DNA of 34,860 nt, taken from the NCBI GenBank assembly GCA_018396655.1, contig JAGTQF010000012.1, forward strand, positions 1-34,860, in the 5' to 3' direction. The notes under the pieces were generated by a model. That model worked only from the letters and a program-made list of their open reading frames with translations, made no database searches and was not told the origin of the DNA. Within the stretch, counting starts at the first letter, position 1; the number at the start of each line of letters is the position of its first letter. This document shows positions 1 to 34,860 of the stretch, piece by piece. The translations under genes were made by a program, and so were the position numbers. This DNA is from Candidatus Bathyarchaeota archaeon. Its GTDB lineage: Archaea; Thermoproteota; Bathyarchaeia; Bathyarchaeales; DTEX01.

Positions 1-173
1 ACATGGCTTGGCGGCAGATTTAGGCGTTCGGCAATATATGCTAAAAGAGACTTATCGAAGTATCCATAGAGTTCATGCGCCGCGTGTAGGATTTCTAGGA
101 GGGCGCTTCTCTGATAATTATGCTCCCTCATAATTCTTTCAAGTATTTGTAAGCGCCTATCTTCCTTTAACAA
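1..173 (-). CDS. NuoE-like [2Fe-2S] subunit, N-terminal part only
   Basis: This open frame runs off the left edge of the window. The visible ~57 residues include QRSALLEILHAAHELYGYF followed by a helix ending in LNLPPSHV. This matches the N-terminal helical domain of NuoE-type subunits of NADH dehydrogenase and NAD(P)-reducing or bifurcating hydrogenases, which precedes a thioredoxin-like [2Fe-2S] domain. The four cluster cysteines would lie outside the window. The frame opens after a TAG near 191. The probable start is TTG at 173, with ATG at 131 as the alternative. A TTTAAAAAAGG box A-like run lies near 217-228. Family assignment rests on the N-terminal domain alone, so the partner subunits are unknown. 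Confidence 0.6.
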   Translation of the reverse strand, partial: MLKEDRRLQILERIMREHNYQRSALLEILHAAHELYGYFDKSLLAYIAERLNLPPSH

Positions 174-277
174 ATTTTTCGCCCCAAATAACTATTTTCG
201 AGGCGCCTTCCTTTTTTAAATGAGGAGTCATGGGGAATATTTAAGAGTTTACTCATTAAACTTGCTTCAAAAGTGGC

Positions 278-652
278 TTATGGAACATGAGGTTTAATTA
301 CAACCCTAACCTGCCCCTCCGGGCTTATAGTGATTAAGCCTATAGGCAGATTTATGACGCCTAAGATTTTCTCTAGTCTTCTTAGATGCGGATAATCTTC
401 TGGGACCGCTATATATGTTGGAACAAATCCGTTCTCAACACAATGAACTATACATTGGCCTAAATTTCTATAGCAATCAGATAACTCAAAACCACATTTA
501 GTCATTATGCAATATGCCATTCTATACCCTATACTATACCCATCTTCAACCTCATAGACCTCAATTCTATCCTCCTCAGAGCGAATAATGCTCGTTGGGA
601 ATAACGAGGATAACCATTTGCATAAAACCTCAGAGATACCTTCATTAACCAT
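278..652 (-). CDS. Uncharacterised protein, possible degenerate nuclease-fold domain
   Basis: I do not recognise this ~124-residue protein. ATG at 652 is preferred over TTG at 679 because GGGAGAG lies seven bases upstream of the ATG. The central part holds several cysteines. The C-terminal third reads TYIAVPEDYPHLRRLEKILG, then a strand NLPIGLITISPEG. A pattern of 'surface residue, AVP, helix, then GLI-x-I-x-x-x-G' is common at the end of small archaeal restriction-endonuclease-like domains. No clear PD-(D/E)XK catalytic set is visible, so any nuclease relation is only a suggestion. No signal peptide or membrane segment is seen. An AAATTAAAAATG box A-like stretch lies near 690-702, so it probably has its own promoter. 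Confidence 0.55.
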   Translation of the reverse strand: MVNEGISEVLCKWLSSLFPTSIIRSEEDRIEVYEVEDGYSIGYRMAYCIMTKCGFELSDCYRNLGQCIVHCVENGFVPTYIAVPEDYPHLRRLEKILGVINLPIGLITISPEGQVRVVIKPHVP

Positions 653-726
653 GTTAATTCTCTCCCAGAGCAAATCCAAGGAATCTTAACATTTTTAATT
701 TATTATGAGCGCTTATATAACATTTC

Positions 727-1701
727 TTAATTTTGGGATTCTATAGTCTTGCGCGCAGAAAACAGTATTATAAGAGAGGATATGAGGATAAGTGCTGAAA
801 ATATAATTATCTGTGAGAGGATGTTGAGAGCAGATATTTCATATAAGTCGGAAATTAGCTTCGTTATGATACTTAAAGAAATAAGACTTAGACATAGGCC
901 AAATGCCAGTTTAAAGGTTGCTTCCTTTACGCGTCTGGTTGCTGAAGCGCCGATCTGCACACCAATTGAAGAGCCAATAAAAATTAAAATTGCTGATATA
1001 AAGTCAACATTTCCCTTAAATGTATGAGTTAAAGATGCGTATGCGCAGCTTATTAGTATCCCAAAAGTGCATGTTCCAGCAGCAATTGGCGGCTTACAGC
1101 CAACGACATAAATTAATAGTGGAACTAGTAGAAAGCCTCCGCCAATGCCTAAAAAACCAGCTAGTAAACCACCAATAAAACCTATTATTGCTATTACCCA
1201 TATTGATATTGGCTCCGTGTTTAATCGTGGTATTACAATTGACGGTGGAATTTTAAGCCCGCGAACTCTAAACCATAGAGACTTCTTTTTAATGTCCTTT
1301 TCTCGGCTGGAACTTAGGCTCTCTCGAATTATGCATATAGAGATTAAGGTTAAAATTAGAATGTAAATTAGGCTCACTATAAAATTCATGTGCAGAACGT
1401 TGGCCTTCTTGAGTTGTTCAATTATCTGTGCTCCAAGTTCCGTTCCAATAAGCGAGAAGAGAGCAATAATTAAGCCTATCCTTATCTCTACGTTGCCTAG
1501 GCGCTTATGCTTTAACGATGCAATAGTGGATGACATGAATATTTCAGTAACGCTTGTTCCAACAGCTATATTGGCTGGAAAACCCAAACTAATTAGGAAT
1601 GGTGTGAGAATAAAACCACCACCAAAACCGAAAAAGCCGGATAGAATACCAATAAAAAAGCCCATAGCGACCAAGCAAAGAATCGTACTTAAATTTAACA
1701 T
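727..1701 (-). CDS. TauE/SafE family membrane permease
   Basis: This is an integral membrane protein of about 324 residues, the usual TauE/SafE length. The family exports sulfite, sulfoacetate or related organic anions, and substrates vary. It shows the two-repeat structure: a first half with GFFGFGGGFILTPFLISLG followed by AVGTSVTEI, and a second half with LLAGFLGIGGGFLLVPLLIY followed by AAGTCTFGI. Hydrophobic helices fill both halves, with a charged cytoplasmic linker (ESLSSSREKDIKKKSLWF) between them. ATG at 1701 is favoured over TTG at 1719 because AGGGAAG lies just upstream. The next gene upstream on the same strand is the RHH-GcvH protein, about 90 bases away. The substrate cannot be read from sequence. 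Confidence 0.88.
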   Translation of the reverse strand: MLNLSTILCLVAMGFFIGILSGFFGFGGGFILTPFLISLGFPANIAVGTSVTEIFMSSTIASLKHKRLGNVEIRIGLIIALFSLIGTELGAQIIEQLKKANVLHMNFIVSLIYILILTLISICIIRESLSSSREKDIKKKSLWFRVRGLKIPPSIVIPRLNTEPISIWVIAIIGFIGGLLAGFLGIGGGFLLVPLLIYVVGCKPPIAAGTCTFGILISCAYASLTHTFKGNVDFISAILIFIGSSIGVQIGASATRRVKEATFKLAFGLCLSLISLSIITKLISDLYEISALNILSQIIIFSALILISSLIILFSARKTIESQN

Positions 1702-1788
1702 TAAATCTTCCCTACACAAAAGAGATTTTAATACATTTAATTAAAAATAAAGCTGAAAGAAGCGGGGATTTATATCCGTCTACCCCCT

Positions 1789-2382
1789 CTACTCGCGCAG
1801 CCTTCCCTCCAACTTACTTACCCATTTATTATATTCTCTGGCGCTCAATAAATCGTTAAGCTCCTCCTCAAGAACCACAGAGTTCTTTGGTTTAATTTCA
1901 AGTATCCAACCCTTACCATATGGATCTTCGTTTATTAAGTATGGTTCATTCTTTAGGTCCTCGTTGATCTTAACTATTTTGCCGCTGACTGGCGCATAGA
2001 TATCGAACATAAACATCCACGTTTCAACAACGCCCACTGGCTCCATTTTATTAACCTCTTTCCCAACAGGCTCAGTCATAACGTGAGCTATGCCCTTCAA
2101 GTGCCTGGCAGCGTAATCAGATAGCCCAACGCGTATGTTTCCTTCAGGAGTTATTTGGGCCCACGTGTGCTTTGGAGTGTATAATAATTGTTCTTTGACT
2201 GTTGCTAGGATTTCTCTCCTTTTCTCTGCCGGGACTCCTCTAGTGCGCATTATCTCTTCTAGGCGCAGTCTTATAGCTTCTGAGACGAACTCTGATATGC
2301 TCCTGTATTTTCCGGATTTAACAACATTTTCAACTTCTTCTATTAATTCCTGTCTTATACTTATGGTCTTCCATTTTGGCAT
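1789..2382 (-). CDS. RHH DNA-binding domain fused to a GcvH-like domain lacking the lipoyl lysine
   Basis: This 197-residue protein starts at ATG 2382, which follows a strong GGAGGTGG ribosome site; an in-frame upstream extension has none. Residues 5-45 form a ribbon-helix-helix domain (strand KTISIR, then two helices, SISEFVSEAIRLRL). Residues 66-165 align end to end with glycine-cleavage H protein: YTPKHTW, GLSDYAARHLKGI, VETWMFMFDIYAPVSGKI, NEDPYGKGWI. In GcvH the lipoylated lysine sits in ES-V-K-AASDIYAP. Here the equivalent residue is Met123, codon 2014-2016, so lipoylation at that site is impossible. A short helical tail follows. It is divergent from an AbrB-PhoU gene. I infer a DNA-binding regulator that uses a lipoyl-type fold as a sensing or interaction module, and not a glycine-cleavage carrier. 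Confidence 0.85.
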   Translation of the reverse strand: MPKWKTISIRQELIEEVENVVKSGKYRSISEFVSEAIRLRLEEIMRTRGVPAEKRREILATVKEQLLYTPKHTWAQITPEGNIRVGLSDYAARHLKGIAHVMTEPVGKEVNKMEPVGVVETWMFMFDIYAPVSGKIVKINEDLKNEPYLINEDPYGKGWILEIKPKNSVVLEEELNDLLSAREYNKWVSKLEGRLRE

Positions 2383-2490
2383 ATACTCCACCTCCTTTAT
2401 ACTTGAGTGATATATAATGCAAGCGAAAAATATATATTTGATGCAAATAAAATAGTAATTGGTAAATATCATATATTCCGGGGTGAAAAA
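2383..2490. promoter_or_regulatory. Divergent promoter region between the RHH-GcvH and AbrB-PhoU genes
   Basis: This 108-base gap separates two divergently read putative regulators. It is very AT-rich and contains ATATATATTT and TTATATATC stretches at about 2411-2440 that could serve as box A elements on either strand. Strong ribosome sites lie at both ends: CCTCCTTT on the + strand (GGAGG on the minus strand) before the RHH gene, and GGGGTG six bases before the TTG start at 2491. Both products have DNA-binding-type N-terminal domains, so auto- or cross-regulation here is plausible but not shown. Confidence 0.5.
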
Positions 2491-3567
2491 TTGGAAAGCA
2501 GAAAATTGCAGAAGGTCGGCCGCTCAACAATAACCGTTTCACTTCCAAATAAGTGGATAAAAGAAAATGGCATTAAACCCGGCGATTTAGTCTTTATTCT
2601 GCCGGAGAAGGATGGCACGCTAAGAATAGTTCCAAGCCAGTCCATGCGCCAAGAAGAGATTGAGGAGGAATATGTGATTAATGCTGATGCTTGTGATGAG
2701 CGCGGTATGCTTGAGAGAATAATTGTTGGTGGCTATATTCTTGGGCGTAACGTCATTAGGATTATATCATCGAACCGCATAGAAAAGGAGCATATAGATG
2801 AGGTACGAAGAATCATACGTAAGCTTATTGGTCTAGGCATACTTGAGGAGACGCCAAATAGTATATTATTGCAATGTTCATTAGACCCATTAAGATTTAA
2901 AATTGACATGCTAGTTAGAAGATTGACACTTGTTGTCTCAACAATGCTTTCTGAGGTTATGCAAGCCCTCTTAGAGAATGATGAGACCTTAGCTAAGGAG
3001 GCTATTGAGCGTGAGGATGAAGCTGACACAATTTATTATTTAGCTACTCGCCTCATCCTCTATGTGCAGAAAAGGCCCGATTTAGCTGAGCAGATGGGCA
3101 TAACAGATATAATCTTTATACCAGCTTTACGCTTGATACTTCAATCTTTAGAGTTGATAGGTGATTACTCTGAGGATATAGCAAAAAAGGTGCTAGCTCT
3201 CAAGATGTATAGAAGTAAAATAAGTGAGGATATGATAAAGAGGATTTATGAGCTAGGCGAGGCTGTTCAGACAGTCTTTCAGAAGGCCGTCGACTGCATA
3301 TTTACAGGCGATATTAGGCTCGCTAATAGTGTGCTTGAGATGAAAAACTCCCTTAAAAGTGAGGTTGAAAGACTAATATATGAGCTACCAGAGATACCAT
3401 ACTTAAGAGCCATAGTTTCAGGCTTAGCTAATATAGCAAATGTTGGAGGAATAAATGCCGATATAGCGATAAATAAGGCACTTCAGGAACATAGCAGGCA
3501 TATTGAGGGTGTAGTTAAAATAGTTAAACATGTCTTAATGCAGCCTAAAATATCCAAGAGAAATTGA
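2491..3567 (+). CDS. AbrB-type DNA-binding domain plus PhoU domain regulator
   Basis: This ~358-residue protein belongs to the archaeal PhoU-like regulators. The N-terminal ~45 residues are an AbrB/SpoVT swapped-hairpin domain (RKLQKVGRSTITVSLPNKWI, then KPGDLVFILPE). The C-terminal part has two helical PhoU repeats, with DETLAKEAIEREDEADTIYY and a D-Y-S-E-D-I-A segment typical of the metal-binding PhoU motif (E/D-x-x-x-D). TTG at 2491 is chosen because GGGGTG precedes it; the frame extends upstream to 2407 but that extension overlaps the divergent promoter and lacks a ribosome site. PhoU proteins modulate phosphate uptake and signalling; no pst transporter is next to it, so the regulon is unknown. 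Confidence 0.82.
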   Translation: MESRKLQKVGRSTITVSLPNKWIKENGIKPGDLVFILPEKDGTLRIVPSQSMRQEEIEEEYVINADACDERGMLERIIVGGYILGRNVIRIISSNRIEKEHIDEVRRIIRKLIGLGILEETPNSILLQCSLDPLRFKIDMLVRRLTLVVSTMLSEVMQALLENDETLAKEAIEREDEADTIYYLATRLILYVQKRPDLAEQMGITDIIFIPALRLILQSLELIGDYSEDIAKKVLALKMYRSKISEDMIKRIYELGEAVQTVFQKAVDCIFTGDIRLANSVLEMKNSLKSEVERLIYELPEIPYLRAIVSGLANIANVGGINADIAINKALQEHSRHIEGVVKIVKHVLMQPKISKRN

Positions 3568-3579
3568 GAAGGCATTTAA

Positions 3580-3780
3580 TTACTTTACTATGCCACCACG
3601 TTCCCTTATTTTAATTATACACGATTCCTTATTTAAACAATCGAGACAAATATAAATGACTTCAAATTCACTTTTTTCCGGATTAAACGGGGCAACTAGA
3701 AAGACAAAGCATTCATTACCTCTCTCAATTATTCTTCCACAACAATAGCATCTATGATTTTTCAGCGCCCTAATCTTCAT
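3580..3780 (-). CDS. Small zinc-ribbon-like protein
   Basis: This encodes 66 residues with a C-Y-C-C-G knuckle at residues 11-15 and a second C-L-D-C knuckle at 45-48, plus Cys24 and Cys54. The spacing is right for a treble-clef or zinc-ribbon fold binding one zinc. The strand between the knuckles (ECFVFLVAPFNPE) and the basic C terminus (KIRERGGIVK) suggest a small nucleic-acid or protein adaptor. I do not recognise a named family. It converges on the AbrB-PhoU gene with a 12-base gap and is divergent from the Hsp20-like gene, with an AT-rich 113-base region between. Confidence 0.6.
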   Translation of the reverse strand: MKIRALKNHRCYCCGRIIERGNECFVFLVAPFNPEKSEFEVIYICLDCLNKESCIIKIRERGGIVK

Positions 3781-3893
3781 AGTGATTACATAATAAACTT
3801 TAGGGCGCGAAATAAATATTTTTACGTTAAAATTAATTTAGAAAAAGAGAAATATATGCAGTTAATATTCTATTTATTTGAGGAGAATAATTT

Positions 3894-4277
3894 ATGGGCA
3901 ATAGTTTTGAGGAGGCGCTCTCAAACATAAATGTTTTCTGCTCAGTTTTAGTTAGAAAGATTATTGAGGGAGAAGAGACGCAAATAAAGCCCGAACTTAT
4001 TGAGAATATGTTAAGAAGAAAATATACGGTTGAAATTTATAGGGACTATGGAGAAGAGGAGTCTCTAGTAGACGTTTTTGAAGATGAGAAAAAAGTGAAG
4101 ATTCTCGTGCGGTGCTCATGTAAAGAACGGGAAATCGAGTTCCATCCACATAAATATTACACGGAGATATGGATTGGTAAAAACCAAAAAATCAGGCTTC
4201 CAATAGACCCCCCAGACATGAATAAAACGACCGTAAGATGTAATAATCAAATATTGGAGATAACAATACGGAAGTAA
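3894..4277 (+). CDS. Divergent Hsp20/alpha-crystallin-like protein
   Basis: This 127-residue protein has a GAGGAG ribosome site eight bases before ATG 3894. After a helical N terminus (to about residue 45), residues 59-127 look like an alpha-crystallin fold: VDVFEDEKKVKILVRC (first strands), IEFHPHKYYTEIWIG, and a closing NNQILEITIRK that resembles the 'NGVLEVTLPK' end of Hsp20 domains. The usual A-x-x-x-n-G-v-L signature is weak and no C-terminal I-x-I tail is present, so it may be a member of the CS/GvpH-like side of the family and not a holdase proper. Three cysteines (16, 74, 76) are notable. Confidence in the fold is moderate. Confidence 0.55.
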   Translation: MGNSFEEALSNINVFCSVLVRKIIEGEETQIKPELIENMLRRKYTVEIYRDYGEEESLVDVFEDEKKVKILVRCSCKEREIEFHPHKYYTEIWIGKNQKIRLPIDPPDMNKTTVRCNNQILEITIRK

Positions 4278-4343
4278 ATTTTACTCCAACAAAATCTTTT
4301 AAATTTTTTTGGAAGAAAATATAAAAGAGACTATTCAGAATCT

Positions 4344-4432
4344 TGGCGCCGGGGATGGGATTCGAACCCATGCGGCGCAAAAGCGCCACAGGCTCTCAAG
4401 GCCTGCGCCTTAATCCACTCGGCCACCCCGGC
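4344..4432 (-). tRNA. tRNA-Ser (anticodon UGA)
   Basis: A complete type II tRNA on the minus strand. The acceptor stem is GCCGGGG pairing with CCCCGGC, followed by discriminator G and an encoded CCA (4344-4346). The anticodon stem CAGGC/GCCTG encloses loop CTTGAGA, giving anticodon TGA. The long variable arm is GGCGC-TTTT-GCGCC and the T arm is ATGGG-TTCGAAT-CCCAT. The TGA anticodon, G73 and long variable arm agree on serine. No intron is seen. The downstream strand is T-rich (TCTCTTTTATATTTTCTTCC), which would serve as a terminator, and a GTATAAATTTTATC box A-like element lies near 4460-4477. Confidence 0.95.
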
Positions 4433-4527
4433 TCTCCACTTTAGCTCGTGTATTTAGGTGATAAAATTTATACATTTCCTTCAGAAATATTTTTGGTTGG
4501 CATTTAAGATTTTAAAGATGAGCTGAG

Positions 4528-5322
4528 TTGAGGTGCCAATACTGCGGTTCGGAGACCGCTCTCCCATTCAGGTGTCCCTTTTGCGGTAAATATTTCTGTG
4601 CTGAGCATAGGCTGCCAGAGCTTCATGCATGCCAAAATATTAGTAGAGTGGTAGTAAGCATTAAAGGTGGCATTACAGAGGGGCGTGAGATTAAAGGAGG
4701 GGGCTATTATCGAAAAATCTTTAGGGCAGCATTACTACATTTCAGTAAAACTGAAACTATTCATTTGGCTCTAGGCACATTAATGGTTGCTTTGGTGAGT
4801 TTATCTATTGGTGAGATTTTCTATGAGAACCCGCTTTTACTGCTATTTTTAATTATAGTCTTTGTCTTCACATTTCTGCTTCATGAGATTGGGCACAAAA
4901 TTGTTGCTGAATATTATGGTTTGTGGGCTGAGTTTAGGCTATCCCTTTTAGGCATAATCTTAACAATTATATCAATATTCCTGCCGATAGTAAAGATTGT
5001 CTCACCCGGAGCTGTTGTCATATCCGGTGAGACAGATAGAGGAATCGTCGGAAAAGTGTCCCTCTCAGGTCCGTTAATAAATATATTGCTTTCTATAATG
5101 TTTCTTATCTTAAGTCTTACAGCAAGTTATCCGCCACTTAAAATAATTTTCATGTGGGGTTTTATTGTCAACACCTTCGTAGCTCTCTCCAACCTGATTC
5201 CATTCAGTATCTTAGATGGGAGGAAAATTCTCTGGTGGAATAAATATGTTTGGGCTTTAACTTTTACAACAGCCCTTTCACTAATGGTAATTGTGCTAAT
5301 AATTTTTAGTGGTTTCTGGTAA
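4528..5322 (+). CDS. Zinc-finger site-2-type membrane metalloprotease
   Basis: The 264-residue product joins an N-terminal AN1-like zinc finger (Cys3, Cys6, Cys16, Cys19, Cys24, His27, His33, Cys35) to a polytopic membrane domain. Helices span about 75-95, 101-120, 136-158, 180-200, 205-225 and 243-262. HEIGH at 119-123 is the intramembrane HExxH zinc site, and NLIP...LDG (222-231) supplies the third ligand Asp230, as in S2P/RseP-like proteases. The start is TTG at 4528; a TTTAAG box A about 23 bases upstream suggests a leaderless or near-leaderless transcript. Family members cut membrane-spanning substrates during signalling. The substrate is unknown; the finger may recruit ubiquitin-like or other partners. 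Confidence 0.85.
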   Translation: MRCQYCGSETALPFRCPFCGKYFCAEHRLPELHACQNISRVVVSIKGGITEGREIKGGGYYRKIFRAALLHFSKTETIHLALGTLMVALVSLSIGEIFYENPLLLLFLIIVFVFTFLLHEIGHKIVAEYYGLWAEFRLSLLGIILTIISIFLPIVKIVSPGAVVISGETDRGIVGKVSLSGPLINILLSIMFLILSLTASYPPLKIIFMWGFIVNTFVALSNLIPFSILDGRKILWWNKYVWALTFTTALSLMVIVLIIFSGFW

Positions 5323-5509
5323 ATTTCTAGAAATAAACTAACAAAGCACGTAAGAAAATACATTCTTAGGCTGACATTTCTTCCATCGGCCACAATATCT
5401 CTGAGTATTAATTGTTAATCCAGAAGGAAGAATGCCACCACACACCGCGATAACTTTTTTAATAACTTTTTTATTACCATCACTTGTATTACATTTGGAG
5501 CCGGGGTAG

Positions 5510-6673
5510 ATGAGAGTTAAAAATAGATTTTTAGTGACTTTTATGTTAGCGCTCGTATTTATGGCTTCAATAATATTTTACTCCCTTTCCATGCTGGAGC
5601 GGCATACTAACCTCCTAACGATAATTGTTAGTGAGGATGGTGCAGCTGTTGAGAGTATAATGTTTCTTCAGGCGCTTTATCCAGATGGGTTCAAAACGAT
5701 ATATGCTGGTGTGAGCGCTGAGGGTAAATTTGATGTTCAAGTTAATGTGGATGAGCTTAAGAGCGCTTGGGATGCTAGGCGCAGTTTAGATGGCACTTAT
5801 TCTCAACCATCGTTCGCAGCGGTCATATTCACAAGCAAATCTATAGACGACTTCATATTCATGGTTAGCTGGGAGGAGCTCAGGAGGGGAAAAACCATCA
5901 CGATAGAACCGAGGTTTAAGCGGTGGGAAACTGTTAATGTTAGGGATGTGAGAGCAATGTATGGGGAGCTACTGGACAGATATGAAGAGGCTGGTAAGGT
6001 AACCCTAATGAGGGCGGAGACAAATGCGCACTCAAGAGCAACCATACAAGTCGGCTACGAAGCTGGCCGAGCCCTAAAAGTCAGCGTCGACGTATTCTTC
6101 TTCGAAATTGGGGAGTGGCAGATTGGAGGATACGCTGGCATATCAAGCAGCACTCCATACAGCCTAGAAGTAATGGTTAATGAAAACCAGATTAAAAGGA
6201 TATCTATTAATGCTACTTATCGTTGGGAGCACTGGAGGTGGTATTGGAATACCCCAAACGGCACAGTTGTAGAGGAAGAATATAGAGTATATTGGGCAAA
6301 CTTTAAGCCGGAAACACTATCATGGCAGGAGGGTGAAGATGTGAACGTAAACTACAGAACGATAGATATGAGGAATGGAATAGGATTTGAGTATTCAATG
6401 TATTCCGAGATGTCAGACACCCACTATACTTATAAATCTGCGGTCGACGCTGGATGGTTTATAAATGTTCTTACGGCTCTTGGCAAGATTAAGCATCCAG
6501 CAGCCATTATCACAACGCTGATAGTGGATTTACAAGTTAAATATGAGAGCTATGAAGCGATGAAATACGCATTTGCAGCTTATGGAGCCGAGGACCACAC
6601 ATTCTACATAGATAAGGGCGAGTCAACACTATGGAATGCATATAAGGCTAGCTACTTTAAGATAAGAGAATGA
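5510..6673 (+). CDS. Predicted secreted or membrane-anchored surface protein
   Basis: I do not recognise this 387-residue protein. It begins with a basic MRVKNR followed by a hydrophobic segment (about residues 8-28, LVTFMLALVFMASIIFYSLS) that would act as a signal anchor. The remainder is rich in aromatic residues and beta-strand-like alternation, with several N-x-S/T sites (for example NGT and NAT), as expected for an extracellular glycoprotein. A first module (about 30-120) resembles a small beta-sandwich; a long charged middle region and a helical C terminus (KYESYEAMKYAFAAYGAE) follow. GGAG lies just upstream of the ATG. A 187-base AT-rich gap with repeated AATAACTTTTTTA runs precedes it. 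No enzyme motif is visible. Confidence 0.6.
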   Translation: MRVKNRFLVTFMLALVFMASIIFYSLSMLERHTNLLTIIVSEDGAAVESIMFLQALYPDGFKTIYAGVSAEGKFDVQVNVDELKSAWDARRSLDGTYSQPSFAAVIFTSKSIDDFIFMVSWEELRRGKTITIEPRFKRWETVNVRDVRAMYGELLDRYEEAGKVTLMRAETNAHSRATIQVGYEAGRALKVSVDVFFFEIGEWQIGGYAGISSSTPYSLEVMVNENQIKRISINATYRWEHWRWYWNTPNGTVVEEEYRVYWANFKPETLSWQEGEDVNVNYRTIDMRNGIGFEYSMYSEMSDTHYTYKSAVDAGWFINVLTALGKIKHPAAIITTLIVDLQVKYESYEAMKYAFAAYGAEDHTFYIDKGESTLWNAYKASYFKIRE

Positions 6674-6701
6674 AGGGGAAAATTTTTATACATCTGAAAT
6701 C

Positions 6702-6725
6702 ATTCTAGCATAATCATGCTAGAAT
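6702..6725. terminator. Perfect 10-bp inverted repeat between convergent genes
   Basis: ATTCTAGCAT and its exact complement ATGCTAGAAT are separated by four bases (AATC). It lies between the surface-protein stop and the uS10 stop, which converge here. It could act as a bidirectional transcript 3'-end hairpin or as a protein-binding palindrome. No U-run follows it directly, so intrinsic termination as in bacteria is not implied. Confidence 0.5.
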
Positions 6726-6755
6726 AAGAGGCTATTTTAGGGGAAGCCTAAATAA

Positions 6756-7064
6756 CTAGATTAGTTCTATGCTGATGTAAACTTCCTCTGGAACCCTCAT
6801 GCGCATTATCCTGCGCATAACCCTATCTTCAGCCTCAACATCTATTAGGCGCTTATGTATGCGCATCTCCCATCTATCCCAAGTCTTCGTTCCTTCACCG
6901 CATGGACTTTTCATTACGGGAACCTTAAGTTTCTTTGTTGGGAGGGGGATTGGGCCTGAAACTTTAACGCCTGCTTTCTCAGCTATGGCCTTAAGCTCCC
7001 TACATACTTCATCAAGTTTCTTATAGTCTGTGCTTGTGAGTTTTATTCTAGCCCTTCCAACCAT
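6756..7064 (-). CDS. rpsJ: 30S ribosomal protein uS10
   Basis: At 102 residues this is the normal archaeal uS10 length. It shows the family's features: [18 protein letters not shown] at the N terminus, the GPIPLPTKK loop that reaches the 30S head, [17 protein letters not shown] and the closing [11 protein letters not shown] strand. uS10 is a component of the small-subunit head near the decoding region. In many archaea it follows the elongation factor 1A gene; here it stands alone, with its own likely box A (GTTTAAATAATC near 7107-7118) upstream, so it appears to have its own transcript. Confidence 0.97.
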
Positions 7065-7148
7065 ACTTAACCCAGCTGAATTCTCTAATTTTTCAGACGG
7101 GATTATTTAAACGCTTCCCTCTCGGATATAATAGTTGCTTTAGTAGCT

Positions 7149-7337
7149 TTAAATTAGCCTGTGCCTCTGAAGGTTCTTAGTCTGCCATGAGTATCTTCTT
7201 ATCCTTGTAGATTCTCCGAAACCGCATGCAGCGCATCTCTTTTTCTTGACGTTATATGAGCGCCGCCCACATCTCCTACATCTTATATGAACAGTTTTTC
7301 CCATACGCTTTCCAAAGGATGGTGTTCCCTTAGTCAT
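7149..7337 (-). CDS. rpl37e: 50S ribosomal protein eL37
   Basis: The 62-residue product is a typical archaeal eL37. It begins [20 protein letters not shown] and carries a zinc ribbon with Cys20, Cys23, Cys35 and Cys38 (CRRCG and CAACG). The rest is highly basic, as needed to thread into 23S rRNA. It starts seven bases after the LSm stop codon on the same strand, the LSm-eL37 pairing that is widely kept in archaea, so the two are almost certainly one operon. Confidence 0.97.
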
Positions 7338-7344
7338 ATCTCTT

Positions 7345-7563
7345 TCACCTTGGTGGAGGCGATATCATTATAACGTTATCGCCCCTAACTATTATCAGGC
7401 CCAGCTCTTTAACATTCTCCGAGTCAGTAACATCCTCAGCTTTTTCGAGAACTAAGTTCAGATGCTGGTCGAATCCCTGGAGTCTTCCCCTTATACTCTT
7501 CCCGCCTCTAAGCTTTATTAACACTATTTTTCCAAGACTCTCCTCAAGTATTTGTGTTGCCAT
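7345..7563 (-). CDS. Sm-like archaeal RNA-binding protein (LSm)
   Basis: This 72-residue protein consists of one Sm fold. Sm1 is seen in [20 protein letters not shown] followed by [11 protein letters not shown], and Sm2 in [15 protein letters not shown]. Archaeal LSm proteins form heptameric rings that bind U-rich RNA and take part in RNA turnover and tRNA processing. ATG at 7563 is preceded by a GGGGAAGGT ribosome site. The gene leads the LSm-eL37 operon and shares a promoter region with the divergent PUA gene. Confidence 0.95.
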
Positions 7564-7612
7564 TTATCTTCAACCTTCCCCTGGATAGCTCCATCACACT
7601 ATGAGGAAGCGC

Positions 7613-7625
7613 AAATTTATATTTG
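7613..7625. promoter_or_regulatory. Near-symmetric box A shared by the divergent LSm and PUA genes
   Basis: The stretch AAATTTATATTTG reads as a TATA-like element on both strands. Its centre is about 26 bases before the ATG at 7645, the distance expected for a leaderless transcript of the PUA gene. On the other side it is about 56 bases before the LSm ATG, leaving a leader long enough for the visible ribosome site. One TBP-binding site may therefore serve both directions. Confidence 0.5.
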
Positions 7626-7644
7626 TTATGCTAATTTTTATCTT

Positions 7645-8169
7645 ATGAGCACTATTAAATATCGCTTCCCGCTTAGGGAGAGTGAAAGAAAGAGGTTTCT
7701 AAGAGACCTTCTTGAAAGGTTTGGTTTTGATGTTGGGCGAATGTTTGGGGATAGGCCCCAAATCGAGGTTATCGGGACTTTTGAGGATAGTGAGGTTTTT
7801 ATTGTGAATGGTAAGCCACTATTGTTGAGGGTTGGTGAGGACGTTATCCCGACATTAGTATTTGATGGTTTAATCGGTCTTCTTCCAAAGGTTATTATCG
7901 ATATGGGTGCTATCCCGCATGTATGTAATGGTGCTGATATAATGGCTCCTGGCATAGTTAGAATTGAGGGAGAATTTAAGGAGGGAGACTACGCTGTAGT
8001 ATTAGACGAGAGACATGGTAAGGCGATAGCTATAGTTAAAGCTCTCCTAGATTCTGAGAGAGCAAAATCTCTTAAGCATGGGAAAATCTTCAAAAATCTG
8101 CATCATGTCGGCGATACATATTGGAGGATTATAAGGGAGCTTTCCGGAGACGAAAGAGTTAAGACTTGA
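7645..8169 (+). CDS. MCT-1/Tma20-like pre-PUA and PUA domain protein
   Basis: This 174-residue protein matches the archaeal relatives of eukaryotic MCT-1/Tma20, translation-associated RNA-binding proteins linked to ribosome recycling and re-initiation. Residues 1-75 form the pre-PUA domain (RFPLRESERKRFLRDLLERF). Residues 80-160 form a PUA domain, with VIIDMGAIPHVCNGADIMAP, GIVRIEGEFKEGD and the conserved HGKAIAIVKA strand. ATG 7645 is chosen: it lies about 26 bases from a clear box A and gives the family's usual N terminus, whereas the upstream part of the frame overlaps the LSm gene. SepF follows about 50 bases later on the same strand. Confidence 0.88.
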   Translation: MSTIKYRFPLRESERKRFLRDLLERFGFDVGRMFGDRPQIEVIGTFEDSEVFIVNGKPLLLRVGEDVIPTLVFDGLIGLLPKVIIDMGAIPHVCNGADIMAPGIVRIEGEFKEGDYAVVLDERHGKAIAIVKALLDSERAKSLKHGKIFKNLHHVGDTYWRIIRELSGDERVKT

Positions 8170-8217
8170 AGGAACAAACATTTTAGTTGTGAAAAATTTA
8201 GGAGAGAGGGTTTATCC

Positions 8218-8592
8218 TTGGCGAATCCCGGCATAAGTAAAGTTATCGATAAGATAATTGGTAAGCGAAGGGAGAAGAAAGAAGAGATTAAAGTTGAGGA
8301 GAAAGAAGAAGCCCCCACCGTTACACTGACGTCTACCAGTAAAATCTATCTTAAAGCCTTACCTTTACATTCACCTGGGGATTTAGAGAAGATTAAGAGT
8401 GAGATTAAAGCTGGTAACATTCTGATAATTAAGATTGAACCTTCGCCTGAGAGCGATGTTGAGGACATTAAACGCGCCATCGGCGAGTTAAGCGAGTTCG
8501 CAGAGTCAATGGGCTGTGACATTGCTAGGTTAGGTGAGGAACGTATAGTTGTAACGCCCCCAACGGTTCAGATATGGAAGGAAAAGGGCTAG
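8218..8592 (+). CDS. sepF: Archaeal cell-division protein SepF
   Basis: At 124 residues this has the SepF layout. An N-terminal amphipathic helix (about 5-18, GISKVIDKIIGKRR) should bind the membrane, a charged linker follows (18-35), and residues 40-122 form the SepF core (SKIYLKALPLHSPGDLEKIK, GNILIIKIEP, AIGELSEFAESMGCDIARLG, ERIVVTPPTVQIW). Archaeal SepF is the membrane anchor of FtsZ, so the organism should carry FtsZ. The start is TTG at 8218 behind GGAGAGAGGG, about eight bases upstream. It follows the PUA gene and converges with FttA, with 13 bases between stops. Confidence 0.9.
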   Translation: MANPGISKVIDKIIGKRREKKEEIKVEEKEEAPTVTLTSTSKIYLKALPLHSPGDLEKIKSEIKAGNILIIKIEPSPESDVEDIKRAIGELSEFAESMGCDIARLGEERIVVTPPTVQIWKEKG

Positions 8593-8605
8593 AGAAACAA
8601 GATAC

Positions 8606-10522
8606 TCATCTAAGCTTAATTGTCTCTAAGATATCTGGCGCTATAGCATTAACCTTATATTTTCTACGCAGAAAATCGGCAAGGGCTAGGCACTTACTTC
8701 TCTCGCCGTGACATATAATTATGTTCTCCGGCTTAGGCGATATCCTTCGCAAATAATTTATTATCTGCCTTCTATCCGAGTGTCCAGAGAAACCTTCAAC
8801 CGTATGAACCTTTAAGCCAACCTTTATAACCCTAATTTTTCCCTCCTGGTCTACTATTGAGACTTCCTGCGCACCTTTCTGAATTCTACGGCCTAATGTT
8901 CCCTCAATCTGATAGCTGACGAATATCAGCGAGTTCCGCTCATCATGCGCCAGATTCTGGAAATAGTCTATTACTGGACCTCCTTCGAGCATGCCGGCTG
9001 TAGCCATTATTATGCATGGCTCACCCTCAATTATCTCGCTCCTCGCGCTTGGATGTTCAACAATCGTGAAATACTCGGACTCAAAGGGGTTTATGCCCTC
9101 GTTAATTATCTTGTTGCGGACTTCTCTAGAAAGATATTCTGGATAAGCCATATGTATGGCCGTTGACTCTGATATCATGCCCTCAATGAAGACCGGAGCC
9201 TCCTTAAGCTCACCACGTCTCATATACTCGTCTATAACAAGCATTATCTCCTGTGCTCTACCAACAGCTGGCACTGGAATTATTGCCTTTCCACCTCTCT
9301 CCAAGGTCTCATTGATTATTGAGACCAATTTTTTCTCCGCGTCTGCCCTTGAGGGCATAACGTCTGTTGGCGCACTATACGTGCTCTCAGTTATGATGGT
9401 CTCAACCCTCGGAAACTCTGTTGCTGAGGCTTCTAGTAGCATTGTCCTACCATACTTAAAGTCTCCAGTATAAACTATATTGTGGTATCCTTCGCCTACG
9501 TGTAGGTGCACTATTGATGAGCCAAGTATGTGCCCGGCATTATGCAGCGTCAGCCTTATGTCTGGCGCTATATCTGTCACTACACCATAGCGCAGCGGAA
9601 TAGTGTGCAATACCACCTCTCGAACATCTTTCTGGTCGTATGGTAATGGAGCGCCTTGCTTAGATAAAACATCTAAGTAGTCGAGCTGTAGTAGGGTCAT
9701 TAGGCTGAGGTTTGGAAGCGAGCAGTAGACCGGACCATCATAGCCATATTTAAAGAGGTATGGTAGGAAACCACAGTGGTCTAGGTGCGCATGGCTTATA
9801 ACAACAGCATCCAAGGATTCTATGTCGAACTGCGGCGCGTCAAGTCTTGGAAATGCTTCGAAGGGTTTTGTTGAGCCAGGGTTTATGCCACAATCTAGTA
9901 GGACTTGGCTTTCTCTCGTTTGGACTAGGATTGCCGAGCGTCCAACCTCCCTAGCTGAACCAAGCATCGTTATTCTTACGTCGCCAATCTCATATAATAA
10001 TGGACGGAATATCCTCTCGCCAACGTTACGGAGTATTCTCTCCCTTTCTTTACTGCTCGCATATAAAGAGTGCTCAATATGAGCCATTATCTTTGAGGGT
10101 TTAGGTGGGCTTCTTATTGCTCTAGGCCTCCATTTTGTTCTAAGTATTATCTCCTGAAGTGTCGCTCCATTCTTTCCTATAACGAGACCCGGCTTTTTAG
10201 CTTCTATCACAACCTCTCCTAATGGCGGGTCAAATATTATGCTTGTAATCTCGGCCTCTTTCGGCACAATCTCATATATTATCTTCTCAGCCTCTTTCTC
10301 AGGAAGCCTCACTGAGGGGTCTGAGCGCGTAACGATTCTCTTTTTTATAAGATTGACTATTTTTGTGATTATCTGCTCCTGCTCTATTAGTACCTCCGGT
10401 CTTTTTGCGTATACTGCTAATGCTGGGCCCTCGAATTCTATGCGTGTTATCTCAGCCTCTTTTGGAATATGCTCAAGTATTATTTGTCTGATTTCGGCTT
10501 TACTCTTATCGATAGATGGCAA
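8606..10522 (-). CDS. fttA: Transcription termination factor FttA (aCPSF1), KH-beta-CASP ribonuclease
   Basis: About 638 residues. FttA/aCPSF1 is the archaeal relative of CPSF73; it cuts nascent RNA at U-rich sites and ends transcription. Two KH-like domains fill the first ~145 residues (counted from TTG 10528), with the RNA-binding GKNG loop at 118-121. The metallo-beta-lactamase core has GSAREVGRSAI, SHAHLDHCG (HxHxDH at 246-251) and GHILGSS. The beta-CASP part has IPVPAVGRAQE and GMLEGGP, and the final zinc residues are in GFSGHSD and ICHGE. TTG 10522 is preferred over TTG 10528 because GAGGAG lies seven bases before the former and only one before the latter. It appears monocistronic. Confidence 0.95.
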   Translation of the reverse strand: MPSIDKSKAEIRQIILEHIPKEAEITRIEFEGPALAVYAKRPEVLIEQEQIITKIVNLIKKRIVTRSDPSVRLPEKEAEKIIYEIVPKEAEITSIIFDPPLGEVVIEAKKPGLVIGKNGATLQEIILRTKWRPRAIRSPPKPSKIMAHIEHSLYASSKERERILRNVGERIFRPLLYEIGDVRITMLGSAREVGRSAILVQTRESQVLLDCGINPGSTKPFEAFPRLDAPQFDIESLDAVVISHAHLDHCGFLPYLFKYGYDGPVYCSLPNLSLMTLLQLDYLDVLSKQGAPLPYDQKDVREVVLHTIPLRYGVVTDIAPDIRLTLHNAGHILGSSIVHLHVGEGYHNIVYTGDFKYGRTMLLEASATEFPRVETIITESTYSAPTDVMPSRADAEKKLVSIINETLERGGKAIIPVPAVGRAQEIMLVIDEYMRRGELKEAPVFIEGMISESTAIHMAYPEYLSREVRNKIINEGINPFESEYFTIVEHPSARSEIIEGEPCIIMATAGMLEGGPVIDYFQNLAHDERNSLIFVSYQIEGTLGRRIQKGAQEVSIVDQEGKIRVIKVGLKVHTVEGFSGHSDRRQIINYLRRISPKPENIIICHGERSKCLALADFLRRKYKVNAIAPDILETIKLR

Positions 10523-10789
10523 TCTCAATCTCCTCGCTTTAAGGCGAATCCTATTTATTAAAATCCTCTTAGACTTAATAATTCAGTTCTATTTATTCCC
10601 TATCACCGCGCCCTCCCATGAAATACACATTAAGGGCGCATTACTAATATTTAATGAGATAACTTGGATTTAAATTGTTCGGAAAGATATAAAAGTCGCA
10701 AGTCTTCTTTTAGGAACACTTAATTATTTTAAGCCACTTTAATCCTAGTTTAGATTGCACTCTGCCACTCATTTAAGGCTGGGTGTCTC

Positions 10790-11854
10790 TTGGGATTAGG
10801 CGTTCATAGAATGCAGTTGCCTAGAGAGATAATTGTTGGAAGCGGGAGCCTAGATTTAATTGGCTCCATATGTAGCGATTTAGGCTTCACCAAGAGAGCT
10901 CTTATGATTTCTGGAGCGAGAACATTCGATGTGGCTGGCAGAAGAGTTAAGAGTATACTGCAGAGTGAGGGGCTAGAGGTTTATGAGCATATAGTCGCAT
11001 CTAGTGTTCCAACAATTGAGGATGTAAAATCTTCCGAAGAGAAGATAAGGGAGGTAAAACCGGAGGTTGTCATCGGTGTTGGTGGCGGAGCCAGAATAGA
11101 TATAGCAAAACTAAGCTCGGCCAATCAGGGGATTCCATTTATAAGCGTTCCAACGACGGCATCCCATGATGGGATAGCCAGCCCATTTGCCTCCATAAAA
11201 AAGCTGGATAAGCCATATTCGGTTTTAGCTCAATCACCAATAGCCGTAATAGCTGATACAAGTATCATAATTAAATCGCCATATAGACTTATTGCGAGTG
11301 GATGTGGTGATGTCATAGCAAAGTTTACTTCAACACGTGATTGGAAGCTAGCGCATGATAGGAGAAATGAGTATTATGCGCAATATACTGCAAGCATAGC
11401 GCTCATGAGTGCCCAGCATATAGTTGAAAACTCACACTTAATAAAGCCGAACTCTGAGGAGGGTGCAAGGGCTCTTCTCGAGGCTCTGGTTAGCTGTGGC
11501 ATAGCTATGGGCATAGCTGGAAGCAGTAGACCATGCAGCGGCTCTGAGCACCTATTCAGCCATGCCCTAGACCTCATAGCACCGAAACCAGCATTGCATG
11601 GTGAACAATGTGGCATTGGAACGATAATGATGGCTTTTCTGCACGGCTTAGATTGGGAACTCATAAGGGATACTTTACGTAGCATTGGAGCCCCAGTTAC
11701 GGCAAGGGAGATTAATATTGAACCAAAGTATATCATTGAGGCTTTAGTTACAGCTCAGAGGATTCGACCAGACAGATACACAATTTTAAGCGAAAAGCCC
11801 CTCTCATACGATGAGGCTAAAACCCTAGCTAAGGAGACGGGAGTGATAGATTAG
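10790..11854 (+). CDS. egsA: sn-Glycerol-1-phosphate dehydrogenase
   Basis: The 354-residue enzyme reduces dihydroxyacetone phosphate to sn-glycerol 1-phosphate with NAD(P)H, setting the stereochemistry of archaeal membrane lipids. Visible signatures are the N-terminal QLPREIIVGSGSLDLIG, the NAD-binding GVGGGARID (96-104), PTTASHDGIASPFAS (121-135), the zinc-site regions GCGDVIAK and GSEHLFSHAL, and LHGEQCG. The start is TTG 10790, with GGGTG shortly upstream; ATG 10811 is a shorter alternative, but family members often carry a few residues before QLP. A box A (AGATATAAAAG, about 10685-10695) lies in the 260-base gap shared with fttA. UPF0179 follows after three bases, so the two are cotranscribed. 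Confidence 0.95.
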   Translation: MGLGVHRMQLPREIIVGSGSLDLIGSICSDLGFTKRALMISGARTFDVAGRRVKSILQSEGLEVYEHIVASSVPTIEDVKSSEEKIREVKPEVVIGVGGGARIDIAKLSSANQGIPFISVPTTASHDGIASPFASIKKLDKPYSVLAQSPIAVIADTSIIIKSPYRLIASGCGDVIAKFTSTRDWKLAHDRRNEYYAQYTASIALMSAQHIVENSHLIKPNSEEGARALLEALVSCGIAMGIAGSSRPCSGSEHLFSHALDLIAPKPALHGEQCGIGTIMMAFLHGLDWELIRDTLRSIGAPVTAREINIEPKYIIEALVTAQRIRPDRYTILSEKPLSYDEAKTLAKETGVID

Positions 11855-11857
11855 CTT

Positions 11858-12313
11858 ATGAGCAGGACGAAGCCAATAATCACGCTGCTTGGCATCGGAG
11901 AGACTAAAATCAATGAAGTATTCGTTCATAAAGGCCCCGGCTCAAAATGTCCTCAATGCAAGTATTTTAATGTTTGTGTGAAGAATCTGGAGGAGGGGCG
12001 AGCTTACATAGTTGTTGGTGTTCGCGATAAAACCTTGAGATGCGAAATGTACAATTTAGAGATGCGTGTTGTTGAGGTCGTTGAGGCGGATATTCAAGCT
12101 TCCGTGGTTTCTAGGCAGGCTATTGAGGGTGCAATAATAACCTTTCGTCCACAGAACTGTAGTGAGCATGGCTGTGAAAACTTTATGTTATGTTCACCCG
12201 AATATTTAATGGAAAATGACCGATGCGAAGTTGTTAGAGTTTACGAGATGCTCCGGTGCCCCAGAGGTCTCCAGCTTAGGAGGGTGATGTTGAGGAGGGC
12301 TCCTCCCTCTTAA
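11858..12313 (+). CDS. UPF0179 family protein
   Basis: This 151-residue archaeal protein is of unknown function. It matches UPF0179 in ITLLGIGETKINEVFVHKG at the N terminus, the cysteine cluster GSKCPQCKYFNVC, and the second cluster NCSEHGCENFMLC followed by CEV. Six or more conserved cysteines point to a zinc or iron-sulfur site. It begins three bases after the egsA stop and so forms a unit with it. Its last 38 bases overlap the 3' end of the convergent FKBP gene, so the last ~12 residues (RRVMLRRAPPS) may be less constrained. Confidence 0.85.
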   Translation: MSRTKPIITLLGIGETKINEVFVHKGPGSKCPQCKYFNVCVKNLEEGRAYIVVGVRDKTLRCEMYNLEMRVVEVVEADIQASVVSRQAIEGAIITFRPQNCSEHGCENFMLCSPEYLMENDRCEVVRVYEMLRCPRGLQLRRVMLRRAPPS

Positions 12314-12986
12314 AGACTTCGATGAAGCGCACCGTTTTCTTTTCCGGAAAGAACTTTTGTATGTCCATGAAGATTCCGCGCTTAATAACCTGTATCCCCT
12401 CTATGAAGAAAGCTTCTTCAGGAACATTTATCGTGACGCTGTCCTCACCAATTTCTAGTGAGAACTTTCCAATATCTACTTGCGGTATTCTTCTGTGAAT
12501 TAGGGCCTTAATCTTCTCCTCAGTAGTCTCAATCTTCTTTCTCACTGTAACTTCATATATAAGCGTCTTGCCAGCTAATGGTGGATTAAAGTCCAGCTGA
12601 ACCCTTCCACCACCAATAGCCCGAATGGTGGCTACTTTACCATTAACCTCAACCCTCATCCCAACTCTTGGTGTAATTCCCTGCGCAACAAATCTTCTCA
12701 GCGGATACATCTTCACTTTCTCTGGGTCTCTATTTCCGAAGCCCTTCTCGGGTGGAATCTCAATGGTTGCCGTCTTTTCTAATTCCATGCTTTGTATAGC
12801 TTCTTCAAGAGCCCTTAGAACCCAGCCTTCACCTATAACAACAAGCTTCGGCTCATATACTCCACCCTCCTGGTATATGCCCTCTCTCCGTGAAACCTCC
12901 TCTATTGTTGTATCAAAGACTTCACCGGTCTCAGCAACCCTAGCAACATAATCTATGAGCACGAAGTCCCCTTTCTCAAATGGCAA
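12276..12986 (-). CDS. FKBP-type peptidyl-prolyl isomerase (SlyD-like, long archaeal type)
   Basis: The ~236-residue protein has the long archaeal FKBP layout: an FKBP domain interrupted by an insert-in-flap domain, followed by a C-terminal domain. The FKBP parts are KGDFVLIDYVARV, ETGEVFDTT, VVIGEGWVLRALEEAIQSME and IEIPPEKGFG. The insert has GMRVEVNGKVATIRAIGGGRV, and LDFNPPLAGKTLIYEVTV is the returning strand. The C-terminal part (from about 160) is found only in long archaeal members. It should act as a cytoplasmic folding helper. TTG 12986 is chosen because GAGGTG lies six bases upstream and it gives MPFEKGDFVLIDY, the usual family N terminus; TTG 13019 gives 11 more residues. It overlaps UPF0179 tail to tail. 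Confidence 0.92.
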   Translation of the reverse strand: MPFEKGDFVLIDYVARVAETGEVFDTTIEEVSRREGIYQEGGVYEPKLVVIGEGWVLRALEEAIQSMELEKTATIEIPPEKGFGNRDPEKVKMYPLRRFVAQGITPRVGMRVEVNGKVATIRAIGGGRVQLDFNPPLAGKTLIYEVTVRKKIETTEEKIKALIHRRIPQVDIGKFSLEIGEDSVTINVPEEAFFIEGIQVIKRGIFMDIQKFFPEKKTVRFIEVFKREEPSSTSPS

Positions 12987-13054
12987 CCCAAACACCTCAG
13001 CCAGTAGATTAGAAACCAAAAATGCAAACCTTACTAATTAAGTTTTTCATGGTT

Positions 13055-13738
13055 TTAGAGTTTTATCGTTTTAAGCTCAACATTTAAACCATCCTCATTA
13101 ATGTATATTATTGCGTAATTTCCCTGTCTAGCTGGTCCAGGATTAACTATCAATGAGCTATCTATCAAATCTTTCCCCTTAGCCTCATGTATATGCCCAC
13201 ATATTGTTAACAATGGTTTATGTTTCTCAATGAAACTCCTTATACTGGAGCTCCCAACGTGCATGCCCATAAATGTTCTATCAGTTCTGGTATTTTTCGG
13301 CGGAGAATGGGAGGCCAGAACAATGCTTCTCCCATGGACTCCACCAATATTGTTTAAGCATCTATCAAGTATTTTCGCTATCTCATTCTCACTCATCTCA
13401 AAGAATGTGTTGAATGGTGTTATTGGACTTCCACCAACGCCCAAAAAAACCAAGCCGCCTAAAACAGCTCCTGAGCCATGTATACATGTTACTCCCTTAA
13501 GGTTTATTTCCATGAGTGATGGGGGGTCGCAGTTTCCGGGAACGAAGAAGACTGGTATCCCTGCTTCAGCTAACGTCCTCAGAAGAGTCTCAGCCTGCTC
13601 TTTTGTGCCAAAGTTTGTTATATCACCACATACAACAATTAAGTCTGCTTTCTCCCTTCTCGCGCCCACCGCGAGGGCTTCAAATGCGGGTTTATAGCCG
13701 TGGAAATCCGTTCCGGCAAGCACTATCATATCTCTCAT
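13055..13738 (-). CDS. Calcineurin-like metallophosphoesterase coupled to HerA
   Basis: This is a 227-residue single-domain calcineurin-like phosphoesterase. All metal-site residues are present: D11-x-H13 (GTDFHG), D39 (CGDITNFG), N69 (PGNCDP), H144 (ASHSPP) and H182-x-H184 (CGHIH). The ATG at 13738 overlaps the HerA stop codon (ATGA), so translation is coupled. Small archaeal proteins of this type are close to YfcE/MPE phosphodiesterases and shorter than Mre11 (usually about 350-400 residues), lacking Mre11's capping domain. Its position at the end of a NurA-HerA unit suggests, but does not prove, a role in DNA-end processing. A plain phosphodiesterase role is the alternative. Confidence 0.88.
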   Translation of the reverse strand: MRDMIVLAGTDFHGYKPAFEALAVGARREKADLIVVCGDITNFGTKEQAETLLRTLAEAGIPVFFVPGNCDPPSLMEINLKGVTCIHGSGAVLGGLVFLGVGGSPITPFNTFFEMSENEIAKILDRCLNNIGGVHGRSIVLASHSPPKNTRTDRTFMGMHVGSSSIRSFIEKHKPLLTICGHIHEAKGKDLIDSSLIVNPGPARQGNYAIIYINEDGLNVELKTIKL

Positions 13739-15306
13739 GCATCCTGTAGGTGTAGCGGTAAAGCTGAGGACTTTCTTTCGTTCACGATTTGCTCCTCCAT
13801 CTTTTCCCAGGCACTCTTGGCAAATGCAACCGCTTTCCTCGGATACTCCTCAACGTTCACCTCAACTATTATTGGGAATGGTGTTGGAACTGCTAGTCCC
13901 CAGAGCATTGCCTCGTGGTCCGCTAGGCCGGGTAGATAATCCTTAAGCCTCTCTGAGCCATACTCTGTATATTCTAGGATTGCGTCTTGGTCATTCCCAC
14001 TCTTAAGCCTAAAGCATGCCACAGAATTACATTGGGAGATACAGCTCTTAATTACGTATGCTGGCCTTTGTGTCATGACTATTAAGCCCACATTATATCC
14101 GCCAGCTTGGCTTATCGTCTCAATCATTGATGCCTTAACCTCCGACTGGGCGCTTGACTCCCTCACTTCAACGCCCTTCTCCGGCGCGAAATACTGAGCC
14201 TCCTCAATAACGATTATGCACGCGAAGTCACCGTAATCCTTTCTCTTCATCGCATAGTCTCTTATCTCGTTTAGGATTCGACTTGCAGTTCTATGCTGAG
14301 CCTCGATGTCTGTGTCAACTGAGAAGTCTATTATCAGCGTGAAGTTGCTTTTTACCTCCTCAATTATGTCGAGCGGCTCACTCCACCGGTCTAGGAAGCC
14401 ACCCCTATTCTCTATAAGCCACTTGATGCTCTGGAAATACTTACTCTTGCTCTCCTGGGTTTTAAATATGCTCCCCCGCTCAATAACCTCATGAACTTTC
14501 TCCATTAAGCTTTTGCTCGTTAGCTTTTCGCCGTTTGATAGGAGAGCTCTGGCAGCCTCTAGGACGGCATCCCGTTCCCTACCCTTAAGTCCAAGCTTCT
14601 CAACAATTATTCTTGGGTCATTTATGGCTGGTGTGAATTTTGTGTAGGGTATTATTCTCGCGCCATACTTGACTAGGCTGCTATACTCACCCCTCCTATC
14701 AAATATTACGAAGCGGGGTCTAGGCTTGAGATTAGATGATTTCGCAACCATATTGATGATGAAGCTGGATTTCCCAGACCTGGTCATTCCAGCGACGAAC
14801 ATATGCCCCTTAGCGATGGCATTTAGGTCTATGTAGGCTGGTATATTTGTTCCCCTAACCTTCCCTATTTCAAGCATCAATGAATCTCCAGCTCCACCTC
14901 TAGATATGAAGAAGCATTGAAGCATCTCCTCACTTGGCTCATAAACGTAATCCCATGGTGAGGGCGCGACCTCCATTGTTCTCCATTTCCCCATCTCATC
15001 ATAGTATCCGAGAATCTCAGCGGATGCAATAGTATACTCAAGCCTCTTCCCATAGTCTGCTTTACGACCCTTCTTCCCAGCCAATGGCCCTATTCTACCA
15101 GTAACCATCTCTGGATTGTATGGTTGAACCTTAAATGTTCTGACCAGAACATATATTCCGGGCTTAAGGGGATGCTCAATAAAATAGAAGTGGTTGACTT
15201 TAACTTGGGCGTCCTCTGCGACAACAAATGTTAGTAGGTCATGTGTGCATCCGGATAATGCGCATCCAATAGGCTTTAAGCCATCCTTCAAAGCCATATC
15301 ACTCAC
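13735..15306 (-). CDS. HerA-family ATPase/translocase (first pair)
   Basis: This 523-residue hexameric-type ATPase has a HAS-barrel-like N-terminal region (to about 155), Walker A GMTRSGKSS at 173-181, Walker B IIVIEEAQ at 364-371, a sensor TQRP at 412-415 and the arginine-finger region FRLKSG at 432-437. HerA pumps DNA to drive resection with the NurA nuclease. It starts at GTG 15306, nine bases after the NurA stop, and overlaps the phosphoesterase by ATGA. It differs strongly from the other HerA in the window (487 residues, Walker A GSTGCGKSW), so the two are old paralogues and not a recent duplication. It is likely cotranscribed with NurA. Confidence 0.9.
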   Translation of the reverse strand: MSDMALKDGLKPIGCALSGCTHDLLTFVVAEDAQVKVNHFYFIEHPLKPGIYVLVRTFKVQPYNPEMVTGRIGPLAGKKGRKADYGKRLEYTIASAEILGYYDEMGKWRTMEVAPSPWDYVYEPSEEMLQCFFISRGGAGDSLMLEIGKVRGTNIPAYIDLNAIAKGHMFVAGMTRSGKSSFIINMVAKSSNLKPRPRFVIFDRRGEYSSLVKYGARIIPYTKFTPAINDPRIIVEKLGLKGRERDAVLEAARALLSNGEKLTSKSLMEKVHEVIERGSIFKTQESKSKYFQSIKWLIENRGGFLDRWSEPLDIIEEVKSNFTLIIDFSVDTDIEAQHRTASRILNEIRDYAMKRKDYGDFACIIVIEEAQYFAPEKGVEVRESSAQSEVKASMIETISQAGGYNVGLIVMTQRPAYVIKSCISQCNSVACFRLKSGNDQDAILEYTEYGSERLKDYLPGLADHEAMLWGLAVPTPFPIIVEVNVEEYPRKAVAFAKSAWEKMEEQIVNERKSSALPLHLQDA

Positions 15307-15315
15307 AACAGTCTT

Positions 15316-16512
15316 CTATATTCCGGTTTTTAAGCGTTCCCCATCCCTTAAAACCCATGGCTCACCATGCTGGAGGGCTAGGAGATTCAAGTCTTCTGGA
15401 TTCAATTCGCCGCTTCTAACTAGGTCTAATGCCTTAGAGTAAATCATGAATGTTCTAATGTTCGAGACGGTCGTCGTAATCCTAGTTATGTTATCAACCT
15501 CATTTATTATGAAGGGTATTCCATTTTCTTCCTCCGAGGTTGTAAAAATTAATGCCCCAACCTCATCCAGCCTATCTAAGCAGTATTTTGGCATCTCAAG
15601 GCGGAAGGGCGTTGTAAAACCAGTCTTAACATAGGAGAAATATACGCTTAAAAAATCCTTAGCGTAATTCTCCGGTATCCCCATCCTATGGCAGTTCTCC
15701 CTATACTTGTTGAGTACGGTATTTCTATCTGAAATTGGCTTTGGCACAGTATACTCGCCCAGATTAAGCACCAAATCCAATAGGGCGGTATCCCTCATCT
15801 TCGGCGCGCCAAGCTCCGCGCATATATCATTCATCCTGGTTCTCTTCACGAAGCCAACTATCGGAATATCCTTCTCATAGCAAGCGAGAAGCAAACCAAT
15901 TAACCTGTTTACTGTGGACTCGAAGTCCTCTTCATACTCCCTAGTCGAACCAAATATTGGTGGGAGGAGCCAGAAGTTTATGAGGAGGGGGCCGTCTAAA
16001 AGTACACATTTCGGATTCCACCGCTCAATAGCCTCGACGGTAACCTCAAACTGCAACTTAGAGGCTAAGAGAGACTCCCTCTCATGAGAACGGAACTCAT
16101 CGGGCCATATCTGCGGTTCACCAACCTTAAAGATTGGCTCATCCATGATTGTCCATCCTTCTGCGCATAGCGCCGCCGAAGCATAAAGTGGTATAAACGC
16201 GGACCTAAAGTCAGCTCCATTATTTCCAGCATCAGAGGCTACAGCCCTTAAATGCGCAGCCCTTTCATTCTGGACAAATCTTTTAATATCGATTTTTCCC
16301 CTCAAATCCCTCAGCAGACTCTTTCTTCTCTCATTATAATCCTTAAGTCTCCGAATTATTATGTCGGTTCCGCCATCAATCAATTCGCTATATAGGTCTG
16401 GATGTATGGTTTCATGCTCAGCCTCGCCGAGAACCGGGAAGAGGCGCTCTCTAAATCCTCTCAGGCCGCCTTTAAATTCCTCTCTATGGTCTCTGCTCAA
16501 CTTAAACCCCAA
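15316..16512 (-). CDS. NurA-family nuclease (first pair)
   Basis: The 398-residue protein fits the NurA domain: ASDAGNNG (Asp94 as the first metal ligand), a long insert, LLDGPLL with Asp173, and FVKRTRMND with Lys223. A C-terminal segment (IPFIINEVDNITR) supplies the last conserved strand. NurA is a Mn-dependent 5'-3' nuclease that works on DNA threaded by HerA. The start is TTG at 16512; no ribosome site is clear, but a TTTAAAAGG box A about 30 bases upstream suggests a leaderless transcript. HerA follows after nine bases. The metal ligands appear intact, so it is probably active. Confidence 0.85.
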   Translation of the reverse strand: MGFKLSRDHREEFKGGLRGFRERLFPVLGEAEHETIHPDLYSELIDGGTDIIIRRLKDYNERRKSLLRDLRGKIDIKRFVQNERAAHLRAVASDAGNNGADFRSAFIPLYASAALCAEGWTIMDEPIFKVGEPQIWPDEFRSHERESLLASKLQFEVTVEAIERWNPKCVLLDGPLLINFWLLPPIFGSTREYEEDFESTVNRLIGLLLACYEKDIPIVGFVKRTRMNDICAELGAPKMRDTALLDLVLNLGEYTVPKPISDRNTVLNKYRENCHRMGIPENYAKDFLSVYFSYVKTGFTTPFRLEMPKYCLDRLDEVGALIFTTSEEENGIPFIINEVDNITRITTTVSNIRTFMIYSKALDLVRSGELNPEDLNLLALQHGEPWVLRDGERLKTGI

Positions 16513-16536
16513 ATAAAAATAAAGTAGTTTGAGAGC

Positions 16537-16546
16537 CTTTTAAATT
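16537..16546 (-). promoter_or_regulatory. Box A for the NurA-HerA-phosphoesterase unit
   Basis: On the minus strand CAAATTTAAAAGG forms a box A-like element whose centre is about 30 bases before the TTG at 16512. There is no strong ribosome site before that TTG, which fits a leaderless mRNA. It lies in the 48-base gap after the nitroreductase stop, so the NurA-HerA-phosphoesterase unit may be transcribed on its own as well as by read-through. Confidence 0.45.
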
Positions 16547-16560
16547 TGCAGTTCCATAGT

Positions 16561-17076
16561 CTAGGATTTGAAGGGATATGGTTTACCATACTCATCTAGG
16601 AAGAATATTTCTTCCCTAGATTTTCTCAGCCTTGGAGGAGGCTTCTCATCCGGGAAACCCACCGTTAAGAGTATTACTACGGATAAATTCTCTGGAATCT
16701 TCAAGATTTGCTTAACCTTATCCTCTTCGAATGCGCCTATCCAGCAGACTCCTAACCCCTCTTCATACGCTTCAAGGGTCATGAAGCTTGCTGCTATAAT
16801 TGGGTCTTGTCTATACCATCTGGAGATATTCTGGTCTCCTAGAACCGCTATCACTGCTCCGGCTTCACCCACAAACTTCTGGCCCCTACAGGCGTCTATA
16901 AGTTTATTCTTGATGGATTCGTCTTTCACGACTATGAATGACCATGGCTGCCTATTTGCCGCTGAAGGTGCAAGTCTACCAGCCTCCAAAATTCTCTCCA
17001 GAGCGTCTTCTGGTATTGGCTCTTTCCTATATTTCCTAATGGTTCTCCTCTCAGATATTATCTTGAACACTTCCAT
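16561..17076 (-). CDS. Nitroreductase-family FMN oxidoreductase
   Basis: This 171-residue flavoprotein is of the short archaeal nitroreductase type. It has RRTIRKYRKEPIP (FMN phosphate contacts), APSAANRQPWSFIVV, the central helix region ASFMTLEAYEEGLGVCWIGA, and a closing LLTVGFPDEKPPPRLR. The family forms homodimers binding FMN and reduces varied substrates with NAD(P)H. The substrate cannot be told. ATG 17076 follows GGAGG with eight bases between, and a TTATATATTA box A lies about 39 bases upstream. It sits between two NurA genes; whether it has any link to DNA ends is unclear. Confidence 0.9.
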   Translation of the reverse strand: MEVFKIISERRTIRKYRKEPIPEDALERILEAGRLAPSAANRQPWSFIVVKDESIKNKLIDACRGQKFVGEAGAVIAVLGDQNISRWYRQDPIIAASFMTLEAYEEGLGVCWIGAFEEDKVKQILKIPENLSVVILLTVGFPDEKPPPRLRKSREEIFFLDEYGKPYPFKS

Positions 17077-17110
17077 AGGGGATGCCTCCGAAAATAAGCG
17101 CTTATTAAGT

Positions 17111-17120
17111 AATATATAAC
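17111..17120 (-). promoter_or_regulatory. Box A upstream of the nitroreductase gene
   Basis: The minus strand reads GTTATATATT in the 78-base gap after the second NurA stop. Its centre is about 39 bases from ATG 17076, giving a short leader that includes the GGAGG ribosome site at 17085-17089. This makes the nitroreductase the start of a transcription unit separate from the HerA/NurA pair upstream. Confidence 0.55.
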
Positions 17121-17154
17121 GTTATTCCAAAATTCGATTGGAAAGATTAAATTT

Positions 17155-18342
17155 TTAGAAGGGCTTCTGCGGATTTAAGAAAGCAAAGAACATTTTTATT
17201 GAATCTAAGCTTCCACCATCCTTTATCATAGCCTCTAAAACCCTGCCCTCAATCTCCGAGACAAATTCCTCAGTAAACTTTGAGGATATGTTAACTAAAT
17301 TATCTACCAAGTCTAATGCTAGGGGAAGGTTTGTGGCATCGTTAAATAACTCGCTTTCCGACAGTATCTCTTCAAGGTTTATTGTATGCGGGTACTCCAG
17401 CTCGCACGGTGGGAGCCCACCCACAAACCTCACCTGCGCCCTCCTCATGCTCCTTAACCCATCTTTTCGGACGCCATACTCCTCTAGTTTCTCAAAGGGC
17501 TCATATGCCTTATCCTCCGCTCTCTTCTGAATATCCTTGCCACTTTCGCCCTTCGAGATTAGGCGCGCAACTCCAGTATATATTACTGGCAGCTTCTCGC
17601 CTAGGAGACTATCGTATTTAAAGTAGGATTTCTCGGGCATTATTAGCGATAGCAAATGCTTATCTATCACGTTCACTAGCGAATTCTCCCCAAACTCTAA
17701 AGCCATATATCCGCCCAAAACCCTACTGTGACTCCTCTTAACAACCCCGATAACCTTGCGGCTCTCCCTCAACTCTTCGGTCATCTCAAAAGTTTCTTTC
17801 AATATCCGTTTCTTACTTTCCGATTCTAGGAGACCGAGCTTCTTCATGTCTAGCGCTGGATAAACGAATCCATAGAAGCTCCCGTCCATAAAGAGTATGT
17901 CGCACTCATCTAAGGTTTCAAGAGCCATCTTTCTCTCATAATATGTTGTTAAGAGGGAGAAGAAGTGTCTACTCTCATCCTGCGAAAGAGCCTGTTTTCT
18001 CCTAAATATTCCAGCCTCAAGCCTCTCGCTTCTCCTCTCAATACCTCTCAAACATACGACGCCGGTGGCAAATACACCATATCTTATGCCTAGCCTCTCA
18101 CTGAATCTAGGTGACCTAGAGCTGTCAACAGCAGCGATAATCGACTTCCTATTTTGCTTCGGAAAGGCTTGTATGTGGGGGGATACTATACTTCTGAGAC
18201 TCTTCACGTTCTCATCGATTCTCTTGATAATCTCAATTAGCCTCTGGGCTTCTTCCTCGGCTATACGGAAGAACTCATGCTGCAAATCCAGTGGAAGCTT
18301 AACCCACTCAGGCAGCTCATCAACGTAGCTAGCCATATTCAT
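17155..18342 (-). CDS. NurA-family nuclease (second pair)
   Basis: A 395-residue NurA-type nuclease. A helical N-terminal arm (about 20-60) leads to the first active-site strand IIAAVDSSRSPR (Asp73), followed by the family's RYGVFATGVV. FMDGSFYG carries Asp153, and GVVKRSHSR carries Lys202. FVGGLPPCELEYP near 310-325 and the following helix match the C-terminal half of the NurA fold. It has little similarity to the other NurA beyond these motifs. It begins eight bases after the HerA stop at 18351, so both are cotranscribed. ATG 18336, two codons on, is an equally good start since AGGATGG is close to the first ATG. Confidence 0.88.
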   Translation of the reverse strand: MNMASYVDELPEWVKLPLDLQHEFFRIAEEEAQRLIEIIKRIDENVKSLRSIVSPHIQAFPKQNRKSIIAAVDSSRSPRFSERLGIRYGVFATGVVCLRGIERRSERLEAGIFRRKQALSQDESRHFFSLLTTYYERKMALETLDECDILFMDGSFYGFVYPALDMKKLGLLESESKKRILKETFEMTEELRESRKVIGVVKRSHSRVLGGYMALEFGENSLVNVIDKHLLSLIMPEKSYFKYDSLLGEKLPVIYTGVARLISKGESGKDIQKRAEDKAYEPFEKLEEYGVRKDGLRSMRRAQVRFVGGLPPCELEYPHTINLEEILSESELFNDATNLPLALDLVDNLVNISSKFTEEFVSEIEGRVLEAMIKDGGSLDSIKMFFAFLNPQKPF

Positions 18343-18350
18343 CCATCCTT

Positions 18351-19814
18351 TTAGGCTGGAGGTTTATATGTGATTAACAGCGGAACCGGTGAGGGATTCA
18401 TTGCTCCAGCAAAATAAAATCTTCCGGGCTTGAGCTGAAGCAGCTGGTTTGGCGATATCCCATAGGGTGATAGCCACTCTGATGCTCCACCCTCCCCACT
18501 TGCATCTAATGGGTGTATTCTGCCGAAGAAATGCGTGTTCAGGTTTCTTCTGACGGCTGCATTTACGCCTATCTCACCCTTGATTCCCTGGGCTATAAGC
18601 GTTAGATTCAGCATGCGCTTCCTACCCAATGCCGCTAGATTCTTTATCATCTCGCATGTTTCAGCCTGTATTCCACGAGCATCCCATGGAGCATACTGTG
18701 GCGCCTCATCTATTATTAGGGCTATGCCAAGGTTTCTTCCAGACTCCATTAAACTATAGAGGTATTTCGATAGCGATAAGAAGAAGCCTAATTTAGCCTC
18801 CGTTAAAGCTCCTCCCATATCGATGGCTAATGTTCCCTTCCGCTCGAGCTCCTGGAATAATTCCTCTATACTTAAAATCCCCATAACTGGATAGAGGTCT
18901 TGGGGCTTAAGCCTTCTGAATATTCTCCTCTGGGCCCTTTGCGCAGCTGCCCTAGAATCCTCCCTCTTAATACTCGATACAACACTATCAATGTAAGCTT
19001 TCAATTCTTGGTAGAGGTGTTCAGCTGGATTCTCCGAGTTGAGATAAGCCTCCTTCACCTTCGCTGTCCAGCCATCAATAAACTCATCGAAGCAATCCTT
19101 AATTACATCGTTTTTTGAGAAATTGAATGTTTTATCTTGAAAGTAGCTTAATATTGATTCTTCATCGAGAGCGATTTCAGAAATCCTAATAACCTCATCA
19201 TTTTTGAGCAGAGGAGCGTAATCCGACCCGCTCCAATCAAGTATGAGAACTTTATAGCCAGCCTTCCTATATAATGGCACAAGTATATTCCTAGTGAACC
19301 ATGACTTCCCACAGCCAGTGCTCCCGTAAACGCCAACATGATAGGGGAGGAAAGTCTTATCAAAAGGTATCTTCCATGATGGATGACCCTCAAGATAGGC
19401 ATCAGACCATATAACGTCACGCCCCTTGACGATATCATCGAAGGGTCTATCCTCATCCTCAAGAAGAAATACCGGAGACCTAGGCTGAATTATTGCTCTG
19501 TTAGGCTCTATGCCCTCATCGGTTACTGCGCCTATCGGCTCTATAGCGAACGAGTATACTTCTCTCGCTCCAGAGGGCTCACCACCATGCCTCAAATATG
19601 CTACATCCGGTCTATAGGATGTGTGGCTTAGAAACTCATTCTTCCCTAGACCCTCCCTTAAAACGCCCAATATTTTGTTCACCAGCCTCTCTTCTCCACC
19701 ATTCTTTATTAAAACGAGCTCCTCGGCTAATACGCTGTTCTCCATGCCCTTAAGGAGTATTAGCCTAGCCCTAGTCTCGGTGGCTCCGTCCGCAACCCTA
19801 CCTATAAACTTCAA
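18351..19814 (-). CDS. HerA-family ATPase/translocase (second pair)
   Basis: This 487-residue ATPase has an N-terminal HAS-like barrel (to about 150), Walker A GSTGCGKSW at 164-172, Walker B ALIIDEAPQYAP around 365-376, and the motor-family AQGIKGEIG near 408-416 with a likely arginine finger in HFFGRIHP. It should form hexamers and drive the adjacent NurA nuclease. The start is TTG 19814 with GGTGGGG five bases upstream. A GATATATATGCC box A near 19872-19883 is a likely promoter. Compared with canonical HerA the helical insert between residues 230 and 310 is long and charged, possibly contacting its NurA partner. Confidence 0.88.
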   Translation of the reverse strand: MKFIGRVADGATETRARLILLKGMENSVLAEELVLIKNGGEERLVNKILGVLREGLGKNEFLSHTSYRPDVAYLRHGGEPSGAREVYSFAIEPIGAVTDEGIEPNRAIIQPRSPVFLLEDEDRPFDDIVKGRDVIWSDAYLEGHPSWKIPFDKTFLPYHVGVYGSTGCGKSWFTRNILVPLYRKAGYKVLILDWSGSDYAPLLKNDEVIRISEIALDEESILSYFQDKTFNFSKNDVIKDCFDEFIDGWTAKVKEAYLNSENPAEHLYQELKAYIDSVVSSIKREDSRAAAQRAQRRIFRRLKPQDLYPVMGILSIEELFQELERKGTLAIDMGGALTEAKLGFFLSLSKYLYSLMESGRNLGIALIIDEAPQYAPWDARGIQAETCEMIKNLAALGRKRMLNLTLIAQGIKGEIGVNAAVRRNLNTHFFGRIHPLDASGEGGASEWLSPYGISPNQLLQLKPGRFYFAGAMNPSPVPLLITYKPPA

Positions 19815-19929
19815 TTTTCCCCACCAATTTATAGAAACGCCTGTTCCAAAATAGAGTAAAAGCGGCTTGGCATATATATCTATGATGCACGCTAATATAT
19901 GTGCTATGACGCCTAAAATCCTTCTCTTC

Positions 19930-21027
19930 TTAAGCCGGCTTTAGAAGAATTATCCATGAACGTAACCCACCATGCATTATCTGTCTGCTCTCAAGGACCT
20001 CGTAACCTAAATTTGCGCCCAAACTCTCCAAAAGCTCCCTATGAACAGTTAAGAGGCAGACCCTTGAATTATCATGTAAGAAGCGCTTAAGCGAGCTTAA
20101 AAATTCCGCGTACATTTTTGGTATAATTTCTAGTCTTCCGCTCCTTATACCGAAGGGAAGATTTGATATTACCTTATCAACCATCCATCCAGCTGGCAGA
20201 GCTCTCTCAAGCCTTCTCGAGTCGCCAACAATAAATCTAACTTTATCCTTAACTCCAGCAGCCTCAGCATTCCTCCACGCACCCTCAATGCTCTTCGGGC
20301 TTATATCGACCCCAATGGGCTCTATCTCCCGGCATATCTGGGCTGCCTCAATTACTATTGTTCCCCCACCACAAAACGCATCCAAAACTCTATCACCAGG
20401 CTTAACATCCGCTATTCTTAGCATTGCATACGCTATTACTGGGTTTAGAGCTGAGTGATGCTGAAAGGCTCTTGGATACCGTATTCTAAGCGATGTTCTA
20501 GTCATCTGTATTCCCACAATGCATTTATTATAGGCTACATCAACCCTAACAATTGTCTCTGGATTCTTTAGGTCGACCTTCCGCCCATATTTATCAACGA
20601 TTGCTTGCCCAGCAACCCTCTGAACATCTATGCTCGTGAAATCATGCTCCCCAACCCTCTCACATGTAACCCTAAATGTTGAGCCTAATGGGAAATCACA
20701 ACCATAAACTCCACTATATATCTGACTTAGCCCGCTTTTATCCCTTTCAACATCAAAAACTTTAATTAAGCGGATTATGTGCTCTATGCTCCTAAAAGCG
20801 AAAACCCTATTCACATGGCTCTCCGGTATCTTTAGAGAGACTCTACCACTAACATTACAAAACCTTAAATCCGCCTCTAAAACATCAAGTCTCTCACGAG
20901 CCTCCATCAAAACAATATCCTCTAACCCTGGAACTGTTGTAACCATAATCCATGATATACCTTCTCTAAGCATACCTACGCTCCCAGCATCAACCCCAGC
21001 CCCTAACATAATTAAACTTCTCTTCAC
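19930..21027 (-). CDS. THUMP-domain tRNA guanine N2-methyltransferase (Trm14-like)
   Basis: About 365 residues from GTG 21027. A THUMP/NFLD-type RNA-binding domain occupies residues 28-170. The Rossmann methyltransferase domain follows, with DAFCGGGT at 216-223 (AdoMet loop), GVDISPKSIEGA at 239-250 (acidic end of strand 2), GDSR at 268-271 and the catalytic NLPFG at 289-293 in place of N-P-P-Y. That order and the NLPFG/YG motif are found in Trm14/TrmN-type enzymes that make m2G in tRNA (position 6). The N terminus is uncertain: ATG codons at residues 7, 19 and 28 are alternatives, and the family usually begins close to residue 25. It is divergent from the SPOUT gene. Confidence 0.85.
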   Translation of the reverse strand: MKRSLIMLGAGVDAGSVGMLREGISWIMVTTVPGLEDIVLMEARERLDVLEADLRFCNVSGRVSLKIPESHVNRVFAFRSIEHIIRLIKVFDVERDKSGLSQIYSGVYGCDFPLGSTFRVTCERVGEHDFTSIDVQRVAGQAIVDKYGRKVDLKNPETIVRVDVAYNKCIVGIQMTRTSLRIRYPRAFQHHSALNPVIAYAMLRIADVKPGDRVLDAFCGGGTIVIEAAQICREIEPIGVDISPKSIEGAWRNAEAAGVKDKVRFIVGDSRRLERALPAGWMVDKVISNLPFGIRSGRLEIIPKMYAEFLSSLKRFLHDNSRVCLLTVHRELLESLGANLGYEVLESRQIMHGGLRSWIILLKPA

Positions 21028-21258
21028 ACACTAGCATCCTAAACCAGATTTTTAACCTTATCTTTCTCAGCCAAAGAAGACTTTACGGGAAAACTCAAAT
21101 TCCCAATGAAGACTGATGCAATACTTGGGGAGGAAAGAGGGAGAGACTATCCAAAAGATAGGGAGGTATCAACTTATATACTGGAAATCTTTTAGAGCAA
21201 AAGGCTTTAGGTTTGGAGCCAAATAAATAATATGACATAATAATGAGGCGTGATATGC

Positions 21259-21864
21259 TTGTTCTTTGTGATTGAGCATCTGGAGCCGGAGATTGGGAGG
21301 TGGCTTTGCATCGAATATGCCCATGCCTCCACAATAGTTGGCAGAGACAAGCTAATCTTCACAAACATCAAGAATAAAACGGACATGCAAATCCTCTCAG
21401 AACTAGGCACTGTTAAAGAAGAAAGCTTTGCGGAGCTCTTTAAACCAGCGGACATAATCATCCTAGATCCGAGGGCCAAAGAGATTCTAAAATCAGAAGA
21501 CTTTAGGGACAAAAGGGCTGTTATAGTTGGTGGGATACTTGGAGACCATCCGCCAAGAGGCAGAACACGTAAGCTTATAACCTCAAGGGTTCCAGATGCG
21601 ATTGCGAGGAATATTGGCAAAGGCCAATTCTCAATTGATGGGGCAATTTACATCGCCAAGATGGTTTATGAGGGTGTTAGGCTCGAGGATATTCCGATTA
21701 AGAGAGGCATACATATAAGGCTTGATGAGAGGGCTGAGATATACTTACCATACGTTTATCCAATTAGGGATGGGAAGCCATTAATAAGCGAGGAGCTAAT
21801 TAAATACCTGACCTCAGAGGATATAGTGGATTATGAGGAGAGACTATTAAGAGGCGAAGAATGA
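21259..21864 (+). CDS. SFM1-type SPOUT methyltransferase (DUF431)
   Basis: This ~201-residue protein aligns over its whole length with the yeast SPOUT enzyme Sfm1, which methylates an arginine of ribosomal protein S3. The shared parts are FVIEHLEPEIGRWLCIEYAH, IILDPRA, the cofactor-knot GGILGDHPPRGRTRKL, RNIGKGQFSIDGAI, and PYVYPIRDGKPLISEELI. TTG 21259 is chosen because GAGG lies about ten bases upstream and it gives MFFVIEHLE, the family N terminus; GTG 21250 is the other option. Whether the archaeal target is uS3 or another substrate is not known to me. The gene is divergent from the Trm14-like gene and converges on sfsA with ten bases between. Confidence 0.88.
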   Translation: MFFVIEHLEPEIGRWLCIEYAHASTIVGRDKLIFTNIKNKTDMQILSELGTVKEESFAELFKPADIIILDPRAKEILKSEDFRDKRAVIVGGILGDHPPRGRTRKLITSRVPDAIARNIGKGQFSIDGAIYIAKMVYEGVRLEDIPIKRGIHIRLDERAEIYLPYVYPIRDGKPLISEELIKYLTSEDIVDYEERLLRGEE

Positions 21865-21874
21865 AATTATTATG

Positions 21875-22603
21875 CTAAAGCTGGAATAAGGGGATATTAG
21901 GCTCTAAAACTATGGTTTTTGGAGGCTGAAAAGAGGACTTCAGCGTAAACACTTTTACGCCCGCCTCCACCGCCTCCTTTAGGAGGACTGCGAATTCTGG
22001 GTCAACATCACTATTCGGCCTAACTACTATAGCATCAGGTCTCTGAACCGAAAATAGTATTCCAGCCCTAAGCCCAAGAGCCGATAGACTGGCCAATTGT
22101 CGAATATGTCTCTTACCCCTCAATGTTGGGGCATCCGGAAATAGGGCTACACCATTTACTACATGCGTTACGCTCTTCACCTCAACGTAAAATTTATCCA
22201 AGCCCTTCTCAAGCACAAAATCCAACCTAGAACCATTCACACTAAAATTCTCCTTAACAATAGTATAACCCGCTAAATCCTCGATGAGACCTAACTCAAT
22301 AGCCCTTCTCGCTATGAAATTGGAGAATTGAGCATCAATAATCACAAATACGTCATCATGCCGCACGGCAAAAATCGTGTAGGCGCTCTTCCTTCTAACC
22401 ATCCTCTCAATCCTCCTAAGATAGGTTACGTCTCCCGGACGCAGCGCAGTCGACAACCTGCCCGAATTGGAAAGATGAGCATAAACCTCCCCGCAATCAA
22501 CCTCAACTAAAATCATGAAACGATTAATTCTCTCAATGAATTTGCCTAGAACCAGATTGAAGCCTAAATCTATCAAATTAACGGATTTTGCGTCGCTCTT
22601 CAT
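21875..22603 (-). CDS. sfsA: SfsA family DNA/RNA-binding protein
   Basis: This is a 242-residue SfsA protein, historically named for sugar fermentation stimulation. It has an N-terminal OB-like domain (GKFIERINRFMILVEVD, HLSNSGRL) and a C-terminal PD-(D/E)XK-like domain. The latter shows RLDFVL (Asp128), YVEVKSVT (Glu141-x-Lys143), FPDAPTLRGKRHIRQL and ILFSVQRPDA. These are the strands and residues expected for a nuclease-type active site, though catalytic activity has been debated for the family. ATG 22603 lies 12 bases after the ZIP stop, so the two are likely cotranscribed. Confidence 0.92.
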   Translation of the reverse strand: MKSDAKSVNLIDLGFNLVLGKFIERINRFMILVEVDCGEVYAHLSNSGRLSTALRPGDVTYLRRIERMVRRKSAYTIFAVRHDDVFVIIDAQFSNFIARRAIELGLIEDLAGYTIVKENFSVNGSRLDFVLEKGLDKFYVEVKSVTHVVNGVALFPDAPTLRGKRHIRQLASLSALGLRAGILFSVQRPDAIVVRPNSDVDPEFAVLLKEAVEAGVKVFTLKSSFQPPKTIVLEPNIPLFQL

Positions 22604-22615
22604 GCGAGCTTCCCC

Positions 22616-23362
22616 TTACTCTATGAAACTGAGGAGCCACATCAGCGCTAAGCCCAATATTATGGCGGCCATCTGAAGAATTGACTCCCTAAAGTTTCTC
22701 CTTTTATGGAGTTCAGGCATTAGGTCTGTTGTGGCGATGTAAATGAAGCCGCCAGCTGCAAAAGGTATTAGGAGCGATGTCGACTCATGTATAAGCTCGA
22801 AAGCATGGTAAAATAGGTATGTGACTATTGCTCCGGCTATAGATGTAAGTGCCGAAATAAAATTGTAGATTAGCGCCTTCTTTCTTCCCAGCCCACCATA
22901 TATTAAGACGCCGAAGTCGCCTATCTCCTGCGGTATCTCATGTAATATTGTGGCTGTTGTTGCTGCTAACCCAAGCGGTATGCTCGCTAGAAAACTTGCT
23001 GCCACAATCATTCCATCAATGAAATTATGTATTCCGTCACCCAGCAGATTTAAATAGGCGAACATGTGAATTGGGCACTTACCATCATGGCAATGGCGCC
23101 AATAAAGAAACTTTTCCATGAAGAAGAACATCATAATCCCAACAATAACCCACCAAAAAACGCTCTTCGAGCCTAACTCCTCAAGAGAATGCGGGATTAA
23201 ATGCATGAAAGCACCGCCAAGAAGACTTCCGGAAGCGAAACTCACTAGGATTATTAGTATTCTCCTGAGAAGATTGTCATTAAATCCTAGAAAAATTATG
23301 CCAATGAACGAAATTAGGCTTATAAGAGAAACCGATAATAATATCATCACAATAACTATCAT
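22616..23362 (-). CDS. ZIP family divalent metal transporter
   Basis: The 248-residue protein has about eight membrane helices and the ZIP hallmarks: GDGIHNFIDGM (108-118) in helix 4 and HEIPQEIGD (141-149) in helix 5, which together build the binuclear metal centre, plus FAAGGFIYIATTDLMPEL near the end of the protein. A short histidine/cysteine-containing loop (RHCHDGKCPIH, 89-99) lies before helix 4, as in the metal-sensing variable loop of other ZIPs. It should import zinc or iron across the cell membrane. A TTTTATACTCGG box A is about 35 bases before ATG 23362. It is the first gene of the ZIP-sfsA unit. Confidence 0.92.
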   Translation of the reverse strand: MIVIVMILLSVSLISLISFIGIIFLGFNDNLLRRILIILVSFASGSLLGGAFMHLIPHSLEELGSKSVFWWVIVGIMMFFFMEKFLYWRHCHDGKCPIHMFAYLNLLGDGIHNFIDGMIVAASFLASIPLGLAATTATILHEIPQEIGDFGVLIYGGLGRKKALIYNFISALTSIAGAIVTYLFYHAFELIHESTSLLIPFAAGGFIYIATTDLMPELHKRRNFRESILQMAAIILGLALMWLLSFIE

Positions 23363-23407
23363 ATTTGATCATTGCAATAATAGATGCGGCCGAGTATAAA
23401 ATCGTTT

Positions 23408-23853
23408 TCACAGTATGATGCTTACTTTAATAAACTGTCTACCTTTTCCCCGCCGCTTATACTCTCTATACTCCTCTAGGGCACGCCTAATCTGGCTATA
23501 AATAAAGTCCGTTACATTTAAGTATGAAGTGCCCATCTCCCTCAAAGCCTCCTTAAGCTCCTCATACTCATCTCTAGGAATCTCTATGGTCTCATATTTC
23601 CCACTTAAGGTCTTAAGTCTCCATCTTATAGCATCGCGTATAAACTCCTCCTTAGTTGTGTAGCCGAGATGTCTATTCCTAGACACAAAACTTTCGACCT
23701 CACTAAGCAGCTCAGGGGCAATATGACTGATTGATTGAGCATGGCTTCTATGGCATCCTGATACGTTTGCATCTTGCTCGTTTGAGCGACAAGTTCGCCA
23801 AGCAATGCCGTAAGCTTTTGATGGACATCATCAGATATTCTAAGGGTTTTCAT
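23408..23853 (-). pseudogene. Tandem ribbon-helix-helix regulator broken by a one-base frameshift
   Basis: Two overlapping frames on the minus strand make one protein of about 148 residues if a single C is restored. The first, from ATG 23853, reads MKTLRISDDVHQKLTALLGE ... QTYQDAIEAMLNQSVILP. The second supplies PELLSEVESFVSRN, GYTTKEEFIRDAIRWRLK and a charged helical C terminus ending at 23408. Both halves are RHH domains, and the join falls at a run of four C (G at 23715-23718 on the + strand). Similar archaeal proteins read ILPPELL there. Three possibilities remain: true decay, a sequencing or assembly error in a homopolymer, or programmed -1 frameshifting on CCCC. A GATATATTC box A lies near 23886-23895. 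Confidence 0.75.
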
Positions 23854-24027
23854 AAACGCTATCCGTCCCAAGCGCGCTCTACAAAACGAATATATCTTAC
23901 ATAACTGAGCTTTTTAAATCTTATTTCATGCACTATCCCGCTACGGAAGATTTAAAAGTCTCAAACGCGTTCATTTTCAATCTGAGCCATGCAATCTCTA
24001 ATAGAACTATGATTTGAGGTTTCCTTA

Positions 24028-25113
24028 ATGAAGATTTTAGAGAGGGATTTTAAACACGGGCGAATCAAGGTTATCCCAGAATTCCTTGATGACCTTTGGA
24101 CCCTTAATATAATCCTTCAGAGAAACGATATTGTTTATGCCAGAACAACTAGGGAGGTTCGATTTGGAGAAAGATATGAGAGGCCGGAGAAAGGTAGGCG
24201 AATATCGGTTGTTCTCGGCGTTAAAGTCGATAGGGTTCTATGGGATAGAAGCCTAAATAGGCTTAGGGTTCACGGCATAGTCTGTGATGCTCCGGAAGAT
24301 ATTGGAGCAATAGGTTCACACCACACATTAAACATAACCCTAAACACTCCACTTACGATAATCAAGGAGAGATGGTTAGACTATCAAATCGAGCAGATTG
24401 AGAGAGCCGCAGAAAGGAGGGCTGCGCCAATAATAATTATCTCAATAGATGATGAAGGCTACTGTATAGGGGCTTTAAGAGGCTTCGGAATAGACATCAT
24501 CACCGAAGAGAGAATTAGCCTACCGGGAAAACATATGGAGAATGAGAGAACAAGAGTCCTTAAAGAGATGTTTAAGTCGGCTTCCAGCGCGCTTGAAAGC
24601 CTAATTGGGTCGGTCGGCGGCTCAATCATTATTCTCGGATTGGGCTTCATAAAAAATGACTTTCTAAAGTTCCTTGAAGAGAACATGCCAAACTTATATG
24701 GGAAGGTTATCGACGTGAAGAGCGTAAATAGCCCCGGTAAGGCCGGGATATATGAGGCCATGCGCTCCGGGGTCCTCACTAAAGCCCTAAAGCATGCCCG
24801 CATTATCGAGGAGACCAAGGCCATAGAGGAGGTTCTTAAGCGATTAGGCAAGGGTCGTGGTGATGTCGCATACGGCTTAAGTGATGTTTTGAGGGCCAAT
24901 TCTTTAGGTGCCATTGAAGAAATACTTGTAACCGATGAGATTATTAGAGAGTCATCCGAGGAGAGCTTAGCTGCCCTAGAAAGCATCATGCGCGAGATTG
25001 AGGAGAAAGGCGGAAGGGTTAGAATAGTGAGTATTGAGCATGAGGCTGGGGCAAAGCTTAAGTCGCTTGGCGGTGTAGCAGCACTACTACGCTTTCCAAT
25101 AAACGTAGGCTAA
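24028..25113 (+). CDS. pelA: mRNA surveillance protein Pelota
   Basis: At 361 residues this is a full-length archaeal Pelota/Dom34. Pelota enters stalled ribosomes with the aEF1A-type GTPase and, with ABCE1, splits them. It has the N-terminal Sm-like domain 1 (GRIKVIPEFLDDLWTLNIIL, and VRFGERYERPEKGRRISVVL), the central eRF1-like domain 2 without GGQ (APIIIISIDDEGYCIGAL ...) and domain 3 (GRGDVAYGLSDVLRANSLGA, RIVSIEHEAGAKLKSLGGVA). GAGGT lies seven bases before ATG 24028, and TTTAAAAG near 23951-23958 is a candidate box A. Its last four bases overlap the convergent phosphohexomutase. Confidence 0.96.
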   Translation: MKILERDFKHGRIKVIPEFLDDLWTLNIILQRNDIVYARTTREVRFGERYERPEKGRRISVVLGVKVDRVLWDRSLNRLRVHGIVCDAPEDIGAIGSHHTLNITLNTPLTIIKERWLDYQIEQIERAAERRAAPIIIISIDDEGYCIGALRGFGIDIITEERISLPGKHMENERTRVLKEMFKSASSALESLIGSVGGSIIILGLGFIKNDFLKFLEENMPNLYGKVIDVKSVNSPGKAGIYEAMRSGVLTKALKHARIIEETKAIEEVLKRLGKGRGDVAYGLSDVLRANSLGAIEEILVTDEIIRESSEESLAALESIMREIEEKGGRVRIVSIEHEAGAKLKSLGGVAALLRFPINVG

Positions 25114-26477
25114 ATTTCACATGCCTTTCTAATCTCACCAACAATTGCTTTCTCCGCGTAAGACGCTATCTCCCTTAGCTTCTCTTCATTCCTTGCTTCA
25201 ACCGTCAGTCTTATTAAGGGTTGGGTGTTTGATGGTCTTATGAGAAACCATCCATCCTCCATAATAACCTTAACACCGTCAATAACCACCGTTTTATGAC
25301 CCAAAGCCCTAAACTCCTCTGCCAGTCTCTCAACAACGATAAATTTCTTTTCGTCCGGACACTCGTAGTTTTTAGCTGGTATCTGCGGATACCTCGGTAT
25401 CGAATCGGCAATCTCAGATAGCCTTCTTCCATCCTCTGATATGGCTTCAGCAACCTTTAAGCTCGCGAATATCGCATCATCGAAGCCGTATGTGTCCCTA
25501 AAGTAGAAGTGTCCGCTTGCTTCCCCGCCCAACACGGCATTCTCATTAATCATCTTCTCGTAAATGTATGTGTGTCCAACCCTGCTAAGGATTGGCTTGC
25601 CACCATAAGCCCTTATCGTCTCCTCAACAATCATGGAGCAGCTAACCTCATAAACTATGGCTGCACCCTTATTCCTCCTCAAATAATGTTTTGAGAGAAC
25701 CGCTAGAACCACACTGCTCGGGACCATTCGACCCCTATCATCAATGAAGACAGCTCTATCGCCATCTCCATCAAACCCAACCCCAAAGCTGGCGCCTTCC
25801 CTTAAAACGACCTCCTTAAGCTCGTTCAGGGTTTGCTCATTTGGCTCCGGCGGATGCTTCGTAAATGAGCCATCTGGCTCGCCATATATCACTGAGACTT
25901 TCAAACCAGCTTTCTCATAAACGTCTGGTATGAGCACTGTGCATGAGCCCCCTCCCGGGTCCGCTGCTATCTTAAGTCCGCCTTTCACGCTCACTCTTTC
26001 CGAAATAAACTTTGTGTAGTCTTTTATGGCGTTCGGGTTCATCTTTATGGTCCCATGTGTGGTCTCCTTAAATGTCCCTTTAAGTGCTACGTCTCGGAGC
26101 TCTTCCATACCCATGCCCATGCATAGAAAGCCACTTTCAAGGAGTATCTTAAATCCATTCCATTCCGGAGGATTATGGGATGCTGAAACCATAACCCCAC
26201 CATTAGCACCATAATATTTTGTTGCGAAATAGAGAAGCGGTGTTGTTACAACACCTATATCCTCAACATTTAATCCGCCTGAGACCATGCCACTTATAAG
26301 CGCATCGCTGAGGGGCTTACTGCTTAACCGCAAGTCTCTCCCAATAATAAAAGTTTTTCCGCCGCCATTAACGTACGTCGCTAGAGCCCTCCCTATTAAA
26401 TTAGCGACATTAACATCTAAGTCTACACCATAGATGCCCCGTATATCATAAGCCCTAAAGATTCTCTCAGATATCAT
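25110..26477 (-). CDS. Phosphomannomutase/phosphoglucomutase family enzyme
   Basis: This 455-residue alpha-D-phosphohexomutase has all four domains: RAYDIRGIYG at the N terminus, the phosphoserine loop VSASHNPPEW (Ser100), the metal loop DGDGDR (236-241), the sugar loop GGEASGHF, and the phosphate-binding RPSNTQPLIRL near the C terminus. It moves phosphate between positions 1 and 6 of mannose, glucose or glucosamine, feeding nucleotide-sugar synthesis. Archaeal members are often multi-specific, so the exact sugar is open. The glycan locus begins about 2.2 kb further on and would use such products. The ATG follows GGCGGAAACC. It shares an AT-rich promoter gap with the divergent DUF371 gene. 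Confidence 0.92.
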   Translation of the reverse strand: MISERIFRAYDIRGIYGVDLDVNVANLIGRALATYVNGGGKTFIIGRDLRLSSKPLSDALISGMVSGGLNVEDIGVVTTPLLYFATKYYGANGGVMVSASHNPPEWNGFKILLESGFLCMGMGMEELRDVALKGTFKETTHGTIKMNPNAIKDYTKFISERVSVKGGLKIAADPGGGSCTVLIPDVYEKAGLKVSVIYGEPDGSFTKHPPEPNEQTLNELKEVVLREGASFGVGFDGDGDRAVFIDDRGRMVPSSVVLAVLSKHYLRRNKGAAIVYEVSCSMIVEETIRAYGGKPILSRVGHTYIYEKMINENAVLGGEASGHFYFRDTYGFDDAIFASLKVAEAISEDGRRLSEIADSIPRYPQIPAKNYECPDEKKFIVVERLAEEFRALGHKTVVIDGVKVIMEDGWFLIRPSNTQPLIRLTVEARNEEKLREIASYAEKAIVGEIRKACEI

Positions 26478-26529
26478 GGTTTCCGCCTAAATTAATATGT
26501 GATGCAGAGAATATTAATTTTCCGAGCAC

Positions 26530-27003
26530 ATGATGCCCCACGCTGGGCAGGAAACATTTTTGAGGTGGAAAAGGTTGGGTGAGGTGATTGAGAAGATAAA
26601 TGCATTTGGGCATGCCCTGATAAAATCGACACATAAAACAACATTCGAGATAACTAGGGATGAGTGTCTCACCGAGAGGGGCGACTGCATAATAGCTGTT
26701 AGAGCCGATAAAGCTGCTAAGGATTTAAGCAAGGGATTTAAAGATGCTGCAAGAAGACCAAATGCTGAGATAATGGTGATTATTAAGGCTGATGATGAGA
26801 GGGAGATTGTCAGAGCCTTTGGAAGCCCAAATCTAACGTTTACGCATCCAACAGACATTGTTATTAGAAGGAGTGGTTATGTATGCGGTAGAACGGTGGC
26901 CATTAAAGCCGATAAAGCCGCATGCGACCTCTCAAGGAGGCTTATTGAGAAGCTTAGGAATCCGTGTCAGAGGGTTCAGATAATGCTGATTGCTAGGGCA
27001 TAG
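26530..27003 (+). CDS. DUF371 family protein
   Basis: This 157-residue archaeal protein is of unknown function. It matches DUF371 through INAFGHALIKSTHKTTFEIT, LTERGDCIIAVRADKAAKDL, and a second half with TDIVIRRSGYVCGRTVAIKA followed by DKAACDLSRRLIEKL. The two halves repeat the motif 'ADKAA-x-DLS', so the fold may be an internal duplication. The first 25 residues before the family core look like an extension. The start is ATG ATG at 26530, with the second ATG also possible. No ribosome site is clear, and a TATTAATTTT stretch lies just upstream. It converges on the PD-(D/E)XK-like gene with nine bases between stops. Confidence 0.82.
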   Translation: MMPHAGQETFLRWKRLGEVIEKINAFGHALIKSTHKTTFEITRDECLTERGDCIIAVRADKAAKDLSKGFKDAARRPNAEIMVIIKADDEREIVRAFGSPNLTFTHPTDIVIRRSGYVCGRTVAIKADKAACDLSRRLIEKLRNPCQRVQIMLIARA

Positions 27004-27012
27004 TTCCATTCT

Positions 27013-27411
27013 TCACTCTAATATCTTCTCTAGTTCGCTGGGCCTGTAATATCTGATTCCATATGAAAGTGCTCTCTTTCTGGCTTTCTCTGAAATATCT
27101 TTTGAGATGAGGACTGGAACGATCGTTACGCCGAGCTTCTCCTCAAGCAGGTGCCTAACATACTCATCGAAGTCTCTCTTCGTTTGGGTGACGGCCTTAG
27201 GTCCAGCTGGGCTTGAAAGGTCCTTAACCTGAACAACTAGAATTAAACCACCCCTCCTAAGTATGAGGTCCTGTATTCTGCTCCCATGTCTCTTTCTTAG
27301 CTCTACACTCCAGCCATTTGCCCTAGCAACCTCAGCGATATACTCCTCTAAGCCCAAAATAGCTTCACCACAGTCTCTTAGCTCTTTAGCCCAAAAGATA
27401 GGCTTAAACAC
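27013..27411 (-). CDS. PD-(D/E)XK-like nuclease-fold protein
   Basis: This 132-residue protein looks like a small restriction-endonuclease-like domain. Helix 1 carries Glu22/Glu23 (LEEYIAEVARANGW), followed by the strand SRIQDLILRR with Asp48, then ILVVQVKDLS with Q61-x-K63. The usual Glu of D...E-x-K is replaced by Gln61, which occurs in some active resolvases and restriction enzymes. A C-terminal strand-helix (TIVPVLISKDISEKARKRAL) completes the fold. It may be a resolvase-like or repair nuclease; no conserved partner fixes the role. GTG 27411 is the start. The DHH phosphoesterase gene is upstream on the same strand, with a 119-base gap. Confidence 0.65.
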   Translation of the reverse strand: MFKPIFWAKELRDCGEAILGLEEYIAEVARANGWSVELRKRHGSRIQDLILRRGGLILVVQVKDLSSPAGPKAVTQTKRDFDEYVRHLLEEKLGVTIVPVLISKDISEKARKRALSYGIRYYRPSELEKILE

Positions 27412-27530
27412 TTAAAAGCTTATTGCCTTTTTGGGAAGCGCCTCAGATACCCCAGGGTCCCTCACCAATCGGGAAATCTGGCCCTCTTCATCGGCTAATT
27501 GAAGATTACGTTAATCTAGGAAATAAGCGT

Positions 27531-28490
27531 TTAGTGCATTCCCTCCCTTTTAATGGCTTTATTAAGCTCCTCAATGAAAGGCTTGAAGTTTTCTTCCGGC
27601 ACCCTTGCGCCCGCCGCCGTTGGATGTCCTCCCCCACTCCCGCCAAGCTTCGGCGTTATCTGGCGCAGTATCCTGTTTAGATCTATGTCCCTTCTACATG
27701 TTCTCAAGCTCATGTCTATAAAGCCCTTTCTCCGCTCTCCGGCTAAGCCGACTATTGCTCCAGCTAGGGCTCTAGCGTATATTGCTGTCTTGCCCAGCGA
27801 GAATGGGAAGTCGAGCACATAGGCGATGCCATCGTAAACATGAAGATACCCTCCTATCATCTGAATAGCCTCCTCCTCTCTCCTAGTGTTCTCAAGCGCC
27901 GACTCAAGTAGCCTTTTATGCATGCTTGGAGGCTGACCACTAGCAAGGTGGACTATAACCTCACGCTTAAAATCATGCTCTCTTTTGCGTCCCTCAAGCC
28001 CCTGAACCAGAATGCCCGTCTCAAGGTATATTGTTCTCTTATCCCAATTGCATAGCAGCTGGCTTATCACAGGCGTATCATCGAGATAGTCTGCTATGGC
28101 TCCGTAAATCGCAATGCGGCTCATCCTATCGCTAAACCCCTCCCTAAAAACAATGTATGTCAGCTCGGAAGCGGAAGACCCAGTATCATGAACGATTCTT
28201 CCGGGTATATCTTTTACCGCAAGCCCCTCTGGAAGTGGATGATGGTCAATATAGATGAGCTCACCATCCCTACTTATAGCGGAAAACCTTTCCAGTATAG
28301 CGAGCAAACTATCCTCGGAAAAAGCTATATCGCATATTATCACTTTATCGCCAGCCCGAACAGCCTCCAAATCCCCAAGCAACCCATAAGGATGCGTAAA
28401 AAAGACACGCGCATCAGGATTAGCCGCCAAAGCCAAAGCACCAGCACAAACACCATCCCCATCACTATGAGTAAAAACCCAAACGGCCAT
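27531..28490 (-). CDS. DHH-DHHA1 family phosphoesterase
   Basis: This 319-residue protein has a DHH phosphoesterase domain, THSDGDGVCAG (Asp10, Asp12), ICDIAFS (Asp54) and IDHHP (82-84), and a C-terminal DHHA1 domain ending in GGGHPTAAG (286-294). These bind two Mn/Mg ions and substrate. Family members act on nanoRNA, cyclic dinucleotide products, pAp or ssDNA (RecJ/GAN type). At 319 residues it is smaller than GAN and lacks an extra OB domain, so an oligonucleotide or nucleotide phosphodiesterase (NrnA-like) role seems more likely. GGTGATG precedes ATG 28490. The next gene downstream is the small nuclease-like protein. Confidence 0.87.
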   Translation of the reverse strand: MAVWVFTHSDGDGVCAGALALAANPDARVFFTHPYGLLGDLEAVRAGDKVIICDIAFSEDSLLAILERFSAISRDGELIYIDHHPLPEGLAVKDIPGRIVHDTGSSASELTYIVFREGFSDRMSRIAIYGAIADYLDDTPVISQLLCNWDKRTIYLETGILVQGLEGRKREHDFKREVIVHLASGQPPSMHKRLLESALENTRREEEAIQMIGGYLHVYDGIAYVLDFPFSLGKTAIYARALAGAIVGLAGERRKGFIDMSLRTCRRDIDLNRILRQITPKLGGSGGGHPTAAGARVPEENFKPFIEELNKAIKREGMH

Positions 28491-28658
28491 AAAACTACAT
28501 CACCAGTCCTTTGGATATTTCCTTAAATAAATGATTATGAATTATGGAGTATAACGTTTTGGGCTAGCATGAACACATTATTATAATGCCTTGGTTAAGA
28601 AAAACATTATAGTTCAGTGCAATTAAATATGATAATTAGCAATTTAAGCCAATACTTG

Positions 28659-29603
28659 GTGAAACTATTGCCTATAGCCCTAGTGACGGGTGGAGCTGGA
28701 TTTATTGGAAGCCACCTCGTTGATAGATTGATTAACGAGGGGTTTGAGGTTAGGGTATTAGATAACTTCTCCACCGGCAAGCTTGAAAATATCAACGCAC
28801 ATTTAGGAAACCCACGTTTCCACCTATTTAAAGGAGACATCAGGAAAAGAGGCACTCTCAAGGAGGTTATTAAGGGCGCAGATTACGTTTTTCACCTAGC
28901 TGCAGTAGCCGATATTGAACTATCAATGAGGAAACCTAAACTCGTCAATGAAGTCAATGTTACCGGAACATTAAACCTCCTTGAGGAGAGCCTAAACTCC
29001 AATGTTGAAAAATTCATCTTCACATCCTCATGCGCCGTCTACGGCGAGCCAATCTACACGCCCATCGACGAGAACCATCCCACTAATCCCTTATCCCCCT
29101 ATGGTGTCAGCAAACTCGCTGCTGAACACTACTGCAGAGTATTCTATGAGGCATATGGATTAAAAACGGTCGTCTTAAGACTCTTCAACGTTTATGGTCC
29201 GAGACAGGAGAGAAGCCCCTATAGAGGCGTCATAGCCGAATTTCTGAAGCGGCTGAAAAAAGGCGAGGCCCCTATAATATTCGGAAGTGGAGAGCAGACT
29301 AGGGACTTCATATATGTTGCCGATGTTATTGAGGCCTTAATGTTAACCCTAAAGAATAAGTTTTGTGCTGGAGTAACCCTTAACATCGGTTCAGGCGTGG
29401 AGACCAGTATAAATGAGGTTGCTGAAAAATTAATTGAGATATTTGGTTTGAGGATTAAACCGATTCATCTCGAAGCCAGGGCGGGGGACATAAAACGCAG
29501 TTACGCAAGTATTAATAGGGCTAAGGAAACTTTAGGATTTAGAGTGAGCATGTCCCTAGAGGATGGCTTAAAAATTTGTATTAAAGAGTATGCTAGTAAG
29601 TGA
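28659..29603 (+). CDS. NAD-dependent nucleotide-sugar epimerase (UDP-glucose/GlcNAc 4-epimerase type)
   Basis: About 314 residues. It is an extended short-chain dehydrogenase: VTGGAGFIGSHL (NAD loop), DNFSTGKLENI, HLAAVADI, the catalytic SSCAVYG (Ser123/124) and Y148-x-x-x-K152 (YGVSK), then RLFNVYGPRQ and DFIYVADV. It likely interconverts UDP-sugars at C4. GTG 28659 gives the usual N terminus (MKLLPIALVTGG), but no ribosome site is seen; ATG 28629 and GTG 28617 are longer options. The TTAAATATG near 28622-28630 would suit a box A for a leaderless start at 28659. It is the first gene of a two-gene + strand unit with the Alg14-Alg13-like transferase. Confidence 0.88.
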   Translation: MKLLPIALVTGGAGFIGSHLVDRLINEGFEVRVLDNFSTGKLENINAHLGNPRFHLFKGDIRKRGTLKEVIKGADYVFHLAAVADIELSMRKPKLVNEVNVTGTLNLLEESLNSNVEKFIFTSSCAVYGEPIYTPIDENHPTNPLSPYGVSKLAAEHYCRVFYEAYGLKTVVLRLFNVYGPRQERSPYRGVIAEFLKRLKKGEAPIIFGSGEQTRDFIYVADVIEALMLTLKNKFCAGVTLNIGSGVETSINEVAEKLIEIFGLRIKPIHLEARAGDIKRSYASINRAKETLGFRVSMSLEDGLKICIKEYASK

Positions 29604-29622
29604 GAGAATTGGAGAGATTTAC

Positions 29623-30585
29623 TTGGCTAAGAAAGTTCTTATATTGGCAGGTGGGGGCGGACATACTGGGTATGCCTATGCTCTAGCCCAAAACCTCTAT
29701 GGAAGGGCTAACTTATACTTTCTAGCCCCTGAAGACGACATGCTGAGCCAGAAAAGGCTTAGTAGATTTGGGGAGGTTTATCCGCTTATTAGGCCAAGAG
29801 GACCGAAGACACCACATCATGAATTTATACTTAGGCTTATTAGGGCTTTTCCAAGGGCCTCAAAATACATCTCTAATGACTATGATGTCGTTGTTAGCAC
29901 CGGTAATAACCTTTGTGTCCCACCATCTATCCTAGCGTGGCTCAAGGGTATACCAATAATCAATATTGAAAGCTCAGTTCGCTTCATTAAACCCTCCAAA
30001 ACGGCCTTCTTACTCCAGCCAATATCTAAATTAACGGCACTTCAATGGGAAGAGCAGAAGAAGATTCTGAGAAGAGGCACATTCGTCGGACCATTAATCC
30101 CAAAACCTGAAATAGAACCAAGAAATGATGGTTACATACTTGTAACCGGTGGAACGGAAGGGCATAGGCTACTCTTTAATGTTATCGCGAAGAGCAATCT
30201 CAAAAATGTTGTTATGCAGACCGGAAAAGTTAATCCAGAACTATATCGAAGGCTCCATCCAGAATGGAAGATTATAAGATACTCAACGGAATTTCATAGG
30301 CTCATCGCAAACGCGGAGGTCGTTATAACACATTTTGGGATGACGGTTCTGGAGGCGCTAGTCTATAGAAAGCCAACAGTAATAGTTCCAAACCCGGAGT
30401 GGACGAGAGCAGCCACACTTGAAGACGCAAAATACTACGCAAAGAAGGTAAACGCGGTAATAATCACAGAGATAACGTTAGAAAGAATATTAAACGCGAT
30501 AGAAGAAGCAAAAGAAAAAGAGCAGCCAAAATTACCAGATGGAGCAAAAAACCTAGCAAATATCATTCTGAGAGATGTAAACTAG
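29623..30585 (+). CDS. Alg14-Alg13-type single-chain GlcNAc transferase (GT28-like)
   Basis: This 320-residue GT-B glycosyltransferase joins two parts that are separate proteins in eukaryotes. Residues 1-150 resemble Alg14 (KKVLILAGGGGHTGYAYALA, and STGNNLCVPPSILAWLKGIP). Residues 165-320 resemble Alg13 (GYILVTGGTEGHRLLFNVIA, VVITHFGMTVLEALVYRKP). Alg13/14 adds the second GlcNAc to the dolichol-linked glycan in N-glycosylation, and MurG is the bacterial relative. TTG 29623 is preferred: GGAGAG lies six bases before it. The frame reaches 29590, overlapping the epimerase. The convergent GT4 gene overlaps its last four bases. The acceptor lipid is inferred, and the donor could be another UDP-sugar. 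Confidence 0.8.
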   Translation: MAKKVLILAGGGGHTGYAYALAQNLYGRANLYFLAPEDDMLSQKRLSRFGEVYPLIRPRGPKTPHHEFILRLIRAFPRASKYISNDYDVVVSTGNNLCVPPSILAWLKGIPIINIESSVRFIKPSKTAFLLQPISKLTALQWEEQKKILRRGTFVGPLIPKPEIEPRNDGYILVTGGTEGHRLLFNVIAKSNLKNVVMQTGKVNPELYRRLHPEWKIIRYSTEFHRLIANAEVVITHFGMTVLEALVYRKPTVIVPNPEWTRAATLEDAKYYAKKVNAVIITEITLERILNAIEEAKEKEQPKLPDGAKNLANIILRDVN

Positions 30586-31673
30586 TTTAATATGCTATTA
30601 ACAACTTCCACTAACTTTTTAGATAACTCTTTCCTATCAAACTTCATTGCTAGCGCCCTCGCCCTCTCAATATATCTCTCATGTTCCGCACTCAATCTCA
30701 CTAATTCACTACACAATCTCTCTGGATCCGAATAGTCAATATACGTGCCTACATCATTCTTCTTTATAAACTCCTCTAACGCAGAGTTTTTAGGGCCATA
30801 TGCAACTATTGGCAGACCCGCCGCTAAATAATCATAGGTTTTGACCGGGATCGCACATAAATACCCGATATTGCTGAGAAATGGGCGGCCTACAACACCT
30901 ATTCTAGCCCTGCATAGATACGCGGATAAATTCTCATAAGGAACCCATCCGACAAAAGACACTCTGTCGGATATTCCAAGTCTTCTTACAGTCTTCTTCA
31001 GTTCATAAAGATATTTTCCTCCACCTATAACCATCAAAGTCAATTTCTTCTCCAACTTTAATGCATTAAACAAAAACTCTAAGTTATGATATGGTTGATT
31101 TAAATCCACCAAACAAACAGCATCTATTTCACGTTTAATTTCTTCATTTAGCTTAATTAAGTCTGTATCTGTTCCATTACTAATTAAAACAATGTCGTCC
31201 TTCTTATTCACATCAAGTTTTCTTTCATAATATTGCTTCAAAATTTCAGTGACAGTAATAATTTTTGACGAGTAATTTAGTGCCATATAGTATTCTCTAA
31301 TTAGTCTCGGGATAACGCCAGCATTATACATTAGAAAATGCGCTGTTTTGGCATATTCCTCCCATATATCTCTCACATCAACAATCAATGGTTTTCTCAG
31401 ATTTTTTGCAACTTTATAACTTAAAATAGCATTAATTAATGGAGGAGAGGTAGCCATAATTAAATCCGAATTTTCTGCAACATCAACTAAACCCTTAGGA
31501 GGAAATTTAAAAAGATAAAATATAAATTTTCTAAAACCGCTAAGATTCATCTCAAAATTTATAAAGTTATACCCGCTTGTCTCTAGAGCCTGTCTAAAAT
31601 ATCTTATTCTCATTTTATCGGCCGAGATACCAGTTCCCTTTGCCGAAACGAATAAAATCTTTTTCTTCCGCAT
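30582..31673 (-). CDS. GT4-family glycosyltransferase
   Basis: The 363-residue protein has the two-domain GT-B layout. The N-terminal half starts with KKKILFVSAKGTGISADKMRIRYFRQAL and has LIVDVRDIWEEY. The C-terminal half has VISNGTDTDLI, LTLMVIGGGKYLYELKK, RVSFVGWVPYENLSAYL and the donor-binding segment PVKTYDYLAAGLPIVAYGPK, which resembles the E-x7-E region of GT4. It should transfer a sugar from a nucleotide donor onto a lipid or protein glycan at the cytoplasmic face. The gene is notably AT-rich compared with the housekeeping part of the window. ATG 31673 begins the call. WecB-like lies upstream on the same strand with a 55-base gap. Confidence 0.85.
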   Translation of the reverse strand: MRKKKILFVSAKGTGISADKMRIRYFRQALETSGYNFINFEMNLSGFRKFIFYLFKFPPKGLVDVAENSDLIMATSPPLINAILSYKVAKNLRKPLIVDVRDIWEEYAKTAHFLMYNAGVIPRLIREYYMALNYSSKIITVTEILKQYYERKLDVNKKDDIVLISNGTDTDLIKLNEEIKREIDAVCLVDLNQPYHNLEFLFNALKLEKKLTLMVIGGGKYLYELKKTVRRLGISDRVSFVGWVPYENLSAYLCRARIGVVGRPFLSNIGYLCAIPVKTYDYLAAGLPIVAYGPKNSALEEFIKKNDVGTYIDYSDPERLCSELVRLSAEHERYIERARALAMKFDRKELSKKLVEVVNSILN

Positions 31674-31728
31674 CTTTAGTGCACCATAGCAAGCTAAACC
31701 AGTGTTTTTATCCTTCAGATTACCATAA

Positions 31729-32847
31729 CTAATTTTTCAAATAAGATTTTATACTCTTAATTATCTCTATTATCTTTTGGGAGGCTTCTCCCTTTCCAAA
31801 TAGATTTGGTAAATCTTTTAGATTCTCCACTATTTCTTTCTCTTTGTTCATTATATCATTAAATTTCTCTATTATTTTTTGTACGTTTGTCCCAACTAGA
31901 CTGTTTGCTCCTAAGATCATTGTTTCTGGCCATTCCGTTGTCTCACGTAATGTTAGACATGGTATTTTAAGCCAAAAAGCCTCTTTTTGCATTCCGCCAG
32001 AATCAGTTAAAATTAATTTCGCATTTTTTATTAATTTGATAGTCTCATGATACCCTTGTGGTTTAATCATTATTATATGCTTTTCTTTCTCTATCTTCTT
32101 GTAAAGTTTCATCTTGCGAAGTTGTTTTTGTGTTCTTGGATGGATTGGAAAAACTACTATTATTGGTTTAAGTTTTATTGCCGCTTCAATTATATTTTTT
32201 AAATTTTCTAGATTGTCAACGTTCTCTGGCCTATGAGCTGTCAGCAATACATAAGTTTTAGGCTCCAGTCCTAATTTCTCCAAGATTGTTGTTTTCTCCG
32301 CTTTTGGCAGTTCTCGTAACAACACATCATACATTGTATCGCCTGTTTGATAGATTTTTTTCTCCTCTATACCCTCTTTTAGGAGGTTTTTAGTACAATT
32401 TTCCGTTGGCGTGAATAAAAGTGTTGAGCAATGATCTGTTAACCGTCTATTCACTTCCTCAGGCATTCGCATGTCATAGCTTCTAGCACCAGCCTCTATG
32501 TGAGCTACCGGAATATGCAATTTAGCAGCCGTTAAGGCGCCAGCTAAAGTGGAATTTGTATCTCCCGGAACTATTACAAGATCCGGTTTCTGCTTTAACA
32601 ATATTTTTTCTAGACGGATCATTATTTTTGCTGTTTGTTGAGCGTGAGTCCCGCTACCAACATTCAAGTTTACCGTAGGCTCCGGCAGATTAAATTCCTC
32701 AAAAAAGATCTTTGTCATCTCATAGTCGTAATGCTGCCCAGTATGCACTATTGATAATTCTATCTCTGGGTCATTGTTAGCCAGGCAAATAAGGGGCGCA
32801 GATTTTATAATTTGAGGGCGCGTGCCTAAAACAAGGGTTACCTTCAT
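31729..32847 (-). CDS. wecB: UDP-N-acetylglucosamine 2-epimerase (non-hydrolysing)
   Basis: This ~372-residue enzyme interconverts UDP-GlcNAc and UDP-ManNAc. It contains GTRPQIIKSAPL, IVHTGQHYDYEMT, VPGDTNSTLAGALTA, HIEAGARSYDMRMPEEVNRR, LTAHRPENVDN and LTDSGGMQKEA, all in the normal order and spacing for the WecB family. The product would feed ManNAc or ManNAcA into surface glycans. ATG 32847 gives the standard MKVTLVLGTRPQ; TTG 32856 adds three residues. A box A (AATATATTTTTAA) sits just upstream, so the mRNA may be leaderless or have only a very short leader. The ~50 bases after its stop hold no gene before the GT4. Confidence 0.93.
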   Translation of the reverse strand: MKVTLVLGTRPQIIKSAPLICLANNDPEIELSIVHTGQHYDYEMTKIFFEEFNLPEPTVNLNVGSGTHAQQTAKIMIRLEKILLKQKPDLVIVPGDTNSTLAGALTAAKLHIPVAHIEAGARSYDMRMPEEVNRRLTDHCSTLLFTPTENCTKNLLKEGIEEKKIYQTGDTMYDVLLRELPKAEKTTILEKLGLEPKTYVLLTAHRPENVDNLENLKNIIEAAIKLKPIIVVFPIHPRTQKQLRKMKLYKKIEKEKHIIMIKPQGYHETIKLIKNAKLILTDSGGMQKEAFWLKIPCLTLRETTEWPETMILGANSLVGTNVQKIIEKFNDIMNKEKEIVENLKDLPNLFGKGEASQKIIEIIKSIKSYLKN

Positions 32848-32875
32848 TGATTTCAATTAAGCTTTCCCACCGCGG

Positions 32876-32888
32876 TTAAAAATATATT
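32876..32888 (-). promoter_or_regulatory. Box A of wecB
   Basis: The minus strand reads AATATATTTTTAA here. Its centre is about 25 bases before TTG 32856 and 34 before ATG 32847, a distance typical for archaeal TATA-box-driven leaderless or short-leader transcripts. No strong ribosome site lies between it and the gene. Confidence 0.5.
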
Positions 32889-32904
32889 GAAGACCTTTAT
32901 TAAC

Positions 32905-33006
32905 CTAATGAATAGCGTTTTCTTCTAATAATAATCTCGCAATATATTCTCTCCTGCGCATAAGCCACCTATAATATATTAATAGGCATCTTTGGCTAAG
33001 ACCTTT
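32905..33006 (-). pseudogene. Remnant of a GT2-family gene, internal/C-terminal fragment
   Basis: The 237-base gap between the GT2 gene and wecB has a short open frame on the minus strand that reads SQRCLLIYYRWLMRRREYIA and ends at TAG 32905. It matches the intact GT2 protein next to it around residues 234-248 (PKRLLYRHYRWLMRR). At the DNA level, 22 bases (32954-32975) are identical to 33302-33323 in that gene, and weaker identity continues for about 20 bases. The fragment then ends about 70 residues before the intact protein does. It has no start and no catalytic part, so it is a decayed copy. Confidence 0.7.
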
Positions 33007-33093
33007 TTAAGAAATAGAAAGTCAATGTGAGCAACGTGGTGCTTTTATCCTATCTATTAGTTTGTTAGATAGATTTCATTTTTATTGTCATGA

Positions 33094-34041
33094 TTATAAT
33101 TCCACGTTAAACTTTCTTTTTGCATGTTCTCTTAGTAGTTGTGGGTAATCACCATAAATATCTCTCCGATATTTAGCGAGATTTGAAAGATATTTCTGAA
33201 AGTAAAGATTCGCTGCCAAGTCGATATCTTCTGTTCCAAAGTCCTCTAATATTCTCTTTTTCACATACTCATCTAAACTTGATTTGCCCTCAAGCCCTTC
33301 TCTGCGCATAAGCCACCTATAATGTCTATAAAGCAACCTCTTTGGGCTTCTAACAGTTCTTAGATGGAAACTCAATGCCCTCCTAATATAAATAACATTG
33401 TAATATGCTAGCTGAGCAATTAAACTATCATGATGGCCTACTTTTTTATAATGCAATTTAGGGTTCCACGTGAAGAGCCAGTGCTCAATGTGGAGAGGGC
33501 TTTTTGGATCTTGATGCCATAAATCGCCGTCTAAACATATATGCGGCCAATATATGAGATAATATTTTCTCTCGTCAAGAGACTCTAATAGCTCTCTTAT
33601 TAATGGGGCTGAATCATCCCTTAATATAAAATCCGCATCCCAAATTAGAATCCATTTGTATTTAGCTATCGAAAGCCCTAGATTTCTTACATAAACCATA
33701 TCCCCTAAGGGTATTCTGTACATCCTTATGGGAATATTATGCTTTTCATGAAGCTCCTCTATAATAGCTGGAGTTCTATCCGTTGATGAATCTAATACAA
33801 CAATCTCATTAACAAGATCTTTCAACGAGAGTAGGGAGACTTCGACCCAATCCTCTTCATTATAGGTACACGTAATCGCAGATATGCCATTCTCCCGCCC
33901 AACAATATTCGCTGGAGGAATCAATCTAAGATAGAAAGATAAGGATGACACTATGTTTCTAAGCAGGAATGTGCCCTCTCGCCCAAGCACCCTTCTAGCT
34001 AATATCCTCCAATGCATGAAGCATCTCAATAAATTTAACAT
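33094..34041 (-). CDS. GT2-family glycosyltransferase
   Basis: This is a 315-residue GT-A glycosyltransferase. The N-terminal arm (1-50) precedes the donor domain with NGISAITCTYNEEDWVEVSL (51-70), VVLDSSTDRTP, GDMVYVRNLGLSIAKYKWIL and the metal-binding WDADF (Asp135-x-Asp137). HIEHWLFTWNPKLHYKKVG and HDSLIAQLAYY resemble the acceptor side of polysaccharide-type GT2 enzymes, and the C-terminal helical tail is basic. No membrane helix is obvious. ATG 34041 is used; an AT-rich TTTTAATATAAT run starts only ten bases upstream, so ATG 34017 (residue 9) could be the true start. Remnants of a related gene flank it on both sides. Confidence 0.85.
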   Translation of the reverse strand: MLNLLRCFMHWRILARRVLGREGTFLLRNIVSSLSFYLRLIPPANIVGRENGISAITCTYNEEDWVEVSLLSLKDLVNEIVVLDSSTDRTPAIIEELHEKHNIPIRMYRIPLGDMVYVRNLGLSIAKYKWILIWDADFILRDDSAPLIRELLESLDERKYYLIYWPHICLDGDLWHQDPKSPLHIEHWLFTWNPKLHYKKVGHHDSLIAQLAYYNVIYIRRALSFHLRTVRSPKRLLYRHYRWLMRREGLEGKSSLDEYVKKRILEDFGTEDIDLAANLYFQKYLSNLAKYRRDIYGDYPQLLREHAKRKFNVEL

Positions 34042-34159
34042 AAGAATGGTATTATATTAAAATTAAATTCATGCCCTCTATAAGTCTGCTCATATCTGAG
34101 ATTCATAATTAGCACATTTGTGTTTTTAAGCATAATGATATTCCAATTTTTAGGGAGTA

Positions 34160-34344
34160 TTATCGATCAGTCAATACATTGACAATAATTATTTCATCAG
34201 CAAACCCCCAATAGATCTCAAAGAAAACTCTATCCACTCATCATTACAGCTCCTAACAATAGCGCTTATACCATTAGGCCTATTAGGTGAAGGCTTAATA
34301 AGCCCAACCTTAGGCAGATAACTAAAGTAATAACGCGCTAAATC
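34160..34344 (-). pseudogene. Remnant of a GT2-family gene, N-terminal fragment with frameshift
   Basis: The 454-base gap from 34042 to 34495 is not empty. On the minus strand 34344 downwards reads ARYYFSYLPKVGLIKPSPNR, then NGISAIVRSCNDEWIEFSLR and, after a one-base loss in a run of five G, GFADEIIIVNVLTDR and stop at 34160. This lines up with residues 32-89 of the intact GT2 gene (NGISAITCTYNEEDWVEVSL, NEIVVLDSSTDR). There is no start codon in place and the catalytic D-x-D part is missing. The rest of the gap (34042-34159 and 34345-34495) is AT-rich, and I see no gene in it. Confidence 0.75.
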
Positions 34345-34495
34345 TTATTGGCTTTCAACAATTTTCTCATCTTATAAGGCTTAAAGGGAAAATGCATTTT
34401 CTTTATTCTGTTGTCAATAGTAATAAATGAATATTTATTTTATTAGCGAAGAGAAAAATTAAAAAGGCTTTACAATGAGACCAGGTGACGCTCAA

Positions 34496-34860
34496 ATGAG
34501 TCCTGAAATAAAAGTCCTTGTTCCCTTAAAAAGGGAAAACACTCCATACTTAAAATTATTATATACACATGTTGAAAAATGTGGCGTTAAAGTTTTACAC
34601 TCAAGAAGTTTATGGAGCGTTGATTTTCTTAAAAAATGTTTGCTCGTACAAATCATTCATTTCCATTGGATTGAATATCTTATTCGACATCGGAATATTT
34701 TACTCTCCCTTACGAAATTTTTGCTAGCTACTCTACTTCTATTACTTTTTAAGCTTGGGAGAAAGCGCATAGTAATAACAGTTCACAATATTAGACCTCA
34801 TGAAACATTATATCCTAAACTAGAAGCCCTATGGCTTAAAATTATTCTATTCTCCGCCGA
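34496..34860 (+). CDS. GT4-like glycosyltransferase, N-terminal part
   Basis: This gene runs off the right edge; about 121 residues are visible. It begins MSPEIKVLVPLKRENTPYLK, has a local CGVKVLHSRS strand, a hydrophobic stretch (ILLSLTKFLLATLLLLLFKL) and then RIVITVHNIRPHETLYPKLE. 'H-x-H-W' followed later by 'T-V-H-N-x-x-P-H-E' is characteristic of the N-terminal GT-B domain of mannosyl- and related transferases of surface glycan clusters. ATG 34496 is chosen because AGGTGA lies seven bases before it; ATG 34475 is in frame but has no ribosome site. It faces away from the GT2 pseudogene fragment. Confidence 0.75.
   Translation, partial: MSPEIKVLVPLKRENTPYLKLLYTHVEKCGVKVLHSRSLWSVDFLKKCLLVQIIHFHWIEYLIRHRNILLSLTKFLLATLLLLLFKLGRKRIVITVHNIRPHETLYPKLEALWLKIILFSA

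Follow-up and report, generated by a model that had tools for sequence, protein, structure and literature searches.

The window analysed here is a 34,860-nucleotide stretch of a Candidatus Bathyarchaeota contig. Near its start lies a gene on the minus strand, here termed RHH-GcvH, whose 197-residue product combines a ribbon-helix-helix (RHH) DNA-binding domain with a domain resembling GcvH. The gene is a single intact open reading frame that runs from an ATG at position 2382 to a stop codon ending at 1789. An in-frame start further upstream, at 2472, would give a longer protein, yet the ATG at 2382 is preferred because a ribosome-binding site, AAAGGAGG, lies just upstream of it and because family proteins start there. 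The genes and protein domains at the locus are as follows.

278–679, minus strand: 133-aa protein encoded behind TauE in the genus; Pfam and NCBIfam give no match
727–1719, minus strand: TauE/SafE anion exporter, the next gene downstream on the same strand (PF01925, E 3e-47; genus-level association)
1792–2382, minus strand: RHH-GcvH fusion protein, 197 aa (stop codon 1789–1791)
1816–2187, minus strand: GcvH-like domain with the lipoyl carrier fold, residues 66–189 (PF01597; Foldseek match to 1onl)
2011–2019, minus strand: W122-M123-F124 at the hairpin tip, the Met123 codon (2014–2016) taking the lipoyl-lysine position (alignment and predicted structure)
2254–2367, minus strand: RHH DNA-binding domain, residues 6–43 (RHH_1 in 25 of 43 members; match to the NikR RHH)
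2491–3567, plus strand: AbrB/MazE-PhoU protein, the divergent partner gene (kept in 38 of 42 loci)

Elsewhere in the window, an AN1-type zinc finger is fused to an M50 membrane peptidase (4528–5322), and a SepF-like cell-division gene is convergent with a gene for the FttA (aCPSF1-type) transcription termination factor (8218–10528).

A GcvH fold without the lipoyl lysine

The GCV_H profile (PF01597) matches residues 66–189 with an E-value of 3e-31 and covers positions 1–120 of its 122. The RHH assignment draws on several weaker matches: residues 6–43 of the window protein score E 0.002 against RHH_1, just under the curated cut-off, 25 of 43 family members match the same profile at E ≤ 0.01 (best E 4e-6), and the RHH part of NikR is the top solved structure retrieved (E 0.003) by a profile built from residues 1–55 of the family. 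Judged by these comparisons, the family bears the RHH signature of the CopG/MetJ/Arc proteins. A preliminary description of this DNA had proposed that an RHH domain and a full-length GcvH domain are joined in one gene, with methionine at the lipoyl position and the surrounding fold residues kept, and each of these points holds. The motifs GLSDYA, DIYAPVSGKI and DPYGKGWI are all present, and alignment to solved H-proteins sets VETWMFMFDIYAP opposite VESTKSVSDLYAP, which puts Met123 at the lipoyl lysine.

Structure prediction, proposed in the same description as a check, agrees with this assignment. In a single-chain AlphaFold2 model, the GcvH domain is predicted with high confidence and W122-M123-F124 occupy the turn between strands 115–121 and 125–129. 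A Foldseek search with the model ranks H-proteins first, mostly at TM-scores of 0.91–0.94 normalised to the target (0.91 for 1onl). In the predicted model, the full-domain GcvH fold is thus present. The RHH part has low confidence (pLDDT about 40–75), which we attribute to the fact that RHH domains fold as dimers.

Relatives were drawn from 61 close genomes, all 257 class genomes examined and a 398-genome phylum sample, and 84,980 species genomes were scanned in addition. Together these gave 49 distinct full-length fusions spread over many independent metagenome-assembled genomes (MAGs). Every full-length fusion in the phylum sample falls in the window's own order, and all named records with the fusion in the large scan are Candidatus Bathyarchaeota, although that scan relied on two RHH-derived peptide patterns that distant fusions could escape. 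Viral contigs contained no match to the family, and a viral or mobile origin was rejected on this ground.

None of the 49 fusions has lysine at the lipoyl position. Fusions of the window protein's type (M-type) have the tip ETWMF, with ETWLF in a single member. A second type (W-type), encoded by a second copy directly upstream in several lineages of f6, f7 and f8, has E(S/T)WWF or a hairpin enlarged by additional residues. The residue check in all fused homologues, by which the preliminary description could have been refuted, therefore returned no lysine-bearing fusion: nearly all M-type proteins have Met and one has Leu, and the W-type has either Trp or a rebuilt hairpin. W122 is invariant in 43/43 aligned fusions. 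Overall, the tip reads TWMFxF in fusions versus S(V/I)K(A/S)VS in lone GcvHs; all lone GcvHs examined have ESVK/ESIK or DSVK, with L125 (ETWNF) as the sole exception.

M-type-specific replacements cluster at this tip, with T121, W122, M123, F124 and F126 standing where lone GcvHs have S, V, K, A and S, and the structural residues 74, 86, 91, 131, 134, 140, 147, 154 and 159 are common to both groups. Pairwise dN/dS values are 0.02–0.06 for the pairs in which they could be computed. These data argue that the lysine was not lost through decay and that the tip was replaced and then frozen. Since Trp-Met-Phe is fixed where the lipoyl lysine stood, the GcvH-like domain is no longer a lipoyl carrier at that site, as the preliminary description had also concluded. 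A decaying carrier was accordingly ruled out, the tip being a fixed new sequence on retained fold residues. The RHH part shares the reading frame of the GcvH part and is conserved and under purifying selection in relatives, so it is not a mis-joined neighbouring frame, the other refuting case named at the outset. Chance, a frameshift or misassembly can be dismissed as well, given 49 distinct fusions in one frame at such low dN/dS. The idea that the Trp/Met tip forms a copper site was also discarded, since Met is replaced by Trp, Leu or Asn in relatives.

In a midpoint-rooted tree of GcvH domains, all fusions group together (support 0.80) and the W-type proteins form a group within the tree with support 1.0. 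L125 (238–720), a GcvH-like protein close to a contig start that lacks both an RHH domain and the lysine, shares the tip Trp and was considered as a lysine-less lone ancestor of the fusions, but its position in the midpoint-rooted tree is uncertain and the fused clade has a support of only 0.80. A truncated second copy in genome G008 (L049, 4987–5373) keeps ETWMF without a complete RHH and is likely a decaying duplicate. Related RHH N-terminal domains also occur on other C-terminal domains (L046, 9261–9617; L050, 6258–7061), which suggests that the RHH part is a shuffled module.

The absence of gcvT and gcvP near the gene, reported earlier, extends further: neither GcvP (PF02347) nor GcvT (PF01571) has a match in the whole genome of the window, a 1.32 Mb MAG that is 94% complete. 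This genome encodes one LplA-type protein as well as a single stand-alone GcvH that bears the lysine. The glycine cleavage system has not been lost throughout the genus, as a genus mate (G006) has an apparent GcvT/GcvH/GcvP cluster, recognised from gene order and sequences. In the window's genome, the gene for the lone lysine-bearing GcvH overlaps one for a flavoprotein resembling CoA-disulfide reductase (L119, 4220–6009, contig C45). A related flavoprotein gene lies close to GcvH in other Bathyarchaeia (L026, L030–L032, L051, L052) and further away in L134; the two possibly form a separate lipoyl-disulfide module.

Gene neighbourhood and intergenic DNA

The divergent AbrB-PhoU gene is missing from only four loci, of which two (L058 and L071) start at a contig end and two (L047/L075) belong to the same genome. 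Downstream of RHH-GcvH, most lineages carry an operon of the order NfnB-MvhD-HdrA-MvhD-HdrC-HdrB, in which NfnB is an NfnB/GltD-like flavoprotein with ferredoxin domains and HdrA is double. Where the sequence extends far enough, the operon runs on into the hydrogenase subunits VhuG and VhuA, and many f8 loci have a second HdrA-HdrC-HdrB set on the far side of the AbrB-PhoU gene. The linkage also appears when searching from the other side: of the 31 NfnB matches in the class that score above 700 bits (the next-best group drops to 664 bits), 29 adjoin RHH-GcvH, in 27 cases directly and in two across TauE. The NfnB gene occurs without the regulator in two genomes, G217 and G109. In G109 (L139, 6100–13126), NfnB forms the C-terminal part of an 803-aa protein within an NfnB/MvhD/HdrA operon; the N-terminal part of this protein looks trimethylamine-methyltransferase-like, and a corrinoid-protein-like gene lies next to it, both names being read from the sequence.

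In the window's genus, RHH-GcvH is followed by TauE/SafE. Behind TauE, loci L039 and L040 have the same NfnB-MvhD-HdrA operon, L033, L035 and L036 have the 133-aa protein and an NAD-hydrogenase operon of NuoE, NuoF, HoxU and hydrogenase-small-subunit genes, and the remaining loci have other genes. The 133-aa protein (278–679) is linked to TauE and RHH-GcvH within the genus. Most members of the genus have lost the Hdr operon and have TauE behind the regulator, so the target operon is not constant. The Hdr-type linkage is seen in relatives and not in the window's own contig, which ends at base 1.

Several blocks in the DNA between the divergent genes are conserved.

2383–2490, no strand: divergent intergenic region common to RHH-GcvH and AbrB-PhoU, candidate promoter/operator (aligned across loci)
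2403–2417, minus strand: second conserved block TTATATATCACTCAA, a candidate operator (cross-locus alignment)
2430–2449, minus strand: conserved 20-bp block TATTTGCATCAAATATATAT, family consensus TATATGCATTAnnTATATAT (motif log-likelihood)
2460–2470, plus strand: conserved GTATTTAC-type block, reverse complement GTAAATAC, on the AbrB-PhoU side (cross-locus alignment)

The 20-bp block lies 67–73 bp upstream of the ATG in 26 non-redundant loci, three of its sites being weak, and reaches a log-likelihood of 401 versus 158–171 for shuffled sequences. It is the probable TATA/BRE promoter of RHH-GcvH, its TATATAT part fitting a TATA box. The second block, with the consensus (C/T)TATATATCA, is immediately upstream of the ribosome-binding site, and the block at 2460–2470 is the probable TATA box of AbrB-PhoU. 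All of these blocks may be only core promoter elements. In f8 loci, a poly-T stretch follows RHH-GcvH and a TATA-like element, TTAATATATT, precedes NfnB; this layout is expected of a separate regulator gene beside its target and is not proof of binding.

A putative regulator of electron-transfer operons

RHH-GcvH probably represents a metabolic gene switch of a new type. On balance, we favour the reading that it regulates the transcription of flavin/Fe-S/H2 electron-transfer operons and that its pseudo-carrier domain serves as a docking or sensing module, much as the preliminary description had suggested for this domain. The dimeric RHH domain would bind the divergent intergenic region and probably the operon promoter, and the protein would control, and probably autoregulate, flavin/iron-sulfur electron-transfer operons. 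The presumed target is NfnB-MvhD-HdrA-MvhD-HdrC-HdrB-VhuGA in most lineages, and TauE with the NAD-linked hydrogenase genes in the window's genus. The C-terminal domain, which appears to descend from the GcvH lipoyl carrier with its fold retained, would probably bind a partner protein or hydrophobic ligand through the old docking face or the hydrophobic tip. Hdr subunits, the Hdr complex itself and enzymes that normally handle lipoyl-GcvH are the candidate partners. We infer the regulation itself, the signal sensed and the direction in which partner or ligand binding would change DNA binding.

Known systems resemble the fusion in part. Compared with GcvH (PF01597; PRK01202), the fold is the same over its full length and structural residues are kept, but RHH-GcvH has Met, Trp or Leu for the lipoyl lysine, a fixed Trp before it and a fused RHH, and the glycine cleavage partners GcvT and GcvP are without a match in the window's genome. 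NikR likewise combines an N-terminal RHH with a C-terminal sensor-type domain. That domain binds nickel in NikR, whereas its counterpart in RHH-GcvH is a GcvH fold. GcvH-L of Streptococcus pyogenes (5a35) is another divergent GcvH-like fold; it is not fused to an RHH and is more distant, with 13% identity in the structural alignment.

The docking proposal draws on two further precedents. LbpA, a lipoyl protein with a GcvH-like fold, is required for Hdr-like sulfur oxidation, and all 95 LbpA proteins aligned in that study keep the lysine and serve as carriers (PMC6067878). Both families tie a GcvH-like fold genetically to Hdr-type enzymes, but RHH-GcvH lacks the strictly conserved lipoyl lysine and carries an RHH. 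In Culexarchaeia, a GcvH located in an Ehe hydrogenase/Hdr cluster has been proposed to present a lipoyl disulfide to HdrB (PMC9723716). The likeness lies in a GcvH-type gene within an archaeal Hdr and [NiFe]-hydrogenase cluster; in the parts of that study drawn on here, a DNA-binding fusion is not described.

The strongest alternative, which we regard as rather unlikely, is that the GcvH-like domain senses nothing and serves only to fix the spacing or oligomeric state in an otherwise ordinary RHH repressor. Many RHH proteins depend on C-terminal domains for assembly, and the hydrophobic tip could serve as a subunit contact, in tandem lineages between the M-type and W-type copies, whose adjacency suggests that the pairs form hetero-oligomers in some lineages. 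This account leaves unexplained, however, why a nearly complete GcvH fold was kept and why the gene is associated with Hdr/hydrogenase operons.

A role within the Hdr complex appears improbable. As a component or assembly factor, the GcvH fold would dock to HdrB/HdrC as a substrate mimic or plug, with the RHH as an oligomerisation or autoregulatory element, which would suit the tight linkage to the Hdr operon, the action of LbpA with Hdr-like enzymes in sulfur oxidisers (PMC6067878) and the GcvH in the Culexarchaeia cluster (PMC9723716). Yet f8 loci have a poly-T and a separate promoter-like element before NfnB, genomes that lack that Hdr operon still keep the gene, and selection acts on the RHH domain, which is constant. 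We strongly disfavour a toxin-antitoxin pair in which the fusion would be a type II antitoxin-like RHH protein that recruited its C-terminal domain and a neighbouring gene would encode the toxin: its RHH is weakly similar to ParD/CC2985 antitoxins and the adjoining gene has an AbrB/MazE domain, but the adjoining genes encode PhoU, TauE, Hdr and hydrogenase proteins, none toxin-like, and the family, which has no match in viral contigs, is vertically coherent inside a single order.

Returning to the regulator reading, a more specific version is speculative and in our view has a low probability: the regulator would measure the Hdr/hydrogenase system itself, Trp-Met-Phe mimicking the lipoyl arm and docking in the HdrB or lipoyl-handling enzyme site that normally takes lipoyl-GcvH, so that free or occupied enzyme sets operon transcription.

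The preliminary description knew of no regulator class of this kind. Consistent with this, the open-access full-text literature searched held no description of an RHH-GcvH, RHH-lipoyl or H-protein-like/DNA-binding fusion, which is not proof of absence. An RHH with a C-terminal sensor domain is a known kind of protein, as in NikR; the lysine-less GcvH-derived domain is new as far as found. If the regulator reading holds, RHH-GcvH would clearly exemplify how a protein that carries a cofactor can become a regulatory module. Its link to Hdr and [NiFe]-hydrogenase operons also bears on a question raised for Culexarchaeia, namely which disulfide HdrB reduces in archaea without coenzymes M and B (PMC9723716), for which a regulator with a lipoyl-carrier fold gives a concrete, testable set of candidate partners. 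Should docking to HdrB prove true, the disulfide that these Hdr complexes of non-methanogens naturally use as substrate would be lipoyl-GcvH.

Follow-up and report, generated by a model that had tools for sequence, protein, structure and literature searches.

Two HerA-NurA pairs of different ancient lineages, one with altered catalytic residues, in a probable shared operon of a Bathyarchaeial genome

In the genome of a member of Candidatus Bathyarchaeota, two HerA-NurA complexes, each from a different ancient lineage, probably share one operon. Judged by sequence, the first (pair A) keeps every catalytic residue known for NurA and HerA, whereas the second (pair B) carries substitutions at both catalytic centres and, despite them, is under purifying selection. 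The role of HerA-NurA in archaeal cells is disputed, and an altered B beside an intact A features a natural separation of structural from catalytic role as well as a ready comparison for assays. Several pairs per genome are already known from Pyrobaculum; the altered lineage B is the new part. A search of the open-licence literature yielded no paper on Bathyarchaeia with NurA; for multiple or paralogous HerA/NurA it pointed to the work on Pyrobaculum.

Gene cluster and origin of the two pairs

The window, that is the whole stretch of DNA analysed, comprises 34,860 nucleotides. The gene order proposed in an earlier note on this DNA (HerA, NurA, nitroreductase, NurA, HerA, phosphoesterase in the direction of transcription) was confirmed for all six genes, coordinates and minus strand included. 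The Pfam matches to DUF87/HerA, NurA, nitroreductase, and metallophosphoesterase all surpassed the curated cut-offs. The cluster and its immediate neighbours are as follows.

19930..21027, minus strand: THUMP/UPF0020 RNA methyltransferase, upstream (Pfam 125.8 bits), within the genus a conserved neighbour of pair A
18351..19814, minus strand: HerA_A, 487 aa (Pfam DUF87 57.9 bits), in clade A of the HerA tree (SH-aLRT 100)
17155..18342, minus strand: NurA_A, 395 aa (Pfam NurA 33.7 bits)
16561..17076, minus strand: nitroreductase between pairs A and B, 171 aa (Pfam 114 bits)
15316..16512, minus strand: NurA_B, 398 aa (Pfam NurA 61.7 bits, cut-off 21)
13735..15306, minus strand: HerA_B, 523 aa (Pfam DUF87 66.4 bits)
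13055..13738, minus strand: calcineurin-like metallophosphoesterase, 227 aa (Pfam Metallophos_3 74.8 bits)
12276..13019, minus strand: FKBP26-type peptidyl-prolyl isomerase, downstream (assigned by Pfam), a synteny-conserved neighbour

The phosphoesterase gene overlaps the 3' end of HerA_B by 4 bases. In a neighbourhood comparison, the nitroreductase directly followed NurA_A in all seven genomes having pair A at this site. The genome (94% complete) gave two NurA and two DUF87 matches, all of them in this cluster. A first scan of genome contigs with NurA_A alone returned no match, and PF09376 is an imperfect counter of NurA genes, as it missed the NurA_A of one relative (G010) that was recovered with a profile of lineage A.

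The mirror order of the pairs is the sole hint at a recent tandem inverted duplication within this genome, an origin whose probability is negligible. All genes lie on one strand, and the copies lack significant BLASTP similarity to each other (best E values 1.4 for HerA and 3.8 for NurA), although the NurA_A and NurA_B profiles align across 296 columns at 96%. Moreover, the HerA and NurA trees called for in the earlier note (68 and 64 rows, respectively) place the pairs in separate, widely distributed clades rather than as recent paralogues. Recent duplication is thus rejected, and the view that the pairs are unlike and of no recent common origin is borne out. Lineages A, B, C, and D each form one clade in both trees, so that, on sequence evidence, related Bathyarchaeia hold no fewer than four separate lineages of HerA-NurA, of which A and B are two. 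Lineage C is barely alignable to A or B by profile, and its residues were matched locally only. The gene order is HerA followed by NurA in 25/25 members of lineage A and NurA followed by HerA in 23/23 members of lineage B; the mirror order therefore reflects the meeting of two lineages, each with its own gene order. Furthermore, neighbouring HerA and NurA genes belong to a single lineage in 64 of 65 cases, the only mixed one being the junction of tandem B and C pairs in genome G077. A physical HerA6-NurA2 assembly of each protein with its own partner is putative, adjacency being what was observed.

Catalytic residues of pairs A and B

HerA_A contains Walker A (GSTGCGKS, from residue 164), Walker B (IIDEA), and the arginine-finger motif LGRK, which occurs as LGRK/S/T in 25/25 HerA proteins of lineage A. 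In NurA_A, D73, E136, D153, K202, and D347 are invariant in an alignment of 30 rows. The first four correspond to D58, E116, D133, and K202, reported as critical in Sulfolobus islandicus NurA (PMC4351679), the residues being paired by order and by the E-to-D spacing of 17 residues rather than by a residue-level structure alignment. Sequence searches of the PDB with NurA_A, NurA_B, NurA_C, and NurA_D gave no NurA among the matches. The predicted structure of NurA_A (AF2, pLDDT 84.4) has the NurA fold, as the model matches S. solfataricus NurA 2ygk with Z 19.9 (rmsd 3.6 over 269 residues) and 9x1m with Z 19.5.

The two Asp and one Lys noted earlier for each NurA are present (D73, D153, and K202 in A; D94, D173, and K223 in B), and so are Walker A and Walker B in both HerA proteins. 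From these residues both pairs had been expected to be active, which for B is unsupported. NurA_B keeps D94, D173, K223, and D340, but carries Q154 at the catalytic Glu position; in the profile alignment, Q154 stands opposite E136 of A, E122 of lineage D, and E145 of non-Bathyarchaeial B. This position is Gln in 14/14 Bathyarchaeial members and Glu in the 7/7 others (families f22, f26, and f31), a count that leaves out two distant rows (L068 and L153) whose alignment is uncertain there. On the tree, the difference amounts to one change among the 20 rows of B members that entered. HerA_B has Walker A GMTRSGKS (from residue 173) and Walker B VIEEA, with G402 (AGGYN) at the arginine-finger position, opposite the R (residue 381 by count) in the REGRKFG motif of S. 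solfataricus HerA 4d2i. AGGYN is found in 19/19 core HerA_B members covering the motif, after two incomplete rows were dropped, and the distant rows L068 and L153 have R. The mutation R381K is reported to abolish the ATPase activity of HerA (PMC4351679). Both substitutions had been overlooked in the first reading of this DNA.

The NG86 dN/dS values between genomes G000 and G007 are 0.09/1.14 for HerA_B and 0.18/1.54 for NurA_B, which places pair B under purifying selection. Being without key residues and yet carefully conserved, B probably has a different job. The active-site placement of Q154 is based on the profile alignment, owing to the poor structure model of NurA_B (pLDDT 40.8). A loss of activity is also argued against by HerA_B outside Bathyarchaeia, which likewise lacks the arginine finger while its NurA has the Glu; HerA_B may hence rely on a different arginine and have full activity. 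NurA_B, in turn, could use a different acidic residue nearby, such as E156 or E163, but no new invariant acid specific to the Gln type was found on the Q154 helix among the B members compared.

Distribution, defence, and division of labour

Most related genomes examined carry at least two HerA-NurA pairs, and at least three per species are described for Pyrobaculum, one of them with csm6 near CRISPR (Bernick 2012, PMC3396285); the notion that a single pair is typical of archaea is not supported. Among 11 genomes of the genus, A and B lie side by side in four and on different contigs in one, A occurs without B at this site in three, B alone in one, and neither pair in two. The phosphoesterase and FKBP genes are retained where B was lost. 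These mixed states fit a plain turnover, by which A and B are interchangeable resection enzymes, A arrived beside B and is replacing it, and the double locus is transient and without division of labour. In the HerA_A tree, moreover, the A-only genomes fall into more than one group, suggesting that B was lost at least twice. However, the changes at both catalytic centres of B were fixed long before A came, and B persists beside lineage C in many other genera, so that turnover is possible but doubtful. Gln-type B was also considered to be set apart by always having a second pair. This was rejected, as a second pair (A or C) is present in 13/14 Gln-type genomes, the exception (G001, 89% complete) seemingly having B alone, and another pair is present in 7/7 Glu-type genomes (a 610-residue NurA lineage X, with D also in G090). 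Co-occurrence thus fails to distinguish the Gln type.

In bacteria, HerA forms part of defence complexes such as HerA-Sir2 and HerA-DUF4297, and one of the pairs might, by analogy with these or with the CRISPR-near NurA-HerA suggestion in Pyrobaculum, be an antiviral effector. Such a role for HerA-NurA itself is raised in a study of T. kodakarensis (PMC12977600), and both HerA proteins here score against the HerA models of PADLOC, as any HerA would. Nevertheless, the locus is surrounded by core genes (FttA, aRF1, FKBP26, G1P dehydrogenase-like, and others), those tested being housekeeping, and its synteny is preserved across genera. PADLOC gave no match for 10 other window proteins, no CRISPR-like repeat array was found, scans of viral contigs and plasmids revealed no relatives, and a Foldseek comparison with viral models was negative at an E cut-off of 0.001. 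A defence island or CRISPR link is therefore unsupported, and an antiviral role is improbable.

The proposal that one pair serves ordinary resection and the other a separate purpose stands in its first part, as a division of labour is likely, whereas defence as that purpose is not supported. That ordinary end processing falls to A, whereas B forms a complex linked to repair with weak or altered activity, has, in our estimate, about an even chance of being right. The link of B to repair comes from genome G077, in which pair B adjoins Mre11-Rad50. Pair A would be a working end-processing machine, its HerA hexamer pushing DNA into the NurA dimer, and would act together with Mre11-Rad50 encoded on another contig. 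With its P-loop and Walker B preserved, pair B would still assemble around DNA, but would cut and pump weakly or use another metal or another arginine. Within the same repair pathway, it may be a slower translocase, an end-holding clamp, or a regulator of A, and would be readily lost where A is present. A rather unlikely variant is a Bathyarchaeial HerA-NurA pseudo-enzyme whose centres were dismantled stepwise, first the arginine finger and then the Glu, leaving a conserved complex that regulates an intact HerA-NurA or holds DNA as its partner, in this genus from within the same operon.

Mre11 and Rad50 are absent from the window, as the earlier note had observed, and a look elsewhere in the genome, which it had suggested, located them adjacent to each other on another contig. 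No HerA or NurA occurs within the 19 kb examined there, and hence no mre11-rad50-herA-nurA operon. In G006 (97% complete), Mre11-Rad50 is accompanied by pair A only, according to both Pfam searches. The cluster resembles the HerA-NurA of Sulfolobus/Saccharolobus and Thermococcus, of the Mre11 operon type, in the NurA_A fold, the adjacent HerA with P-loop, and the D, E, D, K set of A. It differs in having two pairs per cluster with Mre11-Rad50 elsewhere, in the Asp that A and B have at the fourth position, canonically His, and in the missing Glu and arginine finger of B. The Thermococcus HerA-NurA is reported to cut both strands and to make no 3' overhangs (PMC12977600). With Pyrobaculum, as described (PMC3396285), the present cluster shares several separate nurA-herA lineages per genome and matching HerA and NurA trees; unlike the nurA-csm6-herA arrangement described there, the pairs here are adjacent, with a nitroreductase instead of csm6 between them and neither a CRISPR array nor a cas gene in evidence. 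A parallel from the same class is the double pair of G077 (locus L146), which likewise has two tandem lineages with B of the Gln type. It differs in lacking the nitroreductase, in having C rather than A as the partner, and in its head-to-tail arrangement adjoining Mre11-Rad50, with NurA_C, HerA_C, NurA_B, HerA_B, Mre11, and Rad50 following one another on one strand.

Gene order at the locus

The source genome is an archaeal draft of 1.32 Mb belonging to Bathyarchaeia and 94% complete, in which the window constitutes contig C4. Two HerA-NurA pairs, termed A and B, lie there on either side of a nitroreductase, in the following order of transcription:

Minus strand: THUMP methyltransferase, HerA_A, NurA_A, nitroreductase, NurA_B, HerA_B, metallophosphoesterase, FKBP26

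With only -4 to 78 bases separating neighbouring genes between HerA_A and the phosphoesterase, this run is arranged as in an operon, a putative assignment judged by gap lengths. Core genes surround the site, including those for FttA, aRF1, and UPF0179. By Pfam search, the whole genome contains only two NurA and two HerA, all in the window; the HerA count is the safer, since PF09376 can miss NurA, as happened with NurA_A of the congeneric genome G010. The window also harbours an unclustered DHH-DHHA1 gene (27531-28490, about 8 kb from HerA_A), a gene whose product combines MazE/AbrB-like and PhoU domains (2407-3567), and, near its right end, an identical 22-base direct repeat (32954-32975 and 33302-33323, 348 bases apart).

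Lineages of HerA-NurA pairs

The DNA sampled comprised 40 stretches from relatives (one being a 10-base filler), 20 around relatives of NurA_A, and 14 more. Four NurA-HerA lineages, A to D, were distinguished by BLAST grouping. Each forms one clade in the HerA tree of 68 rows (support 100, 96, 100, and 87 for A to D) and in the NurA tree of 64 rows (98, 89, 100, and 100). The trees are quick and the branches between lineages long, so that this support bears on each lineage as a clade rather than on the order among them. Pairs A and B fall in separate clades in both trees, in line with the earlier note, which had considered them too unlike for a recent duplication. Gene order is fixed within each lineage, being HerA-NurA in 25/25 A pairs and NurA-HerA in 23/23 B, 13/13 C, and 3/3 D pairs. 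The mirror order is therefore the appearance of two lineages with opposite gene order standing in tandem on one strand.

A phylum-wide sample of 300 genomes gave strong matches to lineage A (E 1e-36 or better) in 63 and weak ones in 8 further, with named carriers including Hecatellales, Brockarchaeota, Caldarchaeum, and other Nitrososphaeria (46 loci). For lineage B, strong matches were obtained in 12 of the 300 and weak ones in 14 more. Within the genus, represented by 11 genomes (G000-G010), A and B stand side by side in G000, G004, G007, and G008, and on different contigs in G010. G002, G005, and G006 have A without B at this site, and all three keep the phosphoesterase and FKBP genes. B is present and A was not found in G001, and neither was found in G003 and G009; these three genomes are only 87-89% complete, and the absence of A there rests on a DUF87 search.

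Pyrobaculum, too, carries several nurA-herA pairs in one genome, one of them with csm6 near CRISPR (PMC3396285). The presence of two unlike pairs is thus already known and not new in itself. No published description of adjacent A and B pairs was found among open-licence papers.

A weaker lineage, X, has NurA of about 590-620 residues and HerA of about 590:

L055:7321-10961: lineage X; relatives in G074, G082, G067, G097, G090, G105, and G112

In G009, HerA_C lies in two frames beside NurA_C (L107:4272-5850), reflecting a frameshift or an assembly error. A Brockarchaeota locus (L119) carries a DHH-DHHA1 (RecJ-like) gene after NurA_A (8899-9849) and, near pair A (12928-14501), relatives of two genes of the window, the methyltransferase (39%) and the nitroreductase (43%).

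Residues of pairs A and B

The AlphaFold model of NurA_A (pLDDT 84.4; 30-row alignment) finds its best structural match in S. solfataricus NurA (Foldseek E 4e-10; Z 19.9), followed by Thermococcus and Pyrococcus NurA and then by endonuclease V (Z about 10). S. islandicus NurA requires D58, E116, D133, and K202 (PMC4351679); NurA_A shares this order of catalytic D, E, D, and K and the 17-residue Glu-Asp spacing, with D73, E136, D153, and K202 invariant in 30 rows. The P-loop, Walker B, and arginine-finger motif of HerA_A are present in 25/25, Walker B with differing letters in some rows that the pattern scan missed.

Profile alignment of the A and B nucleases pairs D73 with D94, E136 with Q154, D153 with D173, K202 with K223, and D347 with D340. 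Among 23 NurA_B rows, Gln occupies the catalytic Glu position in 14/14 Bathyarchaeial ones and Glu (E145, same alignment) in 7/7 from the non-Bathyarchaeial families f22, f26, and f31, a count omitting two distant rows (L068 and L153) where the alignment is unsure. Accompanying changes are V93 to S, A158 to T, and H353 to R. In lineage C an invariant His (H320) occupies the position held by Asp in A and B (D347 and D340), as matched by eye from the spacing to a shared Pro. A Glu-to-Gln exchange would be disabling in this fold, as suggested by the structure of endonuclease V E89Q captured in the presence of its DNA.

HerA_B G402 aligns with R381 of S. solfataricus HerA (numbered by counting back along the alignment). 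The AGGYN motif is found in 19/19 core rows covering it, two truncated rows falling short, and R in the two distant rows. In S. islandicus HerA, R381K abolished the ATPase (PMC4351679). The motor change of HerA_B is older than the nuclease change of NurA_B, because AGGYN runs through all these core rows and Glu is kept in f22, f26, and f31. Both genes are under purifying selection, with synonymous sites near saturation and several other comparisons lacking usable dS. No published description of a conserved lineage that lacks both the catalytic Glu of its nuclease and the arginine finger of its motor was found among open-licence papers.

HerA_B of f22 and f26 has an intein inside the P-loop (VAGM / TRSGKS):

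L148:9133-12288: HerA_B intein gene
L151:5842-8352: HerA_B intein gene
L152 and L154: further HerA_B intein genes

Two of these were scanned and score 75 and 72 bits with Pfam Intein_splicing; a LAGLIDADG domain is present in one of them.

Mre11-Rad50 and the proposed roles

Mre11 and Rad50, which the earlier note had reported as absent from the window and proposed to seek elsewhere, are indeed encoded in the genome:

Contig C2, L036:6250-7470 and 7467-9551: Mre11 and Rad50 genes, adjacent

HerA and NurA were not found in the 19 kb read around them. In G006 (97% complete), Mre11-Rad50 is present and A is the sole pair found, so pair A alone can suffice.

The HerA hexamer (HerA6) drives dsDNA into a NurA dimer (PMC12977600), and by analogy with published complexes pair A would act likewise. 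Pair B may assemble on DNA and cut weakly or in an altered manner, probably in a repair context, because in genome G077 it lies between C and Mre11-Rad50, where a single strand carries NurA_C, HerA_C, NurA_B, HerA_B, Mre11, and Rad50 consecutively (L146). It may be inactive, slow, or served by another metal or another arginine. The G077 locus is a further type of double pair, this one linked to Mre11-Rad50.
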